This document shows, piece by piece, positions 1 to 64,000 of a DNA stretch of 64,000 nt. Position 1 is the first letter of the stretch, and each line of letters starts with the position of its first letter. The stretch covers positions 1-64,000 of the forward strand of contig JALLLS010000020.1 of assembly GCA_025094145.1 (NCBI GenBank), read 5' to 3'. Position numbers and translations under genes: made by a program. The notes beneath the pieces were generated by a model. The model ran no database searches. It was given only the letters and a program-made list of their open reading frames with translations, and was not told the DNA's origin. Source of the DNA: Spinellus fusiger. Lineage: Eukaryota; Mucoromycota; Mucoromycetes; Mucorales; Phycomycetaceae.

Positions 1-2
1 AG

Positions 3-140
3 CTAAATCACATCAACGAACGCTCAGCACAGAAAGACACGGGTGCACCTACGCTTATTCATGACATGAGAGGAGGACTGGACGAGTTGTCGTTTCTGTT
101 ATTAACCACGACACAAGCCACAGCACATTGCCATTTTTAG
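3..140 (+). CDS. Possible 3' end of a gene cut by the window edge
   Basis: The third forward frame is open from the first bases to a TAG at 138-140 and encodes about 45 residues ending in AHCHF. The stretch has ordinary base composition, unlike the A/T array that follows, so it may be the last exon of a gene lying to the left. No family is recognisable and the length is within reach of chance. Confidence 0.22.
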   Translation, partial: LNHINERSAQKDTGAPTLIHDMRGGLDELSFLLLTTTQATAHCHF

Positions 141-299
141 ACATTGGCAGAGACACCCCACCACCATTGCAAGCCACTCATGTCACTTGTTATGCACTTT
201 ATTCCTCTATTATTGGCACCCACAGAGAATGCGTTGAGAAAAGAAAAAGAGAAAAAAAAAGCCCTTGTAGATAGTAGACACTATTCTAAAGAAATGTGC

Positions 300-1010
300 C
301 AATACTAAATAATACATAATACATAATACATAATACATAATACATAATAAATAGTAAATAGTAAATAATAAATAGTAAATAATAAATAATAAATAATAAA
401 TAGTAAATAATAAATAATAAACACTAAATAATAAACACTAAACACTAAACACTAAATAATAAATAATAAATAATAAATACTAAATACTAAACACTAAATA
501 ATAAACACTAAATAATAAATAATAAATAATAAACACTAAATAATAAATACTAAACACTAAATAATAAATACTAAATAATAAATAATAAATACTAAATAAT
601 AAATAATAAATAATAAATAATAAATAATAAACACTAAATAATAAATAATAAATAATAAATAATAAATAATAAATAATAAATAATAAATAATAAACATAAA
701 TAATAAATACTAAACACTAAATAATAAATACTAAACACTAAATAATAAACACTAAATAATAAATAATAAATAATAAATATAAACACTAAATAATAAATAC
801 TAAACACTAAATAATAAATACTAAATAATAAATAATAAATACTAAATAATAAATAATAAAACTAAATAATAAATAATAAACACTAAATAATAAATAATAA
901 ACACTAAATAATAAATAATAAATAATAAATAATAAATAATAAATAATAAATAATAAATAATAAATAATAAACACTAAATAATAAATACTAAACACTAAAC
1001 ACTAAATAAT
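300..1010. repeat. AT-rich tandem array of TAAATAA / TAAACAC-type units
   Basis: About 700 bases are built almost only from short interchangeable blocks: aataaat, taataaa, aaacact and ataatac. The left end (306-350) is a cleaner (ATAATAC) run, and the rest mixes AATAAAT with AAACACTAAAT. Cytosine appears almost only inside CACTAA blocks and G is nearly absent. Reading frames inside it give only repetitive Ile/Tyr/Leu peptides and are not genes. It looks like a satellite grown by slippage. Confidence 0.9.
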
Positions 1011-1677
1011 ATTATCATCTCATTTCCCTAGTATTTGATTTCCTTTTTGGCTCTATTCCTCATTCTATTCTATGGACTCCTTCTCTTTTCCAGTCATAGC
1101 CACTATTGTTCCAGCCTCTTTTGGGAGGAAAGTATGTCTAAAAAAAGAAACTGAATAGAAATAGGCAATTGAAAAAGAAAAGAAAACTCTACTTTCACTG
1201 TTTCTGTTTCTGTTTCTGTTTCTTTTCTCTTTTATATAAAAGAAACACTTTTTTCTCCAATCAGAATGCGTGTTTGAATCACCACCATGTTACATCATTA
1301 AGCCAGTGTTTCTCAATGACTCGATGTTTCTATGGCTGGGACGGACACTCACTGGCGGTGGAGATGACGACTGTTCTCTTTCTGATTGGCTCCTTGCCAT
1401 CTCTCCTGAGCAAGGGCCACTTCCATGGCATCGATCCATGCATCCAGCTCCGCTAATTGAATCGCCGATGAAAATAGAGTTCCCCATCTTGCCTGCTTTC
1501 CTTGTACTTATCCTTTTCTCTCTCTCTTCTTTTCTCTCTTTCCTTTTTCTCTCTCTCTTCTTTTTCCTTTTGCTTTCCCCACTTGACCTTATTGGACCAT
1601 TTCTCTGCTGTTTTCTCTCTTCTCTCCCACTCCTCTTCTCTCCATTGTCCACGTGATAGCACTACAACGACTGCACC
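1011..1677 (+). promoter_or_regulatory. Upstream region of the kelch-BTB gene with CT-rich tract
   Basis: Non-coding interval before the start at 1678. It holds a TATATAAAAG-like box near 1231 and a strong pyrimidine tract (repeated CTCTCT/TTTCTC) from about 1505 to 1650, ending some 30 bases before the ATG. CT-rich tracts just upstream of transcription or translation starts are common in fungal promoters. Short open frames on both strands here are composition artefacts. Confidence 0.5.
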
Positions 1678-4122
1678 ATGCCAACAGCAATGCAAATGCA
1701 GTCCATTTCCAGTATCATTACTCAGATACGGACTACAATTGGACAAGTCCCTCCGCCTGTTGTGGGTGCGTCTGTCACTCTTCTCAACAACAAGGTGTAT
1801 GTGTTTGGAGGTCGGCTTATCTCCTCCCGCCAATTGACCCACCGTCTGTCGATACTGGACCTCACCACCCTTGTATGGACACAGCACACAGCCCCACAGT
1901 CGCCTTCTCCACGCTACTTCCACTCTGCCACAGTGTACCAGCAGTCCAACCAGCAGTCCAAACAGCAGTCCATTCTGTTCTTTGGTGGGATGGGATACAC
2001 CTCTGAACAAGACGACACTCTCTGTGTGCTGAATGACGTCTACTGTCTAGACACAGCCACTCTGCAGTGGACATTCTACTCACCCACCAGCAACCTCCCG
2101 AGTGCCCGGTACGCCCATCTCTCTTCTGTGATGGAGGATACACTGATCATTATGGGGGGCCAGGACATCACCAACAACTACATTGGAGAAATGAATCTAT
2201 TCGACCTTAAGCACAAGACATGGACACACACAAAGGCATTCGATAAACATGTCGGTGCCTATCGCTCGGTAGCCATCACAGCCCCACCAGGGACTCGGCT
2301 GCCAATGCTAACCAAAGACACCATGAGTGAAGACACCCCAGAGAGAGACCTACCCACCCACTCACCCTTCCAAGCCACCAGCACCTGTCCCCACCACCAC
2401 GGCAAGCGAGTCTCCCTTGCACGCCACTACGGCCAATTGATCCAAGGAGCAAGAGACCCCAGCCCCATCTATCTGTACACCAACTACAACTTTGCCGATG
2501 TCCGACGTGAGCTCCAGCTGGTGCTCTCTCCCACCGCAGCCACCTCCACCCTAGAGGACTGCTCCTCCTACATGTCAGGGAGCCAACTTCCTCCGGGACT
2601 GCGGTTTCCTACAGGACATATCCTGGGCTACCACATGGTACTGGCAGGCACGTATCTCTCGCCACAGACCCATGCCTACAGTCTGTGGTCGCTGAATCTG
2701 GGGACACTGACATGGACCCGCATTGAGACGGGGGCCATGTTCACTACAGGCGCATGGCATAGGGGGGTGCTTGAGGAAGTCACCAACCGATTCATTGTGT
2801 TTGGTAACAAAGACAGGGATCTTCTCGAGGACTACAACCACCGTCAGATGAACTTTGACCATATAGCCACAGTGGATCTCGAGGCCTTTGGTGTGTATCG
2901 ACTGCCACAGCTGACCTGTTCTTCTCTGGCCCAAGAAATGGGGCTGAGTCTTTTGAATGAGCCTGCTGTGTCTGATTTCTACATTCTGACACGAGAGAAC
3001 CACAGTATTCCTGTGAATTCAGCAGTGCTGGCCCAGCGATGGCCTTATTTTGCAGAGATCCTCAGGACATCCCGGAGCAAGGCATCTTCTGATAGAAAAG
3101 AAAAGAACAAAGAGGACAAAGAGGACAAAGAGGACAAAGAGGACAAAGAGGACAAAGAGGACAAAGAGGACAAAGAGGACAAAGGAGACAAAGGAGACAA
3201 GGGGGACGAGGAAGACACCTGCTTGTTCCAAGAAACAGGTCTCTCTTCGCATGGACTGGTGTTTCCTTATCCTTCTACTGTGGTGGTTGCCTTTCTGCAG
3301 TACATCTATACAGACAATCTACTGACAGCACAGCAGTACCAACCCCACATCCTATCACAGCTGCTGCTCTTGTCAGATATGTACAGTCTATCTCGTCTGC
3401 GTGAATTGGCAGCCCACGCCCTCCACCAAATGCTGAACATGTCCACAGCACCACTGATCTTTGAAACATCAGCCCTATCCCATCAGACCAGTCTACAGAT
3501 CAGAGCCCTCAAGATGATGATTGCTGCCAAGAAGATGATCCAGCAGCAACAACAACAGCAGCAGCAGCAGCAAGACACACTACATCCTTCCTCTGCCTAC
3601 ACACGCACACGCACATGTTCTTCTCCCATAACATCTCCTTCTTCTGCCAGACCCTCTTCCTTGGTACCCACCAACTCATCTCCCTCCAATGGCAGACACT
3701 CCTCCCTCCCCCTACCTGTGGCCATGCCTCAGCTCTCTATGTATTCTGCCATCTACACACATTCCTACAGCACAGATCCACCCTCACCTCATCCATTCCA
3801 AGACACAGGGGATGCCATTCTCCCTCCAGCACCCCACCCCACACAGCGCACCCATTCGAACTCTCCCTCCAGCAGCCCGTCCTTCTTAAGACCCATCAGT
3901 TCCTCCTACACACTGCCCCAGGATCCCATGTCCTCGTCCTCCTTTTCTCCTCAGGACAGATCTTCTCTCCAGGATAGATCTTCTCTCCAGGACAGAAGCA
4001 GTTCAAGTGTGTCTAGTTACAAAGGCAAGAAAGACAAGGTCCCCACCAAGCCAAAAAAGAAAGACTCCAAAATAAAGCCGTTTCTTGGTGTCTTTGGAAA
4101 CAAGCTGTCAATGTTCCAGTAA
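1678..4122 (+). CDS. Kelch-repeat and BTB-domain protein
   Basis: Intronless 814-residue protein. Residues about 30-400 show kelch blades, with repeated patterns such as VYVFGG, ILFFGGM, TLIIMGGQ and FIVFGN, each followed by a trailing Trp (TLVWTQ, TLQWTF, KTWTHT, TLTWTR). A split BTB/POZ fold follows: the first half is at about 430-465 (DFYILTRENHSIPVNSAVLA) and the second at about 525-585 (VVVAFLQYIYTDN, then a LLLLSDMYSLSRLRELA helix). Between the halves sits an acidic/basic KED repeat (nt 3111-3210). A poly-Gln run (nt 3541-3572) and a Ser/Pro-rich tail ending in a Lys-rich block follow. Kelch-BTB fusions of this order in fungi include Ral2-like Ras-pathway and polarity factors. BTB domains also serve as cullin-3 adaptors. 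The exact role is not determined. The ATG follows the CT-rich tract directly. Confidence 0.85.
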   Translation: MPTAMQMQSISSIITQIRTTIGQVPPPVVGASVTLLNNKVYVFGGRLISSRQLTHRLSILDLTTLVWTQHTAPQSPSPRYFHSATVYQQSNQQSKQQSILFFGGMGYTSEQDDTLCVLNDVYCLDTATLQWTFYSPTSNLPSARYAHLSSVMEDTLIIMGGQDITNNYIGEMNLFDLKHKTWTHTKAFDKHVGAYRSVAITAPPGTRLPMLTKDTMSEDTPERDLPTHSPFQATSTCPHHHGKRVSLARHYGQLIQGARDPSPIYLYTNYNFADVRRELQLVLSPTAATSTLEDCSSYMSGSQLPPGLRFPTGHILGYHMVLAGTYLSPQTHAYSLWSLNLGTLTWTRIETGAMFTTGAWHRGVLEEVTNRFIVFGNKDRDLLEDYNHRQMNFDHIATVDLEAFGVYRLPQLTCSSLAQEMGLSLLNEPAVSDFYILTRENHSIPVNSAVLAQRWPYFAEILRTSRSKASSDRKEKNKEDKEDKEDKEDKEDKEDKEDKEDKGDKGDKGDEEDTCLFQETGLSSHGLVFPYPSTVVVAFLQYIYTDNLLTAQQYQPHILSQLLLLSDMYSLSRLRELAAHALHQMLNMSTAPLIFETSALSHQTSLQIRALKMMIAAKKMIQQQQQQQQQQQDTLHPSSAYTRTRTCSSPITSPSSARPSSLVPTNSSPSNGRHSSLPLPVAMPQLSMYSAIYTHSYSTDPPSPHPFQDTGDAILPPAPHPTQRTHSNSPSSSPSFLRPISSSYTLPQDPMSSSSFSPQDRSSLQDRSSLQDRSSSSVSSYKGKKDKVPTKPKKKDSKIKPFLGVFGNKLSMFQ

Positions 4123-4473
4123 CGTACTCTTTATTCTCCCCTGTCATTGTCTTCTTCCTCCATACCGTAGCACATCAACCGCCGTCGTCATCTAATTATC
4201 TTTATTCTCAACAACACACTCAACAACACACTCATCACACTAATAAATAGTCATCCTACTAATAAATAGTCATCACACTAATAAATAGTCATCCTACTAA
4301 TAAATAATCATCACACAAATAACAGCAATGGCACGAATCAACAATAATAAAGATGCATCCTCCTCCATCCTCCAATAGAATAGAGGCCAACGGGTAAAAT
4401 CCAATGGAGGAATCTATTTATGCTGCCCGTGGACCGGAGTTGATTCCCCTTCTTTTCTTGTTATTCCTTTCCC
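4123..4473. other. Intergenic interval with an 18-19-bp direct repeat
   Basis: Between the kelch-BTB stop and the next gene. Positions about 4231-4316 contain four to five copies of an 18-19-base unit resembling ctaataaatagtcatcac. The same block holds probable A/T-rich polyadenylation signals for the upstream gene. Nothing coding was recognised. Confidence 0.6.
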
Positions 4474-4476
4474 ATG

Positions 4477-4702
4477 ATGGACATGGACTTTCTTAGCAAT
4501 GGAAAGTACTCCGTAGAACTCACATCGTCCTCCAAGGATATGTATGCACTGCACTGTAAGTCATGACTGCTGTTTCCATAGCTCATGGTGTAAGTCGCAT
4601 CCAAGCCAGAAGACGATGTTCTTGCTCGTTCTCTATATTTGCAGCCTCAAGGCGATATTTATCATGTCCAGTGCGTGACCTCCCAAGTGAGTCAACAAGA
4701 AA

Positions 4703-4734
<32 letters not shown>

Positions 4735-6512
4735 AAAAGAAAGAAAAGAGAGAGAGCCTTTCCTGTAGTAGAATGTGTTCTATTATTAGCATGTAGCAGC
4801 CACTCACTCACACTTTGTTAAGGGAGAAGGACCTGCAGTAGAGTACGAAGGCATCCCCACTCGCCACCATGAAGAAGTAGAGGTCTTATTAGTGTATGAC
4901 GAAAAGACACAGGCAAGTCCATCCTTTTATACATCATAGATACATAGATACATAGATACACTTTCTTTTTCTTTTTCTTTTTCTTACTTGAGTGCGGTGT
5001 AGCTCACACTTTCTCTCTTTCTCTTTCTCTCCTTTGTTGCTGTTGCTGTTGCTGTTGTATGAACAGACATTTCGTTTGGAGGAAAACCCACTACAGATGA
5101 TATTAAAGAAACGAAAGCGGAAAGTAGGAGGCAAGAAACCCAAAAAAACAACGGATGCTAGCCACACTGCCAGTATCAATGGTGCCCACCACTCCACTCC
5201 ATCTGCACACCATGGGAGTGGTGCAATGGATGACTTTGTGGATGATTTTGAAATGAATCTGTCCAAAGACATGGATGAGATATTGGACGGTGATGATGAC
5301 GATGATGAAGATGCACACCCTGCAAGACCATTGCATAGAAAACACGAGGTCCCTGTTCTTCCTACAAAACGATCCACGTCTTCTTCTTCTACTACTACTA
5401 CTGTTGCTGCTACAAATTATACCAAAGAGAGAGAAGAGACTCGAGGTATTCCTGTTAAGAAACCCAGTCGCTTGCCTTCCATGGATACCACCCACGAAGA
5501 AAGAGATACCAGAGAAGAGGAAGACGATGAAGACGATGAAGACGAGACATTTGAGATTGTGGCTGCAGTGGAGCCTCTGTCTCATTCTGCAAAATCCCCT
5601 AAACCCACAGCCCCTGTCCAACACCCTATGGCAAATGAAACTGCCAAGCGTAGGAAATACACCATGGCATCTGCCCCCATTCGACATCCAGGAGTACGGT
5701 CCACCACCACCACCACCAATAGCAATAGCAATAGCAATGTCAGCAACAGCCACAACAGCAGCAGCAGCAGCAACAGCAGCAATAACAGCAACAACAATAA
5801 CAATAATAACAATAATAATAGTAGTAGTAGTAGTAGTAGCAATAGTAATAACCCTCCTTCGATGATCACCCTGGCCATTCCACCCCACCCACACTATGCA
5901 GGCAAGAAACTCACACCTGCAGTAACAGCCTCTGTGCCGGGTCTATTGAAAGAACGACCAAGTCCACGCAAATCCATGGACACCCACTCTTCTTCCTCAG
6001 ACTCTTCTTCCTCTGGCTCCTCCTCCTCCGATTCCTCAGGATCTTCCTCAGACAGCGGGTCCGACAGCGGGTCCGACAATGAAGAGGAGAGTGGCAGCAG
6101 CAGTGACAATGATGATGACTTTGATGCACTGGCTGAGAACATTGCCCGCAGTCTCTCAAAAGAAGGACCCTCAGAGCCATCGTCACCCCAGGCCAATGCG
6201 TATTACACTGCAGCACAGAGTCATGCCGGTGCATACCAGAGTCCAATGAATGTACGGTCCAATGCCAACTCCACATCTGTAGGACAGCCCTTGGGTGGTA
6301 AGCCCATGTCCTTGCGAGCATTGTTTAGTAAGTATCCAAGGGGGAGGGGGAGTCTATGTATAAGAGAGAGAAAGAGAGAGAAAAAGAGAAAGAAAAACTC
6401 ACTTTTGGGGTTGGACATGCTTATGTACTTTCTCTTATTGTTGTTTGTACTAGAAGAAGAGAATGAAGAAGAAGAAATGTCCAGTTCAAGCAGTGAAAAT
6501 GAGTCTTTTTAG
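4477..6512 (+). CDS. EAF-like factor (ELL-associated RNA polymerase II elongation factor family)
   Basis: Multi-exon gene; the first splice junctions are uncertain. A start at 4477 (or 4474) gives MDFLSNGKYSVELTSSS. Later pieces are 4645-4686 (PQGDIYHVQC), 4823-4912 (GPAVEYEGIP ... EVEVLLVYDEKTQ), 5067-6327 (TFRLEENPLQMILKKRKRK onward) and 6454-6512. The core, a beta-rich block with LLVYDEKTQTFRLE followed by a basic KKRKRK segment, matches the N-terminal domain of EAF proteins, which pair with ELL in transcription elongation. The rest is low complexity: Asp/Glu-rich patches, poly-Asn/Ser (nt 5715-5850), and Ser-Asp/Glu runs like the acidic transactivation tails of EAFs. The intron at 4913-5066 begins GCAAGT (GC-AG class). 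The intron at 4687-4822 carries a GAAA microsatellite. The junction between 4555 and 4645 needs either an ultrashort intron or an alternative acceptor. Confidence 0.62.
4699..4746 (+). repeat. (GAAA)n microsatellite inside an intron
   Basis: About a dozen GAAA units with minor interruptions lie in the second clear intron of the EAF-like gene. A related CTTTTT run and an ATACATAG run (4930-4985) occur in the next intron. They are simple slippage repeats. Confidence 0.8.
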
Positions 6513-6654
6513 ATGATTCACTCTTATTGTAAATAAAGTAGACAAAGAAGAAGAGGGAAGTATTGTTGTTTTTATTATTCTGTGCTTGTAGAGAGATAGG
6601 ATAAGAAGGGAGGAGGAGGAGGATGACAGGCCTATAAGATTAGAAAAGAAAGAG

Positions 6655-6745
6655 AGATGAAAATGATAGTGGAGATGATAGTGGAGATGATACTGATACT
6701 GATACTGATACTGATACTGATACTGATACTTAATACTGATAATGA
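6655..6745 (+). repeat. Short tandem repeats GATAGTGGA and (GATACT)n
   Basis: Downstream of the EAF-like gene. Two copies of gatagtggagat are followed by about eight GATACT units (6689-6736). The block lies between two convergent genes, and no function can be assigned. Confidence 0.75.
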
Positions 6746-6794
6746 TAATAATGCTGATACTTGATGCTGATAATGCCAAGAACAAGAAAATAGA

Positions 6795-7823
6795 CTAGGA
6801 CCGAATGTCTTCTCCAGCTATAGCCAATGCCTCTACTTCATTAAATTCTACTCTACTAGTAAGAGCTGCTTGTCCTTCTTGAATCAACCGGTACAAGCCA
6901 CGAGTAATACGGGCAATACGGTCTTCTGTCTGTTGGTTGGCCCTCAGTAACTTCAATGCTGTAGTATGGGTGGGGAGAGAAGAATAGTAGTAAGAGCGAG
7001 GGACTCTTTCTGAGGATTGGATCTGATATTTTGGTGAGGGTTCGCACTCTAATTCCAACAAGGCCTGGTGTTTGGCCTGGATCTCTTTGGAATAGGGTGG
7101 TGGGTCTTTATGGACTGGGTGATAAGAATCGTGTTTGGCTTGAAGAGAGCCGTAGGATGTGGTGTATGAGTCAGGTATTGACGGAGAATACACTAGGATG
7201 GGCTCACTATAGGGATATTGACTGTGTTGGGCTTGTTTCTGTGAAAGTGTTTCTGTCCATGCTTGGGTTCTTTTTTGTCGTAGGTCTTGGCTAGAAGAGT
7301 GCTTCTTACGCTGGGATTGCTTCTTTACAGTGGAGTCATGCACACACTCGACAGGTGCTGTAGTGTAGTTGCATTTATGGTTGTGGTTATGGTTATGGTT
7401 ATGGTTAGGAGTTGAGTTAGGAGAGTGGGCGTCATTGTCCATGGAACCAGACCAGTAACGGTACACGGTAATAATAATAGCTATAATAAAGACCAACACA
7501 TCAAGACACTGGTAAATCAATGCTTCTATAGAAGACTGTCTTGAAGAAGTGTCAGTGTTCATACAGTGGTATATGTGTGAGCGGGCGTGGGCAGTGCTTT
7601 TTTCATGATGTTCATTTTTGTTTTTTTCACTGCCGCTGGTATAGGCAGTAAAAGAAGAGGTGCCAAGGAAGAAACTGCGAAAGAGAAACTCGATCCGACC
7701 AGGGACTGTCATTGGGTTTTGGTAGGGTGGATTGTGGTTGATCGTACTGGGTAGGTGTGACGGTGCCATGTCTTTTTGGTACGGCTGCTTAGGATTGGGT
7801 TTGTGGTTATTGGTAAAAGGCAT
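6795..7823 (-). CDS. Unrecognised single-pass membrane protein
   Basis: Single-exon frame. The best start is the ATG at 7823 (MPFTNNHKPN), giving about 342 residues; the frame runs further upstream into a hydrophobic extension. Around residues 100-120 there is one clear membrane segment (LVFIIAIIITVYRY). It is followed by an (HN)n run from a GGTTAT microsatellite (nt 7379-7412) and a Tyr/Ser/Pro-rich region. The C-terminal 50 residues are helical (ALKLLRANQQTEDRIARIT ... RVEFNEVEALA). No known domain was recognised. Codon quality and composition resemble the neighbouring genes, so it is probably real. It converges on the EAF-like gene. Confidence 0.5.
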   Translation of the reverse strand: MPFTNNHKPNPKQPYQKDMAPSHLPSTINHNPPYQNPMTVPGRIEFLFRSFFLGTSSFTAYTSGSEKNKNEHHEKSTAHARSHIYHCMNTDTSSRQSSIEALIYQCLDVLVFIIAIIITVYRYWSGSMDNDAHSPNSTPNHNHNHNHNHKCNYTTAPVECVHDSTVKKQSQRKKHSSSQDLRQKRTQAWTETLSQKQAQHSQYPYSEPILVYSPSIPDSYTTSYGSLQAKHDSYHPVHKDPPPYSKEIQAKHQALLELECEPSPKYQIQSSERVPRSYYYSSLPTHTTALKLLRANQQTEDRIARITRGLYRLIQEGQAALTSRVEFNEVEALAIAGEDIRS

Positions 7824-10470
7824 GTTAATTGCTAATAATATAATATAATAAAAACAGGTTAAAGTCAAAGCTAACAAAAGTGCCCGTCAACAAATATAAA
7901 GTAATACCAACAGTAATGCTGCTAATCAAAGAGATATAGATAGAATATATATTTTTATATATAAATACACTTATATACTTATATATTTATATATTTATAT
8001 ATTTATATACTTATATATTTATATAGATATAAAGGAGAAGAATAAGTAAAGAGAGAAAGAATGAATAAGAAGAAAAACAAGGGGAGTATATAAGAGAAAT
8101 GTACATCACGCGCTTGATAAAGGTACTATTCATTCACCTTGATTCTTCCATGCCCTGTTGAACATCCCATGGCAAATCCAAAAAAGAAGCAAAACAAGCT
8201 AAACTGCAGACAAGAAGGGTGCATTTCATCTCTCAAACAACGCGCTTTTCATTACTACTCTTTTTCAATGTATTCTTTTCACTTGATTAGGATAGGCTCA
8301 TAAGCATGGGGTGCGAATCACGAGCATTGCAGGTAGATATCTCCTTAGATTCTATTCACAAGAACAGCAGGGCCCGTGGATTGATGTTGATCCACAGGCT
8401 ACGTACAAGCCATTTCTTATATAGACACATATTAGCATGTTGGATCCCTGACACGTGAAAGCACAGAGGGGATTCTTACCACACTAGGGATATCTATTAA
8501 AAGAAGAGAATGGAGAGTGTACTTGCTCTTTTGTTCTTGTTCTCTCTTATCCATCACTCTAATGGACTTGTCAAGAGGGAAGGATGTGGATTGATATATG
8601 CACTACACTCATGGACTGACCTTTTTTTTTCATCTAGGGTCCTACTACAGAATTCAAGTTATATTGCTATCTCTTTTCATTCTTTTGTAATAGAGAATAG
8701 GTCATTTATCGATGAATAATACATTTCGGGAAGATCCTGAAACTTAAACATGAATTTTGGATTCATATGTGGAAAATATATATAGATTAATTGGTATATC
8801 TACTGACGGATGAATGTTGAAAACAGATAATGGTAGTTGAATATGCTATGATTTCTTGGAATTGAAATGTAGGTGACGAGGGGACGAATCTACAATTGTA
8901 ATAAAGGCATAGAAAATAGAAATATTCATAAGAACGTTAGCATAATGGCCGTAGTGATACTAGCAATGGTAATAGAGATTAGATGAATAGTTGCAATAAT
9001 AACGATAGTTTGATTGATAACAAGCCCCAGGTAGCCAGTAATGGGGTATGTGTAGATGCATAAGCATAGGCTTTGTGATTGTAGTAAGCATGTCGACAGT
9101 TATAGCCATAGTCATAAAGATGGACATCAACCTAGCTATAGCCCTAAACATAAACATAAGCATAAGCATAAGCATAAGCATAAGCATAAGCATAAACATA
9201 AACATAAACATAAACATAAACATAAACATAAACATAAACATAAACATAAATATCGATCTATTCATAGTCATAGATGCAATAATAATCATGCAATGGTCGT
9301 AGTTTCAGTAGTAATTATTAGACATTATAGTAGGCATATCAATAGTTATATTCATAACATAACTCATGCAATAGTGGCGGTTAGGCAGTGAACATGAAAT
9401 GAATCATGGAAATAATCATTATGTTGATAATTAGTATTGTAGTAATGAATAGATCAGTCTTTCTATTAAGAAAATACAGACTTGTAGTCAGATGTATTGT
9501 TTCAACAGTCAATTCTTCTCAGTTTCTTGAGTGTTCTTTAATATTAATATTACTCTATGGATTGTATGGTATTAGCAATGACACTCCCCATCAAGGTATA
9601 AATTACTCTTTTATTGGTTTAATTCTGGTCGAGCTCTTTTTTATTGTTGATAAATATATGCAACTATAACTATAAAAACAAAATTATAATAGACAAATAA
9701 ATAGAAATCAGTCGGTCAAAGCCAATCATGTAGTCTTCTGAGGCTATTTTGTTAACAAACATTATCATCATCATTACCAAAGCTATTTCTGAGATAAGCA
9801 AGGTAACACTTTTGGCGATAGTTATAATAGTAGCAAGAGTTATAAGCATGATAACTATAATCATAACAGCGGAGGAGATACGATCCGGTATTTTGGTATC
9901 CGACTTAATTCCTTATCTCTGGACTTTATTTCATCTAAAAACACATCTCTTTATGAGTAAAGAAAAGAAAAAAGACCTGAGATTTATATTAAATTAAAAA
10001 ACCAACATATTATTACACAATAAAAGACTTTGCTGTTGATGATATTACATTCATAGAGCAACATTAATTCATTAAAAAGCAGAGAGAATATATCGGATAA
10101 CCAAATGTAACAGTCTTCATGTCACTAAGCAACTGTAACTATAACTATAATTGTAAATGTAACAAGGGATATAAACATAAGGGAATAGGCATAGGTCATA
10201 ATTACTATGAACAGCCAAAATCCAACAATTAAGTAGGTTTAACTATTAATTGATCTGTAATGATCATGAATAGTATTGGAAATGTTTCTGGTCCAACTAT
10301 CATTAAAGATAAATACATATATTATCATTCTTCATGGACTCCTGATTGTCTTTTATAGATAGATGGATAGATAGATACTATAGATCCTATATACACGTAC
10401 ATTTGCTTATCTATTTCTATTTCTATTTCTATTTCTATCACTCCATGTGTCTATTTAATGAATGATAATC
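7824..10470. other. AT-rich intergenic region
   Basis: About 2.6 kb without a recognisable gene on either strand. It contains a TATATTTATATA-type run at 7945-8030, the hexamer array annotated separately, and an ATTTCT run at 10407-10438. Short open frames (8510-8719, 9406-9669, 9749-9997) have no recognisable domain and follow the AT bias. Confidence 0.6.
9139..9250 (+). repeat. Hexanucleotide array (CATAAG)n / (CATAAA)n
   Basis: Roughly 18 uninterrupted hexamers: first cataaac, then about seven cataag units, then about ten cataaa units. The array is homogeneous within each half, with one substitution separating them. It produces spurious frames (Lys-His or Ile-Ser/Ile-Asn repeats) on both strands. 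It is not the TTAGGG telomere motif. Confidence 0.85.
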
Positions 10471-11557
10471 TTATTTGTAAAACACATCAGGTAAGTCATA
10501 ATCCCGGGTAGCTTCCTTTGACTCTTCAAAATCATCCTTAGTGTAATGAACCCATTCTCCTGTATGCATGACAGGATGGATTGCATGTTTATGAACAATG
10601 CGATTGAACATTTTCTTTTCAAGTGGATTACCATTGTTCAGATTGCGCATTTTTCTTCTTAATACCCTTCTTGGAAGATATTCATCTTCCTCCCAAAAGT
10701 CAATAATCTCATCGAAATAATCTATAAGTCTCATTTCAGCTTGAAATAATGTCATCTTTTTTTTCATTAGAAAGTAGAAACATACAGATGATGAGTACAC
10801 ATATAATAGCATCCTATTTCAACATCAATAAACAAAAGAAGATGAAACTTACCGGGTAGGGTCCAAGGTAAGCATGCATTTCTGGTGTATAATACCACAA
10901 GGGCTCATAACTCCTCAATACTCTGTCTTCAGCTATTGTTTTCTTGATATAAAGATCTATAAAGCAGTCTGCTTCTCGGACCATTTCCTTATTCTCTCTC
11001 AGCTCTTGCAGGTATTTATCTTTTAAAAATGTCTTTGCTCTTCTCTCGTGTTTTTGTAGCTCTCTTGTGTATCTTGAGAGCACCTCTTCATGGTATTTTT
11101 CCTTGTATCGAAGCTCTATGTTTTCCCAGTGTAGCTTGTCTACCACTACCCTACGCTTCTTAGCAGACCAATGAAATTTATAAGGCTCCACAATCCAGTA
11201 ATTGGACAGTGCATATGGCTCCAGTTGTGGTTTGGCAAGAACATGCCATTTACTGCTGACAGGTGCATGGGGTGTCACATACATTTGGTAAGAAGGGGTA
11301 ACATGCTGATTTGCGCAGGCATTAGTGACAGCAGTGGCAGTGGTGGTGGTGGTGGTGGCTGTAGTATTTATAGGTGGCTGTATGGTGTCTTTGGTTTCAA
11401 GACTAAGGACTAGTCGAAAGCAAACATCTATCAGCGAAGATAATTCCTTTTTGCATTTTCTCAATGAGCATTTGAGATCTCTCTCGAGACTTTTGCGGAT
11501 GTCTTTTACAGTAACAGTCTGTAAATCAGAGGCAGCTAAGAAGTCTAGCAGAATGAA
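10471..11557 (-). CDS. DEK_C-domain protein, otherwise unrecognised
   Basis: Two exons are visible (11557-10853 and 10755-10471). A short upstream first exon could not be fixed. The N-terminal end reads FLAASDLQTVTVKDIRKSLE and then KKELSSLIDVC, the pattern of the DEK C-terminal domain, a small DNA- or partner-binding helical module found in chromatin proteins and some fungal fusions. A Thr-rich stretch (ACC microsatellite, nt 11325-11365) is followed by a basic, helical region of about 110 residues (SAKKRRVVVDKLHWENIE ... YHEEVLSRYTRELQKHERR) and an acidic C-terminal exon (DYFDEIIDFWEEDEYLPRR). The stop TAA is at 10471-10473. The acceptor at 10756-10757 follows an A-run but keeps frame. Function beyond possible chromatin binding is unknown. 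Confidence 0.55.
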
Positions 11558-11599
11558 CTAGCATGAGTACAATGGGTTACTCTCTCCTTTTATAAAAAG

Positions 11600-14031
11600 A
11601 TTTGTTCTAATGACATGTTGATATTTTCTGGTCTCTTTATTAATGTTCTTGAGAGAAGGAAAAAGAAAAACACCTCGATTCTATTTCATGTATGTGTTTA
11701 CCAATGATCTTTGGTTTCAGCTCTTGTATATTCATAAGTCATGGAATCGTGGTCAGTTGTTTACACAGCCGTAAAATTATTTACACCTTATCTAAAAATG
11801 GTCTTGCATTTTTACCTTAAATTCTGTGCTTAAACTAAGCCAAGCAGTCATGTCTTTTTCACAGTTCAAACCATAGGTTTTAAATCCAAAAAAATAAAAA
11901 AATAAAAATAGACTTGTGGCTGTTCAGTTTAAATGGTTACTCGTGTAAAAAAAGATGGAAATTACAGGCAACTATCCTTAGATCATGGATCTTTAGTCAA
12001 TTTTACTTTATTATTACTAGACATTATAATATCTAGTAATGACAAAATATAATAAGACACAGATTATTCTTTAGATAGTTTACCTGTAGCATGAGTTTCC
12101 GTTAGTGAGTCAATCGAGACTAGGGATAACCAGGGATGAACCAGAAGGCTTGGACCTTTTATTGGTTCTAGTTATAGATTGATGAATGGGTAGCATTTTT
12201 GGTTCAGAAAAGATAGATATGAATACAATAAGAAAGAGGAAAATAAATCGCCATTAATAATATTAGTGTCATCAACTATTTATCATACATTAATATGGTA
12301 TTGACTTTCATGACTTCTTGAATCCAGAGGTATTTGGTTAGTCAATGTACGATTCACTCTGATGTTTTTTATTTTATTTTTCACTTCTATTCTACTCTAA
12401 TTGTTACTACAGATAGGAGAACTTGGCGTAAATAACCACAAAAAGGCACATACTAACACAGGTTGTTGAACTTTCATACTATCTCTAAGAGATCTATTTA
12501 TTGCATTAACTTACACGTTAATACTCACATAATATTGTCATAGGGTTCTGTTTGTTAAAAATAATACATATGTGTATATCGATACAGATAGACACAAACT
12601 TCTTTTGTTACTTCTGTTTCTATTTTTACTATGAGTAGCTTAAACTGGAGAAATAATACTAAGAGCATTTGACAATAATAAAATAGCTTTTAAACTTATT
12701 TTAGTTATAGAGTAAACCAAAAAGAAATGAAATCAAGTTTATTCTCAAAGATCGTAATGGTGTCTACTCTAAATACGAATGCCATGGCAGGCATAGAAAT
12801 TTAGCTTATTATTTTATAGTGTTCTCTTGCAAACAAAAACAACTTGAAATACTTGACAGAACTCATAAACTAACTTTATGTTTGTTAAATGCAAATCATT
12901 CTGAACTTATTATAGATACAAAATGACCCCCTATTCATAAAAAAACTATGCATTGTAGTCTCATATATTGATGTATAGGATTAGTGTCTATGGATTGATA
13001 TCACACTATTATAATGGGAATAGCTATAGAAAGTAGTGTGATTGCTTTATAACATAGATTCTTGTTGGTATTATAACTAGTACTATATATGAATATCTAC
13101 CTTTATTATAGCTACATTCTCGTTGACTGCTTTCACTTATTTAATATAGAGTATTTTCAGTATCAACCCCATAAGCTAGGATGAAAAATTAATGAATCTC
13201 AGGGCAGGTTTTATTTCTCTATATCTACATTAGAATATGATTAAAAGCACCATCAAAGGTGCTACACTGAGAGAAACATTATTTATAATTTTAAAATCCA
13301 AATAGCTCAAGTGAAAAGTGATGTTTTATTTATTGTCTGCATTTTAGATTTAAAAGATTTTTCTCTCACACAATGTCTACCTCACCTGCTAATACTCATA
13401 GATATAGATATAGATCACAAAAAAACTTACTGATATAAATGTGGCAGATTTCTCAATTGTTCTTAAAAATAATCATTAATTTACAATCACTTTTATTTTT
13501 AACTTTTAATCTATCAAATATCCAGAAGAATAAACAAAGATAAATGAAAGAATCGTTTGATCAGGGAAAGAGATAAAATAAAGAGTAAATGAATAGCCTG
13601 ATCAAAAATCAATTTGGAAAAATGAAAAGGATGAAATAAAAGAAGGAACAGAAGACACTATGCTATAATTTTCTTGGAGAAATCTATCAAAACAAAAGAG
13701 AAATAGGATTCTATTTCATTTGTATATTCTTTTAATTATACTATAAGAGCATAAGTAATATTCACAATCGAATTCTGGGAGGCCTTGTTTACAACTTTAT
13801 GAATTCTATAGATAGAGATCTAGTAACTTTATGATAATAAAAGATCAATTTATATCCATAAATAGATTTTATAATAAAGTTCTTTACAATCTGTATATCT
13901 GAATCTATGTATATTTATTCACTAAAAAGTAGCAGAGATTTGAATATGGATACAGCTACACAAAATTAGAAAGGGTACGATTTTTCTTTTTTGAAATCCT
14001 GAGAAAGAATATGCTTTATGCATGAAAAGGC
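11600..14031. other. AT-rich gene-free region
   Basis: About 2.4 kb of strongly AT-rich sequence between the DEK_C gene and a Tc1-like transposon. Apart from one possible transposase relic at 12718-12932, nothing coding was recognised on either strand. Confidence 0.55.
12718..12932 (+). pseudogene. Possible relic of a FAR1/MULE-type zinc-finger segment
   Basis: One frame stays open for about 70 codons in a very AT-rich desert and ends in TGA. It contains KDRNGVYSKYECHG ... and LCLLNANHSE, which loosely recalls the N-terminal FAR1 DNA-binding region of Mutator-like transposases (an R-G-V-Y segment, then a Cys and a His near NHxH). A better preserved MULE pseudogene lies at 25330-27300. This is inference from a short stretch. 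Confidence 0.25.
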
Positions 14032-14033
14032 TA

Positions 14034-15271
14034 CGACCTCAAAATACATACTAATGATCTCAAAATCAACACAAAGTTAGTTTAACATATTTTCTAGAGT
14101 AGTATATATATAAAAGGTTTTATTTAATATTTTGTTGGGCCACCTTTAGCATCAATAGCTGTCTGGCAGTGATCCTTCATTGAGTCAACTAAACGTTCGG
14201 CAAGATCAACGTAGATATTTCCCCAAGCTTCTTCTAAAGCTATCTTGAGCTCATCAATATTATTAATACTGACTCTCTTGTTATCGATAAGCTTATCAAG
14301 ACAGCTCCAGAGATGTTCAATGGGGTTGAGATCAGGACTTTGGGCAGGCCAGTAATCAAAACGCCTGATCGCGTGTGTGTTTCTCCACCATGTTGTATAG
14401 CTACCTGTATGGCAGCTAGCCCCATCTTCTTGGAATATGAAGTCCTTATCCTCCTTTTCATTCAATTCAATGAACCATGGCAGAAATTTTCCTGCCAAAA
14501 TATTGACATATATGTCATGACTCACAGTGCCATCAATAAAGACCAAAGGCCCAAATACACCCGTCCAGAAACAGCTCCAGATCATTAAGCTGCCTTTCCC
14601 CCATTTGGTTGTATGTATGATATGAGCAGCCCCATACCTCTTTCCAATCTTTCGAATCACACTGGCCCACCCCTGGCAACCCTCTACTTCAAACCATGAC
14701 TCATCAGACCATACGACGCGTCTCCAGTCCTCAGGGATCCAATTGATCCGTTCCTTCGCCCAACGAAGTCTTTTTTTTCTTATTTTCTTCAGACAACATT
14801 GGCTTGTGTGCTGTAAAGTAGGAACTAAACCCAATCTGATGTATATATCTGATGAATTTTGCTCTACAGATGATTATCTCCTGTGCCTTAAGTTCAAGAT
14901 TTATGAAGTTATAGGAGGCAAATGGGTTGTCTCTTAGAATGTCCTCAAGTCGTCTGAGGTCTCTCTCGTTTAGTTTTTCTGGTGCACCAGAACAAGCCTT
15001 TAGTATAGGTGTACCATTAGTCTTGTTTCTACTAATGATCTTTTGGACAGTAGACGTGCTAATGCCAACGACCTTTGAAATGACACCCATGGAGTAGTTT
15101 TCTTTTTTAAGCCAATAAACACCCTATTACTCTCTTTCTTCGAGCTTATTATAAACTTCCGGGTTTCTATTTGAGGATTCTGCGTTTGACATTTGAGATT
15201 GCTTAATGGAATGTGATTCTGTGGTAGAAAGAAGAAGAATCATGTTTAAAATTATATAAATTATGGGGTCG
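14034..15271 (-). mobile_element. Tc1/mariner-like transposon with decayed inverted ends
   Basis: The left end CGACCTCAAAATACATA (from 14034) and the reverse complement of the right end, CGACCCCATAATTTATA (ending 15271), agree at 13 of 17 positions. Both are bounded by TA (14032-14033 and 15272-15273), the Tc1/mariner target duplication. The 1,238-bp body holds the transposase pseudogene on the minus strand. Confidence 0.7.
14124..15135 (-). pseudogene. Tc1/mariner transposase, frameshifted
   Basis: The N-terminal part (15135-14760) has a helix-turn-helix (MGVISKVVGISTSTVQKII). The C-terminal part (14834-14124) has the catalytic triad: VVWSDESWF (first Asp), IFQEDGASCH (second Asp) and SPDLNPIEHLW (Glu). 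By my count 35 residues separate the second Asp from the Glu. The protein ends KGGPTKY. The two parts are in different frames. The switch falls in or near a run of eight T (14771-14778, poly-A in sense), between EENKKK and RWAKERINW. Two stops lie just before the helix-turn-helix. A decayed copy is the simplest reading; slippage at the A-run could in principle restore the frame. Confidence 0.85.
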
Positions 15272-16032
15272 TACTAACTAATGTTGTGTAACTGTATCAA
15301 GTACACTATTTCAGTGTATCTTTTTATCTGATTCTGTGAAGAATAGTGCTGTAGCCAGCCTTCTTAAGGACCCTACACACCTGTGAAGTTCTTAAATCCA
15401 CTGTATTATATGGATGATATGGAAGCTTAGTTAAGTTAACAGTAAATTAGCTTAGTCTTCTTTGAGTAGCATTTACTGGGCAGAGGAAAATTCTACACTA
15501 GAATTTCCAAAGAATAATTAACAAATGAATTTTATTATTTATGGCTACTGTTGCTCTGGATCAGGCTTTAAAGCCAATAGAGACTTGATCCAAATACAAA
15601 ACACAATGAAAATAAAGGCTTCACAGTATGAGTTTAGATATAGAGTGTCATTGGTACATCTATACCATGAAAATTAAGGACGATTTTACTCTATTGTTTG
15701 AAGAGAGGTGATCCATTTTTTGTATTGCTTTATTCAAATGTAATAATAAAGAGACTGAGAATGACAGGGCTTTATCCAAAAATTGGGTTGCTTTTATTTA
15801 GTGAATAATTAACTCTTTCTACACTTCTCAATTGCCATTATTACACTGCTGGCTTCTTGTCTGGTAGTAGTAAGTGCATAAACACTTATTTGTACTTGAC
15901 TGTGCTTCCTGTAGTTGGATCTACACGCAAGATTCATCTTATTTATCAGCAATGTGAAATGGGTCAGTACTCCTTCAATTAGGCATGTCTTTGTATTGAT
16001 CTTGGATCCAACATATATCATCACTGTCACTG

Positions 16033-16060
16033 TGCTATTTTTTTTTAAAAAAAAATAGCA
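16033..16060. repeat. Perfect 28-bp palindrome TGCTA-T9-A9-TAGCA
   Basis: The sequence is its own reverse complement: five bases, nine T, nine A, five bases. It could extrude as a cruciform. It sits in a transposon-relic area and may be a collapsed pair of inverted repeats. Confidence 0.85.
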
Positions 16061-16209
16061 AAAAACACATCTGATTATGTAAAGTGCTCTCAAGCCCACT
16101 TTAGCTATACTTGCATATTTTTATTCTAATCAAGGTCATATTTATGAACAATAGTATGTGATTTAGAATATTTTTTCTTCAAGAAAATTATCTAAAGTGA
16201 CCATACAAA

Positions 16210-16400
16210 CAACTGTCACTAGAGTCTTGATAGAAACCCTATAGAGCCAGCTTCGTAGTGATTTTTTAATAATCAACTCACAGTGGAACATGACACGTTT
16301 AGCATATTAGAAATCTCAGTCTGTGCCTTGTTATTTCTAGTATACCTATGCACAACAGCAACACGAGTGCTTCTGTTGGCATGTCTCCTCTAGGTAGCAG
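16210..16400 (-). pseudogene. Relic of a Tc1-like transposase N-terminus
   Basis: The minus strand reads RSTRVAVVHRYTRNNKAQTE, then ISNMLNVSCSTVS, a stop, and LLKNHYEAGSIG. This is the usual helix-turn-helix order of Tc1/IS630 transposases, with the STVS recognition helix followed by a Y-(K/E)-x-G-S linker. Two stops and the absence of any catalytic region mark it as a fragment. Confidence 0.5.
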
Positions 16401-16556
16401 AGGAACTTGTGGAATAGACGGAGATTATTAGAGATAGTAAATATTGTAGATAAAATAAGAAAGAATGTCTACATGGTAGACATACTAAGCTAAAAAGAGC
16501 TGTTGGGATATTAGATCTAAAGACCTACAAGTGAATGTATTAATTGCTAAAGTAAC

Positions 16557-16590
16557 TGCATAAGACACTTTTTATTAAGTGTCTTATGCA
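16557..16590. repeat. Perfect 14-bp hairpin TGCATAAGACACTT / AAGTGTCTTATGCA
   Basis: Two exactly complementary 14-base arms are separated by six bases (TTTATT). The outer bases resemble Tc1/mariner terminal repeats. It may be the fused ends of a deleted element. An intrinsic terminator is not expected in a nuclear genome. Confidence 0.8.
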
Positions 16591-16853
16591 AAAGAAAAAA
16601 AAATATTGTTAGAGCAAAAATGAAAAGAATAAATGAATTACATAAACTGGTTCCTCATAACATTAATTTTGGTGTGATGAATGAAATATAATCCCACTTA
16701 ATATCATTAAGAATAATATACAATAAAAATAGTACTTCTTTATAAGCACGTGGTTCGTAGCATTGATCCTTACCACACACATCAGCGGTGTCTCCGATAA
16801 GTGGCTTAGTTAACCCATTTCAAAAACTAACTGAATCCATTTTGCATAACAGT

Positions 16854-18087
16854 ATGGAGCATAAGGACACTCCCCTCCACCCGAACAGTTTTTCAGCAGA
16901 AAGCAGCCAGGAAGTTCCCGTTAAAAGAGTTGCTCGTAGTAAGAACAATGAAAAACCCTTGCCTATTGTTTTGGACAATTCAACAGACCTGTCGTGGGGG
17001 GTGCGAGTCTATCGTTTTCTTGGAAGTTTGGTATCAACCCCTTTGCCTCCACGAAAAGGTATATTCATAGAGTTTGGTCGCTTTGTATGGGTGGAAAGAC
17101 GAGACCATGCTATAGAACTATACTCTTCAGGGTTCTTTGGAAAAGGAACACTTTCCAGAAGTGAGCCTACTTGGCGAGAACGACATAACAGACAGTGTTG
17201 GTATTTTGTAAACATGGAATGCAAAATAGCCTAATAGTCTGAACTTTCAGCAAATGAGAATATTATGTCTCTAGAAAAAATAACAGTGGATCGTCGAAAA
17301 CATAGACGGGAAAAAAAGAAGTTAGATAAAGGAGAACATTCAGCAGATCTTCCTATCGTGAATGAAATCTACAGTAGCTCGGAATTGTTGGAGATGGCTG
17401 AGGGTAAAGACTACGAGTGTTATCAGTTAGATCTCTTGGAAGCCTTTTTCCTTGTATTTGCTCTTAATGCACTGGAAATATCTGACACTTCTCAGGTTAG
17501 ATATACATATATTATGTTACTGTCTTGTTTCTTCACTACTTTTCTTATTATTGTTTGAGGTACTAGAAAGTAATGTCAATAAGCGAATGCTGGTCTCGCT
17601 TTGCTTTCTATTATTCTTGCCGCTCTTATCATGGGCTAGAATCGACAATAGACCCTCCATTCAATCTATTTAGTGCTCACTATGCTGCCTACCATTACTA
17701 TAGAAGCTTGGGGTGGGTTCCCAAGAATGGAGCCAAATTTGGTGTTGATTTCGGTACATTATGAAGACTGATACATTGGGGGTTCTCATATACTTTGCAG
17801 TTCTTTATCAAACAGGCCCAAAGTTTCGTCATGCTGATTTTGCAGTTGTTGTTCTGCCACATAGACTACAAGATAACAAAGATAACAAAGATAACAAAGA
17901 TAACAATCATACTTGGAAATGGCTTCTTGGACTGAACAGAGTTTGTACGCAAGTGAAGAAAACATTAATTCTCTGCTATGTCACTGTGCCAGCAAATAAT
18001 GAAGCCACTTTTAGTAAGACACTGCTGAAGAACTATAAGATACAAGAAATTATCTTAAAACGTTGGTCAGCAGAGAAAAATCGATAA
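16854..18087 (+). CDS. SEN2: tRNA-splicing endonuclease catalytic subunit Sen2
   Basis: Four exons (16854-17196, 17251-17495, 17567-17753, 17801-18087) sum to 1,062 nt, 353 residues. The hallmark ELYSSGFFGKGTLSRSEPTW lies about 85-105 residues in, followed by the basic VDRRKHRREKKK segment. The C-terminal nuclease fold has YHYYRSLGWVPKNGAKFGVD then FVLYQTGPKFRHADF and VKKTLIL. These supply the Tyr (LYQTG), His (RHADF) and Lys (VKK) triad of the tRNA intron endonuclease family. Sen2 is one of two nuclease subunits of the Sen2-Sen15-Sen34-Sen54 complex and, as established for yeast, cuts the 5' splice site of pre-tRNA. Four tandem GATAACAAA units near 17873-17905 insert an (NKD)n loop. The first ATG in frame (16854) was chosen because the frame upstream has no ATG before a stop. 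The first intron's donor (GTTGGT) is weak. Confidence 0.9.
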
Positions 18088-18323
18088 TAAATATTGTTTA
18101 TTTATTGATGAGACCATATTATAAGTTTAAAAGTAAAACACAAAGACGGATGCTTACTTTTGTCATCATTTTCGTGTATTTTTATTGGTGTGATGAACAG
18201 TAGATTGTTCAACTCGTTGAAATAAAGCATCTATTGTATAGAAAATAACGAAAATGAATTATTTACAATTGATATACAATATACAATCAATCAATACAGT
18301 AGCAGTACTAGCTAATAGTTTTT

Positions 18324-20543
18324 CTATTGGATATCAATGTTTTGCATAGGGCCTTTGTAAGTGTATCGACCAAACGTGAACCAAAAGACGGTAGAGAAGA
18401 GCACTACTGCTGAAATCATAAGACAAGACCAATTCATCGTTTCAGCTGTCACTGGGTAACTTCTTGGTAGGCATAAGACGATCGAAAAGAAAAAAATCCA
18501 TGCGACACTAATGATGTTCAACGGAATACTAAACTTTCCAAGAGAAAACGGACCCTTTTCCATTGTATCTCTTTTCCAAATGAGACGACAGACAAATGGA
18601 AGGCCTTATTTTGTATTAAAGAGTTGTACTAGTTGTAATATTATAAGATAGTATCAAAGGGATATTTACCGTAAGACACATTGACACATATGACAGCTGT
18701 ACTCATAATGGCCTGCCAATAGACAATAGACCCAAATGACTATCAAAGAAATGTCAGCTTAATAGAAAATAGCCTGTTTGTCTTGTGTTCTCAATTACAT
18801 ACAGGCAAGATTACAAGAATACATATCAGTAATTGTAAGAGTAAACCACGAACAGGAATACTACGTGAATCCAAACTATACCAGAAGCTTGCTTGAGGTA
18901 TACATTTATCACGAGCTAAGGCCCATATCAACTGGCCCATGGCATAGGTATTATTGCATAGTGCACCAAACTGAGTAACAAGCAGCACGACCATAAAAAA
19001 TATAGCTACTGGACGACTAGTGGCGCGTTCAAAAAAGATAGAAACAGGAGATGAAGAATCAATAAGCTCTTCTACATCCTGAATGGTAAACAAGACAGGT
19101 ATAATAATAGCAGCGCCTTGAATAATGGCACCAGCAACACAGATGATTCCTCTTGGTGCAGTAATGTCCGCATTTTTTGTGCCTTCAACGATCTGGGCTC
19201 CAGCTCCATAGCCAATCTTACAAACTGAATAAGTCTTCTATTATTCCATAGACTAATTCATAACTCACCAAACTCCATCCAGCTTGAAGTAAACCAAGAA
19301 GAAAAGCTACACCATCGTTGTCATAACCTGTTCTATTGATAAACTTTGTAAATGCCCACTCGCCCGAGGTTCTAGTCGGTGCCATTGCTAAATGTTTCTG
19401 ATGAGCAATTTACACATAATACATAAACATAGTAAGGATAGGAGTTTACCTGGTAAGGTGATTACAACAACAAGTGTTCCAAGTGCAACCCATACCACTA
19501 ATTAGAGCATTTTAGCTTACCATCCACGAACCAGGTGTAGGATCATCGTTCATTATTCTTTTCATTATTACTTACTCATAAATATATTCAAATAACTACT
19601 AAATTTCAGGCCAAGGTAGCTATAACATACTCCAGTAACAAGGATTGCACAGTATACACCTATGTAGGCTCCTTGAGATGTTGTGTATTCTTCAGAATGA
19701 AGACTGACAATCTCTATATATAAATATAAATATAAATATGTTAATCTATGCCATTTTCAAGAACTCTATAGGTATCGTACGAAAAATAAAGTCTGCACAG
19801 CTCCATGCAATTGTCATATTGGTTGCTAACATGCCGGCTAAATTTACATAACCCGAAATCCAAGATGTAACTATTTTGAATCAGTAAGAATTGTCTACTG
19901 TTCTTATTATTCTAGCATGACTTACAAGGTGCCCACTTATCATTTGTAAGCATGTAATACCAAGAGTAGATACCTCCAGCAAGAGGATATGCTGTAATAA
20001 GAGAGAGAAATGTCAATTCTTTTTAGTGAGGACTCGGATAGCTATTGAATTCATGATGAAAATTACCTGAGATTACTTCTGCCATGGCTAATCCTATACA
20101 CATCACAAAAGGGGATACAACTATCCAAGTCCACCATAAACTTGAGGGTCCTCCTGCTACTAAACTAGCTCCAAACCCAACAAGCCTGAGCAGAGACACC
20201 CAATAAGTACACTATGACTCAGTATTCTTTAACCCTATCATAGATATGAAAATAAGACCCCACCAGTTTGGTAACACCGCCATTGTTGAAAACCCAAAGC
20301 CAGCCAAGACAATCATACTGACTTCACGCTTGAATTCTTGTTTGTAGCCAAACTTTTGTAGTCTCTGAGCATCATAGTCTATTGAGACACGGCTTTCTTT
20401 ATCACCGGAGCATTCCATAAATGATGTCTTCTTTTCAGACTAAAAGAGGTGTTAGGGTATGAAGAAATATAAAGTATCCAATGCTGTATCCATCTACTCA
20501 CAAAACTGTCTGTAGCAGTAGCACCCGACTTGGACTCTCCCAT
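18324..20543 (-). CDS. APC-superfamily amino-acid/GABA/choline permease (Uga4/Hnm1-like)
   Basis: Eleven exons: 20543-20502, 20439-20264, 20185-20067, 19991-19926, 19870-19781, 19713-19576, 19497-19450, 19387-19269, 19216-18803, 18739-18670, 18604-18324. They sum to 1,563 nt, 520 residues. A hydrophilic start (MGESKSGATATDSF) leads into about twelve membrane segments. Family signatures are FGYKQEFKREV before helix 1, GGPSSLWWTWIV, AEVISAYPLAGGIYSWYYML, a GYVNLAG helix, IGYGAGAQIVEGTKNADITA with PRGII, and LIWALARDKCIP. These match the fungal GABA/choline/polyamine permease group of the APC superfamily. It acts in a cell or vacuolar membrane by import with protons. The precise substrate cannot be read from sequence. 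All introns are short GT-AG. Confidence 0.88.
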
Positions 20544-22763
20544 TTCAAAGCTCAATATAAAAGAAAGAAGGACAGTAAAGGAAAAGAAAGATAAGACTTT
20601 AGTAATTTTAATACAATTTTTGATAAGGATGCAGTTGCATTATAGCTGGCTGGTTGTACACTGACTGGACGATATTATTTGCGTTGACATGTTTCTTATT
20701 TGTTGTGGTCCTTCCCAATAGAACAATACTCTCTGCTAACCATACTTCAGCTCAGTCCTGGTTACTAAACACTTTCCTAAAGTGGACTAGATGAGCATCT
20801 ATATCAATCAGATAGAAGTACTTTGAGAAATTAGAAGAGAGACTTTATAGGTGTCCTACCCTCTATTACATAGGGTAGTGTTACACTACTACCTTCTATT
20901 ACTCTCTAATAGTCTCTCACGCTATTTATGCATTGAATGCAGTACGATTTCATATTTTATACAAAAAACAACTGTCGTATTTATTTGTCCTTTTCCAGTG
21001 TAATTGATTTTTATGCACAGCAGACACCTAAAGATTACGAATTAAGTTCATGGCTGTGTGATATCCATTCTCTCTCTCTTTTTCTGAAGTCTACACCTTT
21101 CTAAATGTATGAACTACGTGTTCATAAGATCATACATACTATTCTGTTTCTGTATCTATGAAAAGACCAATAACTACAAAGTACACTAACTACTCAATAG
21201 TGTCTTATATAGAAATGACTCGTAATTGAAATGTTATTTTACATTGGCTCCTTGCATGACTTGATAGACCCTATTTCTTTTTCTCTTTCTCTTTCCATGA
21301 GGTTGGTTAATGAATTCAGTTCATCTATACAGCCACTATACACCAGTATAGTGGCATTTATTTAAGGTGGCCAATGTATATTACAGTCTTACACAAAACC
21401 ATTAAGTACAAAATCCTTATCTCCGAAGAGATAATGAAATAGGCAAGTCATATTCCCCACATCCAATGATATCCAAAGGTCTTACCTACCCTAAAGCTCC
21501 TTATATTACCAGGTAAATCCATGCATTTGAGGCCATCACTAGTCTGTAAAAGTGTAAAAAGAAGTCTTTATTTAGTAGAATGCTCACTGGTATTATAAGC
21601 AGTAGTTGCTCACAATATCATATACGAGGCCTTAACTAGATGAGTCTATCCTATCTATAGAAAATAGAACCTCTGTTTGTTCATCTGTAGGCTATCTGTT
21701 TCTAAAAGGTATTTAGAATCTCATTGATTTGTAGGATTAGATAAGTTTATTTATTTTTTCCCACTAAAACACTAAACAAGAATACCACCGTGGTGTTACA
21801 TCAGGATTATCACTGTAATCTAATGGCATCTGGAGGATATAAAGCAGCTAACAAGTCATTGATCGGTGTCTGATATGATTCTATCAAAGGTTATAGGAAC
21901 ATAGCAAAATAGTGTTTAAAGTTTTCCTAGTGAGATAAGATTGATAAACTTCTGAAGCTCCACTTCCTTTATCCAGAATAAAAAAAACCCTCTACGAAAA
22001 TTCATGTTCATTGAATGAATCAGAGGGACTACTACATATAAATAAAATTCTTTTCTCGGGATTAAATACAAAATCTGATCAAGAATAACTTGTGTAGCTA
22101 TCTAATAGAACACATATACCCTATCTTCTGAAAGTAGTATAAAGCATGGATAGTACATAGGCAATTGCTAATAGTGTAGTGATACTATTTATAATGCCTG
22201 TCATGTAACATTAGAAGCTATCTATTTAAGAGAAAGTGTTAATAGGTTAAGTATTAGTCGGGATTCTTTTATAGACAGAGTATGCTTAGGGATTACTTTA
22301 TAGTATCCACCTTCATTTATTTATGGGCAAGTAGTCATAGCATTCGTATTATTTATACACCAACTAACTACAGGGAGATTTCCGAAACACCCTATAAAAA
22401 TAGAGATGGGGTAGACATCAGAACTAGAAGCAGTAGCAATGGTACATGCAGGTTCATTCATTAATATATCAGTGTGAAAGTTAAAACTGTATACTTTATA
22501 TACTACGGCTAAATAGAAATAAACTACTAGTTATCACATACTTTATGTGTCAGAAGAAGAAGAAAAACATAACATAGAATATGTGGTTAGGTTTAACCTT
22601 CACTGCTAATATTTGTTAGTAAACAAGTCTTGCTGTTATTTCTCTTGTCTATACACTATCATCACTATAAAATGAATTCAGTAAGTTATGGTGTGCTAAT
22701 AACTCTTCATATATCGCTTACTACAAATATTGAGTAAAAAGTTGAGTTGTTAGACATATTTTA
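20544..22763. other. Gene-free AT-rich region
   Basis: The 5' flank of the permease and 3' flank of the UBE2W-like gene. I read both strands and saw no domain-bearing exon; the longest forward frame (22282-22464) is unremarkable. Small CT-rich (21263-21297) and A/T patches are present. Confidence 0.5.
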
Positions 22764-23678
22764 TTATGAATTGATAAAACAGCGGTAACCTACCTGAAAA
22801 GCCCAAGTCGTTTTCTTTGGTGATGCACGGGCACTCTTGACATAAACATCATTGTCAGGTGGGTATTCCTGTCGAGTCCTCGAATGAGCTTCTCTTTTCC
22901 ATATCTAATACATTCTGTTCCATGATCTCACCTTTTTTGTACAGCTGGACAGCATTGATTGAATAGATAGACATATCTGAGAGACTGTTTGTACTGGAGA
23001 CCAGTCTTTGTAGAGAATATTCAAACAGATATGTCCATTGGAATAAACCTAATTTGAGTTCATTGAAATATCTTTTTTTTTAGCAAGCTATAGAAAGTCG
23101 ATATGCATTATTACACTATAGAAAGGGGTGAGTACGGTCATTGTCTAATAGCAAATATAAGAGTCTTACTGTGGATGGACAGGAACATCAGGTAGAATAA
23201 AAAGTACTTCAGGAGACTCGAGTGGGTAAGAAGGTGAAAAGCGAAACTGTGAAGAGTTCATCATTAATGTCTTTTGGATTTCACTCATTTACTTCAAGTC
23301 TGAACCTTTCTCCCTACAGCCATGAAATCATTATTGTTATTATTTGTTATTATCTCCTCAGCAAGCAAGCCTTTAAACGCCACATCACACCCTATAATAA
23401 ACATATACCTCATACAGTGTGTTTGGTGCTCCTTTGATCCACAGTCTCCACCTTTATTAGGAGATAGAGTGTAAGCACACTTTAGTTTTTTCTACCAAAC
23501 AGATTTAGCACATCTCACCTCTTAAAGTCATCTGCTTCTTCTATTGTCACTCCTTCAGGTGAGTTAATGCTGAGATCTACACATGTCAATATTCGACTAA
23601 GCCTTCGTTCATGTCAATAATAACTCCATTACCCTTGAGCTCTTTTGTGAGTCTTTTTTTAAATAGACAACTTGCCAT
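22764..23678 (-). CDS. UBE2W-like ubiquitin-conjugating enzyme (E2)
   Basis: Seven small exons: 23678-23633, 23576-23519, 23451-23409, 23313-23293, 23246-23170, 23048-22932, 22868-22764. Protein features in order are KKRLTKELKDLSINSPEG, LWIKGAPNTLYEGERFRLE, FRFSPSYPLESPEV, VYSNGHICLNILYKDWSP, QICLSIQSMLSSC and YPPDNDVYVK with ARASPKKTTWAFQ. The active-site Cys is in NGHIC. The SNGHIC / SMLSSC / PPDN order and the position that is HPN in ordinary E2s (here PVHP, then VYSN) match UBE2W, known to ubiquitylate protein N-terminal alpha-amino groups. Total length about 155 residues, close to the family. Oddity: the junction between exons 5 and 6 is one base short for GT-AG splicing; a GT-TA or TA-AG boundary would be needed. 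The C-terminus may read on to a TAA at 22764 or be spliced to another stop. It is easily missed because no exon exceeds 120 nt. Confidence 0.82.
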
Positions 23679-25329
23679 GAGAAAGTATATAAGAAAAAAG
23701 TGAATGACAAGCACTCAAAGTAATGTAGACAAGACCCAAGACACACTGTTCGATTTTCATTCTAAATTGGAAATTATTCTATTTATGGAAAGTGGTCATA
23801 AAGATTGCTTTTCTAGGAACAGAAGAAATGCATAAAGAATTTAGCCAATCAAGTCTCGGGTGGGTATGTGGATAATGTAGTATAGGCAGAACAAATGAAC
23901 TAAGACAATGAGAAGCAATTCAGGTATCAATTGTTAGCTGACTTGTTAAATTTATTATATCTAATAAATAAATAAATAAATAAATACATAAAACACGCAG
24001 TAGTGTCTAACTCCATAGTACCTTTATATAAATATAATGCACTGCTTTTGTGTTGATGGAAAACTCAGAAAGAGATTCCTAAAAGTGTCCTACATTCCCA
24101 AGAAATAAGTATTTTGGACTGGTACATATTATAAAAAATGAAGAATAAGACTATGATCCAGGTTATTGGCTTTATATCCATCATTCTTTCTGAATGACTC
24201 TTCTGATATCATTCGTACAATTACTAAACTGTATCTTTATTCTACTTTCTTTGAGGGCAATGTACATACTTTTATAAAATAAAGAGCGCTTAGTTTTGGT
24301 GTTGACTATTGCTTAAATCCCACTGTATGTATAGTTATGGAGAAAGAAGTGTTGAGTATGCAACACATAAGAACTGCCTTGTGAAGATGCAATAGTACAT
24401 GGAAAAGTGCAGAGTAGTAGCCATTCTAGCTGTGTTTTCCTTTTGTTTGTTTGTTTGATAGAGTTATTTTCCATATATCTTTATCAAAGACAAGAAGGAT
24501 ACATGAGGATAATTAAATTTGTCAATGAAGTCTCTGGATTAGGTCATCAAGCAATATTTACTTGAGAATTAATCAAATAGTAAATATCATCTTGAGCTAT
24601 GCCTTTAGTCTGTTTAAGCACTTACTGCTCTTCTTACAGTTTATCATTGATTGATTGATTGTTATTTTTAATCCATTTCAGATGTAGGATCATGTATCTA
24701 CTCTATCACGCACAATGTGCACATTACCCCTAAGAAGTGTTAGTAAAAGAATAAGCATGACATGCATACTTAAATGAGCTAGATGAGGCATGAATATCAA
24801 TGTCTCATTATTTACAGTTTATGTTTTCTGTGATTTATCTGTTGAGATTCTGAAGAATATCCTAAAGAGATTTGGAAGGTTATCTATATAAAATAAAATA
24901 AAAATCCTTTGCTATTTATATGGGTACTGTTATTTGGACCGCAAAATCAACCTATTGAGGATGAGAATATTTTAGATTTGTGGTCCAAAAACAACAAAAT
25001 AGCCTCTTTTTTTTTGAAGTATAAACTTAAAATATTAACTCTATTGTTTGTAGAGTCTTTAAAGAATAATAATTGTTGTACCGAATGATATAGAGAAATT
25101 CATCTAGCTAGTAACACACTATATTATATGTGAAAATATAAGAGTGGTGTCGTTTTATTCTAATAAAGCTCCTTTTAAGCATTGTTACCGTTGGTTTATA
25201 TTCTTTTTTATTGCATAACTATACAATCTTTGATAAGGAATAATTATCTACTTGTGATGATTTTTCAAATAGTGATCACAAGCTCCATTATTGGATAAAC
25301 CTTGTCAATCAAGACATTGAAGAAATACA
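23679..25329. other. Gene-free AT-rich region
   Basis: Upstream of the UBE2W-like gene and downstream of nothing recognisable. It contains an AAAT run at 23962-23986 and TTTG/TTGA runs near 24442 and 24650. No coding signal was found on either strand. Confidence 0.5.
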
Positions 25330-27300
25330 ACTTGATTCAGAAATAACCGAAACCGACGTGAATGATCATGTATTTGGCAATTTTTTTTAACATAGAGTGT
25401 GATCTTTGGGAGAATGATGAGATATCTGAAGTAGAAGGCAATATCGATGAATGCTATGAATATAATGAAAATAGAGATTTTTTAATGTGTCATTTACTAT
25501 GGAATCACCTTCAAATATCGGTCCATTTAGAATATTTGAATTGACACTTGAGTCTGTTTATTCTTTTGCAAACCAGCACATATTTGAATGTGTTAAAAGT
25601 AGATCAGATCCTGATGGAAAATATTCTTTCAGAAATAGAGTTTATCTGTGATAGATAAAGAAAGCCCACCAGTACTATGATATACTTAAAGTCTTCTGAT
25701 AAACAACACCGTTCTAGTATATCCAAAAGAATTGACTATCCATTCAGCTGGTATATGGATCGCAAAAGAGGATAGCCTTTTATTACAATGAAAAACAGTA
25801 CACACAAGCACTTACTAACAAAAGAAGAATACATCAGTCATTCATTGCGTAGACGCCTAACAGAAGATCAGAAGAAGACTGTTTCTGTAATGATTAAGTC
25901 TGGTGCATCGCCATCCAATAAGATGACTGCCTTGATGCAAAAAAATATAAGTAGATCTATCGATAAGAGAGCCATATACAATGCAATTAGAAATCACAGA
26001 GAAGATGAATTGAACAACAAGCTTCTAATTCACTCTCTTGTTGATAAGTTGAATGAAAATGTAAACTATTACTAGGAGTTAAAATATGAAGCAACTTCAG
26101 GAAAATTGACTTGTCTTTTTCTTTGCTACAAAGACTCTGAAGCTTTTTGAAAGATACTCAACTGTTGTTGTAATTGATACAACATACAAAATAAATCGTT
26201 ACAAGACGCCAATGATACAAGCAGTTAGTAAGAAAGATTCGAATAGTAAATTTATTTTTGGCGTTGCCTTTATCAGAGATGAGAAAGTAGCTTATTACAC
26301 GGGTTCTAAGCCAGATGAAACACGTTTGCTTTTCTGAGAAGTATTATCCCAGATTTGTGGTGATGGATTGTGATCTGGTACTGGTGAATGCCTTGGAAAA
26401 GGTTCTTCCACAGGCTACTCATTTGATATGTTGATGGCGCATATATATGAATGTTTTATCCAGCCTAATAAAATATATTCTTAGGATTGATAAAGAAAAG
26501 AGTGACAAGATTCAAGAGAATGGAGTATTCTTACTGGATATTCTTTGACAGAAATGAACTACAGAGAAAGGTTAAAAGAGTTCAAGAATAAGTTGCTAGA
26601 GCGGGGCAATAACAGTAGCGAAGAGCTTTACGATTCAAGCAGCTTTATGCAGTATAGAGAGTCAACATGGCTTATTTACAAAGAAGGGTTTGTTCACTTG
26701 CATTTATTTAACTTGAAAAAAGAATTATTTCAAGATAACTAAAACTGATGTTTGTATAGATCTATATCTGCTTGTCCTAACAAAATACTTACACTTAAAC
26801 TCCACATCTTCTAGTGTTGAAGGTGCACATTCTCTTATGAAACGAGAGATAAGAACTAGCACTGAGGATCTAAATGTTTTATTTGAGCGCATTGATAATG
26901 TTTCAAGTCAAAAAGTTCAAAAAACTTGCTTTAGAATCCGAAAAACCAGCCAGGGCATATTTGGATGGACTTTGTAGGTTTGATATGTTTTCAAAAGTAA
27001 TTTCGAAAATCTCCACTTTTGCTCTTCGTAAGGTGTATTCCCAATTCTGTTTGTTCAAGCATCATCAACTGAGTGCTGATCCCAGACATAATGTAAAGCA
27101 CTGAATAAGTGTTTTCAACACCACTTTAGGACTACCTTGCGCACATAAAATTGAAAAAGTTGTGTAGCTCACAGCAGCCTTTTCTGCTTGGATCAGATTT
27201 CAATCAACAATGGTGGCTCAGATTGCTCGAGCAGGTGAAATCTTTGACAGATCGTTTGTTTTGGGAAGTTCTATGATTTCCAAGACTGTAAGAAGCAGGT
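25330..27300 (+). pseudogene. Mutator-like (MULE, FAR1-type) transposase pseudogene
   Basis: In-order fragments of one transposase appear in shifting frames. A FAR1-like DNA-binding end comes first (25680-25790: KSSDKQHRSSISKRIDYPFS, WYMDRKRG). Then come SLRRRLTEDQKKTVSVMIKS and SPSNKMTALMQKN (25840-25950), the MULE catalytic region (26170-26330: VVVIDTTYKINRYKTPMIQA, FGVAFIRDEKVAYYT), VEGAHSLMKREIRTS (26818-26860), and the SWIM zinc finger end GLPCAHKIE (27130-27157). Stops and frameshifts occur throughout, so no product is expected. Frames at 25788-26075 and 26874-27104 are pieces of it. Inverted ends were not identified. A Tc1 copy lies just downstream. Confidence 0.8.
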
Positions 27301-27414
27301 AGAGTATGGAGTCTCAATACTAAAAAATAGAAAAGTTTTTCTGGAATAGGTATTTGTCATTTGAAAAGAGATACGCAAAAGATGGTATGTTATTTATGAA
27401 TGAATTCTTAAATA

Positions 27415-28774
27415 CAGTGGCTTTCAAAATAATAATGGATTTTTTTCATACCCCGTTATGATTCCGCAATAGGAAATACTTATTCTTTGTAATAAAAACA
27501 TACATTAAACACACAGTAGAGACATGAAAACTGGATGAAGTATAAAGAAGGTCAACAGGATAATATATACAAATTTATTAGGTGGAAATTCTTAGTATTT
27601 GGTGCTTCCACCCTTGGCCTCAATGACAGCCCTACATCTCCGATGCATGCTGGCAATGAGGGTGTCTGTGGTGTCCTTAGGAATATTCTCCCATTCTTCC
27701 AACAGAAGCACCTCCAAATCCTGAAGGGAGCTTGCTGGAGTCATCCTCTTTCTTATTGCTCTGTCAAGCACCTCCCAAAGATGCTCTATTGGGTTCAGGT
27801 CGGGGCTTTGTGAGGGCCACCCCTCCATAGTGACAATGCTCTCTTGTGCCTTCCACAACCTGGACTCTTTGATTTTATGACAGCTAGTATTGTCCTTTTG
27901 AAGAACATAATCCACCTCTGGATTTAGTGCCTTGAGTCAAGCCAGCTCAGGGCAGTAATTCTCCTTCAAGATATCAATGTATCTTCTACTGTCTATACTG
28001 CCCTTCACAGGCACCAACCTTCCAACACCTTCACCAGAGAAAGATCCCCACACCATCACGCTGCCACCTCCAAACTTCACAGTGGGCTTGACGTTCTTCG
28101 GGAGCAGCCCCTCCTTCTTCTTGCGCACCACTCTGTTGCGGTTGTTGGTCCTCATGAGTTGGTACTTTGACTCATCGGACCAGATGACTGTCTTCCAGTC
28201 TTCCTCAGTCCAGTGGAGGTAGGCCTTAGCCCAAGCAAGTCTCAACTTCTTGTGCTTAGTAGTGAGAGAAGGTTTCTTGACCACCCTGCAAGAAAACAGG
28301 CCAAGCTTCTTCATTAATTCTGAGAAGGTGCTCCTGGACACTTTGGTGGTCATCTGCTTGTGAAGCTGATTCATTGTCTGGAATGAATCTCTTGCCACTT
28401 CGCGACTGACCTCTCTCTCGTCTCTCTCATTAAGAATGGACCTGCACCCAGTGCTCTTCTTGGCCTTGAATTAACCAGTTTCCTTATATCTCTTTACAAT
28501 AAGGGAAACAGACTGTTGACTAACTCCAAACCTAGCAGAAATGGCAACCAGGCTAGTCCCATTTACAGTGGCTTCTTGAGCAATGAGGCATGGAGTGAAG
28601 TCATCGATATTCTTCTTTCTGTTCCCAAGAGGTCTCATGGGTTGTTCAGTGGTGTTAGATGAGGTAGACATTAGAGTGGAAAAGCAATAAATGAAGAATG
28701 TTTAATATAAAAAAAATTAAGGGTAAAATTAGGGTCTGAATTTGAAATCTTCCTTGTTTTATTGAAAGCCACTG
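27415..28774 (-). mobile_element. Complete-length Tc1-like transposon
   Basis: The ends are perfect inverted repeats CAGTGGCTTTCAA (27415) and TTGAAAGCCACTG (28774), flanked by TA on both sides (27413-27414, 28775-28776). The element is 1,360 bp and contains one transposase pseudogene in a single frame. Well matched ends suggest fairly recent insertion. Confidence 0.92.
27592..28671 (-). pseudogene. Tc1 transposase with two in-frame stop codons
   Basis: One frame runs from ATG 28671 to the stop after KGGSTKY at 27592, broken only by TAA (28469-28471, after RYKETG) and TGA (27934-27936, after YCPELA). It has a helix-turn-helix (ISARFGVSQQSVSLIVKRY), a second DNA-binding segment (FSELMKKLGLFSCRVV), and the catalytic triad in VIWSDESKY, VLQKDNTSCH and SPDLNPIEHLWE, with 35 residues between the last two acidic positions by my count. 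About 360 codons, normal for Tc1. It probably became inactive through two point mutations. Confidence 0.88.
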
Positions 28775-28784
28775 TATGTGTTAT

Positions 28785-28978
28785 TTTTTCCCCTCATCTG
28801 AGGTTTTGTATTTCTCGGTCCTTCTGTTTCCCATCCATTTGCATTCTTTTTTTCACTTTCGTATTTGAAGTGTTTTAATGTTTATTCTATTTTTTCAAAA
28901 GTTCTCATAGGGTGGCTAACATGCCCAATGCGCGAATAGCAATCAACACCCATAAATAAAAAATACTGAACTGTATGT
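28785..28978 (+). repeat. Third, partial copy of the inverted-repeat family
   Basis: From the right edge of the Tc1 element to about 28978 the sequence matches the outer 190 bases of the repeat arm at 33130-33322, for example TTCTCATAGGGTGGCTAACA then TGCCCAATGCGCGAATAGCA, and ends in the same TACTGAACTG-like terminus. It differs from the other two arms by scattered substitutions. Confidence 0.75.
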
Positions 28979-30315
28979 GTTATTTAATTTGTTAAATCTT
29001 TTATATATTAAAGTAGAAGCCACTTCCCTGGAATTAAGAAAGTATGATAAACTTCATAAAGACTTATCATTGCATGACGATGATTTTCAAGTATGAATTC
29101 TGTAGTAAAAAAGCTGTATTTTGATAAATACATTGATTTGGCAAAAAAACAAGTATTTTTTTTTGGGTAAATACATGGAAACTGAAATATTTTATGGTCT
29201 AGAATATTTTCATTTTCAAGAGGTTGTTTTTGTGATCCAAATAACAGCACTCTTATGTTAAAAACTAAGATACATGCAATACATAGCTATTATTTCTTAC
29301 AAAAGTTTCAATATTAATAGGTATATGTGTGTTAATACACAGGAAATACATATCCTTAGCTAAACATAAATAATGATAGGTGGGCTTCTTCCTCCTCCTC
29401 TTCATAGGAATATGTTACATATACAGCATTATTTCTTTACCCATTTGCCCATGCATTAGAATTGACTCTGTAAACACTATTGGTGGATCCAGATAATTCT
29501 CTTTTACCAGTATCAATAGCCTTAGCATAATTAAACAAGACTCTATTTATTGGTCGTTATATAAGGACCAGGAGTGATAATATTCTGACAGTAGCTCCAT
29601 CAAATTGTTCTGTTCAAGAGATGACAGAAAAGTTGGGACTTTAACGGGTTGGAGCAGTATGATTGGCCACTAAACATATTACCTCAAAATCACATGATGA
29701 GCAAGTGACTGGGTAAAAACAATGAAAATAAAAGAAAATAAAAAACGCCATTTCTCTTACTCTTGTTATTACAACTTGTCTGGATCTTATTGGTAAGTGC
29801 TAATATATCATTTATAAAAGAAAGATTCCATTAACTAATGCTGGGATCTTTCAAAAGAAGAATAGAGAAACACCTGTCTTGGTGCTTAAACAAATACAAG
29901 GCTATAATGCTCTTAGAGTTTGTCCAATAATATGAATAGATTACTATTGCCTTAGACACTGGAGTACACTGATCTGCACATCTGAAAACATACTTAAGCT
30001 AAATAATTGCAAGACAACAATAATTCCAATGAGTGAAGTCTGTAAAATAAGAAATTTAATAATCAAGCACACACCAAGTCTATATATAAGAACCAAGGCA
30101 GTTAATGTAAATATTCACGATAGTGAGTATATAAAAGGTAGGTTGCTCTATGAGGATTCAAAATACTACATACAGTGTAAATATTGTATGAAAAATATCT
30201 ATTGACATTCAACTAATATGAATGCTTTTTTCCTTTTACCAAGTTAAGCCACTATTCGTCGAGTAATATTAGTGATGCATATCAATATGTTTGCGGCATA
30301 ACAAAAAAAGCTAGC
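28979..30315. other. AT-rich region without recognisable genes
   Basis: No domain-bearing frame was found. A minus-strand frame at 29008-29250 shows no family resemblance. It separates the Tc1 copy and partial repeat from the 93-bp minisatellite. Confidence 0.5.
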
Positions 30316-30317
30316 AG

Positions 30318-31015
30318 TACATACCAGAATTGCCATCAAGAAAAGATTGCTGCTAAGCAGCAGAGATTGCTACTAAACAAAAAGCCTGGCTGCAGTTTGG
30401 TGAGCATAAAGCCATACCAGGATTGCCGCCAAAAGAAGATTGCTGCTAAGCAGCAGAGATGGCCGTCAAACAAAAAACGTGGCTGCAGTCTGGCAATCAT
30501 GAAGCCATACCATGATTGCCGTCAAAGAAAGATCGCTACTAAGCAGCAGAGATTGCCGCCAAACAAAAAGCCTGGCTGCAGTCTGGCAATCATAAAGCCA
30601 TACCAGGGTTGCCGTCAAAAGAAGATTGCTGCTAAGCAGCAGAGATGGCCGTCAAACAAAGAACGTGGCTGCAGTCTGGCAATCATAAAGACATACCATG
30701 ATTGCCGCCAAAGAAAGATTGCTGCCAAGCAGCAGAGATTGCCGCCAAACAAAAAACGTGGCTGCAGTCTGGCAATCATAAAGCCATACCATGATTGCCG
30801 TCAAGAAAAGATTGCTGCCAAGCAGCAGAGATTGCCGCCAAACAAAAAGTAATACCAGGGTTGCCGTCAAAAGAAGATTGCTGCTAAGCAGCAGAAATTG
30901 CTGCTAAGCAAAAAGCCTGGCTGCAGTCTGGCAATCATAAAGCCATACCATGATTGCCGTCAAGAGAAGATTGCTGCCAAGCAGCAGAGATTGCTGTCAA
31001 ACAAAAAGAAATGTG
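30318..31015 (+). repeat. 93-bp minisatellite, about eight units
   Basis: Unit starts (gattgccg after ccatacca) recur at 30421, 30514, 30607, 30700 and 30793, exactly 93 bases apart. A shortened unit follows near 30857 and another at 30954; an incomplete unit precedes at about 30328. Each unit carries the near-palindrome GCTGC(T/C)AAGCAGC and a CTGCAG. Because 93 is a multiple of three, a forward frame (30367-30852) encodes 31-residue repeats with GCSLAIIKPYHDCRQ as core. No homology is recognised, and whether it is translated is unknown. Confidence 0.9.
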
Positions 31016-31045
31016 GTTGCAGTCTACTAAGCAACAATCTTAATA

Positions 31046-31205
31046 AAATTCTTTGAACTACTAAGCAACAATTCCCTTTTGTTCCCCTTGTGGGTTTTTT
31101 AGCTAGCCTACTTTCTCTTTGTACTCTTAATGACGGGCAATATTCCTATAGGGAGTGTGCCTACTAGTCATAGAATTCTTTGAACTACTAAGCAACAATT
31201 CAATC
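31046..31205 (+). repeat. Pair of 28-bp direct repeats
   Basis: AATTCTTTGAACTACTAAGC plus AACAATTC occurs at about 31047-31074 and again at about 31173-31200, some 126 bases apart. They lie between the minisatellite and the LINE remnant and may be insertion scars. Confidence 0.6.
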
Positions 31206-31369
31206 CCCAATGGCTACCGGTAAAAGAGCATCTACAGCCCCTACCAGTTGTCTATCTCTGTTCCCTTGGTCGTATTTCCCAGCTTTGTCTCCTGTGATGC
31301 CCAGGTGTCTTTCGGGTTTTTTCTGGCGTAACTCTCTGTATTCTCTGTACTCTCTTGGCTAGGCAATTG

Positions 31370-32760
31370 CAGTAATGCAAAAGCTGAGAGGAATGGGTGT
31401 AAACATGTATGGCTTTGGGATTACAGCAGCCCTAAGAGCTTATACTGTTTTTGTTCGGCCTATTCTTGAGTATGGGTTGGCTATTTGTAATGTCAATAGA
31501 CTAGGCATCCGCCCGCTACAAATATGTCAGTCTGCTTGTCTGAGACTTTGTCTCGCTAGATCTGCTACTGCTAGGTTTGGAACGATCCAGGTTGCTCAAC
31601 TAGCCGCCCTCCCTAACATATACTCTCGTTTCCTTTATCTGCAAGCCAGATTTGTTGAGCGCACAGTTCAAAGTATTTTTATTTTTGGGTGTTAGTTGCT
31701 ATTCGCACATTGGGCATATCAGCCACCCTATGAGAACTTTTGAAGAATAAATAAGAATAAACATTAAAACACTTCAAATACAAAAGTGAAAAAAAGAATG
31801 CAAATGAATGGGAAACAGAAGGACAGAGAAATATAAAACCTCACAAGAGGGAAAAATGAAGATAAATGAAAAATGAGTAGAAATGATAGTTAAGAATAAA
31901 CATCCAAAAGGCCATAAAGTCAGCAAGGAAACCATGACACCAAAAAGATAACCGTCATCCTGTGGCGATTCGAAATCCAACGAGGGATACTTGGAGCAAC
32001 TCGGACAATCCTGAGAATATATGTAGCAACTACACTAGTAGCTTCTGGCTTTGCTAAACGGGCTAAGAATGGGTGGTAGAGGAGAAATCAGAGGAAAAGT
32101 GAGAATACAGCGTCTGTTGCTGCAGGAGTCTTTGCACTCTATGGCGGCGTTGGCATTCCCGCTTGTTGAGTGTACAGCTACCCTTCCTGAAGACACCCTC
32201 CTCTGGTGCCTTGTCCCGCAGCTAGAAGCACCCCAGAGTAAAGCCAGATAGATTAAGCTACATGACAATGTACTCTGGCAAAATGCTCAAAGAATAGGAC
32301 GGGCTCACAACCCTCCTAAATATCCATTAAAAGTAGCTTATCTTGAACGTCTTCAAAGTGAAATGACTAGTCTAGTGCGTGGCAAGAATCCGCTGGTGAT
32401 GGTAGCCCGTGGACTCTATAGACCTGTTTGGGATCCAATTCTTCTACTACCATGCACACACAAAGAGAGACATCGTCTACTAAAATAGAGGACTGCTTGA
32501 TTACCACCAACATCTTCAGTTTCTTGCCAATGTGGCCACCCATCTGCCAACAGGGACCACTTTCTCATATGCACATTCGTTAATCATAAACGCTCCACGT
32601 TCTTGTTCTTCCTAATTCCTGCACCACCACAAGACGTTCATTCAATTGAGTATTGTCTAAATCTTCTGCTGCACACGATTAACTCTTTTGTTAAATGGCG
32701 AGATCTTTGGCCCAGTTTGTTAATACTGCTGCAAGCCATTGATTGAGCCACATCTACTCA
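31370..32760 (+). pseudogene. 5'-truncated LINE (non-LTR retrotransposon) remnant
   Basis: The first frame (31375-31660) has the C-terminal end of a reverse transcriptase polyprotein: ALRAYTVFVRPILEYGLAIC, then LQICQSACLRLCL. The next coding pieces appear after 32130 (LVECTATLPEDTLLWCLVPQ) and 32255-32740: NAQRIGRAHNPPKYPLKVAY, a Cys/His knuckle CQCGHPSANRDHFLIC, and YCLNLLLHTINSFVKWRDLW. Stops break it. A repeat arm (31664 onward) interrupts the coding sequence between the two parts. The 5' two thirds of the element, including the reverse transcriptase catalytic motif, are absent. Confidence 0.75.
31664..32165 (+). repeat. Left arm of a roughly 490-500-bp inverted repeat
   Basis: Begins CAGTTCAAAGTATTTTTATT and matches the reverse complement of the right arm almost base for base to about 32142 (CTGCAGGAGTCTTTGCACTC). 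Similarity then fades out by about 32165. Both arms encode the same meaningless 68-residue frame (31774-31980 and 33006-33212), which confirms near-identity. Confidence 0.9.
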
Positions 32761-32829
32761 AGACTTTAAGGTAGAGCCATCAGCTGGTAGCTTGCTCATT
32801 GAGGCTGCTGATGGGTGTGTTGAGCGGGA

Positions 32830-33322
32830 ACACCATCGCTGCCATAGAGTGCAAAGACTCCTGCAGCAACAGACGCTGTATTCTCACTTTTCCTCTGATT
32901 TCTCCTCTACCACCCATTCTTAGCCCGTTTAGCAAAGCCAGAAGCTACTAGTGTAGTTGCTACATATATTCTCAGGATTGTCCGAGTTGCTCCAAGTATC
33001 CCTCGTTGGATTTCGAATCGCCACAGGATGACGGTTATCTTTTTGGTGTCATGGTTTCCTTGCTGACTTTATGGCCTTTTGGATGTTTATTCTTAACTAT
33101 CATTTCTACTCATTTTTCATTTATCTTCATTTTTCCCTCTTGTGAGGTTTTATATTTCTCTGTCCTTCTGTTTCCCATTCATTTGCATTCTTTTTTTCAC
33201 TTTTGTATTTGAAGTGTTTTAATGTTTATTCTTATTTATTCTTCAAAAGTTCTCATAGGGTGGCTGATATGCCCAATGTGCGAATAGCAACTAACACCCA
33301 AAAATAAAAATACTTTGAACTG
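32830..33322 (-). repeat. Right arm of the inverted repeat
   Basis: Reverse complement of the arm at 31664-32165, ending TACTTTGAACTG at 33322. About 670 bases of LINE-derived sequence separate the arms, so the locus could form a large hairpin or a double-stranded transcript. Confidence 0.9.
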
Positions 33323-34778
33323 TATTCAAATCTTATATCTATAGGCTTTTTTCCAGAAGAATTGGATTTAATTGTATAAGCATCTACTTGATATCATAAG
33401 GAATCATGAGTTTGTTGAAGTCTTTTTTGTGTGTGATAATAGGTCTACTGACAGGATCATCTTTTGTCTCCATTGCAATATAATTATGGTTTCTCACATA
33501 CAAAGATAGTTATGTTTACTGATGCAAGGCTATCAAGCCAGTTTTATGCTATTGATTTTCCAGGGTACCCATAATGTATATACCTCCATGTTTATTTATT
33601 TCTATTTTTATTTTAGATAGAGGAGTGTATAGTAAACAAGCTGCTACATGTAGACAATAGCTTTTTTCATATTTGTTATTTTTTTTTTGAAAGAAAAATG
33701 ATTTATATGGCATTTTATTGTATTATATATCTATTATATAAACTCATATATATTGATAGTCTGATAAATAAAGGCTTTCATAGACTTGAATAGTATATTT
33801 ATGATATGCAGACAATATGACATGTAGTGTAGGCGTCTATCTTTTTAATTCTGATCTTTTGAACAGTGTAACAAAGGCTATTTTTTTTATCATCACAGAA
33901 AACGAGAGTTTGCTATAACACGGCTTTGCTTCATCCACTCTGAAAAGATATAAGGAATTGTAACTTTGATGGGTTATTAAACATTTGTATTAGATACATA
34001 AACAGGAATGCTCTTGGGTGGTCTGGTGAATCGCAGTGTGAACTCGTGAACTACAGGATGCCACCATTTAGTTTGAGAAAGAACAGTGCAGACTGTTTTT
34101 TTTTCAATTAGCATTCGCTTTAAGAATACGTCTATTAGTACTACTAATTGTCAGGTCCTGTTTATTTTAGGGATTAAGATGTAGTATATTGCTTAATTTA
34201 TAGGTACTTTATTATTAATAAATATCCAGGGTATTAGTATTAGTTATATTCATCACAAGAAGATGATTAATATACTTATGTTTATAATGACCATTGATTT
34301 ATGAGACATACTGTATTGTATATCGTTGAATTCTCACTCATTGATGTCTTGTGTGTGTGCCTCTTATTTAATGTGTATTCGATAGAATGGTTAATTATGA
34401 GTAAATGTTATTATTAGCAAGTCTTTTCTCTACGGATACACGCAGAGTCTCCCTACAAAATATATCTTGGCACTAATCTCCTCACTTTCTATTCGGCACC
34501 TACATATGACTATTAAATAGAATAATTTAAAGATCATTCTTGGATATAAATGCGACAAAAGTATATTCTGGTATACAAAGAGTATATTCAAACAAAAATA
34601 AAAGAGATATTCTTCATGGAGATAAATATAAGGATAAAGAGTAACAATAAGGCAAAATAGCATACATTTTACGCCTTTCAATGGTTGTTTGGCAGTAAAA
34701 AGACGACTATGCATGATTCTATAGAAAGAAAGAAAAGGGAAAGAAGAAAAAAAAAGAAAAGAAACATTGACGATGAAA
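33323..34778. other. Gene-free AT-rich region
   Basis: Between the inverted repeat and the Rax1-like gene. No exon-like segments were seen. The minus-strand frame 34430-34714 has no recognisable features. Confidence 0.5.
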
Positions 34779-35991
34779 TTAGAGTCGCTTTCCTGGCACA
34801 GAACAAAATAGGGCTAAAACAAGCACAGTCGATACAACAAAGGCTGTAAAGAGAACAAGGGAACGATGGCGCAAGATTTGCTTGACCCGAGAATCTTCTA
34901 TTGAATTAAAATGAAATGTTGTCGTCTCACTATTGCATTAGAGTGGGTTCTGCCTTATGTTTGTTACCTAATATTAAAGCAGAGAATCCACACAGGATCC
35001 AACCCTGATAACCCAGTCATTAAGCAGAAGAGACCAGCTCCAATAGGTATCAAACCCTAAACAAAATATGAACATTGAAAACTATAGAGGAGGAATAACA
35101 TAGAAACAAGGAGAGAAAGGGGAGGGAGGAAGGGTTTCATCAGAATAAACTAGGGAGCGAAAGCCATTATCGCTTGGTAAAACTTACCCAAATGCGCTTC
35201 TGCCAGGGATGTACATTGAGAAAGATAAGGGAAAACTCGAGTGATAAACCTACAAACAAGGACACCAGTCCAGTCACAATACGGCCCAGCTGTTGTACTG
35301 ATGTCAGATTCATCGACGCTTTGTAATGCAGAAACAGTGGAAATACGAATTTCAGTAACTGATAAACATGGAGTTTTGCATCTGCAAAGATACGTGGATC
35401 ATCAGGTGTGCATGTGTTTCCTGTGAAATGTTGAGAAATACCACTACGGAAAGAATTAGGCAGCTGTACAATCTCTTTTTCAGCATGCGGTACAATATAG
35501 CGTAGGTAAATCTGTTCTACAAGTTCAATCATGTCTTTATGGGTAGGAGGTGGTTTTTTTGTTTTGGCAGAGTTGGTGGTGGAAGAGGTGGTGGCTACTG
35601 AATGGCGCTGTTGAGTCAGAAGCATTTGGGTGACAAGATGTGGTTTGCTGTGACCTACCAGTGTGGTATTGGCCTTGGTAGAAGAAGGAAGAGAGATATT
35701 GCCAGTAGCCACAGAGAGATGGTAGGTCTTCTTTTTCTCTAAGCGTAATAGATGTTTTATATAGCGTCTATGAAGTATTTCTGCTTGTTGAATATCAAGC
35801 CAAAAGTCAAGCATTGTCTCTAACATGAGTCTGTCTCTTAAGACAATGTAATAATTGTAAAGACAGACAGGAGGTCTACTTTCTCGTTTGAGGATTTGAT
35901 CTAGAGTAGGTAGCCATGGATCGGATTCTTTTGTAGTAAAAGTAAAAGATGGCTGACACTCTTCTAAATCAGCTTGTTTTTCAAAAGACAT
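34779..35991 (-). CDS. RGS-domain membrane protein, Rax1-like
   Basis: Three exons (35991-35188, 35056-34968, 34929-34779) sum to 1,044 nt, 347 residues. The start is the ATG in MSFEKQADLEE. Residues about 25-75 open an RGS fold: LPTLDQILKRESRPPVCLYN, then LMLETMLDFWLDIQQAEILH. The fold is completed at about 165-215 (IYLRYIVPHAEKEIVQLP ... PRIFADAKLHVYQLL), with a Ser/Thr-rich insertion between. Three to four membrane helices follow (IVTGLVSLFVGLSLEFSLIF; IPIGAGLFCLMTGLSG; LVLFTAFVVSTVLVLALF), and the protein ends VPGKRL. RGS plus a C-terminal membrane bundle is the layout of yeast Rax1, which with Rax2 marks bud sites and maintains bipolar polarity. The 38-nt intron 34930-34967 is among the shortest in this window. 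Confidence 0.82.
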
Positions 35992-36439
35992 TAAAAACAA
36001 AACAAGAGGGAAAAGGTAATAGAATTATGAAAATATACATAGATTTGGATTAAAAAATAAACAAAGGAACATAGCATCTGTATTGGATAAGAGACTTCTC
36101 CTTCTCCTTCCCTCTTTTCCCCTTGAATATAATCTTATTCGTGTTGTCTCATTTGCACACCAAAAAAGAATGGAGATGGAGACAAACCCACTGAAGGAAT
36201 TCTTTATCTCAATCCCTCAAGAAAAATTCCAAGAAAGAGGATATATTTATATATATAAATATATGTGTCAAGGAGCCTATAGATCGTCTTGTCCACTTCT
36301 ATTAAGCAACTCCAAGGAGACACTCCATTTGGTACTACCGCTTTTCTCGTGATGTCACCCTGCTTCAAGCAAAACGTGCTGAGCTTTCTTTTCTACCTGC
36401 AGGTGTTTTATGCAAAAAGTATAGAACGTCCACGTGGCG
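35992..36439. promoter_or_regulatory. Shared upstream region of two divergent genes
   Basis: 448 bases between the Rax1-like start (minus) and the BAX-inhibitor-like start (plus). It contains a CT-rich block (36097-36125) and a TATATTTATATATATAAATA patch near 36241. This arrangement fits a bidirectional promoter. Confidence 0.45.
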
Positions 36440-37564
36440 ATGACTGCAGACTACACTACTATTACACTACCTACCAACGCACGCTATCCTACGGGTTCCT
36501 TTACTGATCTACTGCAACGTTATGGGTCAGGCCAAGATCAAGACATTTTTGGCATTAATGTCAATAGAAACTCTATCCCTCTTCAAATGGGTAAATACTT
36601 CTTCTCTTACAAGTCATGCACATGTATTGCATTCTCAGAACACTTACAAGGCACCTGTCTGATCATCAATCGATATTTTGGATAAGAATAGAGTTTGTAC
36701 GCAAAGTGTACCTTATTACCATCTGTCAGATATTGACAGTCTCTGTTCTCACTACTACCTTTGTTCATGTAAAGCCCATTTTTCATTGGCTACAAGACAG
36801 GTGAGTGCTTTTTTTATAGGTGGAACTTATCTACCCACAACCCACTAAACATCAGCCGGAGAAAACAGCCACTATGCATGGTGGATATTCATTTTTCCTG
36901 CCTTTACACTTTCTGTGCTTGTTGCCTGGCAACTGTGGATGCAGTATTTCAGACTTCCCCTGACAACCCAAATTACAATGCTTGGTGTCACCTCATTTCT
37001 AATGGCATTGATTGTATCAGATCTTAGTAAGTTGCCATGGAAACAATGAAAATAGTAGATATTCTTGCCTGGTCTCATTTCTATTAGTCTCCAAGTTGTG
37101 TTATAATGAGGGATTTGTTGTTCTATTTATGACTCTTTTTGGTGTGGTTGGCCTTATTCTGTACACTGCACAGACTCGTTTTGCCTTCAAGGGACTACTG
37201 CCACTGTAAGTTGATTGTTGTTGATGTATGGACTTTCTTTTTTCTTTTAGTATTCACAATCTTGTTGCTGACTAGTGTATGTGCGCTTGCATCTATTTGT
37301 CTTACTTCTCCATGGTTTCGATTACAGTATCAATTGGATCCTATACAAATCTTATGGCCTATTCTACTGGCCAGTCTAATATGTATCTATTTCATCTTGG
37401 AATTGTATTATGTGATGAATATTCTTATGTTGGATGATTTCATTCTTGCTAATCTATGCTTCTATATTGACTTGGCCTATCCTATCCGGTGTCTCCATCA
37501 TTTGTGTGAGCTATCTGATAACTTTGATGTCTTTCCTGATATCCTTGACCCTCGCCCTAGTTAA
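36440..37564 (+). CDS. BAX-inhibitor-1 / TMBIM family membrane protein
   Basis: About five exons: 36440-36590, 36692-36800, 36856-37026, 37088-37205, 37276-37564. The start MTADYTTITLPTNARYPTGS leads into SIPLQM|EFVRKVYLITICQIL, the conserved entry (R-K-V-Y, then Q-x-L) of the BAX inhibitor-1/LFG family. Helices follow: VSVLTTTFVHV, YAWWIFIFPAFTLSVLVAWQ, ITMLGVTSFLMALIVSDL, FVVLFMTLFGVVGLILYTAQ, ILWPILLASLICIYFILELY. The tail LDDFILANLCFYIDLAY corresponds to the family's D-E-Y-I ... L-Y-L-D end. Members sit in ER or vacuolar membranes and affect calcium and stress-induced death (Bxi1/Ybh3 in yeast). One junction (36800/36856) is a base out of register with GT-AG sites, so the model is approximate or a frameshift exists. 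Confidence 0.7.
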
Positions 37565-37875
37565 CAAAGATTTTTCTGAATTATCTTGTATTTTACAGCC
37601 CTTTCTTATTAATACTGCTATTTATTAATCCCTTCATTTTATAATAAACATTAAACTATTATTTGATAAAGATGACTATTTTATTGTATTAATATGACTT
37701 TGACCAAAAGCCAATCACTAAGGATTGTTGGCTAGAGTGCAAATGATGTCTCATATGAGATGAGATGATGCATGCTATTTTTGTTGTTTTTGTTTGTGTG
37801 TTTTTAGAAAAAGAAAGGGAGTGGTTGTAAATGTATGTAGTTATGCGTGTAGGTGTGTTTGTGTTGTGCATTGAT
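37565..37875. other. Short interval between convergent genes
   Basis: About 310 bases separate the BAX-inhibitor-like stop from the VTC stop on the opposite strand. It is A/T-rich, with AATAAA-like motifs on both strands (e.g. 37641), which fits shared 3' ends. No gene was seen. Confidence 0.5.
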
Positions 37876-40251
37876 TTACTTGAAACGAAGGTACAAGTTA
37901 ACAATAAGTGCGCCTACTAAAAGACAGCATAAAGAGACAGGGCCCCACAGATCATCGTAACGACCCACCACTCGACGATTAATCATCCAAGCACGCTTCT
38001 CAAAGCGATAGAGGGCATAGATACAAACAGCAACAGCAATACTAATAAATACTCCACCCGCAATACGAGAGACGCTATCACCCCAGTTGAGTAGGTTAAG
38101 GCCCACTGTCAGAAGTAAGGCACCAAACTGAAGCCAACTGATAAAAGTACGTTCATTGGCAAAAAAGACTTTTGGCTCAATCTTGATCTTTTTTACAGTG
38201 AGTATAGCACCCTTCTTGTAGGGATTTTCAATCTTTGTAGGGTTACCCAGACCAATAAAACGCTTCCATGGGTGATGCCTTTTTTGTTTTTTCTTCTCTT
38301 CTTCCATGTCTTCAATACTCATATTAAGACGAAGACTATCTCCTTCAATATCCACAGCTTCTCCAATACTGTGCATTTCCATGGCCTGACCAGAAACATT
38401 TCTATTACGAGGACCAGAATTTGTAGGTTCTTCTGCAGTGACGATCAAACCAGAGTCACCACGTAAGCCTTGGTGAGACAAATTCCACATAGGGTCTTGT
38501 ACTTCTTGCTGAGTATTCCCCCTTGCCGAGAATAAAAAATCTGCCTTTTCAGAAGATCCAACCAATGTCTCCCCTGTAAGAGAGGGCCTCTGTTTCTCAG
38601 CAAATGGCTTTATTGGTTTATACAGAGCATCCTCAAAGGGACTGCTATGAGAGTGTGTTGAACCTTGTCTCTTTATGTCTGCGTTATTAGAGATATCGGC
38701 CACAATACTCATTCTACGTTCTTCTGTTTCCATAGCTCGGTGGTACTGACCATCGATTAAAGGCTTGAATGATTTTGAACGGGTCAATCCAAAATTCCTG
38801 GATCTTGGTTTTCGAACATCAATCTCCATTTCAGACAACCACCAGGGCAAGAGTGGCATTCTTTCACGGAAGAAGTAAGCAGCACCATGGAGATATTTGG
38901 AGAATCGAGGAACTTCGTGTACCAAATGAGAGTCCACAAGTTTAGTCAACCACTCTGGAGGTTTTTGTCCAAGATGTGTCTGCAGTTTTGTTTCTAGTAC
39001 AGCATAGGGGAATCGAAGGCATTCTGAAGGAGGAAGATGATGGAACGGATAGTCAATACCAACATCAGGACGACGCCAATCACCAGTGCCTCGTCGAATA
39101 TGCTCAAAATTATCTTCTCGAATAAACGTGAGATCTGTATCTAAACTGACACGCACACGCTGGTCTCCTGGTAATTGGAAAGCTGTACGATCATAATAAG
39201 CACGCAATACAGGCTGAAGTTTTTTCTCAAGTACAGAGGTTTGGACACCCTGGGCAATAAAATGGCTGTCCTCCACTACTTTGGGATCTGTTCCCTTGGC
39301 ATGCATTTTCTGGGCATAAGCGTCTGCTGTGTATTCACCTGTTAAGTAGTCAGGTACTTGGTTAGCTTCCAATCGAACACGATCTTTGACGGAAGCACCA
39401 TTTAGCCACGGTGCGTGGTGGGTTTTTCTCTCAATAAAGATGGACTGGCTGGACATGGGTCCATACCACCGGAATCGAATGGCTTCTGCACCCTCATCTC
39501 TCTGCAAACGACCAGAATAAAGATCAAAACTTGAGTTATCATAATAAACACTAGAAATAGCACTGTCTGAAGGCTCGTATCGTTTCTCCTTGTTGAATAT
39601 AAGCACAGGCAAATGAAGCATAATAATTGATTTGACTTCTGTGACATTATCAGGATGGATCCAGTATTTGGCTGTTGCTCTCTCAAATGCACTCTGATCA
39701 CCTCCTGCAGCTGAATTACCAGTACGTGGTTTTCCCTTGAGCCTACACATATCGTGAAGAGCAGAGATAAAGACAATCGCTACATCAAATCGTTGCTTAT
39801 CCAAAGGCATTTTCCTGAGTTGAGGCACAAATCCTTGTTGAAGATCCAAATGTGTCCATTTATCGTGTTTCTTTATGATTTTTTGGAAACCCATATAGTT
39901 GAATCGTGTAAACTTGGCAAGGTCGTTCACATCAAACAAGACCTCTGTTAGGGCATCGTCCATGATATTCCAGTTTTGTTCAGATGAAGAAGTTGGGTTA
40001 TTCATGAATGCCTGGATTGTGCGCTCACAGTAACTAATCCGCGCTTCTACTTCACTTAGTTTGGCAGTGACAAAATCGTAGACCTTCTCAAGTTCAATTT
40101 CCAGCAGTTCAATAAACTCTTTTTCGTCTGTTTCGTTCCATGCATGCTTTAGTTGCCTAGCTTTAAGTTCATTTTTTAATACGTTGTATTGGAGATAAGA
40201 CAGTTTCCAAGGTGGAAAAATCTCATTTTCGAGGAGACTGCCAAACTTCAT
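37876..40251 (-). CDS. Vacuolar transporter chaperone (VTC) polyphosphate polymerase subunit, VTC4-like
   Basis: Single exon, 791 residues from the ATG of MKFGSLLENEIFPPWKLSYL. An SPX domain occupies residues 1 to about 150 (NDLAKFTRFNYMGFQKIIKK contains the Lys cluster that binds inositol pyrophosphates). The VTC catalytic tunnel domain is at about 190-480 (KYWIHPDNVTEVK, EAIRFRWYG, IERKTHH, VRVSLDTDLTFIRED, FPYAVLETKLQT). The Arg pair in RFR, the Lys in ERK and the Glu/Lys in LETKLQ correspond to active-site positions of Vtc4, so it is probably active. Three C-terminal membrane helices (705-790) form the polyphosphate channel part. The complex makes polyphosphate from ATP and moves it into the vacuole. 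The family split between Vtc2/3 and Vtc4 cannot be settled by eye. A close paralogue lies at 43682-46607 on the same strand. Confidence 0.93.
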   Translation of the reverse strand: MKFGSLLENEIFPPWKLSYLQYNVLKNELKARQLKHAWNETDEKEFIELLEIELEKVYDFVTAKLSEVEARISYCERTIQAFMNNPTSSSEQNWNIMDDALTEVLFDVNDLAKFTRFNYMGFQKIIKKHDKWTHLDLQQGFVPQLRKMPLDKQRFDVAIVFISALHDMCRLKGKPRTGNSAAGGDQSAFERATAKYWIHPDNVTEVKSIIMLHLPVLIFNKEKRYEPSDSAISSVYYDNSSFDLYSGRLQRDEGAEAIRFRWYGPMSSQSIFIERKTHHAPWLNGASVKDRVRLEANQVPDYLTGEYTADAYAQKMHAKGTDPKVVEDSHFIAQGVQTSVLEKKLQPVLRAYYDRTAFQLPGDQRVRVSLDTDLTFIREDNFEHIRRGTGDWRRPDVGIDYPFHHLPPSECLRFPYAVLETKLQTHLGQKPPEWLTKLVDSHLVHEVPRFSKYLHGAAYFFRERMPLLPWWLSEMEIDVRKPRSRNFGLTRSKSFKPLIDGQYHRAMETEERRMSIVADISNNADIKRQGSTHSHSSPFEDALYKPIKPFAEKQRPSLTGETLVGSSEKADFLFSARGNTQQEVQDPMWNLSHQGLRGDSGLIVTAEEPTNSGPRNRNVSGQAMEMHSIGEAVDIEGDSLRLNMSIEDMEEEKKKQKRHHPWKRFIGLGNPTKIENPYKKGAILTVKKIKIEPKVFFANERTFISWLQFGALLLTVGLNLLNWGDSVSRIAGGVFISIAVAVCIYALYRFEKRAWMINRRVVGRYDDLWGPVSLCCLLVGALIVNLYLRFK

Positions 40252-40715
40252 AGTGGTAGAATAAATATACAAAAGAGAAAAGAAGTAAAAAATGGGAAAA
40301 GAAAAAATAAAGTTCTGAATCTTAAGGATTCTAATCGCAGAAAATTGAATGTATTTTTGGAATCACTATGGACAACCTATTTTTTATTTATTTATTTTTT
40401 TATTAATTCGTTTTTATACGACCAACAAATCCTTACAGCAGAAAAGACGATCATGGATTAGGCGGAGATGTCATTTGTTACCTTTTATGTCTGTAGTACA
40501 CGTCAAGCCATGGCAACCGGAGTGTTTTTATTTAATCATCGACATAATAAAAAGAGCAAAGCAAGAGGGAAGGATCTGTCCAATAAAATTGTTACTATAA
40601 AAAGAGTGGCTATCGTCAACTATAAATATAAACTCTATGCAATAGAATGGCTTATTGTATTTTAAGAATCCTTTTGGTGTAAAGTTTATAATTCTTTTGG
40701 TGTGAATGATATGAG

Positions 40716-40931
40716 TCAATAAGAGATCCACGTCCATAGCAACCAATCAACACTTGTTATGGCATAAGATTCTATTCTTCCTTGTTTTAATAGGCGTTCC
40801 AATAGAGCCGTCATCCTCTTATCGCTAACCAGGAGAATATCTTTTTTATCTCTTAGTCTATAATGAGGTATGGCTTGAACAGTGCTTTCTTTACTACAGG
40901 CTGTATTTGGTGGTGTGTAGATTTTTAGCAT
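40716..40931 (-). CDS. Possible small unknown protein
   Basis: A 71-codon frame from ATG 40931 (MLKIYTPPNTACSKESTVQA) with a charged central part (YRLRDKKDILLVSDKRMTAL, LERLLKQGRIESYAI). The composition is more protein-like than surrounding AT-rich frames, but no family is recognised and no splice partners are evident. Confidence 0.22.
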   Translation of the reverse strand: MLKIYTPPNTACSKESTVQAIPHYRLRDKKDILLVSDKRMTALLERLLKQGRIESYAITSVDWLLWTWISY

Positions 40932-42523
40932 AGTACAAAGAGTGGAGACACCAACAATATAGAAATAGAAATAAACACATCTTATTTCAAACACATCTTT
41001 TATCCAACATGCCAGCTATTAATAGCACCACTTATCTCTGTTTTGAAAATAAATAATTCATAAGAAATAAAGACTGTTATTTGGTATAGCCATCACCTCA
41101 CATGTAAGGCCTTTTATTTTTATTTATTTATTTTCTCTTTCTAATAACCACACAATAGGATAAAAAAGAATAGACTGTCGATGTTATTCCTAGTTATTTA
41201 CCTGATTAAAAAGGGGTTTGCTTGCTACTGCTTCACTATGCTTTATTAGAGAGCATGTAGAATCACTTGATTACTAAAATCCTCTTTTCTATTTACATTA
41301 TAGTGGCACTATTTTTTATTTTTACAGAGAATTAGACCATAAAAAAATAGACCCTACTTTGTATTGCCTATTGATTCCATTATGAATGCTTTGATTGTAG
41401 TTATAGGTTTTACTCCTACCTATATCTTTGGCTTATTAAGTAGTCAAGCCGAGGTTAAACATAGGGGAAGTTAGTTTAGAATCAGAATTCTTCCAGGGAA
41501 TCGTTGCAGGGATTATTGTTTCTAGTGAAACTGATGCTCTCTCTTCTCCTTTCAATACCATGACAATTGTATTTGATTTGTGATGAAAATGAATCCAATA
41601 AAGTAGTTTCATATTGGTAATCCTAGCTAGATATCAGGAAAGATATTACTTGAAGTATGGAGATTCATCAACAAAAAGGCTCTGATAAAGTTTGCCATGA
41701 ATGATGTTTAAGCAGAGACTACTGAATAAATCCTCAGTCTACATTGGATAAATGCTCAAGATTGAACTAATTGTCCAAAGAGAGTATCAAAGAGAGTATC
41801 AAAGAGAATAGCTGTTGTAACTCTTCCCTTTTTTATATGTATAACTGGTGACTGAATCTATTTCTTGTCTATGCTATAGTCTAGAACAAGAAATGTCTAA
41901 ATCTTGGAGCTAATCTATCCTCTAGAATGTCTAACAAACTATTCATAAACAACCCTTAAACCTTTAAGCTATAAACAAACACATCATAATACGTATGTAG
42001 TATTAATTGCTTACGGATTCAAAAGTATACGGTTTACTAATCAGTAAGCTAATAGTAAATAGATTACTACTCTATACCGAATAATAATACCAATAGTGAG
42101 TAGATCAAACAATTGAGTGAGAATAGGATGAATTAATCAATAAATCAATTAACAAGTAAATCAAAGAGGGGATCTATACAATTATACTATTGTATTAGCT
42201 GAATTGAAGTGTGTTTACATTTCATGTCATTCAAAGGAGATCTTGCACATTGAAAAATAGAGAATCCAAGGGATCCCAACAGGGACTATATGTAGCACTG
42301 ACCATGTTATAATTGACAGTAAAGATGAATATGGCTACTGATGGCAGTCAATAATAAAAGTCTAATGGGTTTATCCGCTGGCTCTTCTATAAGGCAATTT
42401 TATTGTTATTTTTTGACGTGCTCACATCAAATACCAATGAACAAAGTGGCTTAATGTATTGGCTAATAAGGTCACTCCAGTTTATTTATGAGTTGTGTGT
42501 ATTTTTGTCTCAATTTTCGCATA

Positions 42524-42859
42524 TCACACTAAAATTAGCATGGTTGGTATTGTTGAGTATCTTCCATCATAGTTTAATATGGCAATTTTATTGTTCAGTA
42601 GTACCTTTGATCTTTCAGGTAGTGCCGAACAGCCAGATGGAGATATGGGCATGTTTTTATTCGGAATCAATATTTCCTTTTCTGTATACCATCGACTGGC
42701 TCCCCGAATCTCTTTCATTTGCTGTAGGACTGTCATTCGCACCTGTTCCTTTTGTCCCGAGAAAATGAAGGGAGAGGATCCTACTAGAAGTGCTGAATCT
42801 AATAAAAGTGCCCCTACAAAGGCATACACACCTATTTGTAATCCAATAAATGAAACCAT
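42524..42859 (-). CDS. Unassigned open frame with a hydrophobic start
   Basis: 111 codons beginning MVSFIGLQIGVYAFVGALLL, a plausible membrane helix, followed by a polar part (KEQVRMTVLQQMKEIRGASR). An overlapping plus-strand frame (42579-42947) is also open, so strand cannot be settled. It may be an exon or an old mobile-element fragment. Confidence 0.2.
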   Translation of the reverse strand: MVSFIGLQIGVYAFVGALLLDSALLVGSSPFIFSGQKEQVRMTVLQQMKEIRGASRWYTEKEILIPNKNMPISPSGCSALPERSKVLLNNKIAILNYDGRYSTIPTMLILV

Positions 42860-43681
42860 CAGAAGTAATCTCTTGAAGAATGAATATCCCTTTCATTTTC
42901 ATCTGCAATTATGTTTCAATACTCCTATAGTTTCAGTCACTTTATGACCAAGAGTTACTCAATGGCGACATTACAAGAGGAGCGCTGAGGAGATGGAAAT
43001 AGCTTATAAATTACGCTGAAAATGCTGTGCAATTATGATGTTTCCGTATCACAGGGCTTCTACAGCCCAAGGCTAGTGAGTAGTGATGTACCGATGAAGC
43101 CCACAAGACATAGACACAGTGCTGTTAAGTACTGTTGTTATTATGCTTGGTCGGTGATGGCTGTACTAATAACTCACATACTTCTTTAGCATCATTGATG
43201 TGTTGAAAGTGTCAGTAAAGTTCTAATCATTTCTATAGTAACCCAGTAGAATGACACGTTCTTATGATATTTGACATAATAGACAAAGCCCATCCTCAGC
43301 CAAATGTCTTAATCTGCACACACCAGGAAATTACCTCCTGGAACAATCCTTTTAGGATATTAACATGAATTCTATAGCCTACACGTGATGATTTATGCTA
43401 CACACATCTCCAGCCCTTTCCTGCCTGTTGGAGTCATCAGTGCTGAGTATTTTATTCATAATATTTTAACGGAGGCTGATAATGTATTAGAGATGTGTTC
43501 CCATGTTACACTTGTAGTGAAGTGGGGCTTTTTGTTGGATAAAAAGAAAATAGGCACAATAGCTGCAAAGTTAAGATGGAAGAAATAGATAGAAAAATGA
43601 AGATGAAGGTAGAATAGAATTAAAAAAAAAGAAAAAGAAAAGAAAAAAAGAATATGTAATCCATGGCCTCTCATAAGTTCC

Positions 43682-46607
43682 TTAAGGGCTATTATCGTCA
43701 TTCGAACCATCAGAAGAACCATCGGGAGAGTCATTGTTGGTATCGTTATCTGTATCTGTGGAGGAATTGGGAGGATTGGTATTGGGTGTGGCGGCGGGTC
43801 TAGGAACGACATTGAGTGTGGCGGCGGGTGTGGCAATGGGTGCGACAGGTGCGACGGGTGCGACAGGTGCGACGGGTACAATGGGTGTGGCAATGGGTGT
43901 GGCAAAGACATTGGTGTTTGCATTCTCAGTGGGTGTGCCAAGAAGAGTGGCAATGCTAGTGGCAATCGTATTGGTACTAGTCATGTCAATGCTTTTACTG
44001 ATCTGATCTGCATTGTGAGTGCCATTGTGGTTCTTTGTAAGAAAGCTGGTGCTAGGGTCGTTGAGATGTGTATAGCGCAAGACAAAGTTAAGCTGTAGAA
44101 GTGTTAGTAGTGTATCAATGATGAGGTGAGCTTACTATTAAGGCACCCGACAAGAGAACCGTCAGTCCAAAGGGACCATAGATATCATCATAACGTAGAT
44201 GGGGTCTGGTTAATATCTGGAAGGCACGGAATCTGAAGCGACCAAATGCATAGAGAGAGAATAGTAGAGCAAGACCAAAGAAGACTCCACCAGAAATAAC
44301 GCTGATACTATCACCAAAGTTAATAAGGGTCAACGCAGCCGTCAGAAGAATGACTGAGAAATGAAGCCAATGGATAAAAGTACGTTCATTAGAAAAGAAC
44401 ACCTTTGGCTCTAATCGTGTAGCCAATTCCAAATCTCTCTTTGCCTTCTTCAGTTCTTCCTTGGACATCCCTGATAATCCCTCCAATCCCTCCACCACCT
44501 TTTCTTTCTTGTCCTTCTTCTTGTCCTTCTTCTTGTCCTTTTTGTCCTTTTTGTCTCCATCTCCATCTTTCTCCTTTTGCTCCTTCTTGTCCTTTTTCTC
44601 CTTCTTTTTCTTCTTCTTTTCTTCCTCTCTTCTTTCATCATCTGTGCTGGTGTAGAAGCCTGCTGTGAGGTGGGCTCTGCTGTCATTTGGCATGTTAATA
44701 ATCTGGCCATGCTTATTCTCATAAGGATCCATAAACCTGGCATCTGATTGACCAAAGGAGGTGTATCTATCAGGACTTGATGTCTGGCTGTCATAGTGAT
44801 CGTTCAGATAGCTTCTTTGAGGCAGATGATGACTTAATTCCAAGGGCTTTGATTCATTACTCCAGAAAGGATCCTCAAAAGGATTACTATTCTTGTTATC
44901 GACATCAATGACATAAGACTGAGGACTACTGCTGCGAGGGGCTAAATTCCCTGTTTCTACTTTGGGTGCAAGACCAGACGTTAGCTTTTCACGCGTCTTT
45001 ACTGCACGGAAAGAACCACCACGACCCAACAATGCTGGTTTGTTGTCTTTACGCTTTATACTTGCACCTTTCTCCAACTGCTTCTCAAGATAGCCTACAC
45101 GGTATTGTCCATCAATCAATGGTTTTAAACTCTTGGAGCGTGATAATCCAGAAAAGTTGCCTTTGGGCTGTTTAGCATTACGGATATCCATCGTGAGTTG
45201 ATCCAACCACCATGGGAGAAGGGGCAATTGTGAGTTCCAAAAGTGAGCAGCACCCTGCAAGTATTTTGAGAAGCGTGGTACTTCATAGACAAGTTTTGAG
45301 TCCAACAAACGAGTCAACCACTCTGGTGCTTTCTGACCAAGATGTGTTTGGAGTTTTGTCTCTAATACAGCATAGGGAAATCGATAGATCTCTGAATCAG
45401 GCAGAGAATCAAAAGGATAATTCACTCCAACGTCATGTCTTCGCCAGTTGTTATTGCGACGATGACCATCCTCACGAATGAATGTAAGATCTGTGTCAAG
45501 AGAGAGTCGAATGCGCTGGTCTCCTGGTACTTGGAAAGCCGTGCGGTTATAAAAGACACGTAGAACAGGATCCAACTTTCTTTCTGATAAAGATTTCTGA
45601 ATGCCTGCAGCAATAAATTGGCTCTGATCGATGGATTCTTTGGATGCTCCCTGTGTACGTCTTTCCTGTGCATACTGGTCTGCAGTGAACTTTAATGAGA
45701 CAAAATCATTGACTTGGTTAGCTTCCAATCGAAAGCGATCTTTGACGGAAGCACCATTTAGCCACGGTGCGTGGTGGGTTTTTCTCTCAATAAAGATGGA
45801 CTGGCTGGACATGGGTCCATACCACCGGAATCGAATGGCTTCTGCACCCTCATCTCTCTGCAAACGCTCAGCATAAAGATCATGGGTTGGGTTGTCATAA
45901 TAAACACTAGAAACAGCACTGTCTGATGCTTCAATGGGCTTATTGGCATCAAACACAAGCACAGGAAGATGGAATAGAAGGATAGCTTTGAGTTCTGTGA
46001 CATTATCAGGATGGACCCAGTATTTGGCTGTTGCTCTCTCAAATGCATTCTGATCACCTCCTGCAGCTGAATTACCAGTACGTTTCTGGCCCTTTTGTTG
46101 ACAAAGATCGTGAAGGGCAGATACCTTTACCAGGGCAACATCAAACCGCTGTCGGTCAAGTGCTTTCGAGCGTGAAATATCTACCAACAGTTGCTGTCGA
46201 TCTCGCTGTGTTAATGTTGTGTGGAGTTGTATTATGTTTTTAAAGGCTAGGAAATTATAGCGAGCAAATTTACTCAGGTCGTTAAGGTCCAGTAGTATTT
46301 CTGTGAGAGCGTCGTCCATGGAATCAAATAGGTTCTTTGCTGTAGAATCAGACAGGGAAGAGCGTTGTTGGACCAAGACTCGCTCACAATAGGCAATACG
46401 GGAGTCTATCTCGCGCTGTTTTCGAGTGATAAATAAATCGATTTTATCTGCTTCCAGTCTAAGAGTGGACTCAAAATCAGATTCGTCTTGGTCAGTCCAT
46501 TTCTCAGAAGTACGAGTCTCCAGGTGCTGTTGAATAGACTCATAGGCTACATATTCAAATCTCCAAGGATCATAAATAGCCTGCTTGAACTCTTTAATAA
46601 AATCCAT
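43682..46607 (-). CDS. Second VTC polyphosphate polymerase subunit, with extended C-terminus
   Basis: Two exons (46607-44136 and 44092-43682) sum to 960 residues. An N-terminal SPX domain (MDFIKEFKQAIYDPWRFEYV ... NDLSKFARYNFLAFKNII) precedes the catalytic domain (KYWVHPDNVTELK, EAIRFRWYG, IERKTHH, RIRLSLDTDLTFIRED, FPYAVLETKLQT), which keeps the Arg/Lys/Glu positions of the polymerase. A Lys/Glu-rich linker (nt 44480-44640) leads to the three-helix membrane domain (LEPKVFFSNERTFIHWLHF, ISGGVFFGLALLFSLYAFG). The final helix is completed by exon 2 (LNFVLRYTHLNDPS). Exon 2 also adds about 120 residues of low-complexity tail with Val-Ala-Pro repeats (nt 43838-43890) and an Asp/Asn/Ser end. If the intron were retained the protein would end SSPHH. 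It is the paralogue of 37876-40251, and nucleotide identity between the two is extreme in two blocks. Confidence 0.9.
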
Positions 46608-47397
46608 TGGTTCTTTTGTGTATATATATATATTTATATATAATTATATATGTATAGGATTTATAGGATGTATTAGAAAAGAAGGAAGACGGAAATAGAA
46701 AGAGAAGATAAAGAGAAGATAAAGAGGAAGAGGAAGGAAAACAAGGAGTGCCAAGTTTAAAGGCTAAAGAATCTATTTAAGCCGGAACATTAAAAGAAAG
46801 GGCCAATGCCAATATAGGACTGCCTGGAATAACAGAGACAGAACGTTGGACAAGGAAAAGGCTCTTGTTGAATATATAGACTCCGCTGAAACACAATAGT
46901 GAGTATCTTGTTTATTTATAACTATACACAAATGGCTTTATAAATTAAAAATAAAAACGAAAAAATAACAGATAGACTGCTAATGTTGTTTACAAAGAAG
47001 TACCTTAATTCTCAGTCCATTTAAACAGAGAGAGATTATTATTATTATTATTATTATGTTGAATTCAAAATAAAATATCAACACTTTGATAGACTGCTTA
47101 TATCAACTGCAATTTATCTTTATATATCTTTATATCTTTATATTTATATAAACTCTAATAAGCATTGGTTTGAGTTGTAAGCACAAAGTACTATCAATGA
47201 TAGCCCATTACGAAGGATCAAGTGGCTGCTAGTTGTATCTTAAAATAGTAGTAAAGATTCAACAGCTATTTAGGAACAAAATACATTTTACACCCCGAAG
47301 GCACTATACACTGCCATTCTTTTTATTTTTATTTTATTTTTGCACACACTCTACACATAATTTACTCTCTACAGAACAGTGATTTTGGCTAAAGATC
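46608..47397. other. Upstream region of the second VTC gene
   Basis: About 790 bases. A TATATATATATATTTATATA block lies just before the start codon (46619-46652), purine-rich GAAGA repeats at 46680-46745, and an (ATT)n run at 47036-47056. No gene was seen. Confidence 0.5.
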
Positions 47398-47879
47398 TAT
47401 ACACCTAAAGATTTTTGGGATATAAAAGTAAATACACGGACAATACAATAACACTATATTTTTGATTGGCTAATGTGTTTAAAAAAAAGGGTATTTTTGC
47501 TGTCTAAATGAACTACTTCAAACTCTGTCTGCCTATCCTAGCAATAGCTACACTATTGTTAAGAATCAGAGGCAAAAGGGGTGCTTGGTAAAATAAAGGT
47601 ATATTTCTCAAAGATGCAAAGAGTGGATCTGCTCTCACTATTTATGCTATTCTACATTTTTACATATATAGAATTACTATAATATGTTCTCCCGAAATAG
47701 GTGACTAGGTCTACCTATTTTCAACACTATCTTCATACAGTATTGGTGCATCTTTGGAGGAAAATATAGTATAGAAATGTAGTATGGTTCCAAAAAAGAC
47801 TTATGTGTATCTTAGTTTAGTACAGCGACAACTACACCGGATTCTTTTTTTTATGTTTTGGTGGGTCGTCTACTACTAG

Positions 47880-48385
47880 CTAAGGGTGACTCCTTTCTTT
47901 TGGTACCAACAGACTGTACTGTCTTGGATCTATAAAAGCGTTTGGGTCGTTTGCCTTCTTCTCGTAACCCAAAAAAATATGATGAAAGTTCAATGTTGCT
48001 GCCATATCCCGATTCCAAAAGTATTGAAAAATCATCTCATCAGAAGCTCCAGCAGTTTTGGTCATGATCTTCAAACATTGTTGGGTTTTGCACCTAAATA
48101 AAATAATAATAAACTAATTAGCCTTTTCTTTGACTTTCATATATATATATATAAGCTTTTTACCTTTAAAGACCATGACATGTCACTGTGGGGTTCTTCT
48201 CTCTTCTGAAGGGTCTTGGGTTTTGTACCTTCTTGAATTTCTCAATATCACCGTTCTCGCAGGAAGAACAGAAACTGGATGTTTTGAACTCATCAATAAG
48301 GAACACCGTGAACCCTTCTTTCTTCAACACTCTTCTTATTCCAACACCTCTCACTGGTTCATGGAACTTGACACTTAATTAAGTG
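47880..48385 (-). pseudogene. Fanzor (eukaryotic TnpB-like RNA-guided nuclease) C-terminal fragment
   Basis: The first exon (48385-48164) reads VKFHEPVRGVGIRRVLKK, FLIDEFKTSSFCSSC, NPRPFRREKNP and CHGL. After a 70-nt intron (48163-48094) the second exon reads RCKTQQCLK ... WNRDMAATLNFHHIF. The (V/L)DE-x-x-TS-x-x-C-x-x-C segment, the HGLLRC-x4-C half of the zinc ribbon and the final NRD-x-x-A-x-x-N motif with the third RuvC aspartate are the C-terminal hallmarks of Fanzor/TnpB proteins. One nonsense codon (TAA at 48166-48168, where Leu is expected in HGLLRC) breaks it; otherwise the frame holds across the intron to the stop at 47880. The N-terminal recognition lobe and the first two RuvC acidic motifs are absent, so it cannot be an active nuclease. 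Confidence 0.8.
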
Positions 48386-48390
48386 TCAAG
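48367..48390. repeat. Perfect 24-bp palindrome at the edge of the Fanzor fragment
   Basis: CTTGACACTTAATTAAGTGT plus CAAG is its own reverse complement. It overlaps the first codons of the retained Fanzor region and marks the point where coding similarity starts. The other copy keeps an imperfect version near 58016-58039, so the structure pre-dates the duplication. Confidence 0.85.
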
Positions 48391-48984
48391 ATGAGCATAA
48401 CTAATCAAGGGAATGTACTATTATTAACAAAGAGAAACAATGGATGGAAGTGATAGACACTACCAAAGGCTGTTCTTGAGGTAAAAAGGTAAACAGTGTC
48501 TTCATCTGGGCTATGGCTTATTCTAATGTACAAAACACTCATTGTATTGTTATTAGGCAAGTAAAGACTCCTTTCAAGTCAGTCTTAGGTGGTCTTCTAT
48601 ACTATCTAGGGTCTCTAGGGTATACTCCTGAGCATAGTTATCTATCTCCCAAGAATAAATTACAAGGCTTTTAGGTTGTGGATTCTATTGCTATGAAGGA
48701 ATACGCCTAGAGCAGCAGTAGCTATAGTAATAGTATGTTATTAGCTACAGTATTACAATAAACAATTTTATTCATAAACAATATATTTTATTGATAATAC
48801 AATTTGATATTGAGGTATACCACAAAAGGAAAGAAGTTTTTCATACTTGCAAACCTTTGATTTTAGACACAGATCCATAAAAGGCAAGATTTTGCTCATC
48901 TAGAAAGGAAGGTAATACATCGCTTAAAGGCCAGAAAAATCTTTGGGTGTGTACTACAAAAAGAAATAATAGTTTGGATACTCA

Positions 48985-49065
48985 CAAACCTTTTAATTTT
49001 AAAAGAGCGTTCTGTAAAGAGGTGTGTTATCGCTTAAAGACCAGAAAATCTTTGGGTGTGTAGTA
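48985..49065 (+). repeat. Duplicated terminus of the Fanzor-bearing element
   Basis: A second version of the right end (CAAACCTTTTAATTTTAAAA ... CGCTTAAAGACCAGAAAATC, then TTTGGGTGTGTAGTA) follows the first (48844-48957) with about 30 bases between. This suggests a nested, mostly deleted third insertion or a local tandem duplication. Confidence 0.7.
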
Positions 49066-49135
49066 AATATATACTCTCTCTTGGAAAGGATGCACATAGT
49101 AATAAAGAGAAGTCACTATATTTTGTTAATTCTAT

Positions 49136-50105
49136 TTACATACGCTGGAATACTAAATAAACAGCGTGGACAATAGCTAGATGTTCATCCACTACATCTA
49201 TTTCTTCTTCCAGTCCTTCTATACCACCTTCTTTAAGTTGGCGATCTTTTGAATGGCCTTCAGGAACAGTTACTACCATTTCTTTAAGCTTCAATACACT
49301 CCTATCTACAGCTCGCTCGATATCCTCAAGAACTAGCATGGACATGGGCCACAGTTTGCCATTGTCCTTTTGTCGGATATCCTTTGTTCCAACAATAAGC
49401 ATCCCTAGCGGTGCAAGTTTCTTGGTGGCTTCTAGTGCAATTTGTACAATGGTCTCTCGGTAGAGCCCGATCTGTGAAGGAGTTATTACTTGGTGGCCCA
49501 CCATCATCAAGACAAGAGGCGCATTTTCAAGTGGTTTCTTGTTCATCATGTTCTCATAGTGAACAATATCATCTGAATCCTCACTCATTTCTGAGATAAG
49601 ACCCTATAAATATGTTAAGTTAAATTGGATTCTATGCATCTCTGCCTACCAATTTCAAAAGAGTCTGGTTATTCTCTTCAATTCTCTTTAGTCGAAGCTT
49701 CTCATAATCTGATAGATCGTTGGAGTCTTTGGCTGATACTTCTAAATAAGACATGGGTCTATCATTCTTATTTGGCATACACTACTACTATTATTTACCT
49801 ATCTCCATAGAGTCCTCTGATACTTCTTGCTGCTCTGGTACAGCATCAGGCTCTTCTGGTTGAGAATAATGTAGATCCTTTATGAGAACAAGAGTTAGTA
49901 TGAATCTATCTATCTCTTTACTTACATCAAAGGACATAAACTCAAGCTGTACTTGCTCCCAATTACCGTCATCTTTTCCAAATCGCTCCAACATACGAGA
50001 CATGCACAGCTGTTCAAAACTACGGGCTGCTGTTGGTTTGAAAATCCATACTGTTCCCATTACAACACTCTTTCGAGAAATAGCAGATTGAGGAACCTCC
50101 TTTAT
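49136..50105 (-). other. C-terminal second methyltransferase-like half
   Basis: After the core come VVMGTVWIFKPTAARSFEQL, a helical charged linker, and then YENMMNKKPLENAPLVLMMV, IGLYRETIVQIALEATKKLA, PLGMLIVGTKDIRQKDNGKL, WPMSMLVLEDIE, LKLKEMVVTVPEGHSKDRQ and DEHLAIVHAVYLVFQRM. The order GxLIVGTxDIR ... (K)LWP ... LKEMVVxVPEG ... EHLxIVxxVYLVF repeats the beta-5/6/7 end of an amino-methyltransferase (compare LGIGDNR ... FVATFRK in the core), but no S-adenosylmethionine motif I or catalytic PPY is visible. It may be a non-catalytic partner fold for target recognition or internal pseudo-dimerisation (inference). Confidence 0.5.
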
Positions 50106-53100
50106 GATATGTTTGATTCTGACATGATCCTTGCACTGTGTTGCTATTATGAAAAGGTAGAATTGTTATGAGCTCTCATCATTACTTTTCTGGCCAACGT
50201 ACTGTCATAGGTCAACATAGTATCGGATGTCTCCAAGGGCACTTTACGGAAAGTAGCCACAAATTCATGTGTAAATACCAAAAAGTCAAATTGCACACAT
50301 AGATAAGTGCCAAGCCCAAATGCAGAGCAGTAGCGTTGTCGTTTGATGATCTTTGAAGAAAGTGAACAAGGTTTTCCCTATATTTACATTAAACTTACAA
50401 GTTCCTCTAATTCAAATCCACGGTTAATATACTCTCTTAAGAGATGGAAACCAACTGGGATATAGAAACAATGTTCACGATTGTCTCCAATACCCAATGT
50501 AAGTCGACGTCCCATCTTGAGCAGTCTATAAAGAAGCATTGAATTGAGTAGCTATTCCATGAGTAGTCCCTCCCTTTCTTTTTCTTTTTAGCAAATACCT
50601 CCAACTCTCTTGGACTACACGTCCATATTCTGAACGAAACTCATCTACACCTGTGAATCTAGAGATAAATAGACACATATTCATTCATTCATATGTTGCT
50701 ACAGGTGGATTGAAATGATCTTTCTTTTCTCCTTGTTATTACCTTGAAAGATCGCCATCCAAGTGAGTTGAATAGGCTACACAGTCTTTGTAGGGAGGAT
50801 GGGAGAGAATATGGTGGAAAGATTCATCAGTGAATAATGCACCCGATAATTGACGAGAGTCTGCTTGAGCAATAATAGGACGGTACTCAGCAGAAGTCAA
50901 ACCAGGAGGCACTTCAAAACAACAGTTTCTTTGAGATAAAGCCACAGCTGCCTATAATTACAAGTGTTCAATCCTCACTATTAGCATCGCGCTATAAACA
51001 CCTATGAATAATAGAAAGTCAATTTACCGGGTTAATATCCACACCACAACATCTAACAAGACAAATAAATTAGACACTTTATCATTGTGAATAGTATTTT
51101 CTATCATTTACCTTCTTTGCAGGAGAAAACATTCAATAGCATCCGTTCCTAGTAAGAAGAATGAAAGACATATTAGTCTTATTAAAACCATAAGTCATGT
51201 TTACCTCGACCAAGGAAATTAGAAAGCACTCGTTCATCTTTGTTTGTATATTTAAGGATGGCCCTAAGTACACCGTTTGTTGAATCTATGTATCTGATAT
51301 TTCTATACAAAAGATGTATTGTTTACCTTCTTACTGTCTGAGGAAGCCAGGTCCCTGTCAATTAATTCAGTACACAATGGTCCTTAATAGATATCTATCT
51401 ATCTATTATCTTACCATGATAATCTGTTCCGGAATGGGTAGCCCATCGAGGCGCTCTTCCGGGAATGTCATAGTAAGTAGAATCAAATACCAAAGAAAAC
51501 AGTTGATGTGGTTGTGGTCCATAAGTAGCAAGCCGCTGTCCCTTCTTATTATCAGTGAATTTGGTAGCCGACAATGCATCCCTTGTAAGGTAAGGCTTAT
51601 GTGTGTAATCCTCAATAGACAAAACATAGCGATTTGTTTCCTCGGAGTCCAACACAAGAGATTCGTTAGCCACAGCATTGCCATCGTTATCAATGAACAA
51701 AGCCAGATCAAAACAAGGTTTGCACATTAGTACACCGCCATCATAGCCTTTTCTCCAACTCTCAGCCTCTTCTGTGCCACAGTAAGAGCATGAAAGGGGA
51801 AGAGAGCCGTCAGCTAATCGGCGTTTTCTCTTGGGGAAGAGAGCCTTCTTTTTAGCATCTGAAAAATGTTATTACAAGTCTTACGGATTAATAACTTACT
51901 TATAGCTCTTGTTTCTTCCTTTGCTTTTGCAGCCTCACATGCCTTTTGTGTTTCAATTTCAGTAAGCATAGCACAGGCTGGTAGTAATAGCACAGAATGA
52001 GTACAGTACTTGTTATCAACACCACTTACATGTCTCTTTAAATTGATCTCGGTCGTGTGCATGATCCTCGGGGAAATTATTAAAGCACTAGTAAAAAGTA
52101 CACGTTAACATTAAGAAAACATCTTTTTATGAACAGAGAATCCATCGTCATTGAATATGTATGTTCTTACCTCTGCACATAAATCAAAGGAAGAGAAATA
52201 GCTTGAAGCACAGCATGCACAGCTGTACCAACTTGTATCTTCTAACCGTTTACTACAACCATCACAGCTGAAGATATTTACATAGGCGTCTATTTAATTG
52301 CATTAGAAATAGTCTCTATAATAACAATAAAACAAATCATTTACCTTTCTTCTTATAATGAGCTTCATGAGTAGCACACCAAAAGATAGCACCGCTCTGA
52401 AAGTAGCTCATTGGCTTTTGTGAACAAGGCAGATGAAAACTCTTTGAACATTTTGAATCAAAACATCCAACTGTAGCTCCCTTTTCTTTACAGCTATAGC
52501 ATCTCTATAATACATTCAAGAAGGGGGTTAAAAAGAAATACATAGAACCTCTTACAAACAGAATAAAAGGTAACTTACCATGCCACGACCACGTCGAAGA
52601 GCAATGGTGACATTGTACCATTTTCCTTCAGGTGTACATACAACCTCTGGTGAGTAACGAGCACAAGCATCATGAGCCCAGAAAGACCGTTTCTTCTCTA
52701 CACTATTCTTATTCATGGTACTGATAACAAATGGACCAATAAATCTTCCCAGCTCTTCTGAAGTGTCATCATCATCATTACAAAAGGCACACACTTTTCG
52801 TCTATGCCACCGTTTAAGGAATTTATAGCCTTGGTCATCTTCAAGAGAAGGAACACCAGAAAAGACATCACTAGCAGGTATATCACCTTGAGCTACATCA
52901 TCAAAGTCTTCAGCTTCCTCTTGGTCCATTTCTTCTACAGTCTCGATGATGTCTTCTTCCCATATTCTGACAAGTTCTCCTTTAATTAGCATTAATCCCA
53001 TGTCAGCATCCACCACTGCTTGGACTGCGAAGCTAGATCGAGGATGTTCATGCCAAACAGGAAAATTCTGATCAAAACATCTAAAATTCACATGAAAATA

Positions 53101-56100
53101 GAATTCAGAATCAATAGGGACGATTTCTATTTTATACTTTGCAGTTCTTACCCAAGACACAATTCAAAGCTCTGGTAATCATGGCCTTCTGAGGGTGTCT
53201 CGCAGTAAGTACAATAGTAACGGAATTGCTTGATTACAACATTGCATTGATTACAATAGACTCTCCAAGTATCCATCTCTACATAGCATAGATACATACG
53301 CCAATAAGTCTCTTTTCTCTCTTTATCTTTTATAGTGCATTGTCGGCTTACCCTGTACCTCGGACCCATCAGCTACTTCTTCATGGTACTCTACTAGTTC
53401 AGTTTCTTCCTGCACAGGTACAGGCACCTCTATTGCTTTGGGTTGCTTCTGTTGTGGTATGGATCGTGGTGTTTCTTTGGCTTCTGTCTTTGGTTCCTCA
53501 ATGGTCTCCAGTGCTCCTTTGGTAATGCGTTCAGGATAATCTGGCTCACTGCATTCCACTTCATGATCATTCTCAATGACTTGGAGTCTTTTACTGCCCA
53601 ATGACACATGTTCATCAAACTTGTCTAACCAGCCGCAGTAGTGAATACGGACCCGGTTACGTTCCATAGCCACAAGTCTTCCTTCATACCACTTCTTATC
53701 CAAGTGAAGTACTTGGACATGGTGCATATAGTTATATCCATACACATTAGCAACAAATCCATGGCTATCTCCATCTGAGGGTGTGGTGTGGCGGGAAGAG
53801 CAGGCGGAAGTAGCAGGCGTCTCTTTTACTTTGAATGGCGGTGTCTTTGACTGAAGGGCTCTGCGTTTCTGCTGACCAGCTTCCTTTGTCTTTTTTCTCT
53901 TTAGGGGTGCCTTCTCACCCTTGTCTTGTTCTTCTACGGCTTCCAGTAGTTGGCTTGGCTCCAATAATGGACTTGGCTCCAATAATGGACTTGGCTCCAA
54001 TAATGGACTTGGCTCCAATGATGGACTTGGCTCCAATGATGGACTTGGTTCTGGTAGTGGACTTGGTTCCAATGATGGACTTGGTTCCAATGACTGACTT
54101 GTCTTCACAGCTTCATGGCTGGCTTGTTGTGGTGTCTTCACCTTTTTTGCTACTGATCTATGCTTTGCTACAGCTGGTTTTTTACTACGACTTTTCGTCT
54201 CAGTAGCTTCTAAAAATCCAAGTCTTTTATAATCATCGGGCCCAAGCACAGGGTGGTGTCGTTTCCGACGCGCTTCCTCAACTACTTCTGGATTGGCTTC
54301 TGTCATTAACAGCTCATGTCGCATAGAGCGTCCCGAAGGCTTTTGTACTGTGTTTTGTCCCTTTTCAGAGGCCTCTGTATTTTCAGAAGCACCAGCACTC
54401 ATATCTATTTCTACTGTGGTTCGGATACGTCGACTCCCGAGAATAACCCATTCATCGTAGGTTTCTCCCCAGCCATCGTAACGAACACACACCTTTCCTT
54501 GGGACATTTCAACCAAATGGCCTCGTTCCCAGAACTTGTTTTTACTTGCACGGGTGTTAAGAACTTCTACAGGTTGGTTGTATGCATAGCCATAGGGATT
54601 GGGTACAAATCCATGTTCATCCTTGAGCTGGAGCATGGCACGACGTGTAGCAAAAGCACCGGTAGTAAGAAAATCAAGCGATGTGTCTTCAGAACCCTCT
54701 TGTTTGGTAGTCACTGGAGTGGGTTTGGCTGTCTTGGTAGGTTTGGTAATCTTCCCTGCTTTTTTGGTGTCTGCTTTTAGAGATTTGGGCTGTTTGTCTC
54801 CGGGATTCTTTTTACTACCATTGCTACTAGTTGTATTTGGACTTGTACCATTACTTGTTGCTGGTTTTTTTGTAGTAGTAGTAGTAGTACTCTTATTATG
54901 ACCATGGCTGTTACTAGTATCGTTGAGGCCAAGAAGATCAATTCCCGAGGTTATCTTTAATTCTGATACTTCTTGGTCTGACAATACACGAAGCCTGCGA
55001 CTTCCAATGACTAGCCAGTCAGATTTCTTTAGACTTGGATACCAGACGCACAGTTGATGATCACGCATTTCTCGTAATAATCCAATGCATTCTGTCTTTT
55101 TTAGTTTTCCCTTTTCAGGATTCATCATAACAGCCACAGCACGACCATAACGATAGCCAAATGAATTGGGTTTGAAGCCATGTTCGTCTGTGAGCTGATG
55201 TGCCATTCGTCGTGTCATGAATATCTCGTTATCATTGAATATCTGATTAGGATCTGTATCAAGAGGAAGAGTGTAATGTTTTCTAGGTTTTTGTACAGTC
55301 AAATCATGTAATTTAGGCGAGTTATTGGCTTTTTCAATTGTGGATCCAGTAGATGATTCAATTGATTCTGCCATTGTTATGGAAGGTGGTGAGGAAGTAT
55401 AAGTGCCTAATAGTTTAACAACTATTAAGAGAGAGAGTATGACTTATGATTAACAATTGAACTTACTGCCACTCTTGTTTTCTAGTAATTGCTCTTTTTC
55501 TTCTTCTTTATTTTCCAAAGTACGAATACGACAGCTATCCATAAGAACCCACTCCTCTTTATCTTGATCGAGATAATTAACTTTGACTGTTTTTCCACAC
55601 ATTTCTATAAGTACTCCGAGACACCAAGACCCATACATATCTAATACTTTTACTCGTTGACCATTAGTAAATCCGCATGGGTTAGGATAGAACCCAGAAA
55701 TGTCAGCCAGTTGTTTGGCTGTGTTTCGAGTAAGAAAAGCGCCTGTTGTGTAATATTGTTTTGAATCTTGGGGCTTTCTATTCTCTTGAGATCTATCATT
55801 CTCTCGGAGCTTTTCATTCTCTCGGGACATTTCATTCTCTCGGGATTTTTCATTCTCTTGTGATTTTTCATTCTCTTGGAAGGGTAACAATGCTGCTGAT
55901 TTTGTCTTTTTAGGGATTCCTTTTGGCTTGAGGATCTGTTTTGGCTTGTTGGCCAGTGGATTCATAGTGTCCGAGTATTTGTTGAGTGTCTTCAAGAGAT
56001 GTTTGGCATCAGGTAGCCATCTTTCTTTACATGGACTACACAACGCCACTGCTTCCATAGGTCCTCTTTCTTCCTTGTGACACTGCTTGCACTCTTCTTT

Positions 56101-56143
56101 AGTCTTTTCTATCTTAGTCTGTTGTTGTTGTTGTTGTTGTTGT

Positions 56144-56178
<35 letters not shown>

Positions 56179-56577
56179 TTGGGTTTTATGGTTTTCTGTG
56201 TTCTCTAGACTGAGCGGTACAAGTGATAAAGTATCTCGGTCGAATGGCTGACCTACATCCCAACGAGTTCTTCTTCCACCTTTGTTTTGGTAGCGTTTAT
56301 CAGCAACATCAACAACATCTGTCGTAGTAGCAACATTGTCATGTTCATGAGATAATGGCATATTGGTTAAGGCCATGTTATTTTCTGTTGTTTTCCTGAA
56401 CAAAACTTCGTCTTCTGATAAATCTTCTTCGGATAAATCCTCGATCGACATGTCGTCAGAAAAGAGTTCAGTGGGTGTTTCTATGGAAATATGTTCTATT
56501 TCCATGGGGATGTTTAAATTAGTTTCCATGGGGATGGTCCAATTAGCTTCCATGGAGAAGTTCTCAAAAGCTTCCAT
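49136..56577 (-). CDS. Multidomain chromatin-reader / DNA methyltransferase fusion protein
   Basis: About 21 exons, approximately 2,070 residues. The first exons are 56577-55467, 55406-53352, 53278-53152 and 53080-52579; the other exons are smaller. Reading frame is kept across every junction I checked. Order: acidic N-terminus with a poly-Gln run; a CxxC-x-CxxC finger; four Tudor/chromo-barrel-like repeats; ZZ finger 1; extended PHD module; ZZ finger 2; a basic segment and GATA-like finger; a methyltransferase core with FLGRG...VDINP and HPPY motifs; and a second methyltransferase-like half ending VHAVYLVFQRM. This predicts a nuclear protein that reads histone marks and methylates DNA. The core resembles bacterial N4-cytosine/N6-adenine enzymes, which suggests ancient transfer and fusion (inference). 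Annotation could split it at 53.3 or 55.4 kb, but the GT-AG introns there join frames exactly. Two inverted Fanzor-bearing transposons flank it. Sub-regions are listed separately. Confidence 0.75.
50180..51420 (-). other. Bacterial-type DNA methyltransferase core
   Basis: Small exons, in order: HGTWLPQTVRR; ILKYTNKDERVLSNFLGRG; TDAIECFLLQRR; CCGVDINPAAVALSQRN; HHILSHPPYKDCVAYSTHLD; GDLSRFTGVDEFRSEYGRVV; RRLTLGIGDNREHCFYIPVG; ELEELIIKRQRYC; FDFLVFTHEFVATFRKV. FLGRGTDAIE...GVDIN is the S-adenosylmethionine site (motif I and II). HPPY is catalytic motif IV and follows motif I by about 80 residues. GIGDNR with YIPV, and the closing HE(F)xxxFRK, match the tail of prokaryotic N4/N6 amino-methyltransferases of the type with an (S/T)HPPY motif. 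The Gly-rich loop has RG where bacterial enzymes usually have SG. The modified base (N4-cytosine or N6-adenine) cannot be told from sequence. Confidence 0.72.
51400..53278 (-). other. Zinc-finger segment: ZZ, extended PHD, ZZ, GATA-like
   Basis: ZZ finger 1 (53278-53030): CNQC ... CTYC ... ELCLGCF ... WHEHPRSSF. Acidic linker, then an extended PHD (about 52810-52345): KVCAFCNDDDDTSEELG, SFWAHDACARYSPEV, ALRRGRGMRCYSCKEKGATV, CSKSFHLPCSQ, FWCATHEA; this is the C2HC pre-finger plus PHD order seen in chromatin proteins. ZZ finger 2 (about 52292-52030): FSCDGCSKRLEDTSWYSCACC, split here as FSCDGC and YSCACC, then FDLCAECF and HAHDRDQF. Next a basic KRKRR patch and a GATA-like finger (about 51825-51715): SCSYCGTEEAESWRKG ... 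LMCKPCF. These fingers probably recognise histone tails or DNA and place the enzyme on chromatin. Confidence 0.75.
53352..56577 (-). other. N-terminal reader segment: four Tudor/chromo-barrel-like repeats
   Basis: Exons 1 and 2 of the fusion gene. The repeat pattern is: FxTRR/LTRN..A.QL..(E)HGF.PN.(Y/F)GY, a V-x-V strand, a short loop, EM....V.V.Y, then W....WV..(G)SRRIR. It occurs at nt 55755-55510 (YYTTGAFLTRN; EEWVLMDSCRIRTL), 55230-54985 (FMTRRMAHQLTDEHGF; SDWLVIGSRRLRVL), 54660-54425 (FATRRAMLQLKDEHGF; YDGWGETYDEWVILGSRRIR) and 53775-53575 (HGFVANVYGYNYM; YCGWLDKFDEHVSLGSKRL). YxGW..xxDEWV is the signature of Tudor-knot/chromo-barrel domains that bind methylated histones. Linkers contain poly-Gln (nt 56115-56180), Gln-Glu-Asn-Glu-Lys-Ser repeats, and a Leu-Glu-Pro-Ser-Pro repeat (nt 53945-54095). 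The start is the ATG at 56577, because the frame upstream lacks an ATG. Confidence 0.7.
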
Positions 56578-57352
56578 GGAAACATTCAAAGTTGCAGTTT
56601 CAGCAATAGTCCAATAATATAACCTCCGGTGCACCGATCATATCGAGTTCATATTTGATCCTAAGCAGTCACATAAAATTAATATTGACCATGAACAGTC
56701 ACAGAGTAGTCTCATAGACGATCAGTAGTCACATAAAGAAGCTCTTTCTGTAACGTTCAGGATATATGATAATAAAGAGAATAGGGAATAGGCACTGCCT
56801 TCATAGTAGAATGGAATCCTTTATATTTGTGTTTGTATCCTCTATTATTTATACTAGTTCTTTGCTATGGATCTACTAGAAGTTTTCCTTCTATGATAGA
56901 TTTTACTTTCTATCTGTCATAGTCTTCTTCTCAACACTCTTTGTCTTAGTTTACATGTCAATCTGTCAGATCACAGAATCGATATGTGTAGTGTGCTATG
57001 ACGTAGCACAGGAAGGAAACAATAGCAGATAAGAAGATAAAGATACTCTTTTATTGATCGTATTATTTGTTCTTATTTATGCTATTTTATGATACTACAG
57101 TATCGTCTTTTATAAGGCCGATGGCTTATACTAAGGCCATTGCTCTTAATTGCTCTTAATTGCTCTTAACCACAATTCTGGTTTACTGTTACTCAACAGC
57201 CATCAGACTCTATTGGGAATAGAGGCTCTAATGGGTTGAGCTCCTTCTCTACGGCCCTTCAATCATATTGGGAATACTGGACTCTGATTAGTTGAGTTCA
57301 TCGCTCCCAACATATGTAAATATCGCAAGTCCGTAATGGGTCAACCATTACA
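56578..57352. promoter_or_regulatory. Upstream region of the fusion gene
   Basis: About 775 bases between the likely start (56577) and the right-hand transposon. It has three near copies of a motif resembling atcata...gagttcata/cagtcacataa (56635-56735) and three tandem TTGCTCTTAA units (57139-57169). No gene was recognised. Confidence 0.4.
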
Positions 57353-58110
57353 CTTTCTACACACCCAAAGATTCTCTGGCTTTTAAGCGATGATATCTCC
57401 TTCCTTTTACGTAAAAAAACGCACCTTATATGAAACGATGTTTAAAATCAAAAGGGTTGCAAGTATCTAAATTTTATTTTCTTGTAGTATACCTCACTAT
57501 CAAATTATATTATCAATAAAATATAGTGTTGATGAATGAAATAGTCTATTATAATATTATAGCCAATACTATAGTATGACTATAGTTAATGTCTAAGTGA
57601 ATTTCATTATAGAAATAAAATCTAAACTCTAGAATCCCTGTGTTCTATTCTTGAGAGATAGATAGCTATGCTTGGGAGTATATCTTAGACAGTATAGAAG
57701 AAAGAAAAGACCACCTGAGACTGACTTGAGAAAGAGTCTTAACTTGCCTAATAACAGAATATTGTATTATTAATCATTCAATAAGAGAGATAGTATGCTT
57801 ACCTTGTACTTAATACTTGTCTTGAGAATAATGAGTCATATATCATCTATTAGAAGAAGAATCAGTACTATGTCTTGTGGATTGCAATGAGCTTAAGCCC
57901 AGATGAAGACACTGCTTACCTTTTTATCACTAGAATAGCCTTTGGTAGTGTCTATCATCTCCTATTGTTTCACATTATTAATAATAGTACATTACCTTAA
58001 TCACTTATGTTTATCTTGACAATTAATTAAATGTTAAGTTGTAGAGGCAGTGTTGGAAATAACAAAATAATAACAGACCAAAGAATTAAAAAAAACATTT
58101 TGGTGAGGTA

Positions 58111-58981
58111 CAGTCCCATGCAATAAGTGAGTAGACGGCAAATCAATTTTTTATTTTTGAATAATAATAAATAAAATAGAACTCATTTCTTTTCTTTTAT
58201 AACTTATTCAAAAAACGACTTCAAACAATGGAAATCAGCCAACTCTTAGCCATGAACATAAAGATAGTCTCATCAAAAAAAGAGAGCATGACATTTCTAT
58301 TAGAAGTCAAATCATAGGACAATGGAAAAGACATGTTACTTATCAAGAGATTTCTGACGATCTTGACATCCCAAAGAGCACAGTGGGCAATATCGTCCTA
58401 TTGTATAAAAGCAAAGGCATAATTCAACTCGAAATACATACAGGAAGACCTGAAAAAGTGTCATCTACTTCAAAACTAGCTGTCATTTTGTCTATTCGCA
58501 GAAACCCTATACAAACAATTGCATATCATTTGAAAAATATGAATGATGCAGGCGTAGATATTTGTCATAGGACATTTCTAAAATACATTAATAAACTCAG
58601 TATCACTTCATACTCACTATTAATAAAATCTCGTATGACACTTACTCACAAGCAAAGACGATTAGAATGGTGTAAAAACAAGGCTAATTGGCTAGTGGAG
58701 AGGTGGAATAACGTTGTTTGGTCTGATAAATATTGTTTTACAGTTGTAGGCAATGATAAAGGAACTAGAGTGATTAAAAATAAAGACTCTGTTACAAAGT
58801 ACTGATTAATCTCTTTATGGTGATGTAGACAATCAGTTAAAGAACAACTATTCCAAATTATGTATTATTCCATGAACCTTTTATTATGAACATCTTTGAC
58901 TGATATTTATACCTTTATTATTCAAAATAAAACAAAAACAAAAAGTTGATCTTCTGTCCACTTACTTATTGCCTGGAACTG
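58111..58981 (+). mobile_element. Internally deleted Tc1-like element inserted in the Fanzor-bearing copy
   Basis: The left end CAGTCCCATGCAATAAGTGA (58111) and the complement of the right end, CAGTTCCAGGCAATAAGTAA (58981), are imperfect inverted repeats of about 38 bases. The left flank is TA; the right flank has drifted to TG. The body is 871 bp, too short for a full Tc1. It splits the Fanzor relic between its RGVG-like and CLKIM-like parts. Confidence 0.75.
58228..58805 (+). pseudogene. Truncated Tc1-like transposase
   Basis: The frame HDISIRSQIIGQWKRHVTYQ, EISDDLDIPKSTVGNIVLLY carries the first helix-turn-helix, then GRPEKVSS, a second HTH (TFLKYINKLSITSYS) and WNNVVWSDKYCF with the first catalytic Asp. 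It stops at 58803-58805 soon after NKDSVTKY. The second Asp and Glu of the catalytic triad are missing, together with the C-terminal half. There is no in-frame ATG before the HTH. Confidence 0.75.
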
Positions 58982-59221
58982 TGCATCCTCAACAGCCAAT
59001 TATGAAATGTTTGCAAGATATCTCGAAGAGAGAGACAGAGTTACCTCAGTGTTGTATAACTAATTATTTAAATAAAGATACTCCTAGTGTGGAAAACCAT
59101 AATGTCAATAGCTTAATCCCATTTCGCAGAATGAAGCCTTTGAATTTTATTAATCAACAGCAATCAGATAAACAGCTAGCTAGTAGCCGACCCACCAAGA
59201 TATCAAAAAAAAATCCGGTGT
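58982..59221 (+). pseudogene. Decayed Fanzor C-terminal remnant (right copy)
   Basis: Downstream of the Tc1 insertion the frame QPIMKCLQDISK ... SRPTKISKKNPV parallels the left copy (QQCLKIMTK ... and the following non-coding CCGACCCACCAA block). The NRD motif has drifted to LNKDTPSVENHN. Upstream of the Tc1 (58030-58090) a weak counterpart of RGVGIRRVLKK is visible (AGAGGCAGTGTTGGAAATAA). It is not functional. Confidence 0.5.
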
Positions 59222-59377
59222 AGTGATTGCTAAAATAGGCAGATAGAGTTTGAAATATCTTATTTAGATAGCGAAAAGGCCTTTTTTAAACACATTAGCC
59301 AATCATAAGAATACTACTATTTTATTCTCAGGATATTTCCTTATATATCCCAAAAATCTTTGGGTGTGTAGTAGATG

Positions 59378-60318
59378 CTCATGAAGCTCTCTCTTCTTTG
59401 TCTATAGATATGAGGAGCGTAATCATATAAACACAAATATATAGACTGTGGATTGGTTCAGGTAATAGTAAAATGAGAGAAGAGAGAAAGAAGAAAAAGA
59501 ACAGTGTTGGTCATTAAGAGCCCAACATCAGAAATACTGGGTATTTTCTTTTTTTTTTTTTCAAGAGAATAGACTACAGTACAAGTATGTGTTCTATCTA
59601 AAAAACAAAAACCCACGTGGCTGTTATTATGATTAAAATAAAAGTATATTATATCTACACCGAGAAAAGTGTATAATTAGTATAGGATGTCTCTATAGAT
59701 ACACATACCATTCAAATCTTTAGCTATTCTGTGAAAAGAACATGAGATAATACACTACAAGTGATAGTTACTGTCCTATTACAAGGAGACTATGATTTTA
59801 TAGGCACATGATGAATAAAACACTTGTAGGATAGACATATGTGCTATGAATAGCCTAACAACAGGAATCTATTCTGATAAAGAATCCGCTGGTGTTTGAT
59901 GCAAGTAACACTTGAGCAATAGCCATGGCGACAGATGAGACATTGCTGTGTTTATTTATTTTTTACTGATATCATCCAATGTCGAGTCAGCAAAAAGATT
60001 ATCAAGTGGAATTTATACTGATCCTACTGCACCCTTCACTCAATGTATTCTCTTCTCTTCTGCACCTATAAATAAACAGATCTATTCTATGTCCCAAAAA
60101 TGTCTAATAAACATAGATCTATAGGCTCATCGTCAGAAACATCCTCAGTAGTAGACACAGGCACAAGAGTCTTCTCATTTTTTCCTCTTTCGAATTCAGC
60201 AGTTCAAAACCCCCTTTTCTCCTTCCTACAATATTCCGCTCCTCTCCTCTCCTCTTCTCTTCTCTTCTCTTCTCTTCTCTTTTCTTCTTGTTTATAGTCT
60301 TAAAAAAAACACACAGAT
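59378..60318. promoter_or_regulatory. Upstream region of transportin
   Basis: About 940 bases. A pyrimidine-rich CTTCTCTT run (60235-60290) lies 30-80 bases before the start codon, resembling the CT-rich tract before the kelch-BTB gene. The plus frame at 60100-60297 is probably 5' leader. No other gene was seen. Confidence 0.5.
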
Positions 60319-63300
60319 ATGGAAGGCTGGCAACCCACCGAGAGAGGCCTATCCGATCTTATACAGCTTTTTCATTTGGCTATTAATCCTACAGACGGCC
60401 AGAATGTGGAAAAGGTAACTTCGAGGAAATCCACAGTGCAATAACTCCATTTTTACCACCCAACATAGAGACTCGCGTATTATAGCACTCTTCCCGATTA
60501 CAATTCATATCTTGTCTATATTCTGGTAGAAATGCCACACGAAGACCAATATGTTCGCTCTGTTGCTGGGTTAACCCTCAAGAACAACATTCGACAGCAT
60601 TTTGTTGATATTCCTATGCCTGTCATGAACTATATAAAACAGGCATGTCTACAGCATATGGGAGACATAACAGTTGGCAAGTCAGTCAGTCTAGTCATAG
60701 CTGCTATTATGGCCTGTGGACACGTTCAGCAGTGGCCACACGCCCTTACTGTGATTCTAGAGAAGCTCGATGATCCCGAGCCTGCAGTCGTGGAGGTACG
60801 TTGACAGATGGACAATGGAGAACCCGGCTGATGTAAGATTCGAATCAGAATGCAATGAATACACTCCATAAGCTGTGTGAAGATTGTGCTGAGGAATTGG
60901 ATAGACCTCTGGGAGACGTAGTGCCTTTGGAATACATTCTCCCCAAACTCATTGCTTTCTTCCAACATCCAAATTGTAAAATACGTTACCAGGCCATTAC
61001 TGCTGTAAATCATTTTATTGCCTTAAGATCCAAATCATTGGTACAGAGAATGCCTGAATTCCTAAATGCCCTGTTCTTGAGGGCTACTGATGATGATGTT
61101 ACAGTCAGAAAGGCACTGTGTCGATCTCTCGTGGCATTGTTGGATGGTTACCACGATGCTCTTTTACCTCAAATGGCCACACTTGTAGATTACATGTTAT
61201 ATTCAACCCAGTCGGATGATCCAGACTTGGCATTGGAAGCATGTGAATTCTGGCTGGTGTTTTCTGAACAGGGAGAGTTGCGTGGTCATCTCCGGCCGTT
61301 TTTAGTAAAGATTGTTCCTGTCTTGTTAGGAGGGATGGTGTATTCAACAATGGACTTACTTATGCTGGAGGGAGAAAGCGATGATGCGCATGTTGTGGAC
61401 CGAGATCAGGACATTAAACCACGCTTCTATAAATCCCAACTCACTGGTGCTGATAGAGCACATAATGGACAGGAGATACAGAGTCAAGGGAATTATGATA
61501 CAATAGACAGTCTAGAAGAAAGGGATGACTATGATGACTATGATGATTATGAGGACGATGAGGACGATGAGGGCTATGACGACGAGGCTACTAGTGAATG
61601 GAGCCTCCGTAAATGCAGTGCAGCTACACTAGATACTCTCTGTCATTCTTTCAAAGAAGAAGTTGTAGCTATTCTCATTCCAATGTTAAAGATAGAATTG
61701 GAGAGCCCTGACTGGCTTCACAGAGAATGTGGTATTCTTGCTCTTGGTGCTGTTGCTGAAGGTAGAAGGAAATAAGAAATGAACACTTGCTTACTGTCTG
61801 TAGGAGGTATTAATGAAATAGCATCACATCTCAATGAATTGATTCCTTACCTATTGACTCATATGAATGACTCCAAGGTAAATACCATTATGTATGCACA
61901 AGTGATTCATAAGTGTACAGCCCCTTGTGCGCTCCATCACCTGTTGGACACTTGGAAGGTACTGTCCGTGGATTCTTCAAATAAGCCGACAAAACTACGA
62001 GGCACGTCAACGCTATTTTGAACCCCTCATTCAGCTACTGCTTGAACGTATTCTCGATAATAACAAGCGAGTACAAGATGCTGCCTGTTCTTCTTTTCTA
62101 CGCCTTGAAGATGAGGCATTAGAAGACTTAGTACCTTATTTAGGTCCTATTCTTAGTGCACTTGCTACTGCCTTTGACAAATACCAAAAACGCAATCTCC
62201 TACTTCTTTATGATACCATCAGTACATTGGCAACGTCTGTTGGTCATGCATTAAATACACCTCAGTTTATCAATATCATCATGCCTCCTCTGATTCAGAA
62301 ATGGCAAGAGATTCCAGACACAAGCAGAGATCTGTTCCCATTACTAGAAGTAAGTCATATAACTATATTCAATGTAATTTATCTCTACTCTACAGTGCAT
62401 TTCCTCAGTAACTTCAGCTCTTGGCAAAGGATTCTTACCCTTTGCTGAACCTGTCTATATGCGTGCTGTCGTTCTTGTATTAACGACACTCAGGGAATGC
62501 CAATTGGCTGCTCATCATCCATCTCGAGAAACACCAGAGAAGGACTCCATGGTGGTTGCTCTTGATTTGCTATCCAACATTGTTCAGGCACTCAACACAG
62601 AGGCTGAACCATTGGTAGCCAAGACACAGCCACCAGTAGCACACTTCTTGTCGGTGTGCCTTGTGGTAAATTCTTTGTAACTGTCTATCTATAAACCATG
62701 TCTAATACAATAGGAAATCACTAGGATGAAGTGGCTGAGGTACGGCAAGCTGCCTATGCTTTACTTGGTGATCTTGCTATTTCTTGTTTTGAACACATTC
62801 GAGCCATGTTGCCACAATGCATGCATAGTATTCTTCAACAGATTGAACCACAAACAAATCCGCTATCTGTATGCAATAATGCTGCTTGGGCTGCTGGTGA
62901 AATTGCATTGAAATGGGGCAAGTAAAAGACTCCAGCTTCATGAAAAGATAGTAGTGGTAGTGGTAGTAGTTCTCTAGCATTCTCTTTTTATGATGTATAT
63001 ACTAACGCCAGGATACAAAAGGTCCTGAAATACAGCCTTACATCGAACCTCTTTTACAGCGCCTTTTATTGGTCCTGTCGAATCCTACTCGACAACGCAC
63101 ACTGACTGAAAATGCAGCTATTGCTATTGGGAGATTAGGCCTTATTTTCCCTCATGTGGTAGCTGTTCATTTAGAGAGCTTTGCTCATGCCTGGTTAATA
63201 GTACTAGCACCCATTCGAGAAAATGATGAAAAATCCTCGGCTTTTAGTGGTCTTTGCGAAACGATTAAATCAAATCCACAGGGCATTATCAAGGTAAGTG

Positions 63301-63622
63301 GGCGTGAATGTGTGTAGATCTTTTGTTTTTGTTTTTGTTTTATATATCAATAAATATTCTTCTTTTTGTCTTTATGTAATTTTTAGGAGTTTATCCCATT
63401 TTGCACTGCAATTGCAAACTATCAAAACCCTCCAAAGTCCTTACATGAATCATTTGGAAATGTAAGCAGTAGAGAAGGGGTTTGTTAAGTATGTATTTTT
63501 TACACTATAGATAGATTTTGTCAGGTTACAAGAACATGTTTGGTGATGAACAGTGGCAACAAGGCCTTGCATCTATGCCTCAGGACATGAGAATGCTGCT
63601 TCATGAACGTTATAATATCTAA
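60319..63622 (+). CDS. Transportin (karyopherin beta-2, Kap104/TNPO1 type)
   Basis: Ten exons: 60319-60414, 60469-60795, 60849-61761, 61804-61877, 61921-62349, 62396-62665, 62725-62917, 63022-63293, 63387-63461, 63515-63622. They sum to 2,757 nt, 918 residues, the size of yeast Kap104. The protein is HEAT repeats throughout: [17 protein letters not shown] at the start, [35 protein letters not shown], then [11 protein letters not shown] and an Asp/Glu loop (nt 61530-61590, the acidic H8 loop that displaces cargo on Ran-GTP binding). [52 protein letters not shown] and [11 protein letters not shown] follow. It imports PY-NLS cargoes such as RNA-binding proteins through nuclear pores. The intron 62918-63021 starts GCAAGT (GC-AG class). 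Confidence 0.94.
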
Positions 63623-64000
63623 ACCACAGTCAATATGGAACAGGGCTGTGATTTTTTCTTTTTCTTTTGGCCACTTAATTTCTGTACAGAAGAAAGTGCA
63701 AGGTGATGATACTGTAGATTAACTAAACATATGAAAAAGGTAGAATCAAAAGTGTAATAAAAAAATCAAAAGTGTATAAGTTAAGTCATCTTTATTATTA
63801 TAGGCATAGAAACACAACATCTTTATATAAGACATTATATTACTATGGTGATACTTGTCAAGATTATTTAACACTGCATGCTATTATCCACTTTTATAAA
63901 TACTGAATAGTTGAATTCTTATTCAGTATAATACCATAACAACATAGCATAACAGTATCTATTATGAGGATTTTTTTCACCTATTATTTTTTATACTATC
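63623..64000. other. 3' flank of transportin
   Basis: AT-rich sequence with likely polyadenylation signals. No further gene is visible before the window ends. Confidence 0.5.

What the first reader, a model, noticed from the sequence alone, without database searches (positions are those of the whole stretch)
49136..56577. Single gene joining histone-reader domains to a bacterial-type DNA methyltransferase
Seen: frames with Tudor/chromo-barrel-like repeats, two ZZ fingers, an extended PHD, a GATA-like finger and a methyltransferase core (FLGRG, VDINP, HPPY) are joined without frame loss by ordinary GT-AG introns. Known: the (S/T)HPPY amino-methyltransferase layout is prokaryotic, and ZZ, ePHD and Tudor domains are eukaryotic chromatin readers. 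Inference: a horizontally acquired DNA N4-cytosine or N6-adenine methyltransferase was domesticated as a chromatin-guided DNA modifier. This differs from the MT-A70-type enzymes usually linked to fungal 6mA.
Basis: partly seen in the sequence, partly recalled or inferred. Interest (0 to 1): 0.92.

Follow-up and report, generated by a model that had tools for sequence, protein, structure and literature searches.

The report
Fungal chromatin-reader fused to bacterial DNA methyltransferase
One fungal gene joins a large set of chromatin-binding modules to an enzyme of the kind that methylates DNA in bacterial restriction systems; it recurs across early-branching fungi, so it may be an overlooked way in which these fungi chemically mark their DNA.

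Summary
On the minus strand, 56577-49136, 21 exons joined by 20 GT-AG introns encode one 2070-residue protein: four Tudor/MBT-like repeats, two ZZ-like fingers, an extended PHD, a GATA-like finger and an intact methyltransferase core (FLGRGT, DINP, SHPPY). Homologues occur widely in early-diverging fungi (Mucorales, Mortierella, Glomus and Coemansia kin, Basidiobolus, chytrids): 102 of 120 listed cover at least 85% of the part from the first ZZ-like finger to the end, and 118 of 120 keep SHPPY. Every named listed hit was an early-diverging fungus.

Of 85 sampled prokaryotic and phage-contig relatives, 37 lie near DpnII-type restriction enzymes or Dam methylases; all 12 fungal cores tested match a Type II methyltransferase model.

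Best reading: an early fungus captured this tandem enzyme and wired it to histone readers, making a chromatin-guided DNA amino-methyltransferase. DNA as substrate, and 6mA versus 4mC, are inferred; fold comparison alone favours tRNA enzymes. My searches found no description; the published fungal 6mA writers (MetB, MTA1c) belong to other families.

The parts
49136..56577 (-). whole coding region, 21 exons, 2070 aa
   Evidence: spliced frame open throughout; homologues
56110..56181 (-). glutamine-rich tract, aa 133-156, near the N-terminus
   Evidence: translation
55516..55695 (-). Tudor/MBT-like repeat 1, aa 295-354
   Evidence: Agenet 0.0046, Tudor_4 0.0064, both below cut-off
54982..55179 (-). 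Tudor/MBT-like repeat 2, aa 447-512
   Evidence: internal repeat by eye (GFxPNxxGY...GSRRLR); no usable Pfam match
54415..54612 (-). Tudor/MBT-like repeat 3, aa 636-701
   Evidence: MBT just above cut-off; PHF20L1 2e-4 on one stretch, L3MBTL3 4.8e-8 summed over repeats
53575..53760 (-). Tudor/MBT-like repeat 4, aa 920-981
   Evidence: Chromo_MORC2_6th 0.004, below cut-off
53026..53267 (-). ZZ-like finger 1, aa 1060-1116 (two exons)
   Evidence: ligands conserved in 16 aligned sequences; ZZ_ADA2 0.036 only
52367..52794 (-). extended PHD (zf-HC5HC2H), aa 1194-1311 (two exons)
   Evidence: PF13771 9.7e-9, above cut-off
52040..52275 (-). ZZ-like finger 2, aa 1324-1374 (two exons)
   Evidence: ZZ_ADA2 5.1e-4, below cut-off; ligands conserved
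51704..51790 (-). GATA-like C4 finger, aa 1427-1455
   Evidence: PF00320 7.5e-6, 25.9 v cut-off 26.8 bits; C4 conserved 16 of 16
50243..51502 (-). methyltransferase core, aa 1523-1769, spread over nine exons (9-17)
   Evidence: PF01555; Type II methyltransferase PDLC03376 in 12 of 12 fungal cores
51138..51223 (-). motif I (SNFLGRGTDA), AdoMet binding, split by intron 11
   Evidence: all ten positions but the L invariant in 12 of 12 cores; pattern F[LSAM]G[RK]GT in 116 of 120 homologues
51028..51042 (-). motif II (VDINP)
   Evidence: DINP invariant in 12 of 12 cores
50787..50810 (-). motif IV, catalytic ILSHPPYK
   Evidence: SHPPY in 118 of 120 listed homologues
49938..50096 (-). start of the degenerate second copy (VMGTVWIF...), aa 1802-1854
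   Evidence: aligned with the prokaryotic TTVWI restart
49139..49522 (-). degenerate second methyltransferase copy, C-terminal half, aa 1943-2070
   Evidence: prokaryotic methyltransferase profile v this part: score 43.4, best of 100 column shuffles 23.1; order of strands and helices as in the second half of the core in the model of homologue P0091
51264..51326 (-). intron 10, corrected acceptor

Best explanation
The gene makes a chromatin-guided DNA amino-methyltransferase. Its C-terminal ~550 residues descend from a prokaryotic Type II restriction-modification-type methyltransferase that already consisted of an active copy and a degenerate copy in tandem. An early fungus took up this tandem enzyme and put in front of it a eukaryotic reader array (four Tudor/MBT-like repeats, ZZ-ePHD-ZZ, GATA-like finger). 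Proposed working: the readers dock the protein on modified nucleosomes (inferred from domain families); AdoMet binds at FLGRGT/DINP (motifs shown, binding inferred); a flipped base enters the SHPPY pocket and is methylated on its amino group, N6 of adenine slightly more likely than N4 of cytosine because some relatives lie beside DpnII-type (GATC) enzymes (inferred); the degenerate C-terminal copy, which lacks motif I and SHPPY and sits where gamma-class enzymes carry their target-recognition part (class scheme recalled), acts as recognition or pseudo-dimer partner (inferred).
For: Single intact gene with homologues in early-diverging fungi: 153 at E <= 1e-3, 120 listed, 102 of these covering at least 85% of residues 1040-2083 (hand count); 40 in a second search. 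Core 66-89% identical to 11 other fungi from chytrid to Mucorales, catalytic residues invariant; SHPPY 118 of 120. PF01555 above cut-off in the protein and matched by 12 of 12 cores; Type II methyltransferase model PDLC03376 12 of 12, E 7.4e-37 for this protein over model positions 20-249 of 249. Full-length prokaryotic relatives: hhalign Prob 100, E 6.1e-73, 442 columns. Tandem degenerate copy: internal repeat in the prokaryotic form E 1.6e-15, shuffles far lower. Within three genes, Dam or DpnII clusters for 25 of 35 short and 12 of 50 long forms; DpnII Pfam match in 8 of 9 long-form members scanned. The prokaryotic profile's nearest solved structures by sequence are DNA amino-methyltransferases (2zie 2.7e-17, called putative modification methylase; MboIIA 8.5e-12; CcrM; DpnA); for the fungal profile only 2zie (7.3e-7) and Trm11 (1.5e-4) pass. 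Readers: ePHD, PHF20L1/L3MBTL3-like repeat.
Confidence: 0.68

Rival explanations
1. The captured enzyme now methylates RNA (tRNA, rRNA or nascent RNA at chromatin), the readers bringing it to transcribed loci.
For: Fold neighbours of the core are Trm11, TrmN and Trm14 tRNA enzymes; 5e71 (Trm11) is the second of two sequence hits in the PDB for the fungal core, E 1.5e-4; relative P0162 is named 'TRM11 family' by its source.
Against: No THUMP domain among the matches of the Pfam scan at E <= 1; family models and neighbours of relatives are DNA restriction-modification; DNA enzymes score better by sequence. Beta-class DNA enzymes are circularly permuted, so order-keeping fold alignment would favour Trm11 (inference).
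Confidence: 0.14
2. The methyltransferase is conserved for structure or cofactor sensing and the protein is a scaffold or reader; activity is weak or lost.
For: The C-terminal copy is clearly degenerate, showing that this lineage tolerates pseudo-enzymes.
Against: Motif I, DINP and SHPPY of the first copy are kept in nearly all listed homologues, unlike in the degenerate copy.
Confidence: 0.1
3. The enzyme methylates histones or other chromatin proteins.
For: Readers point to chromatin; HPPY resembles the NPPY of glutamine methyltransferases (recalled).
Against: PrmC/HemK-type models match the prokaryotic relatives weakly and far below their cut-offs; relatives lie near restriction enzymes.
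Confidence: 0.06
4. Gene-model artefact: two neighbouring genes or a bacterial contaminant fused in silico.
For: No transcript data were available; some homologue models are themselves broken or mis-fused (for example P0073 carries VTC domains).
Against: Introns run through the core; contig of 469 kb; 102 of 120 listed homologue models cover at least 85% of the ZZ-to-end region; the fungal and unnamed eukaryotic-looking rows are one side of a branch, SH-aLRT 100.
Confidence: 0.02

Closest known systems
N4CMT of bdelloid rotifers (PMC8885841, passages seen)
   Same: Bacterial PF01555-type amino-methyltransferase captured by a eukaryote and fused to a methyl-lysine reader (chromodomain); 'histone-read-DNA-write' logic.
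   Different: N4CMT is grouped with permuted beta-subtype enzymes, has SPPY and one C-terminal chromodomain, and is reported from bdelloids. Here motif I precedes motif IV, the motif is SHPPY, a degenerate second copy follows, readers are many and N-terminal, and the gene spans early-diverging fungi.
MetB of Mucor (PF02384; PMC11258239, section 11 and passages seen)
   Same: Prokaryote-derived DNA methyltransferase in early-diverging fungi.
   Different: Different family (N6_Mtase, MmeI-like); no reader array mentioned in what I saw; this genome has a PF02384 match elsewhere.
MTA1c / MT-A70 (PF05063) 6mA writer
   Same: Amino-methyltransferase writer in the same fungi; an active plus an inactive methyltransferase partner.
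   Different: Partners are separate proteins, DPPW motif, eukaryote-wide MT-A70 family; two PF05063 matches lie elsewhere in this genome.
Prokaryotic AHPPY/THPPY Type II methyltransferases (PADLOC PDLC03376; L009, L031 etc.)
   Same: Co-linear over ~440 columns including the degenerate copy; same motif order.
   Different: N-terminal C2H2-like finger and/or helical part instead of readers (by eye; helices in the model); a good part near restriction enzymes; no introns.
Plant chromomethylases (CMT)
   Same: Chromatin reader and DNA writer in one protein.
   Different: C5-cytosine methyltransferase, another catalytic family (passage, and recall).

Membership tests
PF01555 N6_N4_Mtase | match above curated cut-off | tested here: met
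   35.6 v 26.7 bits; 12 of 12 cores matched at E <= 0.01
PF01555 N6_N4_Mtase | AdoMet motif I and a PPY-type catalytic motif intact | tested here: met
   FLGRGT and SHPPY
beta-class (permuted) DNA amino-methyltransferases such as N4CMT | motif IV before motif I | tested here: not met
   motif I at aa 1575-1584 precedes motif IV at 1649-1656; core 24-86 matches the end (157-220) of the PF01555 profile
Type II restriction-modification methyltransferase (PADLOC PDLC03376) | sequence model | tested here: met
   12 of 12 fungal cores, best 2e-44
Type II restriction-modification system | cognate restriction endonuclease beside it | tested here: inconclusive
   none among the 10 scanned of 21 open frames of 170 aa or more in the window; smaller or spliced genes not scanned
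Type II restriction-modification system | methylates a specific DNA site | not testable with these tools
   needs biochemistry or methylome
MT-A70 / MTA1c | PF05063 match, DPPW | tested here: not met
   no PF05063 at E <= 1 in the whole protein; SHPPY instead
MetB (PF02384) | N6_Mtase domain | tested here: not met
   no PF02384 at E <= 1; match at another place of the genome
Trm11/THUMP tRNA methyltransferases | THUMP domain | tested here: not met
   no THUMP family among matches at E <= 1
Trm11/THUMP tRNA methyltransferases | methyltransferase fold of the same motif order | tested here: met
histone-read-DNA-write enzymes | methyl-lysine or histone-tail reader-type domain in the same chain | tested here: met
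   ePHD above cut-off; MBT-like repeat just above cut-off, PHF20L1 2e-4
histone-read-DNA-write enzymes | reader binds a histone mark and directs DNA methylation | not testable with these tools
   needs peptide binding and ChIP/methylome

The most novel reading that the evidence does not exclude
Early-diverging fungi carry a separate, unrecognised amino-DNA-methylation pathway: a prokaryotic active-plus-pseudo methyltransferase tandem, taken whole from a restriction-modification setting before most fungal phyla split, turned by a multi-reader array into a chromatin-addressed writer of 4mC or 6mA, and lost in Dikarya. The built-in pseudo copy does inside one chain what METTL14 or Mta9 do as separate partners.
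Probability: 0.42. Interest if true: 0.9.

Novelty: new variant of a known kind. Interest (0 to 1): 0.8.

Why it matters
In the papers I saw, 6mA in early-diverging fungi rests on MTA1c and MetB (PMC11258239, PMC13297926). A further candidate writer, in a different enzyme family and already attached to histone readers, would change how DNA and histone marks are thought to be linked there, would be a wider and probably older case of a captured bacterial writer than the rotifer N4CMT, and is a single gene that can be deleted and expressed. It also points to a prokaryotic methyltransferase type with a built-in degenerate copy, for which I met no characterised member.

Tried and rejected
Fusion artefact: rejected by homologues. 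Core only from bacteria: rejected, the degenerate C-terminal copy comes along. MT-A70, MetB, beta-class: rejected by domain and motif order. Donor lineage: not resolved; in the tree of 112 rows the 21 fungal rows (16 fungi, 5 unnamed eukaryotic-looking proteins) are one side of a branch (SH-aLRT 100) with the 91 prokaryotic or phage-contig rows on the other; midpoint root, quick method, several gappy or long rows, and a warning that long branches meet. The fungal profile scores long forms best (top L014, 271 bits; the 25 best rows all long), but the 80 genome loci kept are those nearest to my query. Direct comparison of the fungal C-terminal half with the fungal core itself was weak (E 0.04 and 0.12); the link shows through the prokaryotic profile (5.6e-6) and the prokaryotic internal repeat. 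A close search of viral contigs with the fungal core found nothing; with the prokaryotic alignment 42 loci, mostly short matches, of which I used the first five. Neighbour families L032fam, L049fam, L048fam have no Pfam or PADLOC match in the members scanned (L049 a weak phage_ECs1072 hit, 0.0074) and stay unexplained. Plasmid records: 56 with a partial match to a long form, none covering 80%. 'HPPY' in the literature: 14 papers, 13 listed, none by title about such an enzyme. The own-genome PF01555 family search found nothing, probably because introns cut the core; the protein search matched this locus only. Absence from Dikarya and other eukaryotes rests on searches of limited reach (shared 5-residue words; 33 of 153 hits not listed; only the 7990 best candidates scored; Quaeritorhiza and Rhizophlyctis hits there cover 6% and 23%). 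No beta-class DNA enzyme appears in the VIA lists, which does not exclude kinship. Ten literature searches, with passages of eight papers, turned up no description of this gene; papers under other licences were not searchable.


Full report
Observation. The finding's coordinates fit one complete minus-strand gene. I assembled it by hand from open frames and splice sites and corrected one acceptor with homologues. The final model has 21 exons, 20 GT-AG introns of 41-84 nt and 2070 codons plus stop. Intron 18 (48 nt, in frame, no stop) could be retained without harm, so that junction is the least certain.

Anatomy. Order: low-complexity N-terminus with a glutamine tract; four Tudor/MBT-like repeats; ZZ-like finger; ePHD; ZZ-like finger; GATA-like C4 finger; methyltransferase core; a short segment with VMGTVWIF; linker; a final 128-residue domain. 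ePHD and N6_N4_Mtase pass Pfam's cut-offs, MBT narrowly. Repeat 3 matches PHF20L1 (2e-4, one stretch) and L3MBTL3 (4.8e-8, summed over repeats only). The ZZ-like and GATA-like fingers are below cut-off, but their metal ligands are kept in the 16 sequences aligned, by eye.

Distribution. A search with residues 1040-2083 gave 153 proteins at E <= 1e-3; 120 were listed. The named ones (about 106 organisms by hand count) are all early-diverging fungi: Mucorales kin (Apophysomyces 71% identity), Umbelopsis, Mortierella kin, Glomus kin, Basidiobolus, Coemansia kin, Dimargaris kin and the chytrid Spizellomyces; 102 of the 120 cover at least 85% of the query region, 18 less. A second search aimed at shorter and chytrid proteins gave 40, of which 18 were new; the named ones were again fungal, with well-covered chytrids Fimicolochytrium, Powellomyces, two Geranomyces and Gorgonomyces, and partial ones such as Phlyctochytrium (60%). 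Phyla of Apophysomyces, Quaeritorhiza and Basidiobolus were looked up; other placements are recalled. SHPPY is present in 118 of the 120 and in 10 of the 18 new ones, several of which are partial; 97 of 120 carry SHPPY, motif I and the ePHD signature GAT[IV]GCF in one protein by strict patterns. The core is 66-89% identical to the window's protein in 11 other fungi. In the window's own genome only this locus matched.

Origin. A search with the fungal core alignment found, besides fungal and unnamed fragments, proteins of prokaryotic size at about 34-41% identity over most of the core: P0142 named DNA methyltransferase of a Thermoplasmata archaeon, P0146 DNA modification methylase, but also P0162 named TRM11 family methyltransferase of an Armatimonadota bacterium. 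A scan of bacterial and archaeal genomes found at least 572 relatives, 80 of which were kept. With 5 viral-contig loci I recovered 85 genes: HPPY in 85 of 85, as AHPPY 50, THPPY 30, SHPPY 5. Fifty are long forms of 450 residues or more. A profile of the 40 that have 500 or more aligns with the fungal C-terminal part over 442 columns at E 6.1e-73. In the long form the C-terminal part is itself a degenerate repeat of the core (E 1.6e-15 over 162 columns; best of 60 shuffles scored 20 against 105), without a PP[YFW] pattern in 49 of 50 (L025 has one, not examined further). The same degenerate half is recognised in fungi with the prokaryotic profile (43.4 against at most 23.1 in 100 shuffles and at most 22.8 for six other segments of the fungal protein, the highest of which include the start of the second copy). 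Both predicted structures show, in the C-terminal part, the order of strands and helices of the second half of the core: fungal homologue P0091, C-terminal part mostly above pLDDT 85, core mixed; archaeal L009, mean pLDDT 84.7, pTM 0.88.

What the relatives do. Over 85 loci, looking three genes to each side, clusters whose scanned representatives are a Dam-type D12 methylase (L086, 1.5e-55) or a DpnII endonuclease (L031, 2.6e-15) occur at 25 of 35 short and 12 of 50 long forms. Of ten long-form members of the DpnII cluster I scanned nine in Pfam: eight match (L014, L016, L031, L035, L044, L047, L053, L057), a 124-residue piece (L037) does not; L040 was not scanned. A MutH-like cluster occurs at three short-form loci, one member scanned. 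PADLOC's Type II methyltransferase model PDLC03376 matches the archaeal enzyme at 1.7e-100 and all 12 fungal cores. This is the strongest reason to expect DNA as substrate. DpnII-type enzymes cut GATC (recalled), so an adenine or cytosine in GATC-like sites is a first guess for the ancestral target.

Base and class. Motif I precedes motif IV, so the enzyme is not of the permuted beta class to which the rotifer N4CMT belongs. The order is that of the gamma class, with the degenerate copy where a target-recognition domain would lie (class definitions recalled). The prokaryotic profile lies near both 6mA and 4mC enzymes (MboIIA, CcrM, DpnA; a DNA cytosine-N4 methyltransferase 8s9n at 1.1e-7); HPPY does not decide between them. 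Fold ranking cannot decide either and favours tRNA enzymes.

Comparison with what is printed. In Mucor, knock-outs covered metA (PF05175), metB (PF02384), metC (PF05063), mta1, p1 and the demethylase dmt1; none is described there as carrying PF01555 (PMC11258239, section 11). A Mucor lusitanicus homologue of our gene exists (P0034, covering 65% of the region). The rotifer N4CMT paper reports a chromodomain fusion of a beta-type enzyme (PMC8885841, passages). A 2026 review lists fungal 5mC writers, MT-A70 and MetB (PMC13297926, passages). A survey of cytosine methyltransferases searched PF01555 in three other eukaryotes without hits (PMC12344493). I saw passages only of these, apart from the section named, and of PMC8298701, PMC7862722 and PMC10507103. 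This window's genome also holds MT-A70, C5 methyltransferase and PF02384 matches, so the gene is an addition to the known writers.

Verdict. The architecture and the prokaryotic origin are well supported. DNA as substrate is likely, guidance by the readers plausible, the base open. A fungal epigeneticist would find it surprising that so conserved a reader-writer gene stands outside the lists I saw, and it is directly testable.

Noticed in passing
window 37876-40362 and 44115-46643, minus: Two neighbouring VTC/DUF202 proteins (vacuolar polyphosphate type), the first also with an SPX match, next to the gene studied. The Parasitella homologue P0073 carries VTC and DUF202 domains together with PF01555, probably a mis-fused model that shows the same neighbourhood.
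   Followed up: partly
window 14124-14873 (-), 27937-28470 (-), 58203-58805 (+): Pieces of Tc1/mariner-like transposases (DDE_3; HTH_Tnp_Tc3_2, the last below cut-off).
   Followed up: partly
window 30217-30852, plus: Open frame over a tandem array, 93-bp unit, 5.7 copies at 87% match (30320-30848), coding for ~31-residue basic repeats; nature unknown.
   Followed up: partly
window 60837-62448, plus: HEAT-repeat protein (first frame scanned), apparently continued in a second frame; importin-like by eye.
   Followed up: no
window 1660-4122, plus: Kelch-BTB protein with a long low-complexity tail.
   Followed up: no
window 10814-11557, minus: Protein with a DEK C-terminal domain, another possible chromatin protein.
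   Followed up: no
window about 53936-54100, minus: Eight or nine LEPSP-type hexamers in the linker before repeat 4 of the gene.
   Followed up: no
L011 6430-7782, L056 7401-8750, L009 from about 1717, and kin (L032fam): A ~450-residue family without Pfam or PADLOC match in the members scanned, usually just behind the long-form methyltransferase in archaea and bacteria (13 loci, 11 of them long forms): candidate for an undescribed restriction enzyme.
   Followed up: partly
P0147 (439 aa, unnamed metagenome): Compact eukaryotic-looking relative: ZZ-like finger, ePHD and methyltransferase core with little between; source organism unknown, used only as a gappy row in the tree.
   Followed up: partly
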